Positions 1 through 64,000 of a stretch of DNA of 64,000 bases are shown here, piece by piece. Within the stretch, counting starts at the first letter, position 1, and each line of letters begins with the position of its first letter. The position numbers and the translations under genes are program-made. The stretch spans positions 1,376,748-1,440,747 of the forward strand of contig NC_134527.1 in the NCBI RefSeq assembly GCF_027942865.1, written 5' to 3'. This DNA comes from Odontesthes bonariensis. Taxonomy: Eukaryota > Chordata > Actinopteri > Atheriniformes > Atherinopsidae. The notes below the pieces were generated by a model. It ran no database searches. It saw nothing but the letters and a program-made list of their open reading frames with translations, and was not told the origin of the DNA.

Positions 1-262
1 AGCAGCTAAAAACATTCAAAGCAGGCTTTATTTTCAATTAAAAAGCTTAAAATCTGTTTTCCAGAGGCCAGAAAAAGATGCTTTCAGGAAGCAATAGGCT
101 TGAAGTCTCTCCTAAAAAACAATAACAAAAAAAACTCTTCATACTGTAGATTTGTATATAGCGAATGTTTATTCACTATTTTTATTTTATTCTATTTTAT
201 TTATTCTATTTATTTTATTTGCTTGTTTTTACTTTAATTGTTTTCATATCTTTTACTGTATG

Positions 263-303
263 CTGCTGCAACAAAACAATTTCCCAATTTGGGATGAATA
301 AAG

Positions 304-385
<82 letters not shown>

Positions 386-386
386 A
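263..386 (+). repeat. Retroposon-like 3' tail followed by (CTAT)n
   Basis: A short stretch reading 'caatttcccaatttgggatgaataaag' in style runs straight into about 20 copies of CTAT. This matches the usual 3' end of fish non-LTR elements, where a 'ttccc...gggataaataaag' tail is followed by a tetranucleotide array. No coding part is attached. The element family is an inference. Confidence 0.5.
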
Positions 387-2457
387 CTATTAAATATGAG
401 TGCTGTGCTTCTGCGCCAAAACTGAGATGGAAAAATTGCCCCAAAAATGGCAAAAACTGTGGATGAAATCCAAGAAATAACAGCTTCAAACCCTGCGGCT
501 GGACTTTAGATACTCAATGGTTTTAAAATGTAATGTAGATAAAAGGCTCGCTGGAATTAAACATCAGGCAGTGTCTTCCCTGATGAGAGATCACATTATT
601 GGTTAAAATGGTGACAGAATAATCCTTTATCTTGAGAAACATAAATGTAATTTAAAGGAAAACACATCTAACATGAAGATTTCTTTATTAAATCAGAATC
701 AGAATCAGAAAAAAGTTTATTTATCCACGAAGGGCAATTAGAAGGGCGAAGAGAGGTACATTAAAAGAAGAGCAAGGAAATGGAATCACAAAGAAAATAA
801 AAACACAAAAGGGGGTGACAAAAAAAATTAAAAAATTTAGCAAATAAATAAATAAAATAAATAAATAAAACTAAATAAATAAATAAATAATCACTCATTG
901 TTGTCCAGAAACAGGTGGAATACATGATTGTGCCATGTTGTTGCTGTGTTTTTTTTTTGCCTTCTTTACAATAAAGAAACATTATTCCATCTCAGCTCAG
1001 TCCATATGCTGCATCAGTTACCAAACATGGATCAATCTGCTGCCAAAAACAGCCCCAACATGTGTTTCTTTGGGTTTGAGTTAAACCCACCATGAGCAAC
1101 GGTCTCAGGAGCTAAAAGTCATATAAAGTTAATAATGTCTAACCTAAAGCAGTAAGAATTCATCCTAAAAATGACATCTAAAATAGTCAATAACTGAATT
1201 AAGAGTTAAATTCTGGTATTTAGAGGTCTGGGTTTCATCCCAGAAAACAACGGGAGCAGATTAAACGGCAGGATTAGTTCACACCTAATCTGCGTATATC
1301 AAACACGTTTTAATCCCGCATCACAGCCGAGGTGACATAATCCAGATGTAATCCATCGGACATAATCCCGGATTTATCACCGTCATCAAAAGCCTTTATT
1401 TCATCTCTAAAGACGGAGAGGAATCTCTCTCAGTTACCAGTTTATCAGATTATAAATTAGTTTTTGCTGAAGGTGAAGGCCATCTGATGTTGGAATTATA
1501 GAACTCTAATTGTAGTATTATATTTTTATTCTATTATAAATAGTTTATTTGCATGAAAAGCAACCGAGATAGGAGCCCTGGTATCAATCTTCCTGGCAAC
1601 TGACCAATAAAGTTGCCTGGAAGTTGCTTTTAGTGTAATAGCTTACTGCATTTTCAGTCATTATGAAGTCTGTTTTCATTCAAGAAGTAAATTTCATCTT
1701 GAAAATATGACTTTGTGTCACTTACACTGATTCACAATGATCATTTACTAGTGTTAGCAAAAAAAAATGTTGTCGTTAGCTACTATTTACAAGTGATACC
1801 AGAGCAAGTGTTAACGTTGTGACAAAACCCTTCAGTGTAAAAACTTTAAAAATGGCTTATTTTAATATCAACACATTTATATTTTTATTTAGACCCTTAA
1901 AGATCTCCTCTTTCCTCCATTAAAGAGTTCATCATCTTAAACCCACTGATGCTAAGTTATCTTCTGCTAACGTTAGCTACTGTTAGCAAACATTAGCTGC
2001 TTTTTGGAGGTCAAATCAAAGTTTAAGTTGTGACAAAGCTTTTAGAGGAACTCAGCAAAGGGGTACATCGGTGTCCAAAAATGTCATTTTTAATTTATCT
2101 TGAAATATAATTCCTTTTTATATCTATAACATAACATACGCTTATGTTAGCTATGATGTTAGCTAACATTAGCGGCTCTTTGCCAGGCATAAGCTATCAG
2201 TCATATAATGACTGTTGTCACAAAAGTTATTTGTGTTCTTGAATTCTATATTTGATTAAAGTTGGTCATTTTAATTGTTTCCTAATGCTTCTTAAAACAG
2301 GGTGTTGGGAAACATTGGAAGAAATGGTCTTCCCTCAGTTGGAAGGTTTCTGGCTCAACGCCCAACTTCCTCACTATAAATGTTTAAGTATTACTTGGCA
2401 ACATAGTGAAACCCAAAGGGCTTACTTTTAAGTTGCTTTGAACCAAAGCATCTGCTA
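387..2457. other. Intergenic, no gene seen
   Basis: AT-rich sequence with no convincing exon. Positions 690-905 look like the reverse strand of a retroposon end: an 'aatcag' triplet repeat, then 'gtttatttatcc', then A-rich (TAAA)n. The rest is unique-looking AT-rich DNA with many 'gttagc' motifs. Confidence 0.5.
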
Positions 2458-2530
2458 AATTAGAAAATAGAATAGAAAAATACTTTATTCATTCCCCAAT
2501 GGGGGAAATTCAAATTAGTCAAGTAGCTCC
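2458..2530 (-). repeat. LINE 3' tail, reverse orientation
   Basis: The stretch 'actttattcattccccaatggggg' in style is the reverse complement of a common teleost retroposon terminus ending in 'gaataaag'. An (A/T)-rich simple-sequence tract follows to about 2700. There is no coding part. Confidence 0.45.
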
Positions 2531-3023
2531 AAAAAAATTATAAATATTACAATGATTGTATATTAACAACAACAATAAGAATGCCTATTCTAGTAAAAAT
2601 ACTACTACTAACTAATAATAATAAAAAATTACTAAATAAAAAATAAAAATAAATAAAAAAAATAAAAATAAAAAGAATTATTATTATTAATTAATAATCA
2701 AATTAATGTAATGTAACATTTATTAACATTAGCCTCCTGTCAAACCAGACGAAGAAAAAAAAAATCAAATTCAATCAGGAACATTCATTTCAGTCAAAGT
2801 GGTACCTCGGTCTGTGACATTCTTAGAAATCCTCAAAAATGGTTCCTTTAATTTTTAATACTTAGCAAACAGACGAATGTAACAGATATTAAATTAAGTG
2901 AAGGTGTCTTTCAGTGTCTGTCACTTAAGTATTTAAGTTGAAAATGTCCTAATTCAGCTGGGTTAATCATAAACATTTTAGTTATTTAAGGTTTAAGCAA
3001 CTAAAATACTGTTTTAAATGCTT

Positions 3024-3500
3024 TTATTTATCTTTCAGATGTTTAAATGTGCGGTGTGAGTGCTCAACATGTGAATTCATCTCTTTTATTAATCTTTCAC
3101 ATGTTTAAATGTGCGGTGTGAGTGCTCAACATGTGAATTCATCTCTTTTATTTATCTTTCAGATGTTTAAATGTGCGGTGTGAGTGCTCAACATGTGAAT
3201 TCATCTCTTTTATTAATCTTTCACATGTTTAAATGTGCGGTGTGAGTGTTCAACATGTGAATTCATCTCTTTTATTAATCTTTCACATGTTTAAATGTGC
3301 GGTGTGAGTGCTCAACATGTGAATTCATCTCTTTTATTAATCTTTCACATGTTTAAATGTGCGGTGTGAGTGTTCAACATGTGAATTAATCTCTTTTATT
3401 AATCTTTCAGATGTTTAAATGTGCGGTGTGAGTGCTCAACATGTGAATTCATCTCTTTTATTAATCTTTCACATGTTTAAATGTGCAGTGTGAGTGTTCA
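3024..3500. repeat. 62-bp minisatellite upstream of crybb1
   Basis: About 7.5 head-to-tail copies of a 62-bp unit, recognisable by 'atgtttaaatgtgcggtgtg' followed by 'gtgctcaacatgtgaatt'. Successive 'atctctttta' positions (3079, 3141 and so on) give the period. Copies differ at a few positions (Tca/Taa, cac/cag, gct/gtt). The array ends about 390 bp before the crybb1 TATA box, so it lies in the proximal upstream region. Confidence 0.9.
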
Positions 3501-3887
3501 TCTCCCCTTTTCTGTAAGTTTGCTCTGGTTGTGGCTCTCCAATAAAAGAAATGAAGCTTTAAAGGTTCCTGTTCTCAGGTGTTGTGCTTCAACATGTTGC
3601 ATTTTGCTTCCCTGTGGAGGTGATGGAGTGGATCAGCTCTTTGTGTCCCCTGAACCTTTTGCATTCCTCATGTCTGCATGCAGCTCCAGCTTTCAGGCTG
3701 CACAACACACGGGTAAAACTGCCGCGCTCAGGGTTTTTCTTTGATGCTGAAATGCTTACAGGCAGCCCAGAGGGGCCGGCGGCGCTTCCAGGCTGTGCCG
3801 TGACCCGCCGGCTTTGGTGCGGGCCAACTGTGATGACGGGGGCCTTTCTATTGTGCTGTGAGCCTCCACGTTTGGCCTTTGCCAGAG

Positions 3888-3895
3888 TATAAAAG
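3888..3895 (+). promoter_or_regulatory. TATA box of crybb1
   Basis: TATAAAAG stands about 73 bp before a clean 5' splice site (ACGCAG|gtaagg at 3968/3969). Transcription would start near 3918-3925, giving a short non-coding exon 1 of about 45-50 bases. Short, TATA-driven untranslated first exons are usual in beta-crystallin genes. Confidence 0.7.
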
Positions 3896-4124
3896 CCTGG
3901 GTGGAGCGCTGAGGAGACCAGCACAAGCCAGCCTCCCTCACACGGTACTACAAGCTGTACTAACGCAGGTAAGGAGCCACAGACGCCGACATGCAGGGAG
4001 CCAGGGCTGAGCATCCAGGGCCGGGGGCCCGCTCCCTGCCCTGCACACCCAGCCAAAGCCCCCTCAGCTTCGGGAAAGGCAAAACCCAAATGAGCCTCCC
4101 ACATACACGGCAAACTTGATTTAT

Positions 4125-4386
4125 TTTTTGGGTTTTAACTTTGTAGCACCCACAGTTGCAGATATGCAACAAACTTTTTATTTATTTACATTATATTTTT
4201 ATTTATATTTTTATTTACATTACATTATTTGATTTTTTTAAATTTACATACATTATTTACATTCATGTGTAATATTTATTTACATTTACATTTTATGTAA
4301 AAATGGGTGGGAATAAACCAATATTTTTGGTTTATTGGCAGTTGCATATCTGCAACTGTGGGTGCTACAAGGTTAAATCCCAAAAA
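4125..4386. mobile_element. Fold-back MITE in crybb1 intron 1
   Basis: Inverted arms at about 4125-4170 and 4341-4386 match over roughly 46 bp with few mismatches. The core is 'gtagcacccacagttgcaga' and its complement. The 170-bp loop is almost pure A/T. It contains no frame and looks like a small non-autonomous DNA transposon. No clear target duplication could be assigned. Confidence 0.7.
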
Positions 4387-4492
4387 GCCAGCCCTAAGCC
4401 CGCTGATAATGTTTACATCTGGCCTTCCTGTCATTTCCATTTACCCCTCTACTTCTGCGTCTCTCACCCAGACTCTTCTGAAGCCCCTCGCC

Positions 4493-7396
4493 ATGTCTCA
4501 GACCGCCAAGTCCGCCGCCAGCCAGGGCACCGATGCCAAGGACAAGGGTGCCCCAGCCCCAGCTGCCACCAGCAAGGCCACCAAGAGTGGCGACCCCGGC
4601 ATGGGATCCTACAGAGTGAGTCACTGCGGGGGGGTTACACAGCGGGGGGGTTACACATCAGCAGAAACAGCTGTTACAGAAACATGTTGGGTTTTAGTTG
4701 GTTTGTGAGTATTTTAAATCAGAAACAGTTATAATCAGCAGCGAATAATGATAATATTCAACTTAATGTACCAAAACTGAGACAGAATTTGATGTTTGTT
4801 CAATTATTTTAATTAATTCAACTCAGTAATGTTAAAATGAAGCCATTGTGTTACTTATACAAACAGTATTTTATTGTTGTTGCTTGTTTGAGATGCAGAA
4901 AAGTTAAATAACTTCAAGTTAAATCATGATTTATTTTAGTTTTCGGATAATAATGGGATTTATGAGTAAAACTGTCATTTGCAAAGTAAATTTAGTCTGA
5001 TTATCTGAAGCATAAATGCATCAGTCAGTGCATCCATGTGAGTTTACCTTCATCAGGTGTTATTATTACTACATTATTAATTATTATATAATTATTACAG
5101 TAAAACCTGAGCTGACTTTAGTGCATGTGAGTTTAGTTTGTGTTCTTCATGTAAAACCTGACTTTAGTGCATGTGAGGCAGCACAGTAGCATGAGACCTA
5201 TTAAACACTTATTTTTCTCTGCAGATCATGCTGTTCGACCAGGAGAACTTCCAGGGCAGGATGATCGAGGTGATGAATGAGTGTATGAACGTGTGTGACC
5301 GCGGCATGGACAGAGTGCGCAGTATCATCGTGGAGCACGGCCCGTAAGTGGACACACTCTCACCTGATTTAAGCAGCCGTGAACCCTCCGTATTCTCCTT
5401 ATTCACGTACATATGTCACTGTTTTCCCCTCCTCTGTGCCCCCCCTGTGCCCGGTGGACCCCCTCCTCCAGCTTCGTTGCCTTTGAGCAGAGTAACTTCC
5501 GTGGGGAGATGTTCATCCTGGAGAAGGGAGAGTATCCTCGCTGGGACACCTGGAGCAACTCCTACCGCAGCGACTGCCTCATGTCTCTCAGGCCCATCCG
5601 CATGGTACGCCGGCCTGGGGAATAACTCACCGAAGTTACCCAGAAATGTGCAGAATAGCTCAAATTATTACCAAATGGTGGCAAACCAGTTCCAAAAGTC
5701 CACTAGAATTTGACTAAAGCAGCAAATTCTCACATTTTGGAGGTGGAAATTAGAGAGAAATTTGGTCTTTATGCTTAAAAAGATCAGGAATTATTAACAA
5801 TATTAACCAAAAACAGGACAAAAGGTTCTGCTTTTAGCCTTAATGCTAGTGTTACCAGAGGATACCAAGGAAGGAGTCCTCAGAGTTGGAGGCATCCTTT
5901 GGGTAACTTAAGAGTTGGACCAGAACCAGAACCCCTGCAGAACTGACCCAGAACCAGGCAAACATTGACCCTTTCTCTGGTGTTGGCCCCCTTTAGGACA
6001 GCATGGAGCACAAGATCTGCCTGTTTGAGCTCTCCGACTTCAAGGGCAACAAGATGGAGATCCAGGAGGATGACGTGCCCACCCTCTGGGCGCACGGCTT
6101 CTGTGACAGAGTGGGCAGCGTGAGGGTGCCCGGAGGATCGTGAGTGCACACATTTATTATTCATCAGGAACTTTAGCAGATGATTAGCTCTTCCAGGCCT
6201 GAATTTTCAGGCTTTAAGATGATAAAAAACGACGCTCAGAGTAAATATCTCTGCAGATTCCCCTGGGGAAGGCTCTGGATGGAACACTTTGTATATTAGC
6301 TTAAGAAAAAGCTCTTTTTCCTGCAGATGTGTTCCTTCTCTGAGACCATTTTCACTCTCTGGACTCTGCTGGAGGCACAAATGCTGCTCTTCCTAAATAT
6401 ATTTCTCATATTTGATGCTAGGATGATGTAGGTGGTTTCACTAGGATCACTAGAACCTCGCAGGTGGAGCCTATAAACTCCAACTTGACAACTTTTTTGA
6501 ACAACAGACTCGAGCCCTTCACTCTAAAACATTTAAGAAGTTTAAGTTTTTGAACAATCCTTTAGAATTTATGGACCCCCGGAGCCTTCTGAGCTGCCAG
6601 TCTACTCTGTAAGGGACCCCCGGAAGCTGCCCTGTGGGACCTCATGTCCTCTGGAAACTCATTAAGGACTTCAAAAATACATTTTTCTAAACACTAGATT
6701 CAAATTCAATCACCTGAACCCTTCAACGAGTCCTTACAGCTACATGAAACTTCCTATTGATCCCGCAGAATCTCATAAATAACACTCGATATCTCTTCAG
6801 TGACCACGAGACTAACTTTCATTTTCCCCAAGAGCTTCTAAAACTCAGCTGGAAGCTGGTGAAGGACTTGTAGAATAAACCCAGATTTAATACTTCAGAC
6901 TCACTGGAGCCTAAGATGCCAGTCTACTCTGTAAGGGACCCCCGGAAGCTGTCCTGTGGGACCTCATGTCCTCTAGAAACTTATTAAGGACTTAAAAACT
7001 ACATTTTTCTAAACACTAGATTCAAATTCAGTCACCTGAACCCTTCCATGAGTCCTTACAGCTCCATGAAGCTACCTAAAGACCCTCTAAAGGACTTGTA
7101 GAATATATCCAGACTGAAGACTCCAGACTCGCTGGAGCCTAAATAAAGATAACGATGAGGTTTATAGGGACCGACTCCTCAGACCTGTGCTTGATATCTC
7201 TCTGCCCCCCCTCAGATGGGTGGGTTACCAGTACCCCGGATACAGAGGCTACCAGTACCTGTTTGAGTGCGGTGACTACAGACACTACAACGACTTCAGC
7301 GCCTTCCAGCCCCAGATCCAGTCCATGCGCCGCATCAGGGACATGCAGTTCCACCAGAGAGGCTGCTTCACCTTCACCACCTCCGCCAGCAAGTGA
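4493..7396 (+). CDS. crybb1: Beta-crystallin B1, lens structural protein
   Basis: Coding exons: 4493-4615, 5225-5343, 5472-5604, 5997-6139 and 7216-7396; a non-coding exon 1 ends at 3968 and the exon 2 acceptor is at 4471. All junctions are GT-AG and keep frame, giving 232 residues (the human protein has 252). Beta-crystallins are structural refractive proteins of lens fibre cells and form oligomers. Residues 1-40 are the Ala/Pro/Lys-rich N-terminal arm starting MSQTAKSA, as in CRYBB1. Four Greek-key motifs follow, one per exon. Recognisable motifs are [20 protein letters not shown] (motif 2) and [14 protein letters not shown] (motif 4). The one-motif-per-exon layout is diagnostic of beta-crystallin genes. 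A paralogue label (crybb1 versus a crybb1-like copy) cannot be settled from one locus. Stop at 7394-7396. Confidence 0.93.
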
Positions 7397-7579
7397 GCGC
7401 CACCTGCGGGCCGCCGGGTGCCGTCGCAGCCCAGCAGCTTTTAATCTCTCCACACCACCCCCTTTCTCCAGTTCTCCAGTCCTTTCCTCAATCTCCACCA
7501 TCATCGCTCCATCCCGAAGGAAAGACGGCGTGAGAGCAACTACACTGGACAACTTTAAGTGACTTTTTATGGTGCTAAA

Positions 7580-7585
7580 AATAAA
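7580..7585 (+). terminator. Poly(A) signal of crybb1
   Basis: AATAAA lies 184 bp after the crybb1 stop codon. A short 3' UTR like this is typical of crystallin mRNAs. Confidence 0.7.
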
Positions 7586-7897
7586 CATGTGGAAAAAAAA
7601 CCTGAAACCCCTCATGACTGGATCCCTTTTATTCATCCTCAGAAAAAAAAAGTCAGATAATATTCATGTAGAAATGTATGGACGTGATTTAACAACAACC
7701 CAACACTACATTTGAGGCTGTCGCACTGAAACGTTTAACACTAGAAAAATAAATCCAAACGCTAATGAACAGATTTACGCACAGATAAGTAAATATAATC
7801 AAAAGTGTTGCAAATTCCAACTCAATCTAATCATTAACTAAAACAAATGAATAATTTGATAAACCAAAAGTATATCTTAAGTGACTAAATGTTTAAA

Positions 7898-8724
7898 CTA
7901 GATTAAAATGTTTAATCTAATTAATCGCATGATTTCCCTGATTAATCACGATTAATCTCATTTGTACGCAGAATCCAAAAATGAATCCAAAAGTAGCGTA
8001 TAGCTTTTAGCATTTAGCTTTATTTTAAATGTGCTGCCATATGAATGAAAGTGCCATAACATTTGTTGTGCAAACACACTTTTAACATCAGCATCTTTCT
8101 GTAGTTTTTATGTAGAAGCCTCGCTCCACTGTCTGTTTCCTTGAATGACTTGCTGCTATCAGTTGTGTGTTTTGCCTTTAAGTGATATTTTAGACTGGAA
8201 CTACTACGCTGAGAAGACAATTCAACTTGGCAGTGTTTACAGATGACTTTGGTTCTGTCGACTCCGCCGTCTGGAAGAACTTTAAAATGAAAATGGCCGA
8301 GTAAAAGTTCCGTACCCTTCTCCACGTTTGGTGGATCCGCCGATTACTTTCTTTTCCTGTTCCACAGCAGACAGCAGAAGACTTTTACAAAATAAAAGCC
8401 TGTGAGCAACAGACTTTTACAAAATAAAAGCCTGTGAGCGACAGACTTTTACAAAATAAAAGCCTGTGAGCGACAGACTTTTACAAAATAAAAGCCTTTC
8501 AGCAACAGTCTGCAGCTGGCCCCGATTCGAGTCCCGCATCGGACGGCCCTGTGCTGCATGTCGTTCCCCCTCTCTCTGCCAAAATGTTTTTATTTTTTTA
8601 TTAAAAAAATGTTACATTTTATTTTTTTAAATAAACAGATAAAACCTGCGTTAATGCGCGATAAAATATTTATCGGCGTTAAATAATTAACGAGTTAACG
8701 CGATAATAACGACTTAACTCGCCC
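7898..8724 (-). mobile_element. hAT-like element, copy A (decayed)
   Basis: The right end carries the family terminus 'taacgagttaacgcgataat' followed by 'aacgacttaactcgccca'. The left end is worn but keeps 'gatttccctgattaatcacg'. On the minus strand, 8325-8020 encodes a 101-residue BED-type zinc finger fragment (CKHCQVELSSQR, then YHLKAKH: C-x2-C ... H-x4-H). BED fingers are typical of hAT transposases. No DDE catalytic part remains. Positions 8378-8505 hold four copies of a 32-bp unit that is hugely expanded in copy D (43738-45628). A piece near 8520-8575 with 'gattcgagtcc' resembles a tRNA-type B box, as in a SINE. Confidence 0.75.
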
Positions 8725-9096
8725 ATTCACGCTCAAAGGGAATCCGTAGCTTCTGTCGTCAGTGAGGAGAAATCACCGACAACGCCGCGAGGACTCGTAC
8801 TTCCAGGTTGGGATCGACAGCGAGTTTCTTTTCCCCGACTTTTGTATTTTTTTAATTTCCCTGTGAATGCAACTAGCTTATACAAAAAGCACAAAAAATA
8901 TTCCTTTTTTTATGTTTAGTTTGTAAAACATCAGACAAAGTAAATTTAGCGGATTTTGTTGAATTGTATCAACAGTTAAATTATTTATTTTACTGCTGAA
9001 TGATGTTTGCTCTGAACAGAAAGCAAATCTGGAGGTATTTTTATCCAAATGTGTCATTTCGAGTTAAAGCTTCCAACTTCCGGAAGTATGATGAAA

Positions 9097-9138
9097 GCAG
9101 CGTCAGTTTGACGTGCTTCAACGTCAAACTGACGCTGC
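9097..9138. repeat. Perfect 18-bp hairpin upstream of acads
   Basis: Arms 9097-9114 and 9121-9138 are exact complements around a 6-base loop (gcttca). The hairpin lies about 290 bp before the acads start codon, in or near its promoter. The function is unknown. Confidence 0.85.
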
Positions 9139-9428
9139 CTTGAATGTCTCTTTAAGTGTGCTCGGAATTATTACTTTGTTTTGTATCGTCTGACACGAAA
9201 ACCGACAATTAAAAAAAACAGATCAAACAAAACAAAACTTTGAAATTTAATTTGAAGTTACAGACTTTGTATCATTTAAACGCTTTGATTTTAATCATAA
9301 AGACAGTTTTTCGTTAAACAGGACGCTATAAGCACAGCTTCCGCCTGTGAGTTGCGAATATTACGGCTGTACGTAAAGGCAGCTGTTTCATAAAGCATTA
9401 ACAGGAGGACTGAGCAGAAGAAGTTAGC

Positions 9429-12400
9429 ATGGCTGCTCTTTTTAAAGCCAGAAAAGGTGAGAACTTTAAGATAACGAAGAGAAACTAATTCAATGTTATT
9501 ATTAATAGCTTTACTGATAAATAGCTAACGGTGTTAGCCTCAAATTAGCTGCATGTGGAGGCAACTTGGTAACTAGCTACCTGTAGCTTAGCTTAGCTAC
9601 ATAACCACCAAGAAGCTGCATATTTTGGTTAAACTAAATCATCTAATTGTCCTGTTTGAGTCCTAAATTAGTAAATTAGGCAGGTAAACTCAAGGAGTTT
9701 TCCCTCAGTGGTTAAGTAAGACAGGAACGAGTTGATTGAATGTGTTTACAGTGAGCTCCTCAGCTAATTAAGGTTAAAACTTATCAGATATGATCAATAA
9801 CTGCAGCAGCTGCTGAGCTGGTTACAGAGAAGTAAAGCAGAGCTGTGAGGGGAACAGCTGGAACACATCTGGAACTGTTATGGAGGGTTTTTATGTTCAG
9901 ATGAAGGTGACTGATGGTGTGGATGACCTTTTACCTAAATAACTTTTAGGCTAACCAGTGAGCAGGTGCTGCGTGCAAAGTAGAAATAATAAGATTCTTT
10001 TAGTTTTCTTCATCTTTTAAACTTTCAGATGAACAAAAACAGCTTTTCAAGAAGCAAAGGGGCTTCTTTTTATAGCAGTTAACTCGTTTCTAAACCCTTT
10101 TTATTGATTAAAAAGACAATTTCAGCTGTTTGATCGTGTTTTTTTTTTCAGGCAAGGCAAGTTTATCTGTAAGGCACAATTAAACTACAAGGTGATTCAA
10201 AGTGCTTTACAGACATTAAAACAGTAGAAATAAAAAGCATGATTTAAATTTTAAACAAAAAAGAAAGAAATAAGAACAATAGATCTAAAATCAGGAGTTA
10301 AAATGTGATTAAGTTTGGAGCTTTATTCAAACGCAGCTGAAAATAGGTGTGTCTTCAACCTGGACTTAAACACACTGAGTGTCTCAGCTGGTCTGAGGCT
10401 TTCTGGGAGTTTGTTCCAGACATGTGGAGCATAGAAGCTGAATGCAGCTTCAGGCATAAATTGTGAAAAATGCTTTGCTTATTTTTTTTTATTAAATGGT
10501 TGTAAAGTCATAAAGTTGTAGCGTTGCGGCCCAGTTTGGGTCAGATGTGAGAGTAGTTTGAGGTGTGACCTGTCTGTGTGAATAATTTCATCTGTGATAT
10601 AACATCATGCGTCACTTGGGGCTCGCTGCTGGTGTTTTTAAAACTGCTGTGGAGAGAAAAAAACTCCCTTTGAACAGGAAGGAACCTCCATCAGAACCAG
10701 AACCAGGAACCATCTGCCTGGACCAGCTGAGGGCTGAGAGGACAGAAAAGAGGGGACAACAAGCAGCGTAACACCAGGCCAGAGACACCTGCTGAGAGAG
10801 AGAAACACAAGTTAATGACAACAATGATGTCACATGTACATGGAGAGGTGCATCATGGGAGCTCCCCCAGCAGTCAGGGCCTATAGCAGCAGAACTATGG
10901 GATGTTTCAGGGTCACCTGAGCCATCCCTAACTGTAAGCTTTATCAGGAAGGAAAGTTTTAAGCCTGGTCTTAAAGGTAGAGAGGGGCCTGATAACTGAA
11001 GGCTCTGCCTCCCAAACTGGCAGCTGGTTCCACAGAGAGGGGCCTGATAACTGAAGGCTCTGCCTCCCAAACTGGCAGCTGGTTCCACAGAGAGGGGCCT
11101 GATAACTGAAGGCTCTGCCTCCCAAACTGGCAGCTGGTTCCACAGAGAGGGGCCTGATAACTGAAGGCTCTGCCTCCCAAACTGGCAGCTGGTTCCACAG
11201 AGAGGGGCCTGATAACTGAAGGCTCTGCCTCCCAAACTGGCAGCTGGTTCCACAGAGAGGGGCCTGATAACTGAAGGCTCTGCCTCCCAAACTGGCAGCT
11301 GGTTCCACAGAGAGGGGCCTGATAACTGAAGGCTCTGCCTCCCAAACTGGCAGCTGGTTCCACAGAGAGGGGCCTGATAACTGAAGGCTCTGCCTCCCAA
11401 ACTGGCAGCTGGCTCCACAGAGAGGGGCCTGATAACTGAAGGCTTCTCTTTGTTTCCCCCCCAGCTCTGGGCCTGTGTCGGGGCGGCTGCCGGAGTCTGA
11501 CTCAGCTGGCAGAGTTACCGGAGACGCATCAGATCCTGAGGCAGACCTGCAGAGACTACGCCGACCGGGAGCTGAGCCCCATCGCTGCCAAGCTCGACAA
11601 GGAGCACTCGTACCCGGCCAAACAGGTATGAAGACTTCTGTTAGGCCTGAATAAAACTTATCCAAGAAAGTTAAACAATACGAGTAAAAATCACTTTAAA
11701 TTTAATTTAATTAACAAAGTGTAATTGTGTGGTTTGAAAACTCAATAATATAAACTAGTTTGAACCTTTATTTAACAAACTCGAGTTCAAATAAATTATT
11801 CTCAGAGGCTGTGTTCCAAACCGCATACTACTCCTACTAACTTTCTGAGTTAGTATGCGAGTTTGAGTAAGCAGAAGTTCCCGGATGCATACTAGATTCT
11901 CTAAATGTTGGGTATGCATCATGAGGTTACTACTCATACTCAAACTACCCAAGATGCAACGTAACATGACGTTGCCGATCGTCATTTCCTGTCAAAACGG
12001 CAGTTTCAAGCTAGCTACAACGAGGGTAGGTTCACTTCCTGTTTTCAAAACAAAAGCACCAATTGTATGGTAATGGCTTTCCCTATGATAAAAGGCAACG
12101 GGTATTTTATTTTGTGAAAATAACAGGAAGTGCGTTGCTCACTGCGGCTAGCTTTAGTAGCGCCGAATTCGTGGGAACAAAATTGTAAACAGCCGGTATT
12201 TTGTCAGGTTTTCAACACGTTGGGGATCTAAACGACTACTTTCTCTCCTGAAAATGTTTCAAATGTTGCTAAAGTTTACAGAGTTTAGAGCTTAAGGGAA
12301 ATCAGCTTCAGGCCGGCTGATTTCGGCTCGGGCAGGAGCGAAATGCATTGTGGGTAAACGCTCTGCATACTGTCTAATCGATCAGTATGGAAGTATGTAG

Positions 12401-15400
12401 TATGGAAGTATGCAGTACGTAGTATGGAAGTATGCAGTATGGAAGTATGAAGTATGTAGTAAGTATTATGCGGTTTCGAACACAGCCTTGGTGTAATCGA
12501 GTAGTTTGAAAACTAAAAATCTAAACAAGTTTGAACCTTTTATTTAAAACAACCTAAAAACCTAAAAATGTTAAAATTTTTTCCGCTTTTTTTTTTTCAT
12601 AGATCTTTTATTTTACTCCAGTTCTGATTATAACCACCAAGTTTTAAAAAAATATTAATATATGGTATTTTGGGGATCGTTTTAAAAGGGGACAAAAATG
12701 TCCCTTTTCAGAAATGGAGTTTTTTTTCCTACACAATAAAAAATTGCATTATATATGATATGTGTTTGAAATTCGAAAAAATAGTCAAAAATGCACAAAT
12801 ATTATGAGTATCGCTATTTCCAGTGTGAAAGTTCACCCCAAGTGGAGAAAAATGTCCCCTATCAGGGATGAAGTTGTGTTTTAAATCAGGTATGAGGGTT
12901 AAAGTCTTATCCATCGCTGATTTAAAGACCCGTTGGTGTAATTATCTTCTTGTCTACCCAGATTCATGAGCTGGGGGCGATGGGGGTGATGGCCATGGAG
13001 GTGCCGGAGGAGCTGGGGGGCGCAGGGATGGACTACCTGGCCTACAGCATAGCTGTGGAGGAAATCAGCCGAGGCTGCGCCAGCACCGGCGTGGTGGTCT
13101 CCGTCAACAATGTGGGTACAGATCTAACCCTTTGAGGGTTAAAATCTACCCCAAAATAAAGCAACTTTGAGTTTTAAATCCAAAATCTATTTGTATGATG
13201 AAACCACCTGTTATTTATTTATTCAACTCAATTCAATACATTTGTTATCATGTATTTTTTGTTACACAATACAAAAAGACAATCACCAGTTTTCAGGATT
13301 ACACTTTTTTTTTTTTACCACAAACCAACTGTCAGTTGGACCAACAGATTTCTTGTTTTCTCAGTTTCCTTTGACATAATAAAGGTTTATTATTGCTATT
13401 ATATAAATGTGAAGTAATTACTTCTGAATTAATTATATTGAAAGGGAAAAAAACAGTGAACTTTTTTCTGGTGTTTAAATGTTTTTATAACTCACGGGTC
13501 AAAAATGACCCATAAGACAATCTTTGTACCCTAGTGGTGTACAGCCCACATGGAAACAAACACAAATAAAGAATGACTTTTTCTAATGATGGGGTCCCTT
13601 TAGGAAAAGTCATAACATTTCAGGTTGGTAAAAGATAGTTTAAGGTATTTTTTCTACAGCTAAACATGGTGGTGGCTCACTTTTGACCCGCAGGACAACA
13701 GGAGGGTTAACTGGAGTCTGATGTGAAACAGTGAGATTATATTGATATAATATATATTGATTGATATTCTGTGTGCCAGTCTCTCTACATCGGGCCGATC
13801 CTGAAGTTTGGGACCGAAGCCCAGAAGCAGCAGTGGATCCCCCCGTTCACCACCGGGGAGCAGGTGGGCTGCTTTGCCCTCAGCGAGCCAGGTAGCTTCC
13901 TCACTCATTACCCTCATATTTTATCTGAATCTCTTCATATTTATGTGTGCTGATCCATCTGGCTCTTATATGTGGTCAAATAATAAGATTATGGAGCTTC
14001 AGGAGAGGTTTAATTGGCTTAAATTTAGCTGATGTGAACATTCCTTTATAGTTCTGCTTAGTTTTACATGAGTGAAGATAAATAAAAGCTTAAAGAGGTC
14101 CATTAATAACAGCTTTACTGCCTGTTTGATTGTAAAAGTTGTGCCATGAGGAACTGGAACGACTCAACAGCTGGTTTCCTCTGCTGATTTTAACTTTAGA
14201 TGTGAGTCAGAGATTTGGAGACGAAACGTTAAAACGATTCAAATAAAGAAAGAAAAAGCGGAAAGGTTTTTACGCTCAGTTTGGGTGGATGGAAACAAGT
14301 TTGAAATTATGTGATGGTGGAGCTCCTGCCTCCTGATGGTGGAGCTCCTCCCCCTGATGTTGGAGCTCCTCCCCCTGATGGTGGAGCTCCTCCCTCCTGA
14401 TGTTGGAGTTCCTCCCCCCTGATGTTGGAGCTCCTCCCTCTGGATGTTGGAGTTCCTCCCCCTGAATGGTGGAGCTCCTCCCCCCTGATGTTGGAGTTCC
14501 TCCCCCTGATGTTGGAGCTCCTCCCCCTGATGTTGGAGCTCCTCCCTCCTGATGTTGGAGCTCCTCCCCCTGATGTTGGAGCTCCTCCCCCTGATGTTGG
14601 AGCTCCTCCCTCCTGATGGTGGAGCTCCTCCCCCTGATGTTGGAGCTCCTCCCTCTGGATGTTGGAGTTCCTCCCCCTGAATGGTGGAGCTCCTCCCCCC
14701 TGATGTTGGAGCTCCTCCCCCCTGATGTTGGAGCTCCTCCCCCCTGATGGTGGAGCTCCTCCCCCTGGATGTTGGAGTTCCTCCCCCTGATGGTGGAGCT
14801 CCTCCCTCCTGATGGTGGAGCTCCTCCCCCTGATGTTGGAGCTCCTCCCCCCTGATGTTGGAGCTCCTCCCCCCTGATGTTGGAGCTCCTCCCCCCTGAT
14901 GTTGGAGCTCCTCCCTCTGGATGTTGGAGTTCCTCCCCCTGAATGGTGGAGCTCCTCCCCCCTGATGTTGGAGTTCCTCCCCCTGATGTTGGAGCTCCTC
15001 CCCCTGATGTTGGAGCTCCTCCCTCCTGATGTTGGAGCTCCTCCCCCTGATGTTGGAGCTCCTCCCCCTGATGTTGGAGCTCCTCCCTCCTGATGGTGGA
15101 GCTCCTCCCCCTGATGTTGGAGCTCCTCCCCCTGATGTTGGAGCTCCTCCCTCCTGATGGTGGAGCTCCTCCCCCTGATGTTGGAGCTCCTCCCTCTGGA
15201 TGTTGGAGTTCCTCCCCCTGAATGGTGGAGCTCCTCCCCCCTGATGTTGGAGCTCCTCCCCCCTGATGTTGGAGCTCCTCCCCCCTGATGTTGGAGCTCC
15301 TCCCCCCTGATGTTGGAGCTCCTCCCCCCTGATGGTGGAGCTCCTCCCCCTGGATGTTGGAGTTCCTCCCCCTGATGGTGGAGCTCCTCCCTCCTGATGG

Positions 15401-18400
15401 TGGAGCTCCTCCCCCTGATGTTGGAGCTCCTCCCCCCTGATGTTGGAGCTCCTCCCCCCTGATGTTGGAGCTCCTCCCCCCTGATGTTGGAGCTCCTCCA
15501 TCTGGATGTTGGAGTTCCTCCCCCTGAATGGTGGAGCTCCGCCCCCCTGATTTTGGCATTCCTCCCCCTGATGTTGGAGCTCCTCCCCTGGATGGTGGAG
15601 CTCCTCCCTCCTGATGGTGGAGCTCCTCCCTCCTGATGGTGGAGCTCCTCCCTCCTGATGTTAGAGTTCCTCCCTCTGAATGGTGGAGCTCCGCCCCCCT
15701 GATTTTGGCGTTCCTCCCCCTGATGTTGGAGCTCCTCCCCCTGTTGTTGGAGCTCCTCCCTGGATGTTGGAGTTCCTCCCCCTGATGTTGGAGCTCCTCC
15801 CCCTGATGTTGGAGCTCCTCCTTCCTGATGTTGGAGCTCCTCCCCCTGATGTTGGAGCTCCTCCCTCCTGATGGTGGAGCTCCTCCCTCCTGATGTTGGA
15901 GCTCCTCCCTCCTGATGTTGGAGCTCCTCCCTCCTGATGTTGGAGCTCCTCCCTCCTGATGTTGGAGCTCCTCCCCCTGATGGTGGAGCTCCTCCCTCCT
16001 GATGGTGGAGTTCCTCCCCCTGAATGGTGGAGCTCCTCCCCCTGATGTTGGAGCTCCTCCCCCTGATGTTGGAGTTCCTCCCCCTGAATGGTGGAGCTCC
16101 TCCCCCCTGATGGTGGAGCTCCTCCCTCCTGATGTTGGAGCTCCTCCCCCTGATGTTGGAGCTCCTCCCTCTGGATGTTGGAGTTCCTCCCCCTGATGGT
16201 GGAGCTCCTCCCTCCTGATGGTGGAGCTCCTCCCCCTGATGTTGGAGCCCCTCCCCCTTGATGGTGGAGCTCCTCCCTCCTGATGGTGGAGCTCCTCCCC
16301 CCTGATGTTGGAGCTCCTCCCTCCTGATGGTGGAGCTCCTCCCCCTGATGTTGGAGCTCCTCCCTCCTGATGTTGGAGCTCCTCCCCCTGATGGTGGAGC
16401 TCCTCCCCCTGATGTTGGAGCCCCTCCCCCCTGATGTTGGAGCCCCTCCCCCCTGATGTTGGAGCTCCTCCCCCAGATGTTGGCGCTCCTCCTCCTGATG
16501 TTGGTCACCTGGTTTCCAGGTAACGGCAGTGATGCGGGCGCCGCCTCCACGGTGGCTCGTCAGGACGGGGAGGAGTGGGTGCTGAACGGGACCAAAGCCT
16601 GGATCACCAACAGCTGGGACGCCTCGGCCACCGTCGTGTTCGCCACCACGGACAAGAAGCTCAAGCACAAGGCAGGTTCAGTAATACGCCGACGGAAGGG
16701 GGGGGGGGCATCTGAATCTGACTTCTTTTTGGCCTCTGTGTCTGCAGGGCATCAGCGCCTTCCTGGTGCCCATGCCCCTGCCAGGGCTTTCTCTGGGCAA
16801 GAAGGAGGACAAGCTGGGCATCAGGGCCTCGTCCACTGCTAACCTGATCCTGGAGGACTGCAGGGTGCCGCTGGACAGCATGCTGGGCCCGCGGGGGGCC
16901 GGATTCAAGATCGCAATGGTATTTAAATCCTCTTTCACTCCAGTTTCATGTTTCACAGGAAGAGCCGAATGCCTCAGAGTGACATCACAGGGTTGTTTGA
17001 GCTGTTTGGGTCAACTCCAGCAGGTTAATTCTGTCATAGTGAGCGCTGCTGCAACCCGACTGTGGAAGTTTTTCTGTGCCATCAGAGTTTGAATATGAAT
17101 TTCTAATCATTTCATTTTTAACATTGAAAAAAAAAAATCAGAGGCAAAAAAAATAGGAATACAAATTGGTGCTCAAAATTTGATGGTTTTTAAAATTCAA
17201 AGTCTGATTTTGATGCTGTAAAAATTCAAAATTAGAAATTAATATTCACACTCTGGCACAGAAAAACTTCCATACCCGACCAGCTGTGATTGGTCAGCTG
17301 ATGTTCTGTGGTGATGTGATGTCATAGAGGAGGAAGTTGTTTATGATTATGATTACAATGATTACACCCTCTATATTTTCACTACCCCCTACCCGAACCA
17401 GGGTTTGAATCCCATTCCTGCTTTTCTTACCTCTTTTATTTCTTCCCCCTACCCGAACCAGGGTTTGCATCCCCACCCCGCTGTGACTGGTGTGCAGTTG
17501 GTGAGAGTGAGTTGTATGGATTTGTTTTTGCTGGTATTTTAGTGATTATAGGACTGTTTAGGTGAGTTTGTCTGCTGAATCTGCTAGTGTGTCTTGTCCT
17601 TCCTCCACCTCTGGCACTCTCTATATTTTCATTACCCCCTACCCGAACCAGGGTTTGAATCCCATTCCTGCTTTTCTTACCTCTTTTATTTCTTCCCCCT
17701 ACCCGAACCAGGGTTTGCATCCCCACCCCGCTGTGACTGGTGTGCAGTTGGTGAGAGTGAGTTGTATGGATTTGTTTTTGCTGGTATTTTAGTGATTATA
17801 GGACTGTTTAGGTGAGTTTGTCTGCTGAATCTGCTAGTGTGTCTTGTCCTTCCTCCACCTCTGGCACTCTCTATATTTTCATTACCCCCTACCCGAACCA
17901 GGGTTTGAATCCCATTCCTGCTTTTCTTACCTCTTTTATTTCTCCCCCTACCCGAACCAGGGTTTGCATCCCCACCCCGCTTTAACTGGTGTGCAGTTGG
18001 TGAGAGGCTGAGGTAGATTATGGTCGTTGTGGTGTGAGGGGCAGTGTTGGCTGGCATTAGGGGGGTGACTCTGGGACGCCAGTGGTCATTGTCTAGCCTC
18101 CTGGAGGTGTCGTGGGCCCAACTAGACGAAACACTGATGAAAGGAGGTTCCCACCTGATGACCCCAATGATATGTTGGTCAGCACTGCTCATTGATCTAT
18201 ATAATACGGAGTGTAGGGAATTATTCACTGAGTCTGGTCCTTTATTTTATTTTATTTTATTTTTTTATTTTCTTTAGCACAAGTTTCTTGTGTTTATATT
18301 GAATCCAAATCTAGCCTAGCTAGTGACTGTTGTGAATAGGGCAGCTGACAACAAGGGAAAGACCATGTGACAGATTGGAAAGACAGCTGACAGGAGGCAA

Positions 18401-21400
18401 AGACCCCAAAGGTGCTGCCATGGGCTAGCAACCCATGGTAGCAGTAGCGAGGCCTAGCCGCTTTGTTACAACCAGCATAAGCTACAGAAAGATTAAGGAG
18501 AATACCCCTAGAGTCAGCGAGAGCAGGGGCGGAAGATGACTCACTGGCAGACTACATGGCAACTGACACTGGAACGAACATGACTAAGAGGTGGATACGC
18601 GACTCAGTGAAGGATAGGGGCACGGGCCTATTCTCTAGGGCTAGAATTGACCAGAATAGTTCTCAGAGGAAAGAGAGCTTAAATAAAAGTGGTAGACTAG
18701 AGGGAAGTAAGCTTCAGGTTTGTCCTTGTGGCTGGCAGAAAGTAACATCAGTTAGAGGCCTTAAAATGCATCAGGGAAGAAAGAGATGTGTGGTAAAAGA
18801 AGGGCAGTGTGGCCGCATCGATCAGTACTTTTTAAGAAGTCAATCGAGTAAGTCGGATGAAGTCCAGCGGCAGGTAGAAAACCACAGTCCGAAGGATATC
18901 AATAACACAGCTATGGAGGTGGAGGAGGAGGTTCTAAGAAGGGATGTAGCTGATACTGAGGTGAACAGGCCAGTTAGAGAGAGAAATATGGAGCAGAAAG
19001 ATAGAGTTAAGTGGCCTAGGGCAAATAGTTACAAAGAATGGGAGGCAGTCAATAAAGATTTGTCAATAATATTGGGTAGGTTAGGAGGAAATGCAAGCGA
19101 TAGGCTAGAGAAGATGGGAGATATAATTTATTCCTATGGTGTAGAGAGATTTGGGGTGCAAGATAGAAAGAGGGTTGAAACAGTACATTTAGGTAAGTCA
19201 AGACGGCAAAAAGAGATGGAGAAATTGGTTAAGGAAAGAAGAAATTTAAGAAAGCAGTGGAAAAAAGCTACAGAAGAAGAGAGGGAGGGAATTAATGTTT
19301 TGCAGGAAGAACTGAGAGGCAGGCTAGCAATACTTAGAAGGGCTGAAAGTCTTAGGAAAAAGAGAAAGAAGAAAGAATATGTTAGGACGGCATTTTATAG
19401 GGACCCGTTCAAGTTTGTTAAAGGGTTGTTTAACCAGGAAAAGGGAGGGCAGCTTAAGGCAACAAAGTTAGAGGTGGAAGAGTATCTAAGAAATACATAT
19501 TCAGATCTTGAGCAGCGTAGAGTAGTAGGCCTTCCACCTGACATGCCACCGTTAGGAGAGATAGCTCATAAGATGGATGTTAGACCACCTCGGTGGAAGG
19601 AGGTTGAGGAGGTAGTCAGGCGTGCAAAGGCTTCGTCGGCCCCAGGGCCAAATGGAGTCCCCTACCGGGTTTATAAAAGTGCACCTGATATCCTAAAGTT
19701 TTTGTGGAAGCAATTAAGAATAGTTTGGGAGAAACAGGTTATTCCTAGAGCATGGCGTAGGGCAGGAGGCGTTCTTATTCCAAAGGAAAAGGAGTCCTCG
19801 AACCTGAGTCAGTTCCGGATGATCTCTCTCCTAAATGTAGAGGGGAAGATTTTCTTTAGTTTGGTTGCACAGAGATTAGCTAGTTATTTAGAAAATAATA
19901 GCTTAATAGATACTACTGTGCAGAAGGCAGGAATACCTGGTTTCGCAGGGTGTTTAGAGCACACTAGCATGATTTGGCATCAGATTCAGACAGCCAAGAT
20001 TGAGAAAAAAGACTTGCATGTTATATTTCTAGATCTAGCAAATGCATTTGGTTCAGTGCCACATAGCCTTATTTGGGAAGCATTTGAGTATTTTAGAGTG
20101 CCTGTAGTAGTGGTTAACTTAGTAAGAGCGTATTTTCAAGATATTAGACTGTGCTTAAGTACAGCAGGTTTCACAACAGGTTGGCAGAGGCTAGAAATAG
20201 GCATTATGGCAGGGTGTACAATTTCTCCATTAGCATTTACAATGGCCATGGAGATAATTATTAGAGCTTCCAAGTGGGTTGTAGGAGGAGAGAGACGTCA
20301 GGATGGCATGCGCCTTACGCCAATTAGAGCATACATGGATGATATGACGTTAGTGACTACAACAGTACCATGTATGAAGAGAATACTTGAGAGACTTGAT
20401 AAAAATCTAAAGTGGGCTGGGATGAAAATCAAACCTACTAAGTCTAGAAGTATCTCAATAAGGAGAGGGAAATTAAGTGATAGAAAGTTTGTAATAGATG
20501 AAGAAAGCATTCCAATAATAAGGGAAAAGGCAGTGAAGAGTTTAGGCAGGTGGTACCAGGCAGACATGAATGATGGAAAGCAGTCAGTGCAGTTTTGTGA
20601 AGATGTTGCTGAGGGACTGGATAGAATAGATAAATCAGAGCTTCCAGGAAAGTTGAAGCTGTGGTGTCTGCAGTTTAGATTGTTTCCTAGGCTGATGTGG
20701 CCACTGTCTGTGTATGAGATTCCATTATCTGTTGTAGAAAAAATGGAAAGATTAGTTAGCTTTTATATTAGGAAGTGGCTAGGTGTTCCTAGATGCTTAA
20801 GTACTGTGGCACTGTATGGGAAAGGCATACTCCAGCTCCCAGTATCTAGTCTAGTAGAGGAGTTTAAATGTACTAAAGTTAGGACAGAGCTCCTGTTAGC
20901 TGGGAGTAAAGATGTGGTAGTTAGTAAGGTGGTTCCAAACCCAACCAAGGGGAGGAAGTGGAAACCAAGATTGGCAGCTCAGGAGGCAGAAGCAACTCTT
21001 AGACATGCAGAGATTGTGGGTAATGTGCAAATAGGCCGGGGAGGCTTGGGGCTTGGCCCAGGCAAACCGGTGTGGAGTAGAGCAGGTCCCAAGGAGAAGA
21101 GAAAGCTAGTTGTTGAGCAGATTCGTAGACAGGAGGAAATGTTAAGGGGTGCAAAGGCAGTGGCTCAGGCTAAGCAGGGACGGTGGGTGAACTGGGAAGG
21201 TGTAGAAAAGAAAAAGCTTAGTTGGAAAGAACTGTGGAGTATGGAGGAAAGGAGTATTAGATTTTTGATAGGGGCAACATATGATGTATTGCCTACTCCC
21301 CAGAACCTAAAACTCTGGGTAAATGGAGACCCGTTATGTTCGTTATGTTCAGGTACTGCAACTCTAAAGCATATTTTGTCAGGTTGTAAGGTTAGTCTGT

Positions 21401-24400
21401 CACAAGGCCGGTATACATGGCGACATGACCAAGTATTAAGAAGTTTAGCTGCAGGTATTGAAGATAAACGAAGGCAGGTAAACTTAGGAGGGTCCAAGGT
21501 ACAGAGAGTTGCAATTCAGTTTGTTCAACAGGGGGAGAAAGTTAAAAAGACGATAAGGAGGCACGGCAGCTTGGAGGATGCTTGTGATTGGGAGATGCAG
21601 GTAGATTTAGGAAATAAGCTTGTTGTTCCCCAGGAAATAGCCTCTACAAACTTAAGGCCTGATATAGTCTTGTGGTCTAGGAGTAGAATGAGAGTCTATT
21701 TCATAGAGCTGACTGTTCCTTGGGAGGAATTAGTAGAGGAAGCATATGAAAGGAAAAAGCTTAGATATGTGGAGTTGGGGGCAGAAGCAGAGCAGCGAGG
21801 ATGGAAGGTTAGAATTTGTCCAGTGGAAGTAGGATGTAGAGGATTTGTTGCAAAGTCTGTTGTCTCATTGTTGAGGGAGCTGGGTGTAACTGGACAGAGT
21901 GTGAGAAAAATAGTGCAGGAGGTTTCAGATAAAGCATTACAATCCAGTCAGTGGATTTGGATAAGAAGAAGCAATAGCAGCTGGGGGCCCAGCAGGGGGA
22001 GCACTTAGGGTAAACAGACTTTTGAAAAAGCAAAGAAGAAGTTCAAGCTATTTAAGTGGTGGGTTTGGCACATGTGATCCTTTTGAAACCAGGCGGCCAT
22101 TTTGGGTGAGTTGGCTTGGAGTGAGTTGTATGGATTTGTTTTTGCTGGTATTTTAGTGATTATAGGACTATTTAAGTGAGTTTGTCTGCTGAATCTGCTA
22201 GTGTGTCTTGTCCTTCCTCCACCTCTGGCACCCTCTATATTTTCACTACCCCCTACCCGAACCAGGGTTTGAATCCCATTCCTGCTTTTCTTACCTCTTT
22301 TATTTCTTCCCCCTACCCGAACCAGGGTTTGCATCCCCACCCCGCTGTGACTGGTGTGCAGTTGGTGAGAGTGAGTTGTATGGATTTGTTTTTGCTGGTA
22401 TTTTAGTGATTATAGGACTGTTTAGGTGAGTTTGTCTGCTGAATCTGCTAGTGTGTCTTGTCCTTCCTCCACCTCTGGCACTCTCTATATTTTCATTACC
22501 CCCTACCCGAACCAGGGTTTGAATCCCATTCCTGCTTTTCTTACCTCTTTTATTTCTTCCCCCTACCCGAACCAGGGTTTGCATCCCCACCCCGCTGTGA
22601 CTGGTGTGCAGTTGGTGAGAGTGAGTTGTATGGATTTGTTTTTGCTGGTATTTTAGTGATTATAGGACTGTTTAGGTGAGTTTGTCTGCTGAATCTGCTA
22701 GTGTGTCTTGTCCTTCCTCCACCTCTGGCACTCTCTATATTTTCATTACCCCCTACCCGAACCAGGGTTTGAATCCCATTCCTGCTTTTCTTACCTCTTT
22801 TATTTCTCCCCCTACCCGAACCAGGGTTTGCATCCCCACCCCGCTTTAACTGGTGTGCAGTTGGTGAGAGGCTGAGGTAGATTATGGTCGTTGTGGTGTG
22901 AGGGGCAGTGTTGGCTGGCATTAGGGGGGTGACTCTGGGACGCCAGTGGTCATTGTCTAGCCTCCTGGAGGTGTCGTGGGCCCAACTAGACGAAACACTG
23001 ATGAAAGGAGGTTCCCACCTGATGACCCCAATGATATGTTGGTCAGCACTGCTCATTGATCTATATAATACGGAGTGTAGGGAATTATTCACTGAGTCTG
23101 GTCCTTTATTTTATTTTATTTTATTTTTTTATTTTCTTTAGCACAAGTTTCTTGTGTTTATATTGAATACAATTAATTGAATTCCAATTGGCTTGAATTG
23201 GACTTTATTATCTAAGTGCCTTGAGATGACATTTGTTGTATTTGGCGCTATATAAATAAAAATGAATTGAATTGAATTGTTTCAGGCAGGTTCTTTGGGA
23301 CAGGAACCTAACATCTCAGCAGATGTTTGACATCCACCAAAGGCCATAAAACACAAAGAGGAGACTCTAAACGGCTCATTGTGAGCCTCTGTCAAGGAAA
23401 ACTAACAGAAGTCTGCATTTTAATGAGTTTTTATTATTATTATCTCGCTTTTCAGGTTCTTTGTGGTCATTTTACACACTGAGCAGAATGACATAAGCAC
23501 ACTCATTAGCTTATTCACTGAGCTTCTGGCACCATCGGTCTCTTATCTTCCTGTGATTTTGGATGATTAAAACTCCAGTTGGAAGTGATTTGAAGTCAGG
23601 ATAAAGGAAAGTTCTGGAAATAAAGACGCGGCTCTGTCCAAAAGAGGATTTTACTGAGTGATGAGACTTTAAACTGATGATGCAGCTTCTTGGGAAGCCT
23701 GTGTGATATCTGAGTCTCCCCGTGTCTCCTGTCAGAACTCTAACGAGTTAATCTGAGTTAATGTGAGTTATTCTGTTTCTCGCAGCAAACTCTGGACAGC
23801 GGGCGCATCGGGATCGCTGCTCAGGCTCTCGGCATCGCTCAGGCGTCTCTGGACTGCGCCGCCGACTACGCACTGAAGCGCACGGCGTTCGGGGCCCCCA
23901 TCGGCAAGCTGCAGGCCATACAGGTAACATACAGGTAACATACAGGCCATACAGGTAACATACAGGCCATACAGGTAACATACAGGCCATACAGGTAACA
24001 CACAGGCCATACAGGTAACATACAGGCCGTACAGGTAACATACAGGCCATACAGGTAACACACAGGCCATACAGGTAACATACAGGCCGTACAGGTAACA
24101 TACAGGCCATACAGGTAATATACAGGTAATATACAGGCCATACAGGTAACATACAGGCCATACAGGTAACATACAGGCCATACAGGTAACACACAGGCCA
24201 TACAGGTAACATACAGGCCGTACAGGTAACATACAGGTAATATACAGGCCATACAGGTAACATACAGGTAATATACAGGCCATACAGGTAACATACAGGC
24301 CATACAGGTAACATACAGGCCATACAGGTAACATACAGGCCATACAGGTAACATACAGGCCGTACAGGTAACATACAGGTAATATACAGGCCATACAGGT

Positions 24401-27400
24401 AACATACAGGTAATATACAGGCCATACAGGTAACATACAGGGCATACAGGTAACACACAGGCCATACAGGTAACATACAGGCCGTACAGGTAACATACAG
24501 GTAATATACAGGCCATACAGGTAACATACAGGTAACATACAGGCCATACAGGTAATATACAGGTAATATACAGGCCATACAGGTAACATACATGCCATAC
24601 AGGTAACATACAGGCCATACAGGTAATATACAGGTAACATACAGGCCATACAGGTAACATACAGGCCATACAGGTAACATACAGGCCATACAGGTAACAT
24701 ACAGGCCATACAGGTAACATACAGGCCGTACAGGTAACATACAGGTAATATACAGGCCATACAGGTAACATACAGGTAATATACAGGCCATACAGGTAAC
24801 ATACAGGCCATACAGGTAACATACAGGCCATACAGGTAACATACAGGCCGTACAGGTAACATACAGGTAATATACAGGCCATACAGGTAACATACAGGTA
24901 ATATACAGGCCATACAGGTAACATACAGGGCATACAGGTAACACACAGGCCATACAGGTAACATACAGGCCGTACAGGTAACATACAGGTAATATACAGG
25001 CCATACAGGTAACATACAGGTAACATACAGGCCATACAGGTAACATACAGGCCATACAGGTAACATACAGGCCATACAGGTAACATACAGGCCATACAGG
25101 TAACACACAGGCCATACAGGTAACATACAGGCCGTACAGGTAACATACAGGTAATATACAGGCCATACAGGTAACACACAGGCCATACAGGTAACCTGCA
25201 GGCCATACAGGTAACACACAGGCCATACAGGTAACCTGCAGGCCATACAGGTAACCTGCAGGCCATACAGGTAACCTGCAGGCCATACAGGTAACACACA
25301 GGCCATACAGGTAACCTGCAGGCCATACAGGTAACCTGCAGGCCATACAGGTAACATACAGGTAACATACAGGCCATACAAGTAACACACAGGCCATACA
25401 GGTAATATACAGGCCATACAGGTAATATACAGGCCATACAGGTAATATACAGGCCATACAGGTAATATACAGGCCATACAGGTAACATACAGGCCATACA
25501 GGTAACCTGCAGGCCATACAGGTAACCTGCAGGCCATACAGGTAATATACAGGCCATACAGGTAACACACAGGCCATACAGGTAACCTGCAGGCCATACA
25601 GGTAACCTGCAGGCCATACAGGTAACCTGCAGGCCATACAGGTAATATACAGGCCATACAGGTAACACACAGGCCATACAGGTAACCTGCAGGCCATACA
25701 GGTAACCTGCAGGCCATACAGGTAACCTGCAGGCCATACAGGTAATATACAGGCCATACAGGTAACACACAGGCCATACAGGTAACACACAGGCCATACA
25801 GGTAACCTGCAGGCCATACAGGTAACCTGCAGGCCATACAGGTAACCTGCAGGCCATACAAGTAATATACAGGCCATACAGGTAACACACAGGCCATACA
25901 GGTAACCTGCAGGCCATACAGGTAACCTGCAGGCCATACAAGTAACACACAGGCCATACAGGTAATATACAGGCCATACAGGTAACCTGCAGGCCATACA
26001 GGTAACATACAGGCCATACAGGTAATATACAAGCCATACAGGTAATATACAGGTAACATACAGGCCATACAGGTAACCTGCAGGCCATACAGGTAATATA
26101 CAGGTAACATACAAGTAACACACAGGCCATACAGGTAATATACAGGCCATACAGGTAATATACAGGTAACATACAGGCCATACAGGTAACCTGCAGGCCA
26201 TACAGGTAATATACAGGTAACATACAGGTAACACACAGGCCATACAGGTAACATACAGGTAACATACAGGTAACATACAGGTAACACACAGGCCATACAG
26301 GTAACACACAGGCCATACAGGTAACATACAGGTAACATACAGGTAACATACAGGTAACATACAGGTAACATACAGGTAACATACAGGTAACATACAGGCC
26401 ATACAGGTAACACACAGGCCATACAGGTAACACGCAGGCCATACAGGTAACACGCAGGCCATACAGGTAACACACAGGCCATACAGGTAACATACAGGCC
26501 GTACAGGTAACATACAGGCCATACAGGTAACACACAGGCCATACAGGTAACACACAGGCCATACAGGTAACATACAGGCCGTACAGGTAACATACAGGCC
26601 ATACAGGTAACATAAAGGTAACATACAGGCCATACAGGTAACATACAGGCCATACAGGTAACATACAGGCCATACAGGTAACCTGCAGGCCATACAGGTA
26701 ACATACAGGCCATTCAGGTAACATACAGGCCGTACAGGTAACATACAGGCCGTACAGGTAACATACAGGCCGTTCAGGTAACATACAGGCCGTACAGGTA
26801 ACATGCAGGCCATACAGGTAACATGCAGGCCATACAGGTAACATACAGGTAACATACAGGTAACATACAGGTAACATACAGGTAACATACAGGCCATACA
26901 GGTAACATACAGGTAACATACAGGTAACCTGCAGGCCATACAGGTAACATACAGGTAACATACAGGTAACATACAGGTAACATACAGGTAACATACAGGT
27001 AACATACAGGTAACATACAGGCCATACAGGTAACATACAGGTAACATACAGGTAACATACAGGCCATACAGGTAACATACAGGTAACATACAGGTAACAT
27101 ACAGGTAACATACAGGCCATACAGGTAACATACAGGTAACATACAGGCCATACAGGTAACCTGCAGGCCATACAGGTAACATACAGGTAACATACAGGCC
27201 ATACAGGTAACATACAGGCCGTACAGGTAACATACAGGTAACATACAGGTAACATACAGGCCATACAGGTAACATACAGGTAACATACAGGTAACATACA
27301 CGTAACATATAGGTAACATACAGGTAACATACAGGTAACATACAGGCCATACAGGTAACATACAGGTAACATACAGGTAACATACAGGCCATACAGGTAA

Positions 27401-28614
27401 CATACAGGTAACATACAGGCCATACAGGTAACCTGGAGTTTACCCAGAGACGGGCTGTTATCTCAGCGTGTTTAAGGTCGGTAACGCTGGCTGAACCAGA
27501 CGCTGGATCTGTAACAGGTTCTGTCTCCAGATGAGGACACGTGTCCCTCTGCAGCCCAGAATATGTGGCTGCACAGACACTAAATACACCCTGATGCACA
27601 CTGTGGTCAAGGTGACGTTTATTTATGTAGCACCTTACAACAACCCGGGCTGGCCAAAGTGCTTTACATAAATAAATAACAGTAAAATCCAACAGATACA
27701 TTAACAAAGAAATTCAGCTAAAGATAAAAACTATTTACACACACAGACAACATTTGTTTCTCCCAGGTCTGAAAGCCTGGGAGAAACCATATGCAGCGGT
27801 AACCATGGTAACACATTCCAAAGTTTAGGGGCAGCCACTGCAAAAGCTGGATGGCCTTTAGCTTTTAGCCTGCATTTAGGCTCATCCAGGTAAAGTTTGT
27901 TAGCCGACCTCAGAGATCTGATTGGCGTGTGAACATGTATGAGTTCAGTTAAATACTCAGGGGGCCCAGACCGTTTAAAATGTTAAAAACGAACATCAGG
28001 ATCTTAAAATCAGCTCTGAAGCGGACAGGAAGCCAGAGCAGAGAGGCCAGAGCCGGGTTATATGTTCCCGTGTCTGTAATGAAGCCGAGCAGCAGCACCA
28101 GAGAGCGCTGCTCTAAACCTACGAACAGTCCAGTCTGGAGAAACCTCACATTGGTGCAACTTGGGAAAGAGTCGTGTTATTTCCCAGCACTGAGTCTTGT
28201 GTGTTTTCTTCCCGTGTTCCAGTTCAAGCTGGCCGACATGGCGGTGGCGATAGAGAGCGCTCGCCTGCTCACCTGGAAGGCTTCGCTCCTGCGGGACTCA
28301 AAGAAAGCCTTCACTAAGGTACGGCCGCCTCGGCTCTAAGGTTTTTACGCTCCGCAGGGAGCAGGAGTCCCACTCGGCTGCTTTGTCCCCGCAGGAAGCA
28401 GCCATGGCCAAGCTGGCGGCGTCCGAGGCCGCCACCTTCTGCGCCCATCAGGTAAGGAGCCGGCGGCGCCCGCAGGAAGAGTCGAGCCGAGCCAAAGCCT
28501 GCAGATGTGTTCACAGCTTCTCCTCCCTGTGCTTTACACCAGTCCATCCAGATCCTGGGGGGGATGGGCTTCGTGACCGACATGCCGGCGGAGAGGCACT
28601 ACCGCGACGCCCGC

Positions 28615-28650
<36 letters not shown>

Positions 28651-28695
28651 AGGCTGGTCATCGCCGGCCAGATACTCAAGGAGTACCAGTTATAG
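9429..28695 (+). CDS. acads: Short-chain acyl-CoA dehydrogenase, mitochondrial
   Basis: Exons: 9429-9456, 11465-11625, 12962-13111, 13780-13891, 16520-16671, 16748-16918, 23786-23923, 28223-28318, 28395-28451, 28543-28695. They join in frame to 405 residues (human 412). The enzyme is an FAD flavoprotein of the mitochondrial matrix that makes the trans-2,3 double bond in butyryl-CoA, the first step of short-chain beta-oxidation, and passes electrons to ETF. The N-terminus (MAALFKARK...) is basic, as in a targeting peptide. The first family signature is [13 protein letters not shown]. The second runs from QILGGMG through [17 protein letters not shown]; the Glu in IYEGTSE (about residue 385) is the catalytic base. 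Introns are 2008, 1336, 668, 2628, 76, 6867, 4299, 76 and 91 bp; the long ones are swollen by arrays and transposons. Intron 5 has a GC donor (16672). No break is seen in the coding exons. Confidence 0.95.
10150..10470 (-). mobile_element. L2-type LINE 3' fragment
   Basis: The reverse strand encodes the worn C-terminal motif of fish LINE polymerases ([16 protein letters not shown] in one frame, corresponding to 'APxxWNxLPExLR'). It is followed by '[11 protein letters not shown]'-like sequence and a tail complementary to 'ggcaagtttatctgtaaggc'. It lies in acads intron 1. The clade name is inferred. Confidence 0.55.
10610..10980. repeat. Dispersed teleost repeat
   Basis: This stretch contains the high-copy teleost sequence 'aggaaggaaagttttaagcc', upstream 'cagcagtcagggcctatagc' and similar. 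I recognise it as a sequence dispersed through many fish genomes. It runs directly into the 55-bp array, whose unit is the next part of the same dispersed repeat. It lies within acads intron 1. Confidence 0.5.
10980..11445. repeat. 55-bp minisatellite, acads intron 1
   Basis: About 8.4 nearly identical copies of a 55-bp unit ('gaggggcctgataactgaag', then 'gctctgcctcccaaactggc', then 'agctggttccaca'). Only the last full copy shows a change (ggttcc to ggctcc). The array ends about 20 bp before the exon 2 acceptor at 11464, so the intron's branch and pyrimidine region abuts it. Confidence 0.95.
11807..12486. mobile_element. Non-autonomous DNA element 'GGCTGTGTTC', copy 1
   Basis: It is bounded by inverted ends 'ggctgtgttccaaaccgcat' and the complement of 'atgcggtttcgaacacagcc' (about 22 bp, one mismatch). 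It is 680 bp with no coding frame. Near the right end (12384-12470) lies a short run of 'gtatggaagtatgcagta' units, the seed of the huge array in copy 3. It lies in acads intron 2. Related copies are at 31169 and 46578. No target duplication is certain and the superfamily is not assigned. Confidence 0.8.
12487..12961. other. Rest of acads intron 2
   Basis: AT-rich sequence with no exon seen. It contains inward-facing 'ggggacaaaaatgtccc' style palindromes near 12688 and 12850 that resemble the termini of a decayed piggyBac-type MITE. That identification is weak. Confidence 0.3.
13315..13710. mobile_element. piggyBac-like MITE, copy 1
   Basis: The right end reads 'gacccgcaggacaacaggag' then GGTTAA. 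The 'CCCTCCTGTTGTCC' terminus beside TTAA is that of a common fish piggyBac-type element. The same sequence occurs in reverse at 52028-52343, which shows it is mobile. The left boundary is uncertain. It lies in acads intron 3, ending 69 bp before the exon 4 acceptor. Confidence 0.6.
13892..14311. other. Start of acads intron 4
   Basis: Unremarkable AT-rich intron sequence leading into the minisatellite. No additional exon is seen. Confidence 0.5.
14312..16505. repeat. 21-23-bp minisatellite, acads intron 4
   Basis: About 100 copies of 'gatgttggagctcctccccc' plus 1-3 bases. Variants are ttgg/gtgg, ctcc/cctc and an occasional 'gaa' or 'gga' before tgg. Higher-order blocks are visible: for example 14400-14640 and 14880-15115 repeat the same order of variants. 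The minus strand is purine-rich with runs of GGGGGAGGAG. The array ends 14 bp before the exon 5 acceptor. Long apparent frames on both strands come only from the lack of stops in the unit. Confidence 0.95.
16672..16673 (+). promoter_or_regulatory. GC donor of acads intron 5
   Basis: Exon 5 must end CACAAG to keep K-GISAFLVP in frame with exon 6. The intron therefore begins GCAGGT rather than GT. The nearby GT at 16675 would shift the frame. GC-AG introns are a known minor class. Confidence 0.75.
16919..17364. other. Start of acads intron 6, before the retrotransposon
   Basis: No exon. Segments 17055-17100 and 17235-17275 are inverted copies: 'tggaagtttttctgtgcca' with the complement of 'tggcacagaaaaacttcca'. 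The 170-bp A-rich interior suggests a small fold-back element. Confidence 0.45.
17365..18304 (+). repeat. Upstream 940-bp copy with three 250-bp monomers
   Basis: Monomers start near 17368, 17618 and 17868. Each contains two 'ccctacccgaaccagggttt' motifs about 80 bp apart. The part from about 17990 to 18304 occurs once. It is identical in layout to 22229-23168. Confidence 0.9.
18556..22008 (+). CDS. Retrotransposon polyprotein: zinc finger, reverse transcriptase, restriction-like endonuclease
   Basis: An intact 1150-residue frame. Residues 56-78 form a Cys/His finger (CPCGW ... MHQGRKRC). A basic, coiled-coil-prone stretch spans about 200-285. The reverse transcriptase runs from about 340 to 660: [26 protein letters not shown] (first catalytic Asp) and AYMDDM near residue 594 (Asp pair). 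Near 928-945 a CCHC knuckle ([17 protein letters not shown]) precedes the endonuclease with RPDIVLW and FIELTVPWE, the PD-(D/E)XK core of R2/NeSL/Zebulon-type elements. There is no N-terminal AP endonuclease. The frame is open for about 25 codons before the first ATG (in-frame TAA near 18478), so the start is uncertain. It shows no stop or frameshift, so recent activity is likely. It resembles Zebulon most closely; R2- or HERO-clade placement is not excluded. Confidence 0.9.
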   Translation: MATDTGTNMTKRWIRDSVKDRGTGLFSRARIDQNSSQRKESLNKSGRLEGSKLQVCPCGWQKVTSVRGLKMHQGRKRCVVKEGQCGRIDQYFLRSQSSKSDEVQRQVENHSPKDINNTAMEVEEEVLRRDVADTEVNRPVRERNMEQKDRVKWPRANSYKEWEAVNKDLSIILGRLGGNASDRLEKMGDIIYSYGVERFGVQDRKRVETVHLGKSRRQKEMEKLVKERRNLRKQWKKATEEEREGINVLQEELRGRLAILRRAESLRKKRKKKEYVRTAFYRDPFKFVKGLFNQEKGGQLKATKLEVEEYLRNTYSDLEQRRVVGLPPDMPPLGEIAHKMDVRPPRWKEVEEVVRRAKASSAPGPNGVPYRVYKSAPDILKFLWKQLRIVWEKQVIPRAWRRAGGVLIPKEKESSNLSQFRMISLLNVEGKIFFSLVAQRLASYLENNSLIDTTVQKAGIPGFAGCLEHTSMIWHQIQTAKIEKKDLHVIFLDLANAFGSVPHSLIWEAFEYFRVPVVVVNLVRAYFQDIRLCLSTAGFTTGWQRLEIGIMAGCTISPLAFTMAMEIIIRASKWVVGGERRQDGMRLTPIRAYMDDMTLVTTTVPCMKRILERLDKNLKWAGMKIKPTKSRSISIRRGKLSDRKFVIDEESIPIIREKAVKSLGRWYQADMNDGKQSVQFCEDVAEGLDRIDKSELPGKLKLWCLQFRLFPRLMWPLSVYEIPLSVVEKMERLVSFYIRKWLGVPRCLSTVALYGKGILQLPVSSLVEEFKCTKVRTELLLAGSKDVVVSKVVPNPTKGRKWKPRLAAQEAEATLRHAEIVGNVQIGRGGLGLGPGKPVWSRAGPKEKRKLVVEQIRRQEEMLRGAKAVAQAKQGRWVNWEGVEKKKLSWKELWSMEERSIRFLIGATYDVLPTPQNLKLWVNGDPLCSLCSGTATLKHILSGCKVSLSQGRYTWRHDQVLRSLAAGIEDKRRQVNLGGSKVQRVAIQFVQQGEKVKKTIRRHGSLEDACDWEMQVDLGNKLVVPQEIASTNLRPDIVLWSRSRMRVYFIELTVPWEELVEEAYERKKLRYVELGAEAEQRGWKVRICPVEVGCRGFVAKSVVSLLRELGVTGQSVRKIVQEVSDKALQSSQWIWIRRSNSSWGPSRGST
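22229..23168 (+). repeat. Downstream 940-bp copy (3' UTR of the retrotransposon)
   Basis: Same three monomers and unique part as 17365-18304. Here the first monomer is preceded by a further partial monomer (about 22113-22228), which is part of the proper 3' UTR. Its last matching base is 23168. Confidence 0.9.
23169..23282 (+). repeat. Fish retroposon 3' tail with (GAATT)n
   Basis: The sequence 'tggcgctatataaataaaaa' ending in repeated GAATT is a very common teleost LINE/SINE terminus. It is absent after the upstream 940-bp copy (18305 onward). It is therefore probably an older element into which, or beside which, the Zebulon-like copy landed. Confidence 0.6.
23283..23785. other. End of acads intron 6
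   Basis: Ordinary intron sequence with no exon or clear repeat, ending in the exon 7 acceptor (TCTCGCAG). Confidence 0.5.
23909..27432. repeat. 10/20-bp minisatellite seeded by the acads exon 7 donor
   Basis: The last 15 exon bases and the first intron bases (CTGCAGGCCATACAG|GTAACA) are repeated for 3.5 kb. The 20-bp form is 'ggccatacaggtaacataca'; the 10-bp form is 'ggtaacatac'. Variants include aca/ata/cctg/cacg before the next unit and ccat/ccgt. About 25000-26200 is rich in units that retain the exon-like 'cctgcaggccatacag'. Long open frames on the minus strand are artefacts of the repeat. Confidence 0.95.
27605..28190 (-). mobile_element. L2-type LINE, 3' part of the polymerase frame
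   Basis: On the minus strand, 28149-27949 encodes '[20 protein letters not shown]' followed by [10 protein letters not shown]. This is the well-known C-terminal motif of fish LINE polymerases (ASLHWLPVRFRIDFKILLF...LNGLAP). Downstream pieces read like '[14 protein letters not shown]'. The 3' tail is the complement of 'tttatttatgtagcacctta'. The fragment is truncated and inactive, inside acads intron 7. Confidence 0.8.
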
Positions 28696-28697
28696 TG

Positions 28698-29552
28698 CAA
28701 CAGCAACATTTACCCCCACAGGGCAACAGCAACATTTACCCCCACAGGGCAACAGGAACATTTACCCCCACAGGGCAACAGGAACATTTACCTCACAGGG
28801 CAACAGGAACATTTACCCCCACAGGGCAACAGCAACATTTACCTCACAGGGCAACAGCAACATTTACCCCCACAGGGCAACACGAACATTTACCCCCACA
28901 GGGCAACACGAACATTTACCCCCACAGGGCAACACGAACATTTACCTCCACAGGGCAACACGAACATTTACCCCCACAGGGCAACACGAACATTTACCCC
29001 CACAGGGCAACACGAACATTTACTCCCACAGGGCAACACGAACATTTACCTCCACAGGGCAACAGGAACATTTACCCCCACAGGGCAACACGAACATTTA
29101 CCCCCACAGGGCAACACGAACATTTACCCCCACAGGGCAACACGAACATTTACCTCCACAGGGCAACACGAACATTTACCCCCACAGGGCAACACGAACA
29201 TTTACCCCCACAGGGCAACACGAGCATTTACCCCCACAGTGCAACACCAACATTTACCCCCACAGGGCAACACCAACATTTACTCCCACAGGGCAACACG
29301 AACATTTACCTCCACAGGGCAACAGGAACATTTACCCCCACAGGGCAACACGAGCATTTACCCCCACAGGGCAACACGAACATTTACCCCCACAGGGCAA
29401 CACCAACATTTACCCCCACAGTGCAACACCAACATTTACCCCCACAGGGCAACACCAACATTTACCCCCACAGGGCAACACCAACATTTACCCCCACAGG
29501 GCAACACCAACATTTACCCCCACAGGGCAACACCAACATTTACCCCCACAGG
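28698..29552. repeat. 26-bp minisatellite forming the acads 3' UTR
   Basis: About 33 copies of 'gggcaacacgaacatttacc' plus 'cccaca'. The first copy begins within 3 bp of the TAG stop (28693-28695). Positions vary between 'cag', 'agg', 'acg' and 'acc' before 'aacattta', with runs of like variants. It is transcribed if the poly(A) signal at 29821 is used. Confidence 0.95.
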
Positions 29553-29820
29553 CGACAAGGCAAATCTTTTTTATGGTGATCGATATCAGAGTTTAGACGG
29601 TTTTCTGTCCCCGCTGTGTCCCGTCTTCTGGATTTAAACTCTGAGAGCTCCAGAACCGAGAACTCTGCCGCCTTAAAGTGCAACTAAAGCTTAAAGTGCA
29701 AGAACACACAGCCTTATATATATATATAATTTTGAATCCATGTCTAACCTTCCCAAAGTTGCCCTTTAAGAGGATTTCTGGTTCTCAGTGAGTTTAAAGG
29801 GCCAGTTCACCCATATTTAG

Positions 29821-29826
29821 AATAAA
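29821..29826 (+). terminator. Likely poly(A) signal of acads
   Basis: This is the first clear AATAAA after the stop codon and the 3' UTR array. It gives a 3' UTR of about 1.15 kb, three quarters of it tandem repeat. Confidence 0.5.
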
Positions 29827-29849
29827 AGGCATCTTTTCTCAGGCAGGTT

Positions 29850-30533
29850 TTACCCACACTGGCTCATCCTTTGAGTCAGGAGCCTTTTTATGGAGTTATA
29901 TCCACAATTTCCATAAAAAAAAACACACACAGATGTAAATAAGCTCAGAGACCCGAGACCAGCTTTTAATATTCAGAGATAATTGTTAAACAGTAAGAAT
30001 AATAATTTGATTTAAAAATAATTGGATGAATTAAAGGAAAATGAACTAATGTGGTTTAGGTGGGCTGTAGGGACCCCTGCTTGGTGCACTTTGGGTCTAA
30101 CTCTGTATGAATTAGACCCTTTAATACCTTTGGGTTTAACTCTGTATAATACTCTGTATTAGACCCTTTAATGACCCTCCATCCTCATAAATCTGAAAGG
30201 ATTTCCGTCCTGTTTTTGGCTGCCATCTGCAGCTCTGACCACCAGAGGGCGCCAGAGCGCCTCAGCGTGTTCATGGCTGCAGTTTTATCAGCCTGTGAAT
30301 GGAAGCTGGATCCCTTCTGGTGAATTCTGGGAGTTTCTCACCTCCTGTGCCTCAGTGACTTGTACATATCTGATGTAATTTATTGTGTGAGCATGATAAT
30401 AAACCAGAATGACACCACTTTGTAGATACTTTGAAGTCCTCTCCTGATTGGATGAAACGTCCCGGCTCGGAACACTTTGCATGAAGCAGAACTTTTGTCT
30501 CGGATGGTTTCCAGGCTGCTGAACTTTGTTGTC
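29850..30533. other. Intergenic, no gene seen
   Basis: No exon-like frame. Short duplicated phrases about 'ttagaccctttaat' occur near 30112 and 30158. Confidence 0.5.
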
Positions 30534-30602
30534 TTTGTCCCAAACAAAGAGCCACAAACTGGCTGCAGAACTTTGTCTTTGTGGCTCTTTGTTTGGGACA
30601 AA
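30534..30602. repeat. Perfect 25-bp inverted repeat
   Basis: Arms 30534-30558 and 30578-30602 are exact complements with a 19-base loop. The arm core is 'cccaaacaaagagccacaaa'. Transcripts of either strand would fold into a long perfect stem. No gene can be assigned. Confidence 0.85.
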
Positions 30603-31168
30603 CAGGCTGCAGATGCACGTTGGCGCGTTCACGTGCACGCGCTTCCTCTGCCGGTCCACGTGAGCGCCCTGATTGCTGCAGATCTGGGCCAAACTTCCTG
30701 ACGCTGGTTGCCCGCTGCTGATTGAGCTGATCCCCCCGATAGGCGGCTGCATTGTCCTCCGGGGTGTGTGAAACCAGGAGCTGATTATTCTGACGTCAGC
30801 TCGTGGATCTTATTTTGTTTCTTTCTTTCTTTACGTGCACTGTGTGCGTAACACTTTGCAATCTCAGGAGCTTTGCGGCTCTCTGCATCTGTAATAAACA
30901 GCATCTGCCCCCTTCTGAAACCCACCTCAGTCGTGCTTTTATTAGGGATCTGTAGGAGTTTTATTCTTTGCAAAAGGTGCTCGAAAACTTGTGAAATTTT
31001 GCGAGCACCACCTGCCAGTCGACGACATGAAAGAATCTAAACTTTATATTTTTGGGAGTCGCTCATTGACTCTGTAGCACCCCCTACGATGCTTAAAAAT
31101 GGCCCCCGCATTGGGGTTAGTTTTGCGTGGGACCGAAATTCGGTACACTCATTCATCATGCCCAGACG

Positions 31169-31780
31169 CACAAAAAAGTCTGTATTCCAAACCGCATACT
31201 TCTCCTACTACTCCTACTAACTTTCTGAGTTAGTATGCGAGTTTGAGTAAGCGAGAAGTTCTCGGATGCATACTAGATTCTCTGAAATGTTGGGTATGCA
31301 TCATGAGGTTACTACTCATACTCAAACTACCCAAGATGCAACGTGACGTCGCCGATCGTCATTTCCTGTCAAAACGGCAGTTTCAAGCTAGCTACAACGA
31401 GGGTAGGTTCACTTCCTGTTTTCAAAACAAAAGCACCAATTGTATGGTAATGGCTTTCCCTATGATAAAAGGCAACGGGTATTTTATTTTGTGAAAATAA
31501 CAGGAAGTGCGTTGCTCACTGCGGCTAGCTTTAGTAGCGCCGAATTCGTGGGAATAAAATTGTAAACAGCCGGTATTTTGTCAGGTTTTCAACACGTTGG
31601 GGATCTAAACGACTACTTTCTCTCCTGAAAATGTTTCAAATGTTGCTAAAGTTTACAGAGTTTAGAGCTTAAGGGAAATCAGCTTCAGGCCGGCTTTCGG
31701 CTCGGGCAGGAGCAAAATGCATTGTGGGTAAACGCTCTGCATACTGTCTGATCGATTAGTATGTAGTTTCGAACACAGCC
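31169..31780. mobile_element. 'GGCTGTGTTC' element, copy 2
   Basis: The internal sequence matches copy 1 almost throughout (for example 'cgccgatcgtcatttcctgt' and 'aaacagccggtattttgtca'). Its right-end 'gtatg' run is nearly gone ('gattagtatgtagtttcgaa'), so it is the short form of the family. The ends read 'ctgtattccaaaccgcatac' and 'gtttcgaacacagcc'. Confidence 0.8.
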
Positions 31781-32641
31781 AAAGTCTCATGCCGCCATGG
31801 TCCCACGTCCACAGGAAGGCGGCCATTTTGGATGGAAAGTGAGTTTTGGTGCCATTTTTGCCCGATTGCATATGATCGAACTCGTCCTACAGATTTAATG
31901 CTACAGACTTCAGACTTGGCCAGGTTACTCTTAAGATATGTGCATGTGCTCGTACCAATGCAGAGGGCATCGTGCGTGCGCACAGGCTCGGTCCCACTCA
32001 AGGCTGCTCGCAGCTTTAATTCACTTCGTTTCCACCTGTTTTATGTGGTCAGGTCACACAGCAACGCGCATCTGCTTCTCTGCTGATTTCACTGAAAGTC
32101 TAAAGCTTCATTTCTTTTCCACATCCCTGAATAAAACGTGCACGTGTTCACCGTCACTGCCTGTTTGTTTGGTCTGTGCGCTGAAATTAACTCCAGCTGA
32201 CCGATGGAGACAAATGTGACCAGATATCTGACGTCATCGACTGTTTCTACCATGATTCCAACCTCAGAGCCGTTAAGGCAACGCTAAAGAAGTTTGTGAA
32301 CCTTAACCTCGGTCTGAAGTCCGTTGGCTTTTGTTCTGCACCTTTGGACTCAGGCTGAGATACAGCAGTTTACCTCTTTGCTTTCCAGACCCGCTCTACA
32401 TTTTTGTGGCCTGCTCAGCAGCAAACTCGTGTGTATGCGCTGCGCATGTGCAGCGCTCACACTGAAACGTGTTTCTCTGACAGTTTGGATGATTATGACC
32501 AGAATAATAATCCTGATTATTCACTGATCTGATTTAAATGTTTTATGTCCACTTTTCTGTAAACATAACTCGGCTTTCATCCCTGCTGAGCCTCATTAAA
32601 CCAAGATCAGAGCCTCTCTGAGGAAAAGTGGTAATACAACT
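31781..32641. other. Intergenic, no gene seen
   Basis: No convincing exon. The beginning ('gccgccatggtcccacgtcc' and onward) reads like old dispersed repeat. Confidence 0.4.
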
Positions 32642-32642
32642 A

Positions 32643-32850
32643 AGGCTGGGCGAGTTAACTCGTTATTATCGCGTTAACTCGCTAATTATTTAACGCCGAT
32701 AAATATTTTATTGCGCATTAATGTAATGTAAAATCTTTTGAGGGCTTTTGTGCCTTTAATGGAAAGTTCAGAAAGACAGGAAGCAGGAGGCAGAGAGAGG
32801 GGGAACGACATGCAGCACAGGGCCGTCCGATGCGGGACTGGAACCAGCTG
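32643..32850. mobile_element. hAT-like element, copy B (one end only)
   Basis: It starts with the family terminus 'ggctgggcgagttaactcgt' and continues through 'tttaacgccgataaatattt'. It then passes into a piece with 'gggggaacgacatgcagcac', also present in copies A and C. The other terminus is missing. Confidence 0.65.
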
Positions 32851-33580
32851 CAGCGAGTTTAAAGGATTCGAACCGAAAACAGCCGGTGCCGGTTGATGTT
32901 GGACCGGACAGTTTGTTTTCAGATGTTTCAGTAACTCTGCAGATGATCTGTTCCTGGTTAACATCACTTCTCCTGCACCGTGCAGCTCTCTGTTCCTTAG
33001 TGGAGCTGATATATAAATGCTGTTTAATTGTTGGAAGTCAAAATGTAGATTGAGATTAAACTTTGATTGTTCTGCCTGAAGTGGCGTTACATCTCCCAAC
33101 TGTTCAGCGAGTTCCTGTAACAGTCATTACTTTATAAAGTAAATAAATTTCTGGACATTCTGATAATCTGAGGTGGTTTAACAGCCAAACAAGACAAAGT
33201 AAATATGTTGTTTCCCTTAAATAAGACCCTTTTTAACATGTATAAAGATGTAGAAATGTTTGTGAATAGATTCCACTTTAAGATTTCTCTGTGGAAAGAT
33301 AATTAAACATAAATTTATGGAAACATGTTTAATTTAGTAGAATTAAGATTGGTTAGTTTGGTTTGTGTTTGCAGATTTTCTCTCTTAAAAACCCATAAAT
33401 GATAGTTTTATTGCTATCTTATAAACTCGTAATATTTCTGACTATAACACATACAACTATGAGCTGAAACAGGCTCCTGATTCCATCCTTTCTTCTGTAA
33501 ACTGTCCCATCAGGTTTCCCTCATTAAGAACTTTTCTCCTGGAATAAATAACAGACAGATGAAGGTTTGTTTCTTCTTTC
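32851..33580. other. Intergenic, no gene seen
   Basis: AT-rich sequence between the hAT fragment and the claudin poly(A) signal. No exon seen. Confidence 0.5.
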
Positions 33581-33586
33581 TTTATT
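33581..33586 (-). terminator. Poly(A) signal of the claudin gene
   Basis: TTTATT on the plus strand is AATAAA on the minus strand, 415 bp past the claudin stop. Confidence 0.6.
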
Positions 33587-34000
33587 AGATAAAAAAAAGT
33601 CTGTATAAAATGACAGGAAGTACAAAACACTGTACATGCATTCAGATGCAAATTCGCTCCTTTGATCACAACATGAGTGCACATCGGAGCGTGGGAATGA
33701 GTCCAAAGAACTATTTACAACAGAAACGCGCTCAGAGCGCAAATCTCAGCCTCTGTTTACAGATCATTTCTAATCAGAACTGTTGGATTTGCTCCTAAAA
33801 CCGGATTAAACCCCTTTGGGAGCTTCAGAAAAGCTCAAATTTACACTCAGTTCGGTGACAGTTGCGCGTGTTTTACAGCGGGAGCTGGTAATGGAAGCAG
33901 CGCTGCTGATCCACCGACGCGTAAAGACGCAGCGTCTTTGGAGATGTCGGCACCTGGAACCCAAATCCAAACGTCCCCGCGGGGAAAGCGCAGCCTCAGT

Positions 34001-34648
34001 TTATACGTAGTGCTTCTTGTCGAACTCCCCGTTGGTCGTGATGGTCTTGGTGGGCGCGTACTTGATGGGGTAGGAGCCCCGGACCCCCTGGGAGAAGGAG
34101 CAGCACAGCAGGCTGCCGCCGAACAGCAGCAGCGCGGTGGCGGCCCAGCCCACGTAGATGGCCGCGCCGATCTCGCGCTTCTTGGACGGGGGCACCTGCG
34201 GGTTGTGGAAGTCCACGATGATGTTGTTGGCCATCCAGCAGAGCGGCACCAGCACGAACAGCCCGCTGAGGATGTACAGCACCCCGCCGGCGTGCACCAC
34301 CTTCGCCTTCACCGCCTCGTCCCGCAGGCAGTTGGTGCACTGCGCGCCGGCCACCGTCACCGTCAGCGCCACCACGCCCAGCACCGCGGACACGACGGTG
34401 AGCGCGCGCGCCGTCTGCAGGTCCTGCGTCAGCGCCAGCACGGAGTCGTGGATCTTGCACTGCATCTGGCCCGTGCTCTGCACCACGCACGACATCCACA
34501 GCCCGTCCCACATGGTCTGCGCCACCACGATGTTGGAGTCGATGAAGGCGGTGACCTTCCACATGGGCAGCCCGCAGGCCACCATCACCAGCAGCGAGCC
34601 CGCGACGCACAGCGCCAGGCCCAGCACCTCCAGGCACGCGGCCAGCAT
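34001..34648 (-). CDS. cldn5: Claudin, claudin-5-like tight-junction protein
   Basis: An intronless 215-residue frame. Claudins span the plasma membrane four times and seal tight junctions; claudin-5 does so mainly in endothelium. Membrane segments lie near residues 8-28, 80-101, 118-141 and 162-184. The first extracellular loop has the family signature GLW (49-51) with C54 and C64. The C-terminus ends KKHYV, a PDZ-binding tail. CGLPMWKVTAFIDSNIVVAQ, WMSCVVQSTGQMQC and the YAPTK...GEFDKKHYV tail match claudin-5 best. The Met at 34648 is chosen because the 38 codons upstream do not resemble a claudin N-terminus, and 215 residues is the expected size. The gene is GC-rich, unlike its surroundings. 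Which fish paralogue (cldn5a or cldn5b) is not resolved. Confidence 0.93.
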   Translation of the reverse strand: MLAACLEVLGLALCVAGSLLVMVACGLPMWKVTAFIDSNIVVAQTMWDGLWMSCVVQSTGQMQCKIHDSVLALTQDLQTARALTVVSAVLGVVALTVTVAGAQCTNCLRDEAVKAKVVHAGGVLYILSGLFVLVPLCWMANNIIVDFHNPQVPPSKKREIGAAIYVGWAATALLLFGGSLLCCSFSQGVRGSYPIKYAPTKTITTNGEFDKKHYV

Positions 34649-35091
34649 GGCTCCTTCTGGGGCAGGTGGGCAATTGACTTGGTTGTAGAGAGGACACAGG
34701 AGGGGAAACGAGTGATGAGTTAAGAAAAAAAAAGATTGGAGGAGACAAAAAACAAGGGACAAAAAAAATGGAGCAAATTAAACAAGAATACGAAAAAGGA
34801 GAAAAGTAAAAGTGGGGCAGGTGGGGGTCCTCGCGCTGCTTCTGCTCTGAGTGGCTGCGGAGCGCGCGGGGCTCCGCGTTTATCACAGCAAAAACCGGCC
34901 AACTGTGGGCCAATCAGCAGCGAGTGCGTCTCTGTCAGCCAAAGAGGGGCGGCGGCCCCCTCTCACGCGCATTACGCACGGAGTGTTTACGCGTTTTGGA
35001 GCAGCATGAGTGGATGTTTCCTGTAATTCAGAGCAGCGGAGCAGAAACCTGCTTTTTGTTTTTCATCTCACGAGTTTTCTGGCTTTTATAT

Positions 35092-35599
35092 TAGGGCTGG
35101 GCAACGATTAAAATGTTTAACCTAATTAATCACATGATTTCCCTGATTAATCACGATTAATCGCATTTGTACGCAGAATCCAAAAATGAATCCAAAAGTA
35201 GTGTATAGCTTTTAGCATTTAGCTTTATTTTAAATGTGCTGCCATATGAATGAAAGTGCCATAACATTTGTTGTGCAAACACACTTTTAACATCAGCATC
35301 TTTCTGTAGTTTTTATGTAGAAGCCTCGCTGCAGCCGACCCGGTTCCTCATCCCCTGTGCTGCGTGTTGTTCCCCCTCTCTCTGCAAAAATGTTTTTTTT
35401 AATTTTGGAAAAAATAAATAAATAAAGTTTTATATATTTATTTATTAATATATATTTATTAATATATAAATATTATATATATGAATATTTATTTATTAAT
35501 AAGTAAATAAAACCTGCGTTAATGCCCGATAAAATACTTATCGGCGTTAAATAATTAATGAGTTAACGGGACAATAACGAGTATACTCGCCCAGCCCTA
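35092..35599. mobile_element. hAT-like MITE, copy C
   Basis: Complete ends: 'agggctgggcaacgattaaa' at the left and 'ctcgcccagccct' at the right. At 508 bp it lacks the BED-finger part and the 32-bp tandem units, an internal deletion of the kind seen in MITEs. A (TA)-rich stretch fills 35410-35515. Confidence 0.8.
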
Positions 35600-37390
35600 T
35601 TTTAATAGCCTGATAAACCAGCCTAAATGGATTGGATGTCTAATTTAGTCTGGCACCGATCAATGGATACAACGGAACATTGTTGATGAGCACAACCCGT
35701 TGTCTTTCAAACCGCGTCTGTGCCTATAGGCCAACGCTCTGACCAATCAGCGCAACTGACTGTGACGTAGTAAGCGCGACAGATAGCTTTGGTGGGAGGG
35801 GACTCTTCCAAAACTGATGCCAAGCACAGATTCTATAATAGGACAGATACGCCACTCACGGTGCATTTCCGGTTTCCAACGAGGCGATTTTGGTTGCAGT
35901 TCCACCCTCTTTCCACGTGGGGCGCCCAATTTTGGAGACCAGAATGAATGGAGTCCTATGGAGCTATACGCCCTTTCGTGCCCTTATCTCAAGATATAAT
36001 TTTTTCTCTAGTAATTCGAATGTTGTTTTCGAAAGAGGGTGTTTAGAAAATACCCATGGCTGAGTTTTAGATTTTTAGAGCCACTCATTTGCTTAAAAAA
36101 AGGATTTGAAGTGTATATGACGTCATACATAGCGGGTCGACCAGCTGTCATTAGCACAATGCTAGCGCGTTGTGGACAACAAGAAGCCAACCAGTAAGAA
36201 ATCAAAGCGATATATGTACTCGTTCAGTAGATTTTTTACTTGAAACCCATGTTGAGCTCTCAGAAACTACATTCAAATCTGAGCGCTCTTGAGGAGACTT
36301 AGGTGAAACTGACCATTTGTAGCATCTAGCTCCATTGGGCCCCATTAATTCTGGTCTCCACCGACGCCCCCAGTGGAATTCTGGTGGAACTGCAGCCAAA
36401 AAGCCGGTACAATGGGGCTTAATTCAGAGTGGCAAGGCTGTTCGTTATAATGGCTGTGTGCCAAGGCTGAATCAAACGAGCACTGTTCCATTGCTGCCGC
36501 CATCTTTCTTGTTGTGCTTTCGCTTGTCTATGTTCGCTTCCACTGCCCAACGTCGCACTGCTCTGTCGTCACTCCCTCAAAACCCCGCACCAGAACCCTC
36601 TGGCCTGCCCACGTTGATTCAAAACACATCTCTGCGTTGTGATTGGTTTAGTTGCCATCTGCCAGATTCAGGGCAGTATTTTCAAAATGACAAGTGGATC
36701 GAGGCCAGACCCAACCGCAGGCAAAACATTTTGCCGTCCAGCAGTTGGCGCTGGTTTTCCAGGCTACTATTTTAAAGTTAAATTACCTTAAATTATTAGT
36801 TAAGTTACCTGGTTATTGGGAACCTGTCGCCCCCCCCCCCCCATGTATCCACCTGGCCGGTCTCAACTCTCTCAGGCCAGTGTGGCCACCATAGAAGAAG
36901 AACTTCTGTGGAGTTGAATCTTGAATAACTGCATTAAAGTTTATTTAATCAGGAGTTAAGTTGATGAGTAAACTGAAAAATGAACCCGACCTCACACCAG
37001 AACACCGGTTTCATTTCCAGAACATTTCGGGTCAAAGGTCAGATGGTGGCACTCCAGTGCGCTCAGGACTCATTCTGTTGAATCTGTTTCACACCAACAG
37101 TTTTTATCAGCTGGAGCCCAGAAACTTGAGTCTATCTTTAGATTATCTCCAGACGTTTTCCTGCTTCAGAAGCAGCAGGATGTGCTGAGGACGGGAGACC
37201 TCCGTTACTCTGACAGACTCTGACAGACTCCCGTTTTCTCCACTTCAGCAGCAGAGTCCAGCCAACTTCCACTGCCATGTTGGATCAGCTGATCAGTTCC
37301 ATCCAGCTGTGATGATGAATAAAAGGGAAGCTGTTTAAAGATGATTCAGGAACGAGGGACTGATGAGTAAAGAGAAAAGAATGACTAATT
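35600..37390. other. Intergenic, no gene seen
   Basis: No supportable exon. A run of 14 C stands near 36827. Around 35850-35950 and 36340-36400, short phrases recur in inverse orientation ('gcagttccaccc' with 'aactgcagcc', and 'tggggc'/'gcccca'), hinting at a decayed inverted-repeat element. That is weak. Confidence 0.35.
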
Positions 37391-37394
37391 GATA

Positions 37395-37520
37395 ATTAGT
37401 CATTTAATTTCCCTTTTTTCTCCTCCTTCTTCATCTTTTTGCTTTTCCTTCTCACTCCCCTTCTTTTCTTCCCTTTTCTCATTGTTTTTCTTCTTCTCCT
37501 CTTTCTTTTCTTCCTAACTG
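37395..37520. repeat. Polypyrimidine tract
   Basis: About 125 bases almost wholly C and T on the plus strand (ctcctccttcttcatctttt and similar). Such tracts can form triplex DNA. It is not tandemly periodic. Confidence 0.7.
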
Positions 37521-39070
37521 GTTCTTTCCTCCTTTTAGAATAAATTTCACTCAGCATCAAACCTCAGGCCCCTTTGATCCAATTCATCCTAATAAATATA
37601 TATTTATATATATTCATATCATCGTCCAGTCAGATCTAATCAGTTAAAATGAGTCCATTTCACACAGCCAATAATAAAAAGTTTCCTAACTTCTGAACAG
37701 TCAGTTTGACTCCTTTTTCCTTCAGTTTCTTCGGGGAAACTCTGCTTGGGCTGAAAATAGCATCATGGATGTCCGTGCATGTGTGTGCACGTGTGTGAGT
37801 CAGTGCATGTGTGTGCACGTGTGTGAGCGCTGTTTACTGCAGGCGGAGCGATGCGTGCTGATGGAGGCTGGACCACACCTACTGTAATCATCAGATCTCA
37901 TGTTTTAGAGTCGCTGCTTCGGCCTTAATTAGACTCTCAGTTTGGGTCCTAACGCTGGCATCAAAGGGGGGGAGGTTGGGGGGGGGTTGTTTGTTGACTC
38001 ACCCATCGGGCAGATAAGCAGAGAGTGGGTGGAGAAGGAGCTGCGGTGGCCAAGATAAACACAGATGTAGGTCAGACAGCAGATCTTCTGTGAGGCTGAA
38101 TTAAACTGTTAGAGCAGGTGGGGGGCTCAGAAAGCTCACCTCTGGGGGGCATTCCAGTAGAAATGTCCCGTTTGGAACCGCTCCCCACACTGATAGAGGT
38201 ATGGCACAGGAAAAGGGACTAAATTAAGACTGACTTTCCAATTATTCCAGTGTGAAACCTGATCTGAACCTGAGGTAAAATGGCAGATATGATGCTTAAA
38301 TATTCTGTGTGATGGCTTTGGTTAACTGTGGTTTCTGTCACATTTTTTTTCTAGTTTTTTTTTAATAGTATTACTTTTCTTTTGCAATAAATAACCATTT
38401 ACCATCAGCCATCAGTTTTATTTCCTCAGCTCAGGACACTTTATTGTTACGATGCGTTCAATCCTGGAGAAGGCGGTGAAATTATTCGAGGTGAGTGCAC
38501 TGAGCCAGACACGACGGCGTGTGCGTTTCACGTCACGTGACATTTCCAAATTCCAACCTGTTAGTAAGCTAGGCTTTGCTGTTGCATACAACTTCATTTC
38601 ACTTTTGAAAGAAATACTGGACTATGTTTGTAAAAAGAACGGCAACGAAATTGTGACTTTCCAGAGCGTGTTACTCCACACTCGGCAATCAACTCCTACG
38701 GACTCACGTGACGTGATGTCTCGCGTGAGGTAGCCTCCTGTTGACGGAAGAGCTCTGATTGAGAGCAGGTGCTGGCTTGATTAAATTCATTCTGGACTCT
38801 CTATCCGACCACATGAAGACTTCGGGACACTTCGGTTTGGCTTTAGGGACCCTCTACTCACTACCACGTAAGTGTTATGTTGTTTGGAGCTGTAGAAGAG
38901 GTATAAAAATAGCGTTTAAAACACAATATAAATCGATGCCCCCATGGCTATGTTGTCAGTCCGACATCTCCGTGCAAGCAACACTGTCAGGGTCGGATGA
39001 CGTTTTTTTGCGTCTTTGCTATGGCTAAATCATGGGTAGAGTGGGCAATACAGCTGGATGTTGTAAACGA
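37521..39070. other. Intergenic, no gene assigned
   Basis: Short duplicated 'gtgtgtgcacgtgtgtgag' at 37780-37830. A frame from 38452 (MRSILEKAVKLFE) ends in a GTGAGT that could be a donor, but no partner exon is seen. I do not annotate it. Confidence 0.4.
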
Positions 39071-39131
39071 CCGAAATGGTCCTTTAAGAACAAATCTGTG
39101 CGTACGAACGGTTCTTGCGTGAGGCCCAATG
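39071..39131. mobile_element. Single Harbinger-type terminus
   Basis: The sequence 'gtgcgtacgaacggttcttg' then 'cgtgaggccca' is the same terminus, in reverse, as the left end of the Harbinger element at 51064. No partner terminus was found upstream, so it is a one-ended relic. Confidence 0.6.
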
Positions 39132-39254
39132 TTCCAGGAGTCTTGTGGTTCCGTCTCAAATTCAAGTAAAATCTTCAGTTTTATAAACTTTTTTAAAATC
39201 TAATTCTAAGGTTCGAATGATGCAATTCTTTTACATTCATTAAAAGATGGCTGT

Positions 39255-39665
39255 TCTTTTTTTATGCATGTGTTTATTAGTTTTTGTTTGCAAATTACAT
39301 CAAGTCAAACAAGGCATTAATACATGCAACAAAGCAAACTTTTCCTCCCCCCCCACCAAATAAGTATAAGAAAAACATGTTAAAACTCTAAAAAATAAGA
39401 TGAAAATAAAGCAAAAAAGCAATAAGTAAATAAGTAAATAAATAAATGAAATAAAAATAAAACATAGAAATAGAGATAAATGCATAAATATATACTAATA
39501 CATAGTTTTTAAATGTATGTACTGAAAACAGTTACAGCGCTAATGAGTTTCTCAGAACATTATACGGTATCACACAGACATTCTACTGGAGCAAGTTACC
39601 AACATTAGCATCATGTCTTAGAAAACTTAGAAAAGGTCTCCAGGTATCATCAAAAACATGTTGTT
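39255..39665 (-). mobile_element. LINE-like 3' UTR, reverse orientation
   Basis: A long T/A-rich stretch with (AATA)n on the reverse side, ending in a piece with 'ggtctccaggtatcatcaaa'. Fish L1-type elements have 3' regions of this style. A similar stretch stands at 58770-59245. The assignment is tentative. Confidence 0.35.
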
Positions 39666-40258
39666 TCCGTCTAAAGATGACCGTTCTGTTTTATTTCACT
39701 AACAGAATACTTTGTGTGCCTTCTGCAGAAGAGTCCTGACCTAAAGCTCGGTGTCAACGAGAGGCGTCTGGCTGCAGACCTGCACTGTCAGGACCCACAG
39801 ACCTGCGCTGTCAGGACCCACAGACCTGCGCTGTCAGGACCCACAGACCTGCACTGTCAGGACCCTGTTGCAGACCGTCACCTGCACTGTGAGGACCGGA
39901 AGTGCACTGTGAGGACCGGAAGTTGATTCGAAGCCTTTCAAAATAAAAGCGTGTGTATCGGAAGCACGTGTTTTTAAACGATTTTAAACGCTATATTTTT
40001 CAAGAGGTCCTCACAAATTAATTAATTAGTTAACAGTACGACATAAAATCTATCAATTCCCGGTCTATTGTTTTTATTTGTATTGTAAACTTTTGTTTGG
40101 TCAGTGCACACATTTTCTCTTAGGCTCATATTCATAAGCAACATCTCACAAGATGCCATAGGCCTATATTGTACATTTTATTGTGTACTATAGAGTAAGT
40201 CACTGCTATTTCATTATCATTTCATTTCAATATGACAGAAAATCTTTGTTTTTGTCGA

Positions 40259-42038
40259 CTACCTGTTCACAAATATCAACATGTCGTTAATATTGTGAAA
40301 TATCATTTTGAAAGGCTCCAGGATCGCTTCTCTTTCATCCTCGTCCAGTTCTTCGTTCCACAACCTCCCATACTGTAGAGCAGCCTCTGCCTGTTCCTCT
40401 TCCCCCATGCCCAGAACGTCAGGCAGGTCCACTCTGGCAGACAACAGTGGTTTGTTGGCCTCAGCCCACTCTGCTGCATGTCTGCAATTTTGAAGAATGC
40501 GATCTTCAACCGAGTCCTGTGGAAAAGACAGAAAGAAAGATGTCTGTACTATAGCTGCCACACCAACAGTATCTGACCAATAGATACTGTGCAAAAGCTT
40601 ACGCCTTCCACTGGTGTGTCCACATCAGCAAGTCTGGCTCTCTTGGAGACCTCTGCCTGCTGCTCTTCTTCCTGAGTACTCAACTATTAATATGAATACA
40701 TGCATTATACATACTTTATACTCTTACCTGAATTTGTAGTCCAGTTTTCTCTGTCCAGTTGCCAGGATTTAGTGACTGGGATAGGTTTCTAAAAGACAGA
40801 AAGTGAGGTGTCAGATGTTCTTCACTGCAACCTACATTCCCTTCATTTTCCTTTTACCCTTTTACAAACCAAACCACAACCTGCCAGAAGTTAGAAGCGT
40901 TGGCTAATACTTATGAGTACAAACAAACAGACAAATACATTATGCTTACCTTTACATAAAATGCCACCTTATGTATGTGCCTCTAAGTGGCTCTGCAGCT
41001 TTTGCTGGTTTAAATTGTAGGCACAGAGGGCAGTGAAACAGTTTGCAACATGACGTGCAGCATTCGATTTTGGGCGTAGTGCCGGCGGTTGTTATTGAAA
41101 TATGCATCTGTAAGAGACAAATAATGTCGTAATAAGTAAAACTAAATTATATATATATAAATGGCGCATTTAAATTTGCACTATCGATACGATAACAACG
41201 CTAAAGACTAGCCAAAAGTAAAAAAACCTGATTCTTTAAAATTAATATAACTTTACAGTATATAGTTATTGAAATATGCATCTGTAAGAGACAAATAATG
41301 TCGTAATAAGTCAAACAAAATTATACAAGTGAGCACTATCGCAGACATCCCAAGTTCCAAAAACTCATTTCAGGGAGATGCTTATCGAGCCCCCCACCCC
41401 CGTACAGACACACTTAAGGCCAGCAACTTAAGGCCAGCCCACCCCTAACCCCCAACCCCCGCCGCCGCCGCCCTCTGACAAGCATTCGCCCTGAGCGCTC
41501 GTTGAACAGTGTCGCTTTGGACAGATACGTACAGGTTTCACAAGCAACCTCTCCCCACACCACTCTCTCTCTCTCGTGCCTGCGCAGTCGAAACGCGCAT
41601 GGTGCACGAGTTATTGCCTGCACACTCGCATTGAAAAAAAAAACAAAAAAAACTCCCTCGAATAGTCTAAAATCCGGGATATTTTATCCGACTCGCGGGC
41701 ATCCGTGATTAACTATCAATATCAGGGAGACTCCCGGACCTTCCGGGAGACTTGGGATGTCTGCTATCGATACGATAACAACGCTGAAGACTAGCCAAAA
41801 GTTTAAAAAAAAACCTGATTCTTTAAAATTAATATAACTTTAGAGTATATAGTGTGCAACGTAACGTTAAGGGGAATAAAGACTGTTTCTGTTTCTTCGT
41901 ATGAAAGAAAGTTGTTTTCACTCGACTTTTACTCACCTCGTCGTCTCCACAGTTCAAATGGGGAACGAAAAATACGTGCGCCTCGCTTGTCGCTTCGGGT
42001 CCTGACAGTGCAGGTGACGTCACAGTGCATGGCTGCAA
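40259..42038 (-). CDS. Five-exon gene for a small Cys-rich protein, function unknown
   Basis: Exons in transcript order on the minus strand: 42038-41937, 41107-40956, 40788-40728, 40671-40603, 40516-40259. Each intron is GT-AG with a pyrimidine-rich acceptor. Exon phases fit throughout, giving 642 bases and 213 residues. Residues 1-34 contain HLNCGDDE. Exon 2 (from residue 35) has a likely zinc site, KIECCTSCCKLFHCPLC (CC-x2-CC-x4-HC-x2-C). The last exon is acidic and helical (DSVEDRILQN, MGEEEQAEAALQYGRLWNEE, LDEDEREAILEPF). I do not recognise the family. The ATG lies 5 bases inside the right inverted-repeat arm and the stop lies about 500 bp inside the left arm. The gene may be a passenger or accessory protein of a DNA transposon, or a host gene captured between repeats. 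Five consistent junctions make a chance model unlikely. Confidence 0.6.
41091..41851. repeat. 174-bp tandem duplication, second copy interrupted
   Basis: Copy 1 is 41091-41264. Copy 2 is 41265-41341 plus 41764-41851, split by the insertion at 41342-41763. Shared phrases include 'gcatctgtaagagacaaata' and 'atacgataacaacgct(a/g)aa'. The duplication spans the start of exon 2 of the Cys-rich gene, so its acceptor and first 17 coding bases occur twice. Confidence 0.85.
41342..41763. mobile_element. 422-bp MITE with a 6-bp target duplication
   Basis: The ends are perfect 14-bp inverted repeats (cagacatcccaagt / acttgggatgtctg), flanked by CTATCG on both sides (41336-41341 and 41764-41769). The empty site is preserved in the neighbouring 174-bp copy (about 41180-41190, gcactatcgatacg), which fixes both ends exactly. 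There is no frame; it has a GC-rich centre with (CGC)n. It inserts into intron 1 of the Cys-rich gene. A 6-bp duplication is unusual; the IS3EU and Dada groups are possible, but not shown. Confidence 0.85.
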
Positions 42039-42081
42039 CTAAGGGTCCTGACAGTGCAGGTCTGCAGCCTGGCGCCTCTCG

Positions 42082-43737
42082 TAATAACTGCAGCTGCTCC
42101 ATTGTTCACACAGGATGGTGCAGACCCCCGTGTTCTCCGGATGAGCAGCGAACATTATAGACGTCTGATCCGGACCACCGGCCCACCAGCCAAACGCTGG
42201 TACCGGACAGACGCACAGTTTTACATCAGAAGTCAAGGCCTCGCGCCTCTGTGCGGCAGGTGACATTTCATAGTGGATAATAAAAAGAGTTGATGTGGAA
42301 AATAAGGAGAATAACATTCCCGGTGCCTCGGAGAACAATGGAGTCCAAAGGAAGTGATAAGAGACAGGACATCCTAACGCTGCAGCATCTCAGGCCTCCG
42401 TCACCTGGCAGCGCAGCTGAGGACGGGCCGGGCGCCAACGCCGCTCAGCGGCTAGCACGGCGAGCACGGCTAACCCAACCGAGAAACTCACGTTTGTTCT
42501 GTTCTGTTTGGGTCGTACGGACAGAGAGAGGAAAGGGATTTCTGCAGAAAATGGGACCTTTGAGAAACAGAAAGATACTTTTACTGGAGAACATCAGTAC
42601 ATCAGATGTGGGGAAAATAACGTGCACGAACATTTCTGCCTTTGTGCGTACGCACGACTTTATGCATCTGGCAGGTCCTGGCTTCCAGCTTACACACCTG
42701 CATCGCTGCAGTCGTCTCTTTCTTCAGAAAAATACTGACAGTGTTTTCCTCGGGTGCCAGATCGCCACCTTTGTTCTCTGCTGAGTGCCAGCTTTCCTGC
42801 CTCGGTGCTCTCAGGGTTTCTGTTTTCTTGGGCATCTCGCCTCAGCAGGACAGGTTTTGTTGTAAATTAACTTCTCCTAACCTCCTGCCTGCCTGCAGAG
42901 TGGATTTAGGTTTTTAATTTCAATTCAGTTAAACTTTATTAACCCCTGGAGGTAAATTATATCACAGCAGTATGAATTATTATCAGAGATCAGCTGTTAC
43001 AGATAACAGAATAAAAGATAAACCAGCGGAAGTGCAGCAGAGAGGAAGGTGTGGTAGAAATCTTCAGAGGTCTCCATCAGTGGGTGGGGCTGTTGTTTCT
43101 GTTGCTTAGCAACAGCTCAGCTGATGATGTCACACACAGGATCCTCCTCCTTTCCTGTTAGCGCTCTGTCTGCCCGGATAGTCTTAGAGTTGAGCAGAGA
43201 GCTCTTAGAGCTGAGATCTCACATTTCCCCTGACAATCAAAGGAAGAAATGGTTTAAACTTCCTCCTCCTTTTCCTCCATTTTGTTCCCGCTTTGGATCC
43301 TAGACGTCCCCTCTTCAACTCATCTTGATTAGAGGTCTTGTTGCAGCCATTACCTCGGCTGTTAGCTCAGTTAGCTGCTCCAACAGGTTAACAACTTTCC
43401 TGTTGCCATGGTTACGCACCCTAACCATCAGGATGTAAACAGATGTAGAGAAATTATCTTAATTACCAGCAGAAGTCCTTCCAGCGGCTCAGCATCCAAA
43501 CCGAGAAATGTTTCAGAAATCTGTGTTTCCACAGAAAAAAGTTGGGCGGTGCCATAAATGTATGAATTAAAAAGAATTAGTGTATTTATTAATCTACAGT
43601 TCATAAAATCATGAAATGATTCAGATAAGTCTGTGAACTCAAAGGACAAAGAGGAAAATCAGCTCTGAACGCTGGTGATCTTACCGGCAGAGACAGTTCA
43701 GGAAACCACTAAAAGTGAAGTCAAAAAACTCTACATT
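42082..43737. other. Intergenic, no gene assigned
   Basis: A frame from 42341 (MESKGSDKRQDILTLQHLRP and onward) resembles the start of LINE first-frame proteins in style but cannot be tied to a family. Near 42920-42965 there is a short reverse retroposon tail ('actttattaacccctggagg'). Nothing else was seen. Confidence 0.35.
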
Positions 43738-45628
43738 AGGGCTGGGCAACAATTAAAATGTTTAATCTAATTAATCACATGATTTCCCTGATTAATCACG
43801 ATTAATCTCATTTGTACGCAGAATCCAAAAATGAATCCAAAAGTAGTGCATAGCTTTTAGCATTTAGCTTTATTTTAAATGTGCTGCCATATGAATGAAA
43901 GTGCCATAACATTTGTTGTGCAAACACACTTTTAACATCAGCATCTTTCTGTAGTTTTTATGTAGAAGCCTCGCTCCACTGTCTGTTTCCTTGAATGACT
44001 TGCTGCTATCAGTTGTGTGTTTTGCCTTTAAGTGATATTTTAGACTGGAACTACTACGCTGAGAAGACAATTCAACTTGGCAGAGTTTACAGATGACTTT
44101 GGTTCTGTTGACTCCGCCGTCTGGAAGAACTTTAACATGAAAATGGCCGAGTAAAAGTTCCGTACCCTTCTCCATGTTTGGTGGATCCAAAGATTACTTT
44201 CTTTTCCTGTTCCACAGCAGACAGCAGCAGACTTTTACAAAATAAAAGCCTGTGAGCAACAGACTTTTACAGAATAAAAGCCTGTGAGCAACAGACTTTT
44301 ACAAAATAAAAGCCTGTGAGCAACAGACCTTTACAAAATAAAAGCCTCTGAGCAACATACCTCTACAAAATAAAAGCCTCTGAGCAACATACCTCTACAA
44401 AATAAAAGCCTGTGAGCAACAGACTTTACAAAATAAAAGCCTGTGAGCAACAGACTTTTACAAAATAAAAGCCTGTGAGCAACAGACTTTTACAAAATAA
44501 AAGCCTGTGAGCAACAGACCTTTACAAACTAAAAGCCTGTGAGCAACAGACCTTTACAAAATAAAAGCCTCTGAGCAACATACCTCTACAAAATAAAAGC
44601 CTGTGAGCAACAGACTTTTACAAAATAAAAGTCTGTGAGCAACAGACTTTTACAAAATAAAAGCCTGTGAGCAACAGACTTTTACAAAATAAAAGCCTGT
44701 GAGCAACATACTTTTACAAAATAAAAGCCTGTGAGCAACAGACTTTTACAATAATAAAAGCCTGTGAGCAACAAACTTTTACAATAATAAAAGCCTGTGA
44801 GCAACAGACTTTTACAAAATAAAAGCCTGTGAGCAACAGACTTTTACAAAATAAAAGCCTGTGAGCAACAGACCTTTACAAAATAAAAGCCTGTGAGGAA
44901 CAGACTTTTACAAAATAAAAGCCTGTGAGCAACAGACTTTTACAAAATAAAAGCCTGTGAGGAACAGACTTTTACAAAATAAAAGCCTGTGAGCAACAGA
45001 CTTTTACAAAATAAAAGCCTGTAAGCAACAGACCTTTACAAAATAAAAGCCTGTGAGCAACAGACCTTTACAAAATAAAAGCCTGTGAGCAACAGACCTT
45101 TACAAAATAAAAGCCTCTGAGCAACATACCTCTACAAAATAAAAGCCTGTGAGCAACAGACTTTTACAAAATAAAAGCCTGTGAGCAACAGACCTTTACA
45201 AAATAAAAGTCTGTGAGCAACAGACTTTTACAAAATAAAAGCCTGTGAGCAACAGACTTTTACAAAATAAAAGCCTGTGAGCAACATACTTTTACAAAAT
45301 AAAAGCCTGTGAGCAACAGACTTTTACAATAATAAAAGCCTGTGAGCAACAAACTTTTACAATAATAAAAGCCTGTGAGCAACATACTTTTACAAAATAA
45401 AAGCCTGTGAGCGACAGACTTTTACAAAATAAAAGCCTCTGAGCAACAGACCTTTAAAAAATAAAAGCCTCTGAGCAGCAGACTTTTACAAAATAAAAGC
45501 CTGTGAGCAACAGACTTTTACAAAATAAAATAAATGATAAAACCTGCGTTGATGCGCTATAAAATATTTATCGGCGTTAAATAACTAACGAGTTAACTCG
45601 ATAATAACGAGTTAACTCGTCCAGCCCT
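43738..45628 (-). mobile_element. hAT-like element, copy D, with internal array
   Basis: It is bounded by 'agggctgggcaacaattaaa' and 'gttaactcgtccagccct'. On the minus strand, 44190-43870 encodes a 106-residue BED zinc finger protein piece (CKLCQVELSSQR ... YHLKAKH). No catalytic transposase domain follows, so it is non-autonomous. The right two-thirds is the 32-bp array listed separately. No 8-bp target duplication was recognisable, so the boundaries are by alignment with copies A and C. Confidence 0.8.
44215..45530. repeat. 32-bp array inside the hAT element
   Basis: About 41 copies of 'aacagacttttacaaaataa' plus 'aagcctgtgagc'. Variants (tgtgagc/tctgagc, cagac/catac, cttt/cctc, aataat) recur in the same order, showing block duplication. 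Copy A of the transposon holds only four units, so the array grew after the family spread. Confidence 0.95.
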
Positions 45629-46465
45629 TAAAAACATAGAAACCAGATTCAGAAACTCTGCTCAGTGTTTCGGAGCTGATGATTGACATCAGCAAGTGAA
45701 CAGGAGGAAGCCCTTCTTTGTGGCTGTAAACACTCAGAACATTCAGCCATAGAAAGAGCAGAGGAAGCATCTGGCTTTTTGAGGACACGCATGGAGCTGC
45801 ACACACGAAAACACACAATCCTAATGTTTCAATCACCGCTCTCAGTCTGCTGGCAGCCTGCGGCGTCTCGGCTCTGATTAACACTCATTCTCTGGAGTTT
45901 CTGGGCCGACAGGAACCCGGCTGCCGTGACCCACTCACCTACTACGTGACATCACTACACATTCTGCTGCGTGTGCGGCGTGCGCTGGTGCGTGTTTGCA
46001 CGGGGAAGTAATGAGCTTTCCAGCCGGGGCGCTGATTGTGTTTCCCTGCAGGAATGTTGTTTGTCAGCACGCTGACGTCCTGGTTGGAGCGACACCTGCC
46101 ACCTCTGTCCTGGATGGGAAAGGGCCACCGTACGTCTGCTTTTATCAGTGAAACGGCGACTGCAGGCATCCAGGCTGGAGTATTTCCAGCGCTCCGCATC
46201 CATTGATCCTCCACATCAGGACAAATATTTACACTTTAGCTCTGATTTGCTGCTGATTTGCAGCCTATTTCTGGAGAATAAACGGCTCCACAGCTGTGAG
46301 GCTGGAAATAACTGCAGAAACAAACTGGGTCACGGCTTGTTGTTCCCTATTTTGAGACCTGGTGAACCCTTAGAAGTGAAAGAGGGTGCACTTTGTTTCT
46401 CATGCAGATGTAACCGATTGAAATGTCTTCTTTGTATGACTGCGCTGCAAACGAAGCCGAACATC
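45629..46465. other. Intergenic, no gene seen
   Basis: No exon or repeat is supportable here. Confidence 0.5.
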
Positions 46466-46577
46466 TGATTTAAACTCTCCTGAAACACAAGTGGAGCTAA
46501 AGAGCAGCTCGTAGAAGGTGAAACGGTTAGAAAAGTTTCTGAATATAAGAGGTCACTCAACTCTAAACATTAACTTA
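46466..46577. repeat. First half of an interrupted tandem duplication
   Basis: The roughly 110-bp unit ('ctcctgaaacacaagtggag' to 'ggtcactcaactctaaacat') recurs downstream as 49752-49782 plus 50386-50438. The two copies are parted by the 3.2-kb DNA element and a 600-bp retroposon piece. Confidence 0.75.
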
Positions 46578-48343
46578 GGCTGTGTTCCAAACCGCATACT
46601 TCTCCTACTACTCCTACTAACTTTCTGAGTTAGTATGCGAGTTTGAGTAAGCAGAAGTTCCCGGATGCATACTAGATTCTCTGAAATGTTGGGTATGCAT
46701 CATGAGGTTACTACTCATACTCAAACTACCCAAGATGCAACGTAACGTGACGTCGCCGATCGTCATTTCCTGTCAAAACGGCAGTTTCAAGCTAGCTACA
46801 ACGAGGGTAGCTTCACTTCCTGTTTTCAAAACAAAAGCACACATTGTATGGTAATGGCTTTCCCTATGATAAAAGGCAACGGGTATTTTATTTTGTGAAA
46901 ATAACAGGAAGTGCGTTAGCTCACTGCGGCTAGCTTTAGTAGCGCCGAATTCGTGGGAACAAAATTGTAAACAGCCGGTATTTTATCAGGTTTTCAACAC
47001 GTTGGGAATCTAAACGACTACTTTCTCACCTGAAAATGTTTCAAATGTTGCTAAAGTTTACAGAGTTTAGAGCTTAAGAGAAATCAGCTTCAGGCCGGCT
47101 GATTTCGGCTCGGGCAGGAGCGAAATGCATTGTGGGTAAACGCTCTGCATACTGTCTGATCGATGAGTATACTGTATGTAGTATGGAAGTATGTAGTATG
47201 CAGTATGGAAGTATGTAGTATGCAGCATGTAGTATGTAGTATGCAGTATGTAGTATGTAGTATGCAGTATGTAGTATTCGGTATGCAGTATGTAGTATGC
47301 AGTATGTAGTATGTAGTATGCAGTATGCAGTATGCAGTATGTAGTATGTAGTATGCAGTATGTAGTATGCAGTATGCAGTATGTAGTATGCAGTATGTAG
47401 TATGTAGTATGCAGTATGCAGTATGTAGTATGCAGTATGTAGTATGTAGTATGCAGTATGCAGTATGTAGTATGCAGTATGCAGTATGTAGTATGCAGTA
47501 TGCAGTATGTAGTGTGCAGTATGTAGTATGTAGTATAAAGTATGCATTATGCAGTATGCAGTATGTAGTATGGAGCATGCAGTATGTAGTATGCAGTATG
47601 TAGTATGTAGTATGTAGTATGCAATATTCGGTATGCAGTATGTAGTATGTAGTATGCAGTATGTAGTATGCAGTATGCAGTATGTAGTATGCAGTATGCA
47701 GTATGTAGTATGTAGTATGCAGTATGCAGTATGTAGTATGCAGTATGTAGTATAAAGTATGCAGTATGCAGTATGCATTATGTAGTATGTAGTATAAAGT
47801 ATGCAGTATGCAGTATGTAGTATGCAGTATGCAGTATGCAGTATGTAGTATGCAGTATGTAGTATAAAGTATGCAGTATGCAGTATGCAGTATGTAGTAT
47901 GTAGTATAAAGTGTGCAGTATGCAGTATGTAGTATGCAGTATGTAGTATGCAGTATGTAGTATGCAGTATGTAGTATGTAGTATGTAATATGTAGTATGT
48001 AGTATGCAGTATGCAGTATGTAGTATGCAGTATGTAGTATAAAGTATGCAGTATGCAGTATGCAGTATGTAGTATGTAGTATAAAGTATGCAGTATGCAG
48101 TATGTAGTATAAAGTATGCAGTATGCAGTATGCAGTATGTAGTATGCAGTATGTAGTATGTAGTATGTAGTATGTAGTATGCAGTATGCAGTATGTAGTA
48201 TGCAGTATGTAGTATAAAGTATGCAGTATGCAGTATGTAGTATGCAGTATGTAGTATGCAGTATGTAGTATAAAGTATGCAGTATGCAGTATGCAGTATG
48301 TAGTATGCAGTATGTAGTATGTAGTATGTAGTATGTAGTATAA

Positions 48344-48384
<41 letters not shown>

Positions 48385-48581
48385 TAGTATGCAGTATGTA
48401 GTATAAAGTATGCAGTATGCAGTATGTAGTATGTAGTATGTAGTATAAAGTATGCAGTATGCAGTATGCAGTATGTAGTATGTAGTATGTAGTATAAAGT
48501 ATGCAGTATGCAGTATGCAGTATGTAGTATGTAGTATGTAGTATAAAGTATGCAGTATGTAGTATGCAGTATGTAGTATAA

Positions 48582-48622
<41 letters not shown>

Positions 48623-49008
48623 TAGTATGCAGTATGTAGTATGCAGTATGTAGTATGTAGTATGTAATATGTAGTATGTAGTATGCAGTATGCAGTATGT
48701 AGTATGCAGTATGTAGTATAAAGTATGCAGTATGCAGTATGCAGTATGTAGTATGTAGTATAAAGTATGCAGTATGCAGTATGTAGTATAAAGTATGCAG
48801 TATGCAGTATGTAGTATGCAGTATGTAGTATGTAGTATGTAGTATGTAGTATGCAGTATGCAGTATGTAGTATGCAGTATGTAGTATAAAGTATGCAGTA
48901 TGCAGTATGTAGTATGCAGTATGTAGTATGCAGTATGTAGTATAAAGTATGCAGTATGCAGTATGCAGTATGTAGTATGCAGTATGTAGTATGTAGTATG
49001 TAGTATAA

Positions 49009-49042
<34 letters not shown>

Positions 49043-49687
49043 TAGTATGCAGTATGTAGTATAAAGTATGCAGTATGCAGTATGTAGTATGTAGTATGTA
49101 GTATAAAGTATGCAGTATGCAGTATGCAGTATGTAGTATGTAGTATGTAGTATAAAGTATGCAGTATGCAGTATGCAGTATGTAGTATGTAGTATGTAGT
49201 ATAAAGTATGCAGTATGTAGTATGCAGTATGTAGTATAAAGTATGCAGTATGCAGTATGCAGTATGTAGTATGTAGTATAAAGTATGCAGTATGTAGTAT
49301 AAAGTATGCAGTATACAGTATGCAGTATGTAGTATGCAGTATGTAGTATGTAGTATGTAGTATGCAGTATGCGGTATGTAGTATGCAGTATGTAGTATAA
49401 AGTATGCAGTATGCAGTATGTAGTATGCAGTATGTAGTATAAAGTATGTAGTATGCAGTATGCAGTATGTAGTATGCAGTATGTAGTATGTAGTATGTAG
49501 TATAAAGTATGCAGTATGCAGTATGTAGTATGTAGTATGTAGTATAAAGTATGAAGTATGCAGTATGCAGTATGCAGTATGTAGTATGTAGTATAAAGTA
49601 TGCAGTATGTAGTATGCAGTATGTAGTATAAAGTATGCAGTATGAAGTATGCAGTATGTAGTATGCAGTATGTAGTATGTAGTATAA

Positions 49688-49721
<34 letters not shown>

Positions 49722-49745
49722 TAGTATGCGGTTTCGAACACAGCC
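46578..49745. mobile_element. 'GGCTGTGTTC' element, copy 3, swollen to 3.2 kb
   Basis: Same termini and left 580 bp as copies 1 and 2. The right part, a few 'gtatg' units in copy 1 and nearly none in copy 2, is here about 2.55 kb. The right terminus 'atgcggtttcgaacacagcc' is intact, so the expansion took place inside the element. Confidence 0.9.
47168..49727. repeat. 7-bp-based array ('gtatgca/gtatgta/gtataaa')
   Basis: About 360 units of 7 bp: 'gtatgca', 'gtatgta' and 'gtataaa', in irregular order with larger blocks repeated (for example around 48300-48480 and 48950-49130). Three very long minus-strand frames of LHTAYCI-type repeats arise because the unit has no stop there. They are not genes. 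Confidence 0.95.
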
Positions 49746-49782
49746 AAAGAGTCTCCTGAAACAAGTGGAGTTGAAGAGCAGC

Positions 49783-50385
49783 TTGGTTTTTGATTGATTG
49801 ATTGATTGATTGATAGATTGATTTTTATTTTTGAACATGTATAAAAAAGAAAATGTATGGAACAATTTGCACATACAAAGAAAAAAAAGAAGAGAAATTT
49901 AAAAAAATAATAAAAATTTCAATCACATAAAGTGCTAATACATAACAAAACACCGCACATTGTTTGAAAAAGTAATGGGAAGAAGTACAATAATTTTTTA
50001 GTTTCCCTTTTTTAACTACCCTTCAGTTTGCAAATATCCTAACTATATAAATATATGCCATATATACACTTCCTAAATATCTAAATAAACATATAATCAC
50101 AAAATAAATATATACTACACACATATCCTTGTAAATATGAATATATATATATATATATAAATAAATATATACCATATACTAATTGAATTACAATATAACA
50201 ATTAACCCTATTCTATTCATATATTTATCCCTCATCGTCCTTCCTCTTCGATGTACTTGTTTAAAAAGATTTTTTGTACCTTTTTTTAAACAGAATTATA
50301 TTTGCGCTTTGTTTTATTATTAGTTCCACAGAGCCCCCCCCACAGCTCGATACGCTCACGCTTTTCATATTTGTTCGGACCTTCA
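49783..50385 (-). mobile_element. Retroposon-like AT-rich insertion with (TTGA)n
   Basis: It begins with about seven TTGA units, then 'tttttatttttgaacatgta', followed by long A/T-rich sequence and 'cgatgtacttgtttaaaaag'. This reads as the reverse complement of a LINE 3' region. It interrupts the second copy of the 110-bp duplication, so it is an insertion. Confidence 0.5.
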
Positions 50386-50439
50386 GGTGAAACGGTCAGA
50401 AAAGTTTCTGCATATAAGAGGTCACTCAACTCTAAACAT

Positions 50440-51060
50440 GCCAAAGAGTCATAATGAGCTCACAGATCACCAGAGAGCCCATAAGTACAGCAAAGAGAGT
50501 GAATCATTAGTCACTGAGCATCATTATCGCTTTGAGCTGGTGACTCAGGCTGCAGGAAGTCTGCAGAAAGTCATCAACCTGCTCTGACAGCAGAGATCTT
50601 CTGTTTCATGTTTAAACTCCATGTTTACGGTGGCTGCTCTCGCTCTGGTGACTAATTCCACCTGCTTTAACAAAAGCTGGATGTGACGCATTCATTGGGC
50701 TCAGAGCGCCTCCACAGCTCGCTCATCCTGTGTGAATTCAGCTCCTCCTGTTTTCATTTTCATTATGAGCTTTCTGCAGAAAGCACCGATTGTGTTTTGG
50801 TTTCCCAGTAACTGTTCCCAGTAACACCAGATTGTTGTAAAGATCTCATCACACCCCAGCTCAGAGAACCCAGGGTGTTGTCTTAATAAAAACAAAACTC
50901 CCCCGAGCTCAGAACCAGTCTGCCCAAAGTCCAGCTGGTTGATGTGAACGTTTCATCCTGTTACAGCCAAACCTGGATGTGAGGAACAGAAAACATATTC
51001 ACAGATGAAAGAAAACGTTTAAGAATTTCCCTGGAATGGAATGAACAAAAAGAAACGCAC
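50440..51060. other. Intergenic, no gene seen
   Basis: No supportable exon or repeat. Confidence 0.5.
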
Positions 51061-51063
51061 AAT

Positions 51064-52020
51064 GGGCCTCATGCAAGAACCGTTCGTACGCACAGATTTG
51101 TTCTTAAATCGTCCGTACGAGTGATTTAAGAGAATTTGCGCATTCACCAATCTTTTCGTATTTTATGTTTTCTTTCAGGTACGAACAGAATTTACAGCGA
51201 TCCAGACCTGTCGTAGGAGTTTCCTAAAGTAGTCCGCTGTTATTCAAATCAAGTTTGCTTGACTAATGGATTGTATATTTAATTACTTTGAAGAAAACAT
51301 AAATAAATATATACATTATACCCCATAATTATGCTGACATTATTCTGTTTGACTTAAAATATGCACTAATCGAAGGTTAATTTGAATCTGTATATAACGG
51401 GAAGCATAACCAGCGGCTGTCTTGAGCGTGTAGAGACAGACAAATGGCTGAGATCACGATTCAGATTGCCAAGCACTGTGCTGCTGCTAATCTGCAGCTT
51501 GCTGGAGCCACAACTCCAGAGAGAAACACGCCGATCAAACCCAATTCCACCACACGCCCAGGTCCTCACCACCCTTGGACTTTTGGCCACTGGAACCTTT
51601 CAGAGGGAGATTGGAGACAGATCGATGGTATTAACAGCACTTGTGATAACTTCCCATTTCTTCACTTTAGCAGGTCCCGTCCACTGCTTACACTGCTAAA
51701 AATGACAGATTTTCCTTTTTGGATCTCTGAAAGCAGAACTTTGATCTCAGAGCCCGTATTCTCAGCACTCAACACTTCCTGGCACAGTAGCGAGGAAGCA
51801 CAGCCTTACATGGTATCATTTAGGGCGTGCAGTATGCAAATCTACTATCCTCGTGCACGTGCACTTAAGATACGCACAGGTGTGATTCATCATTTACGCA
51901 GGTCGTTTACACACTTTTTCCGAAGTTAAGAGCGTTTGTTGTATCTGACGTGGCGTGTTCGTACGAAAAAAGTGAGAGAAATTTAGAATAAAAATACGAA
52001 AATGTTCTTGCATGAGGTCC
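51064..52020 (+). mobile_element. Harbinger-type element with remnant transposase
   Basis: The termini 'gggcctcatgcaagaac' and 'gttcttgcatgaggtcc' are flanked by AAT on both sides (51061-51063, 52021-52023), the 3-bp duplication expected for PIF/Harbinger. Positions about 51395-51640 encode LRSRFRLPSTVLLLICSLLE and RRSNPIPPHAQ...LATGTFQREIGDRS, a classic Harbinger transposase start. The catalytic part is gone. At 957 bp it is a decayed, internally deleted copy. Confidence 0.85.
51382..51699 (+). pseudogene. Harbinger transposase N-terminal fragment
   Basis: A frame of 105 residues contains LRSRFRLP and TRRSNPIPPH...TLGLLATGTFQREIGDRS, matching the N-terminal domain of fish HARBI1-like transposases. 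After GDRS the match is lost. No DDE residues are present. It is a fragment within the element at 51064-52020. Confidence 0.75.
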
Positions 52021-52027
52021 AATGACT

Positions 52028-52339
52028 TTAACCCTCCTGTTGTCCTGCGGGTCCAAAGTGAGCCACCGCCATGTTTAGCAGCAGAAAAAATACCTTAAAC
52101 TATCTTTTTCCAACCTGAAATATTATGACTTTTCCTAAAGGGACCCCATCATCAGAAAAAGTCATTCTTTATTTTTGTTTATGTTTCCATGTGGGCTGTA
52201 CACCACTAGAGTACAAAGATTTTTTCCCCTTTCAATATTATTAATTCAGAAGTAATTACTTCACATTTATATAATAGCAATAATAAACCTTTATTATGTC
52301 AAAGAAAACTGAGAAAACAAGAAAACTGTTGGTCCAACT

Positions 52340-52343
<4 letters not shown>
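52028..52343. mobile_element. piggyBac-like MITE, copy 2 (reverse)
   Basis: It starts TTAACCCTCCTGTTGTCCTG and matches 13315-13710 in reverse, through 'gggaccccatcat' and 'gtgggctgtacaccacta', to the (TA)n tract where it breaks off. It begins 8 bp after the Harbinger element ends. Confidence 0.65.

Positions 52344-52393
<50 letters not shown>
52342..52393. repeat. (TA)n microsatellite, left half
   Basis: About 25 TA units directly left of the Tc1-type element. It continues at 53352 and was split by the insertion. Confidence 0.9.
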
Positions 52394-52396
<3 letters not shown>

Positions 52397-53348
52397 TGCA
52401 CAGTGAAAATGAGTACACCCCTGTTGAAAAGTAACATTTTGAACAATATTTTAATACACACACAAGTTATTCCCAAAACGTGCATAGAGTAAGTTTAATA
52501 CAACATCTGTTCAGCTTACAACAGAAAAGAAAGATCAATAATATAACTTAAATGACATATTTGTCCATTTTTGTGAAATGATGCTGGTGCAAAAGTGAGT
52601 ACACCCCTATGTTAAACTCCCTGAGAATGGACCACCACACATGCTTGACACCATCTAAAGCAAATCTGTTCATCTTGGTGTCATCAGATCACAGGACATG
52701 GTTCCAGCAATCCATATCCTTAGTTTGTTTGTCTCTGATGAGACAATGATGAACAAATTTGCTTTCGATGGTGTCACGCCTGTGTGGTGGTAAAAAGTGA
52801 TTTGTGCAAAGAAAAGTGCCCCATGCTTAAAGTCAAGCATAGTAGTGGGAGTGACATGGTTTGGGGCTGTATGGATGCCATCAACAGTAGGAAGCTGAAT
52901 TTCACCAAAAGAAACATGCTTGTCAACATGTACTGTGACTACTGAAGCAGATCATGATACTCTCCATAGGATTTCAGTCAAATCTCACACACGTCTCTTT
53001 TAGCCTGGTGCAGACTCAAAATGTAAAATTTCAATGTAAGGCAAGGATGAAACGCACAACGATGACCTCCCTTTTAATGCCTTTTCATTTCATGACATTT
53101 CGGGCCAACACGGCCCATTCTCAGGGAGTTTAACATAGGGGTGTACTCACTTTTGCACCAGCATCATTTCACAAAAATGGACAAATGTGTCATTTAAGTT
53201 ATATTATTGACCTTTCTTTTCTGTTGTAAGCTGAACAGATGTTGTATTAAACTTACTCTATGCACGTTTTGGGAATAACTTGTGTGTGTATTAAAATATT
53301 GTTCAAAATGTTACTTTTCAACAGGGGTGTACTCATTTTCACTGTGCA

Positions 53349-53351
<3 letters not shown>
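52394..53351. mobile_element. Tc1/mariner-type element with 237-bp inverted repeats
   Basis: Arms 52394-52630 and 53115-53351 are near-perfect inverted repeats beginning 'cagtgcacagtgaaaatgag'. It is flanked by TA, the Tc1 target. The 480-bp middle keeps scraps of transposase: a plus-strand reading near 52820-52880 gives PMLKVKHSSGSDMVWGCM, the familiar Tc1 'VKHGGGSVMVWGC' motif. The rest is deleted, so it is non-autonomous. Confidence 0.85.

Positions 53352-53422
<71 letters not shown>
53352..53422. repeat. (TA)n microsatellite, right half
   Basis: About 35 TA units. Together with 52342-52393 it was one tract before the Tc1-type insertion. Confidence 0.9.
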
Positions 53423-53425
<3 letters not shown>

Positions 53426-53800
53426 GACAGCTCCAACTTCCATTTTCCTCTGTGGTGGAGGAGTTCAAGGTGGCTAAGTGCAGGGTGGCAATGATGCTCA
53501 GAGACTCAAAGGACGAGCAAGTAAGCAACGCAGGGGTCACAACACGAACAGGCCGTAAGTGGGCAGCAGACACTGCAGTAAGACAAGCTGAAAGCTCCCT
53601 GGAGTTGAGAGACATCATTGGCAATGTCTGCATGGGCCGGCAAGGACTGGGAGCATCTCACTTCGCCCAGTGGAGGAAGGCAAGCATCCAGGAGAGGTAG
53701 GAAATGGTGCAAGCGGAAGTTCGTCACCAAGAGGAAGAGACAAACACAAGAAAGACGTTTTCCTGCCGTTTGGGGGAGGCTGCAGAGGCCATTTTGTCCC
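53423..53800 (+). pseudogene. Fragment of a second Zebulon-type polyprotein
   Basis: Reads [18 protein letters not shown], then GRKWAADTAVRQAESSLELR and DIIGNVCMGRQGLG. It lines up with [38 protein letters not shown] and [14 protein letters not shown] of the intact protein at 18556-22008 (about residues 758-835). A stop at 53698 and a shift to another frame (MVQAEVRHQEEETN, matching the [11 protein letters not shown] region) show decay. Only the part between polymerase and endonuclease is left, cut off at the (TA)n tract. Confidence 0.8.
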
Positions 53801-54817
53801 AGGACATAATGACTAACCCCCCCGTGTGTTTATCTGTGGATCAGCGAGCGTTCGGCCACGGTAACATGGCTGGAAACATGGATTTGCAGGCTGCTGTCTG
53901 AGACGTTTCTCCTCCACAGCCGTATCTGCGTGGCCTTGTTTTGATTTCCGGAGCCATTTTCCCGCCTTATCCGGGCCATCGGCTCATTTCCTGTGTGTAA
54001 CGGCCCCATTTCCTGTCTCCGTGGAGAGCAATCAGAGAGATAACCCCACCGCCACACTGATTCAGTCTCTGCTCCCTGACTCCTAATCTTTGAGATTCTG
54101 CAAACGTTTACGTGACACGTGAGAAACGAGCTGTCCTCTCTGGGTGTTTGCTCCTGGAGCTTTGACCCAGATATTTCCTGCTCTGTGGGGGGGGGGCAGA
54201 GCCCACCAACTGTACCTCTGAGCTCTGTTTGTTTGGTATTCCTGCATCTTCTACGAAGAACAAATAATCCTCTGAGTCCATTGTCCTTCTGTCAGTGAGA
54301 AGGAGAAAATGCTCGCTCGGAACAATAAGCACTTCCTTCTGTTTGACTCAACAAATCAACAGAAAGCACATGTGATGGGCCATTGTGCGGCGCTGTGCTC
54401 CGGCCTTCCTGAGGCAGCCGGCTTCCCAGCTGAGGTCACTGTGTGTGGGGAGGAAACGCTCACATTCACTGGGGTTCTCTCATGGCCACGGCCTGCCTCC
54501 CCAGCACAAACACACATATATATAAAGTTAACTCTCGTGAAAACGAAGGATCCTCTGGGAGTCAACGAATCCTCAGCAGACGCTGTTCAGAAACCTTTAG
54601 CACCGTAAACCGCTTCATGTTCCAATCTGAACGCTCCAAAGTAGGCATCTCAGGCACACATTTGAGTCCTAAATCTCTGAGTGTTCTTTAAAGGCATCAC
54701 ATCTCCTCGGGAGCACCCCAAGGCACAATGCTGGGGCCCCTTCTCTTTGCTTATCTCCTGCTACACAAACCCAGCTCATCCCACCCTTTGATCCCACAGT
54801 TTCAGTCTCAGCCTGAC
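53801..54817. other. Intergenic, no gene seen
   Basis: No exon is supportable. Confidence 0.45.
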
Positions 54818-56060
54818 ATGAACCAGTGTTGTGTCCAATTTAGCAAAGAAGCCATTTTAAACTGGATCTTTAGGCACTTTGTTCCCAGCAGCCTGTCACA
54901 GAGACACATCATTTGTTCCCATTTGTACCCCTCAGCACACACAGTGTTGGTGGCTTAACTTTCATTTCACCACTTGGACAGCTTCTGTGGAGCGTTTTCC
55001 CTTTAAAAAGATGAATATTCCACTAATCTAAAGGCCGATGCAGTGGAGCAGGTTCAGACATGAGAGTTTTCCTGCCTCCATGATGACCGATGTCACACAT
55101 TTCAGGGTGTTAACTACAGGCACTTTTTATTCCCTGAGCTGGATATAAAACATAAAACTTAACTCCAACCTGGTTTAACGTTAGAAGAGCCTTCTGTGGA
55201 GCGCCTGGATCAAATCTACTTGTTTTACCTCAGAAATCTGAACACTTAAACAGCAACTCACAGATAAGATGGCTGCACAGAAGTCATGGTTTCCATAGCT
55301 GGATACAAACTAGATCCCAATAAAGGCTGTGTTTATGTCAGTCCCTGATATGGATTTGAATTAAAGTTCAGCTTATGTTGTGAAGGAGTTGTTTCCTTGT
55401 GCTGCACAGTGTTGGAGGTCTGAGCACTTTGCATTGGATGCCAACAGTAAACAGGGCGGCATAAAGCTGTGAAAACAACCTGGAAGCTGGATATGATGGA
55501 ATAATGAAGTAGTGGAAAAGTTTCAGGCAGGAAAAAGGCTCCTAACTCAAGGGATGAACCAGTGTTGTGTCCACATTTTAAACTGGATCTTTAGGCTCTT
55601 TGCTCCCAGCAGCCTGTCACAGAGACACATCATTTGTTCCCATTTCTTTAGCTGCATCTCTGAAAAACAGCTTCATAGTTTCAACTTTGTTGTACATTTA
55701 CGTTAAAACTGCTTTCAGTTACCAAAAGAGTCAAATTAATATAAGAAATTCAGTTTAAAAAAAATCCTAATCCCAAAATAATGAACGTTATCACGTCTAA
55801 AAGTAGAAAAAAAACAGACAATAATAAGAATTATATGTTATTCAACATCAAGAAAAAGTAAATAAGATTCAATTTAAAGCTTAAAAAGGAATATAAGATA
55901 TAATCTAATGACTAATTATGGAACAATTAATATAAATGAAATGATTAAACTGTTTTATGCCACCAGAAATGAATCATCTAGAAGCTGTTTGTGGGTTTTA
56001 GACTGGAATTAAGATTTGTTCCCATTTCTTTAGCTGCATGTGTGAAAAACAGCAAAGATA
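54818..56060. repeat. Locally duplicated segment, three partial copies
   Basis: The phrase 'gaaccagtgttgtgtcca' followed by 'aaactggatctttaggc' and 'gcctgtcacagagacacatc' occurs at 54818-54925 and 55555-55660. A shorter piece ('gttcccatttctttagctgcat') occurs at 55637 and 56018. The intervening DNA is AT-rich without genes. Confidence 0.7.
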
Positions 56061-56129
56061 ACACAGTGTGACAGACAGAAAACAGGATTTCTGCAGCAAC
56101 AAGGTGATTCCCAAAGAGCTGTTAGCTGA

Positions 56130-56325
56130 AAACTTGGCATATCTCAGCATGGTGTGCAGCGTGTCCTTAAAACATTTGAGGAAACTGGACAAAAGAAGAA
56201 GTGTCAGGCCTAAAGAACTATCTCCAGCAGATGAACAGGATCTGAAAGTGATGTCCTTAAGAAAGAGGAAAACATCCAGCAAAGACCTGACACAGGAGCT
56301 GAGAGATGCATCTGGACCTGCTCAG
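56130..56325 (+). pseudogene. Tc1-type transposase N-terminal fragment
   Basis: Encodes KRRSVRPKELSPADEQDL then KVMSLRKRKTSSKDLTQELR. This is the second helix-turn-helix of Tc1 transposases from fish. No catalytic domain follows; a 124-bp array begins at its end. Confidence 0.7.
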
Positions 56326-56735
56326 AACTGAACTGACTCTGGTTCTGCCTCAGATTCTGGGTTTATGTTCATGTTGGAACATGTTTCAGTGAATCTCTGC
56401 AGCTGTTACCATGGAAACATCTGCAGATATTCACTTTAAAGCTGCTCAGAACTGAACTGACTCTGGTTCTGCCTCAGATTCTGGGTTTATGTTCATGTTG
56501 GAACATGTTTCAGTGAATCTCTGCAGCTGTTACCATGGAAACATCTGCAGATATTCACTTTAAAGCTGCTCAGAACTGAACTAACTCTGGTTCTGCCTCA
56601 GATTCTGGGTTTATGTTCATGTTGGAACATGTTTCAGTGAGTCTCTGCAGCTGTTACCATGGAAACATCTGCAGATATTCACTTTAAAGCTGCTCAGAAC
56701 TGAACTAACTCTGGTTCTGCCTCAGATTCTGTGTT
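56321..56735. repeat. 124-bp tandem repeat
   Basis: About 3.3 copies of a 124-bp unit ('gctcagaactgaactgactc' to 'gcagatattcactttaaa'), nearly identical, with ctgac/ctaac and gaatc/gagtc changes. The first copy abuts the Tc1 fragment. Confidence 0.95.
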
Positions 56736-56998
56736 GGAGGATAAAGGAGCTCAGAGCTAATCAGGTCACTGAGCTCCTGCACCTACTTCCTGTTTTCTGT
56801 TCTGATATAAAGTAATGAGGGGTGGTTTAAGACCTTTGAACAATACGATATAAAACCCTGTGGGTCAGACCGAGGTGACACCATCTGTGTCGGCCTGCAG
56901 CTTTTTTCACCTGCTGAAAACAATCCTCTGAGATGAAGATGAATGCCTTCTGAGGGATGGTTGGAGTTAAGGTCTGAGCTCAGGAAACCGAGGCGGTG

Positions 56999-57067
56999 AT
57001 GACCCGCCGCCCCGGCCTGCAGTCCCACGCTCCCATCCCTGTTATCCTGGGACTCTGCCTCCTGCAG
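56999..57067 (+). CDS. Possible first coding exon with a signal peptide (orphan)
   Basis: ATG at 56999 opens 23 codons, MTRRPGLQSHAPIPVILGLC then LLQ, ending at a good donor (CTGCAG|gtacag at 57067/57068). Arginines followed by a hydrophobic stretch look like a secretion signal. No downstream exon could be matched within the window; if real, the gene continues past 64000 or its exons are too short to see. Low confidence. Confidence 0.25.
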
Positions 57068-57559
57068 GTACAGGGCTCTCAGTGGGTTTTTAGCTGTTTT
57101 CTAGGTCCCTGCTTCAGATTCTCTCTGCAGAATCCTTACAGGTCTGAAAGCAGCCTGTGAGGCCACTAACGGTCCACGTCTATACATCCAGCCACACAAT
57201 ACTTCATTGTTGTCGGCCATTTTCCCTAAAACATTGCAGTTCCTGCCGGGACGTCTATATGCGGACGTGTGTGTGTGTCTGTGTGAGGCTTGAATAAATA
57301 AGAGCTGCCTTAATCTTTACATGGGTTGACAATGGATGACAATGAAATATTTGTTCACATCAGGAAAGATCCTCTCCAAACATCTATTAAATGTTACTGC
57401 TGAAAGGAGGTCATCAGGATGTGACCTTTGAGTTTCTGAGTAAAAGGTTTCTGGTTTCTGATCAAATCAGTTAAAAAAGAACAGCTCAAACACTCGCTGA
57501 GCAGAAGCTCTTCTTCTGTGGTCGTATTAAAGCTGCACTCTTCTTCTGTGGTCGTAGTA
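57068..57559. other. No gene seen
   Basis: Intergenic or intronic sequence. A short repeated phrase, 'cactcttcttctgtggtcgt', stands near 57535, with a related copy at about 57508. Confidence 0.4.
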
Positions 57560-57639
57560 AAACTTATTCAGAAGTTTGCTGATGTTGTATTTGGTCATTT
57601 TGTTCCTTTCGGGTGATTTTTACATGTATCTGTGGCCCC

Positions 57640-57890
57640 TTTATGATGGTTTTAATGTTTGCTTTGTGGTCATTCTGCAGGAATTGATGTCTAAAATTCA
57701 TTTAAAAAGGGCATCAATTGGCCCTGTGTCATCAGGAGACATGGATATGTACAGCTGCGTGTCATCCGCATAGCTGTGGAAATTGATACCATGCCTCCTG
57801 ATGACATTTCTGAGTGGGAGCATGTACAAATTAAAAAGTACAGGGCCTAAAATTGAGCCTTGGGGCACACCACTTTAATTTCATGGATCC
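57640..57890 (+). mobile_element. Teleost LINE-derived fragment
   Basis: The sequence 'gtgtcatccgcatagctgtg' with 'gggcctaaaattgagccttg' and 'gcacacc' is part of a very common fish LINE-derived repeat. No frame remains. Confidence 0.5.
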
Positions 57891-58479
57891 CTGAGGAGCA
57901 TGTGTCCAAACTTATGAGGAATTTTCTATCTGTGAAATAGAAACTAAACCATTAAACAGCATTGATCAGTTAATCAGAGCATTGATCAGCAGCTCCTGGC
58001 TGCTACTGACCCTCTGAAAAAGTAAATGTTTATTTGATTTATTTATTTCAGGATGTGTTAGGAGCTATTTGTAAAGTTATTTTTTTGTTTTTTTGGTTCT
58101 GGTTGTAAATTGAATTAGCTAATTATGAGTAACTTTATTTGATTAATTTCAGTGCTTTATTTAGATTAGATTTTTTGCTAATAATCTTTGTTAGTTATTT
58201 GTTTAGAATATTTTTGGTAATTGGGTCACACTGGGCACCTGGAGTCCCAGCATGCAACTGGGTGGGCCAATGGTCTTTTACCAGGGAAAAAAACCCACTT
58301 TTTCTCCCTGGCTTTTAATCATATTTAAGTAGACTCTTGGCTGATAACCTTGATTTGTTTCTTTATTTTATTTATTTTAATGCATTTTATTTGAACTTAT
58401 TTTATTCTATTTTATTGCACTGTGTTTTAGTATCTATTGATTTTAATTGCTTGGAACGGTAGCATTATCTGAGTCACTT
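57891..58479. other. No gene seen
   Basis: AT-rich. The piece 'ggtcacactgggcacctgga' near 58222 and onward may be the body of the LINE whose tail follows. Confidence 0.4.
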
Positions 58480-58575
58480 TTATCTTTAATGCAGCTTTTA
58501 TCCAGTACAGCACTTTGGTCAACCTGGGTTGTTTTTTAAATGTGCTCTATAAATAAAGTTTGAGTTGAGTTGAGG
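58480..58575 (+). repeat. L2-type LINE 3' tail
   Basis: The sequence 'gtgctctataaataaagttt' ending in GAGTT repeats is the usual terminus of fish L2-type elements, here in plus orientation. Compare the reverse copy at 27605. Confidence 0.6.
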
Positions 58576-58769
58576 GAAAAGGAGAGAGCAGCAGGTTTTC
58601 TTTGTTCTTTTGTTTGTTTTATTATTTTGAAAGAAATCATCAGAAAACGCAAAAATTCATCTTGGACATTCATCTTCTTTTGCCTGCGTTAAACCACATC
58701 CCCCATGATGCATCAGTGGTCTTTTGATTCTGTTTGGTTTAAGTTTAATTAGTTTTTTATGGACAAATG

Positions 58770-59245
58770 GCCACTACACACTTGTTTAAGTTAATTTATT
58801 TATTTTTTCAAATATCTCAATTGGGTTTTATTACTTTACAGAACACTTGAACTGTGACTACAACACATGTCACAGAACCAGTATCACTCACACACACATA
58901 CGCACGCACACACATACCTAAACTTTCACAATTCTAACATCAGTAACTCAAAGTACAAAATTCTTAACTGAAATACAGATTTACATTTCACTGTAATAAC
59001 GATCTCCCTTCAAACAAATAAGTAAATAAACAAACATAAATAAATATATACATTACATTCCAGATTCTATAATGCTCATGTATGGTTCCCAAAGATGAAC
59101 AAACTCTTTCAGTTTTCCCTTATAAGCAACATATGTTAGTCTTTCTTGACCAATGCACTCTGAAAGTTCTTTTATCCACCGTTTCATGGAAGGAGCCTCT
59201 TCACTGGAAGAATAAGTCCAGTAGTTTAGTCTGTTTCTTTGTTAA
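58770..59245 (-). mobile_element. LINE-like 3' region, reverse orientation
   Basis: Begins with 'tatttattttttcaaatatc', holds (AATA)n and ends with 'gaataagtccagtagtttag'. Similar in style to 39255-39665. The family is uncertain. Confidence 0.35.
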
Positions 59246-59462
59246 GTTGATCTGATATAAATGCCATTCCACTGTTCTTTGTGTCTCTGCGGAGCTGCAC
59301 TGCCACCATCCGGAGGGTCACGTGCACAGCACGCGCTTTCTCCACACAATAATAAAATGTTCCCCAGCAGCGGTGTCGGCCTGCACGCGGGACATCACCA
59401 CACATTTACAGATGTGCCGGATTCTGTTCATTCCTTCATCTGTTGATTCTGGTCCATCTGCG

Positions 59463-59698
59463 CGCGTGCAGAGCTCCCTCGCGCAGCATCTTCTCCCTCG
59501 CGCTGCATCTTCTCCCTCGCGCAGCATCTTCTCCCTCGCGCTGCATCCTCTCCCTCGCGCTGCATCTTCTCCCTCGCGCAGCATCCTCTCCCTCGCGCAG
59601 CATCTTCTCCCTCGCGCAGCATCTTCTCCCTCGCGCAGCATCCTCTCGCTCGCGCTGCATCCTCTCCCTCGCGCTGCATCCTCTCCCTCGCGCTGCTG
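59463..59698. repeat. 19-bp CpG-rich minisatellite
   Basis: About 12 copies of 'ctccctcgcgcagcatctt', with gcag/gctg and tctt/tcct variants. Every unit carries two CpG pairs in CGCG. It lies in a GC-rich island just before the candidate exon at 59774. Confidence 0.95.
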
Positions 59699-59773
59699 TG
59701 ACGGACACAGCATCCCAGTCAGACCCGCCCCGTCCCTTCAGCCTGGACTCTGCCTCCTCCAGCTCTGTCCAAG

Positions 59774-59819
59774 ATGACGTCCGCCAGCAGCAGGTACCGA
59801 AGCCGCGCGCTCCGCTCAG
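59774..59819 (+). CDS. Possible first coding exon in a CpG island (orphan)
   Basis: ATG at 59774 opens MTSASSRYRSRALRS and ends at a strong donor (CGCTCAG|gtaagc at 59819/59820). The GC-rich, CpG-rich setting is that of a promoter. No later exon was found before 64000. It may be the 5' end of a gene running out of the window. Confidence 0.3.
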
Positions 59820-61480
59820 GTAAGCTCCCGCGCGCCGCAGCTGGATGCTAAATGAAGCTTTGGTCAGTGAGCGTGCACGCACGCGCATCATGTTTTTCTT
59901 CTTGTGATATTTCCCTCCGGTTCTCCTGGAAATCTCTCCGCTCTCCGCCCCTGGCGTCCCCTGGAATCCGGCTTCATGATGCTCAGAGGATGCGGAGGTA
60001 AGACGCCGCGTGACGCGTGCGCGAGCCCAGCCTTTGTGTTGGTGGCCGCTGATCAGTGATCTGCTAAATGATAAGGACCACATCACATCTGTGCTGCTTT
60101 ACAGCAGCAGGAGTGGAATATCCCTGCTCACATTTAACTGAACATCACATCTGTGAACATCTGTCTGCTGCCACAGGAAAGGACTGACGGTGTCTGATGA
60201 GTCTTTATTTAAACTAATAACCATCCCAGCTGCTCAATGCTTATTCAGCATAAACTACACCAGCTATCAGTCCATCAGTCTGAGTTTAATCCAGTTTCAG
60301 GCCCCAGAATCCGCATCACAAAAGTTCCTGCATTTTAAAACTAGCTAAAAACACTGAGTTTAAAGCACAGAGTTAATGCTGGAAGAATGCATAAACTTTA
60401 TCGTTTTAATCCTCATGATTTAGGTGTTTTAAATCATAATCATGTGAATAATCAGTCAAAGTGTAGTTCAGAAATCGAGCTAAAAAAAACTAAACAACAG
60501 TGACGGTTAGCTTCTGTAACACAGATGCACGGATGGATTTATCCCTGAACTGCAGTGTTTTATCAGCACTTTAACCACAAAAAGACATAAATCAAAATTA
60601 GAAATCACAATACAAAGATACTACGAGGAAGAAACCACGATTACTCTGATATTATTATTATTAAACGCATGCTTATGTTTTTATGTTGGAACATGCTCCT
60701 GGTTTATTAAACAAATCATTTCTACTGTATCAGCTTCTTCTTCTTCTTTAAGAAGGAAGCGACCCAGTTTTATCACAAACATAATGATCTCACAGCAGGT
60801 CTCATCACACCAGCAGCAGAATCATCATGTTGCCTTTTCAGCCCACAGACACTCCGCACCAGGAGCTGATCATTCGTAAATCTTCCCCCAAATTAGGTCA
60901 TTTTGTGTCGGATCAAAGATAAAAGATGTCTAAATAGTTGATGAAATGGTAAAATATCAGAGAGCATATAGTCTGCCCTCACAGCAGTGGCTCCCTGTTC
61001 TTTATTTTCACATTTAATTTCCTAAAATCCTATTTTTTGGCTTCCATCTGAAGCTTGGAGGCTGACTCAGAGCAGCTGACACCCAACCAGCAGCCTGGAT
61101 CTGTGTGTGTGTTTCTGGGATCTGTGTGTGGGCGGGATGGGCAAAAGCATCCGGGAACAAAACGCCATCATGGAGGCAGTGCAGCAACACACCGGCTCAC
61201 AGAAAGAGACTCCTCAGCAGCCACCTTTGATTTGGTTTCAAAAGTTTGCTGTGATCAGACGGTTCAAACCATCCATCTCCTCCATCTTTTGAGCTTCTTA
61301 TCCTCCTCTTCTTTTTTTTAATTTTGTTTTACTGACATTCAGAAACAAACATTCCCATCCGGTACGTTTGCATACATCTTGTATCTCTTGTCTGTCCTAA
61401 ATGCCAAAGTGGTATTTTAGTTTTATGTCTAAACGATGTAAAAGAGAACCAAACAAGAACAAAAAACACAAGAATATTTA
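59820..61480. other. No further gene seen
   Basis: CpG-rich to about 60050, then AT-rich. No exon with matching splice sites was recognised. Confidence 0.4.
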
Positions 61481-63565
61481 CAAAGTGTTACATATTTACA
61501 AAGTGTTGCATATTTACAAAGTGTTGCATATTTACAAAGTGTTACATATTTACAAAGTGTTGCATATTTACAAAGTGTTACATATTTACAAAGTGTTACA
61601 TATTTACAAAGTGTTGCATATTTACAAAGTGTTACATATTTACAAAGTGTTGCATGTTTACAAAGTGTTACATATTTACAAAGTGTTGCATATTTACAAA
61701 GTGTTGTATATTTACAAAGTGTTACATATTTACAAAGTGTTATATATTTACAAAGTGTTACATATTTACAAAGTGTTACATATTTACAAAGTGTTGCATA
61801 TTTACAAAGTGTTGCATATTTACAAAGTGTTACATATTTACAAAGTGTTATATATTTACAAAGTGTTACATATTTACAAAGTGTTACATATTTACAAAGT
61901 GTTACATATTTACAAAGTGTTACATATTTACAAAGTGTTGCATATTTACAAAGTGTTACATATTTACAAAGTGTTGCATGTTTACAAAGTGTTACATATT
62001 TACAAAGTGTTACATATTTACAAAGTGTTGCATATTTACAAAGTGTTGCATATTTACAAAGTGTTACATATTTACAAAGTGTTATATATTTACAAAGTGT
62101 TACATATTTACAAAGTGTTACATATTTACAAAGTGTTACATATTTACAAAGTGTTATATATTTACAAAGTGTTGCATGTTTACAAAGTGTTGCATGTTTA
62201 CAAAGTGTTACATATTTACAAAGTGTTGCATGTTTACAAAGTGTTACATATTTACAAAGTGTTGCATATTTACAAAGTGTTGTATATTTACAAAGTGTTG
62301 TATATTTACAAAGTGTTACATATTTACAAAGTGTTATATATTTACAAAGTGTTACATATTTACAAAGTGTTACATATTTACAAAGTGTTGCATATTTACA
62401 AAGTGTTGCATATTTACAAAGTGTTACATATTTACAAAGTGTTACATATTTACAAAGTGTTACATATTTACAAAGTGTTACATATTTACAAAGTGTTGCA
62501 TGTTTACAAAGTGTTACATATTTACAAAGTGTTACATATTTACAAAGTGTTACATATTTACAAAGTGTTGCATATTTACAAAGTGTTACATATTTACAAA
62601 GTGTTGCATGTTTACAAAGTGTTACATATTTACAAAGTGTTACATATTTACAAAGTGTTGCATATTTACAAAGTGTTGCATATTTACAAAGTGTTACATA
62701 TTTACAAAGTGTTATATATTTACAAAGTGTTACATATTTACAAAGTGTTACATATTTACAAAGTGTTACATATTTACAAAGTGTTATATATTTACAAAGT
62801 GTTGCATGTTTACAAAGTGTTGCATATTTACAAAGTGTTACATATTTACAATTTACAAAGTGTTACATATTTACAAAGTGTTGCATATTTACAAAGTGTT
62901 GCATATTTACAAAGTGTTAAATATTTACAAAGTGTTGCATATTTACAAAGTGTTACATATTTACAAAGTGTTACATATTTACAATTTACAAAGTGTTACA
63001 TATTTACAAAGTGTTGCATATTTACAAAGTGTTACATATTTACAATTTACAAAGTGTTACATATTTACAAAGTGTTACATATTTACAATTTACAAAGTGT
63101 TACAGATTTACAAAGTGTTGCATATTTACAAAGTGTTGCATATTTAATATTTACAAAGTGTTACATATTTACAAAGTGTTAAATATTTACAAAGTGTTAC
63201 ATATTTACAAAGTGTTAAATATTTACAAAGTGTTGTATATTTACAAAGTGTTACATATTTACAAAGTGTTAAATATTTACAAAGTGTTGTATATTTACAA
63301 AGTGTTACATATTTACAAAGTGTTGCATATTTACAAAGTGTTGCATATTTACAAAGTGTTACATATTTACAAAGTGTTGCATATTTACAAAGTGTTACAT
63401 ATTTACAAAGTGTTGTATATTTACAAAGTGTTAAATATTTACAAAGTGTTGCAAATTTACAAAGTGTTACATATTTACAAAGTGTTGCATATTTACAAAG
63501 TGTTGCATATTTACAAAGTGTTGTATATTTACAAAGTGTTGCATATTTACAAAGTGTTACACAGT
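61480..63565. repeat. 18-bp satellite
   Basis: About 115 copies of 'tatttacaaagtgttaca', with aca/gca/tat/aaa/gta changes near the end of the unit. Small 10-bp slips ('tttacaattt') occur at about 62848, 62983, 63042 and 63087, and one at 63147. As 18 is a multiple of three, the translation repeats every six residues (HIYKVL) and stays open for hundreds of codons. This is not evidence of a protein. Confidence 0.95.
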
Positions 63566-64000
63566 TACTGATTTGTAACATAGTTACTGATTTGTAAAAA
63601 TAAAACCAGGCCTATGGGGCATAGTTGACCCAGTTTTCCCAGTATGAGGCTGTGAGGGACCAAGCTTAATTAAGGACAAAGGTATTCAAAAAATGAGTAA
63701 CAATTTCAATTTAATAGTTCCAAAAATGAATAAATCCAAAAAAGTAAAATATGAATAACAATTAAATCATACAAAAAAAACAAATTTGGGCCCAACTGAA
63801 ATGAGGTCAACTAATTGAACAACTAACAACACAACCAAAAAGTGACCTCCAAACAAAGAACCAAAGGCTGCTTAAATAGGGACGGAGTAACCTAATGTGC
63901 CACATGAGGGAGCATAATAAAAGGGAAAAGTTACAAAATTAACTACAGCAAGATGTAAAACAAATAAAGCAAAACTAACTTTAACTTAGCACAAATAATA
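63566..64000. other. End of window, no gene seen
   Basis: AT-rich sequence without a supportable feature. Confidence 0.5.

What the first reader, a model, noticed from the sequence alone, without database searches (positions are those of the whole stretch)
23909..27432. A 3.5-kb minisatellite grown from the acads exon 7 splice donor
The array unit is the exon-intron junction itself: the final exon bases CTGCAGGCCATACAG and the intron start GTAACA are repeated without a break from the true junction onward. The intron therefore contains some 150-200 further copies of a CAG|GTAAC donor, many with the exonic context retained. The spliceosome must choose the first of these, or spread over many, since each 20-bp step would add non-coding sequence and shift frame. 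I know of no described case on this scale.
Basis: partly seen in the sequence, partly recalled or inferred. Interest (0 to 1): 0.78.

Follow-up and report, generated by a model that had tools for sequence, protein, structure and literature searches.

The report
Repeat array born from splice donor
In this animal's acads gene, the 20 bases that straddle the end of one exon have been copied in tandem into 3.5 kb of look-alike splice sites; the same kind of array is known from a few human genes, and two or three more cases turned up in this genome.

Summary
The edges fit slippage between two 9-of-12-matching stretches 20 bp apart. The exact 20-mer was found 19 times in the 945-Mb genome, all here. 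Exons 2-10 read intact; no second copy was found. All 204 downstream donors would bring a premature stop, so function needs the first donor. That it is chosen is inferred; no RNA was available.

The claim of no described case is wrong: the human ABCA7 VNTR begins at a donor GT and reaches about 427 units, 10.7 kb; CBS and IFI6 are further cases. What is added is recurrence: of 18 other donor-triplet loci fetched (17 with a TRF array), 3 sit at coding-exon donors (COMP-domain exon with 132 donors, NHE3-like, a less certain zinc-finger-like exon) and 3 lie 9-36 bp from acceptors, without a matched control. New member of a known kind. Relatives were untestable.

The parts
23786..23923 (+). acads exon 7, 138 bp, phase 0, codes [46 protein letters not shown]
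   Evidence: phmmer vs PDB short-chain acyl-CoA dehydrogenase 1jqi E 9.9e-16, 2vig E 1.8e-15; acceptor TTTCTCGCAG and donor GTAACATA
23909..23928 (+). founding 20-bp word CTGCAGGCCATACAG|GTAAC straddling the junction (15 exonic + 5 intronic bases)
   Evidence: 19 exact copies in the window stretch and 19 in the whole-genome pattern search, all in this array
23924..23925 (+). first donor GT, the only GTAA donor of the 205 that leaves the reading frame intact
   Evidence: 395-residue open reading of exons 2-10 with this donor; 204 of 204 other GTAA donors truncate
23924..27432 (+). junction-born minisatellite (intronic part, 3,509 bp): 9-mers and 11-mers tiling without indels, 204 further GTAA sites
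27428..27438 (+). right edge GTAACCTGGAG, the presumed original intron start displaced by the array
   Evidence: joined to the exon in a script it gives the 9-of-12 direct repeat at 20-bp spacing
27433..28222 (+). remaining part of intron 7 up to the exon 8 acceptor; no TRF row falls in it
28223..28318 (+). acads exon 8 ([32 protein letters not shown])
   Evidence: found again in the genome search
28395..28451 (+). acads exon 9
28543..28695 (+). acads exon 10 with the stop codon
11465..11625 (+). acads exon 2
12962..13111 (+). acads exon 3
13780..13891 (+). acads exon 4
16520..16671 (+). acads exon 5 (apparent GC donor AAG|GCAGGT)
16748..16918 (+). acads exon 6

Best explanation
A minisatellite founded by tandem duplication of the 20 bases that straddle the exon 7 splice donor. 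Two similar 12-base stretches 20 bp apart (GGCAAGCTGCAG in the exon, GGTAACCTGGAG at the intron start) let replication slip or repair misalign, giving a first copy CTGCAGGCCATACAG|GTAAC. Because exonic ATACAG and CTGCAG resemble each other, the unit then split into a 9-mer and an 11-mer that could recombine separately, and the array grew by further slippage and by block duplication to 3.5 kb. All added copies lie on the intron side, so the protein is unchanged as long as U1 and exon definition settle on the first donor. The array is then mostly tolerated intron ballast with a cost: some transcripts use the next donors, carry a premature stop and are removed by nonsense-mediated decay. Shown: anatomy, origin of the unit, reading-frame consequences, no second acads copy found, other such arrays in this genome. 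Inferred: order of duplication events, dominance of the first donor, leakage and decay.
For: Flush left edge and gapless tiling. The exonic bases in the unit are coding and align in place with SCAD structures. The exact 20-mer was found at this locus only. The empty site has a 9-of-12 direct repeat at exactly 20 bp; 175 of 20,000 random sequences did as well at that spacing. Internal exact repeats of 263 bp at a 488-bp shift and 197 bp at a 100-bp shift. 204 of 204 alternative donors truncate. Computed duplex energy with the U1 5' end is -8.0 to -8.1 kcal/mol for the first donor and for the three other common donor forms tried, so strength does not single out the first donor. In ABCA7, a like case, use of the donor one unit downstream is a measured isoform with a premature stop, and cycloheximide raised the premature-stop transcripts (PMC5954066 passages). 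Other donor-born arrays in the same genome: L050, L052 and, less surely, L049.
Against: No RNA data. No relative was available, so the empty intron is inferred from the edges. The token just after the exon is GTAACATACAG, not the expected GTAACCTGCAG, so that edge has changed since the first duplication. The slippage-seed test is modest (about 0.9%) and was framed after seeing the array. The array length rests on one assembly. On donor choice, two published cases speak against easy dominance of the first site: in ABCA7 the alternative isoforms together (exon 19 skipping included) exceeded the canonical one in 90% of one brain region's samples and 31% of hippocampal ones, and with the CBS 68-bp duplication of an intron-exon junction the more distal copy is strongly favoured (PMC2630376 passage). 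Of the 18 other loci fetched, 15 were not at a coding donor that I could recognise.
Confidence: 0.7

Rival explanations
1. The decoy donors are a working regulator: the array draws a sizeable share of splicing to truncating donors, so repeat number sets the acads mRNA level through nonsense-mediated decay.
For: All 204 alternatives truncate more than 55 nt before the last junction. Longer ABCA7 alleles go with lower expression (PMC5954066 passages); the title of Lievers 2001 links the CBS VNTR to reduced activity (reference list).
Against: In ABCA7 unit retention itself did not change with VNTR length, exon 19 skipping did, and the authors saw no effect of length on decay. No expression data here. 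Nothing tested suggests that selection keeps the array.
Confidence: 0.22
2. The array is an insertion or assembly artefact: a repeat from elsewhere, or collapsed or misjoined reads, placed against the exon.
For: The genome is rich in tandem repeats: 25% of this window, and 45%, 0%, 100%, 0% and 0% of five 10-kb samples. No reads were examined.
Against: The unit contains the exon's own coding bases, and the exact 20-mer was found nowhere else in the genome. The array tiles without indels and has its own variant pattern. The contig is 33 Mb long.
Confidence: 0.05
3. Ratchet use: each CAG|GTAAC is both acceptor and donor, and intron 7 is removed in steps (recursive splicing).
For: AG|GT is juxtaposed at the 198 CAGGTAA sites.
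Against: The 18 nt before the array AGs average 44% pyrimidine (maximum 50%, 195 sites examined) against 56-94% for the nine acads acceptors of exons 2-10.
Confidence: 0.02
4. The donors act as a U1 landing strip that shields the pre-mRNA from early polyadenylation or slows polymerase, without being spliced.
For: 198 CAGGTAA sites, a word that forms seven consecutive pairs with the U1 5' end; the idea of U1 protection is recalled, not from a call.
Against: Not tested; no poly(A) signal analysis was done.
Confidence: 0.06

Closest known systems
ABCA7 intron 18 VNTR, human (PMC5954066; passages seen)
   Same: Tandem array whose first bases are the exon's donor GT; each 25-bp unit carries a donor; kilobase scale (about 12 to 427 units, up to 10,678 bp); a retained unit shifts the frame and brings a premature stop.
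   Different: Its unit is described as starting at the intron GT, while the acads unit includes 15 exonic bases and is a 9/11-bp composite. ABCA7 effects were measured; acads effects are predicted.
CBS 31-bp VNTR c.1444_1467+7, human (PMC2630376; passages seen; Lievers 2001 seen only in the reference list)
   Same: By its coordinates the unit spans an exon-intron border (24 exonic + 7 intronic bases), as in acads.
   Different: 16-21 units against 345 tokens of 9 or 11 bp here.
IFI6 / 6-16 minisatellite, human (Turri 1995; title seen in reference lists; paper not held)
   Same: Minisatellite said to provide multiple splice donor sites; PMC4526556 says that two downstream repeat units are used as donors (passage).
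   Different: By recall 26 units of 12 bp, so frame-preserving; in acads every alternative truncates.
Intron gain by tandem duplication across a splice boundary (PMC4974935; abstract seen)
   Same: A tandem duplication that crosses an intron-exon boundary and copies splice signals.
   Different: There one duplication makes a new intron; here an existing intron is enlarged.

Membership tests
Splice-donor minisatellite (ABCA7 / CBS / IFI6 kind) | Array begins at, or spans, the donor of a coding exon | tested here: met
   Left edge flush with 23923/23924; exon confirmed against SCAD
Splice-donor minisatellite (ABCA7 / CBS / IFI6 kind) | Units carry donor-like sites in the gene's orientation | tested here: met
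   198 CAGGTAA on +
Splice-donor minisatellite (ABCA7 / CBS / IFI6 kind) | Alternative use of array donors in mRNA | not testable with these tools
   No transcript data for this species
Splice-donor minisatellite (ABCA7 / CBS / IFI6 kind) | Copy number varies among individuals | not testable with these tools
   One genome only
Intron gain by tandem duplication | A new intron results | tested here: not met
   Exons 7 and 8 join in frame as one SCAD reading and the array lies inside one intron
Recursive splice site | Polypyrimidine tract before the AG|GT | tested here: not met
   44% pyrimidine on average over 195 sites against 56-94% at nine acads acceptors
Dispersed or transposon-borne minisatellite | Unit found at other loci | tested here: not met
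   The exact 20-mer was found only in this array (exact matches only, diverged units not sought). By contrast the 55-bp intron 1 unit recurs in L035

The most novel reading that the evidence does not exclude
In this genome splice donors repeatedly seed minisatellites: coding-exon donors in acads, a COMP-domain (thrombospondin-family, by recall) gene (2,375-bp intron, 132 CAG|GTRAG sites), an NHE3-like gene (202-bp intron made mostly of 4.8 copies) and a zinc-finger-like exon have each become tandem donor arrays, making whole introns of decoy donors a recurrent, tolerated state that could be used to measure how the spliceosome picks the first of many equal donors.
Probability: 0.5. Interest if true: 0.65.

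Novelty: new member of a known kind. Interest (0 to 1): 0.48.

Why it matters
About 200 near-equal donors in a row at a junction that the protein needs, in a gene for which no second copy was found, form a natural experiment on 5' splice site choice: sequence strength is nearly constant and position differs. The parallel arrays in other genes of this genome would let the same question be asked of other units (16, 29 and 34 bp) with one RNA-seq data set. It also shows a route by which coding bases at an exon end become tandem repeat DNA.

Tried and rejected
Recursive splicing: rejected on pyrimidine content. Special RNA structure over 23786-24085: fold energy is ordinary, z -0.09. RNA families in the window: none at gathering score. 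A simple rule 'stronger donor, more arrays': tandem triplets of CAGGTAAC gave 4,454 matches against 57 for the reversed motif, CAGGTAAG 1,071 against 81, CAGGTGAGT 913 against 4, but the best consensus CAGGTAAGT gave only 8 against 62, so the rule fails. Matches are not independent: the 81 matches of the reversed CAGGTAAG motif come from 3 arrays, while the capped list of CAGGTAAG matches already shows 9. Three further control words (CAGCTAAC; CAGGTTAC; CAATGGAC) did not complete, so these controls did not run. Exon-edge clustering in acads: 4 of 7 arrays lie within 21 bp of an exon edge, 0 of 3,000 random placements, but the 55-bp array near exon 2 has a dispersed unit and the cut-off was chosen after looking, so I do not claim splice-site origin for the other three. 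Fish relatives: no collection here is described as holding them, and none was searched. Literature: ten searches listed no paper whose title or abstract start reports such an array in a fish; none of the searches named acads, and the library is an open-access subset. PMC2688266 (passages) and PMC4039745 (abstract) were opened and not used.

Full report
What is there. The window lies in a 945-Mb genome of 187 contigs, at G000:C27:1376748-1440747. The gene is acads: X-coded translations of 10000-24002 match short-chain acyl-CoA dehydrogenase exon by exon in two frames (the third had no match), and exon 7 alone matches the SCAD chains 1jqi and 2vig over all 46 residues (rat and human by recall). 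Exons 2-10 join into one open reading of 395 residues ending in a stop. Exon 1 was not sought. A genome search with the exon 7-10 protein found this locus (three rows) and three other matches of 32-45% identity (12 candidates scored), so no second acads copy was found at that sensitivity.

The array. From the exon end to 27432 the sequence splits without remainder into 141 9-mers and 204 11-mers, apart from the opening CTGCAG and the closing stretch. Two 9-mers never adjoin; two 11-mers adjoin 64 times. The variants are not evenly spread: 22 of 25 GTAACCTGCAG tokens, the form nearest the exon's own CTGCAG, lie in the 500-bp bins from 24909 to 26408, while GTAACATACAG is common at both ends and nearly absent (1) from the bin at 25409. 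The largest exact internal repeats are 263 bp at a shift of 488 and 197 bp at a shift of 100, as expected of block duplication. The exact 20-mer CTGCAGGCCATACAGGTAAC was found 19 times in the genome, all here (diverged units were not sought).

Origin. The outer edges are the exon end CTGCAGGCCATACAG and GTAACCTGGAGTTTACCC. Joined, they give an empty site in which GGCAAGCTGCAG and GGTAACCTGGAG match at 9 of 12 positions exactly 20 bp apart. At that spacing 175 of 20,000 random sequences of local composition did as well, and no other spacing from 6 to 30 reached 9. Because the 15 exonic bases are coding and align in place with SCAD (4 of the 5 residues LQAIQ shared with 1jqi and 2vig), the array comes from the exon and not the reverse. 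The step from CTGCAG to ATACAG by single changes is inferred; an intermediate (ATGCAG) is present twice.

Consequences. The 205 GTAA sites fall evenly in the three frames (69, 68, 68). With any of the 204 downstream sites the reading ends after 298 residues (203 sites) or 307 (one site, +11) instead of 395, always more than 55 nt before the last junction. Computed pairing with the U1 5' end is -8.0 to -8.1 kcal/mol for the first donor and for three other common forms tried, -3.0 for the rare CAAGTAAC form. So strength hardly tells the first donor from the rest, and position, co-transcriptional order or exon definition must. That is inference; no RNA was available.

Comparison with known cases. 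ABCA7 has a 25-bp VNTR whose first two bases are the exon 18 donor. Alleles run from about 12 to about 427 units (298 to 10,678 bp); one-unit retention, an exon 18 cryptic acceptor and exon 19 skipping were measured; longer alleles go with lower expression; unit retention did not depend on length, exon 19 skipping did; in 90% of samples from one brain region and 31% of hippocampal ones the alternative isoforms together exceeded the canonical one (PMC5954066, passages). The CBS VNTR is written c.1444_1467+7 with 16 to 21 units, and the same paper says that after a 68-bp duplication of another CBS intron-exon junction the more distal copy is strongly favoured (PMC2630376, passages). IFI6: PMC4526556 says two downstream repeat units serve as donors and cites Turri 1995 (passage and reference); PMC2572611 shows only the reference; the 1995 paper is not held.

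Elsewhere in the genome. Tandem triplets of donor-like words were counted against the reversed word: CAGGTAAC 2074+2380 against 11+46, CAGGTAAG 366+705 against 5+76, CAGGTGAGT 550+363 against 0+4, CAGGTAAGT 2+6 against 2+60. The last goes against a simple rule. At the level of arrays, the reversed CAGGTAAG word has 3 in the whole genome, whereas the capped list of the 1,071 CAGGTAAG matches already shows 9. Other control words were sent but did not complete. I fetched 18 loci from the position-ordered, capped lists: L035-L037, L043-L050, L051-L057. Of the places listed I left out C2:1116774, which has the same unit as L045. TRF finds an array in 17 of the 18; L055 has three donor words but no array.

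Three of the 18 sit at coding-exon donors on the same strand. L050 is a COMP-domain exon ending ...GELRQDIREQ, followed by a 2,375-bp intron with 132 CAG|GTRAG, the true donor included; the spliced peptide matches PF11598 over 1-45 at 1.4e-19 and PDB 1fbm at 2.9e-6; all 131 alternatives shift the frame or stop. L052 is an NHE3-like exon whose 202-bp intron opens with 4.8 copies of a 34-bp unit starting at the donor GT; the spliced peptide matches PDB 7x2u at 1.1e-8, the first exon alone matched nothing and Pfam had no family. L049 is less certain: a zinc-finger-like exon (zf-C2H2_jaz, E 0.018, below cut-off; no PDB match) whose 22-bp junction word AACCTGCAG|GTAAGGGCCACAC occurs 9 times, the junction included, with the array starting 32 bp into the intron.

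Three more lie 9, 27 and 36 bp before an acceptor of an exon on the opposite strand: L044 (PHKB-like, PDB 8jfk, 8.9e-11; no Pfam match), L047 (no Pfam match; not run against PDB) and L054 (NR1D2-like, 5e-8); distances. In the other 12 I saw no such exon. Pfam was run there on the donor strand only, for L035-L037, L043, L045, L046 and L048 (L035 and L036 only in part): L046 showed two weak retroelement matches and L045 and L048 one weak match each, all below cut-off. L051, L053 and L055-L057 were judged by eye only. Pfam on whole stretches is blunt for this: of the six exon-bearing loci four were scanned so (L044, L047, L049, L050; for L044 and L047 that was the strand opposite to the exon), and only L050 gave a match, so exons may have been missed in the other 12. 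Exon adjacency of control arrays was not examined, so the fraction 6 of 18 has no matched control.

Verdict. The recurrence within one genome did not appear in the listings of my ten literature searches, and it is what raises the score.

Noticed in passing
28697-29552: A second array (26 bp, 33 copies) begins one base after the acads stop codon. Its consensus unit ends TTTACCCCCACAGG, which looks like a 3' splice acceptor.
   Followed up: no
14312-16504: A 22-bp array (about 101 copies) ends 15 bp before the acads exon 5 acceptor, so the branch point and pyrimidine stretch of intron 4 may lie in the array.
   Followed up: partly
10979-11444: A 55-bp array ends 20 bp before exon 2. The same unit makes a 33-copy array at L035:1-1818, so it is a dispersed repeat.
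   Followed up: partly
16672-16673: acads exon 5 appears to end at a GC donor (AAG|GCAGGT); the next GT would be out of frame with exon 6.
   Followed up: partly
17365-23172: Intron 6 holds an open 1,175-aa frame with a reverse transcriptase domain (PF00078; PDB matches include R2 and LINE-1 proteins) between two 944-bp direct repeats that are 99.9% identical and hold a 250-bp tandem unit.
   Followed up: partly
8379-8508 and 44223-45530: Two minisatellites in the window share one 32-bp unit; the stretches align at about 94% identity.
   Followed up: partly
23751-27713, minus strand: Two antisense frames are open across the whole array (1,198 and 1,321 codons) and the third over most of it (981 codons, then a further 221), a by-product of a nearly stop-free unit.
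   Followed up: no
34004-34777, minus strand: A claudin-family frame (PF00822, 4.3e-26).
   Followed up: no
L040: One of five 10-kb samples is a single tandem array from end to end.
   Followed up: no
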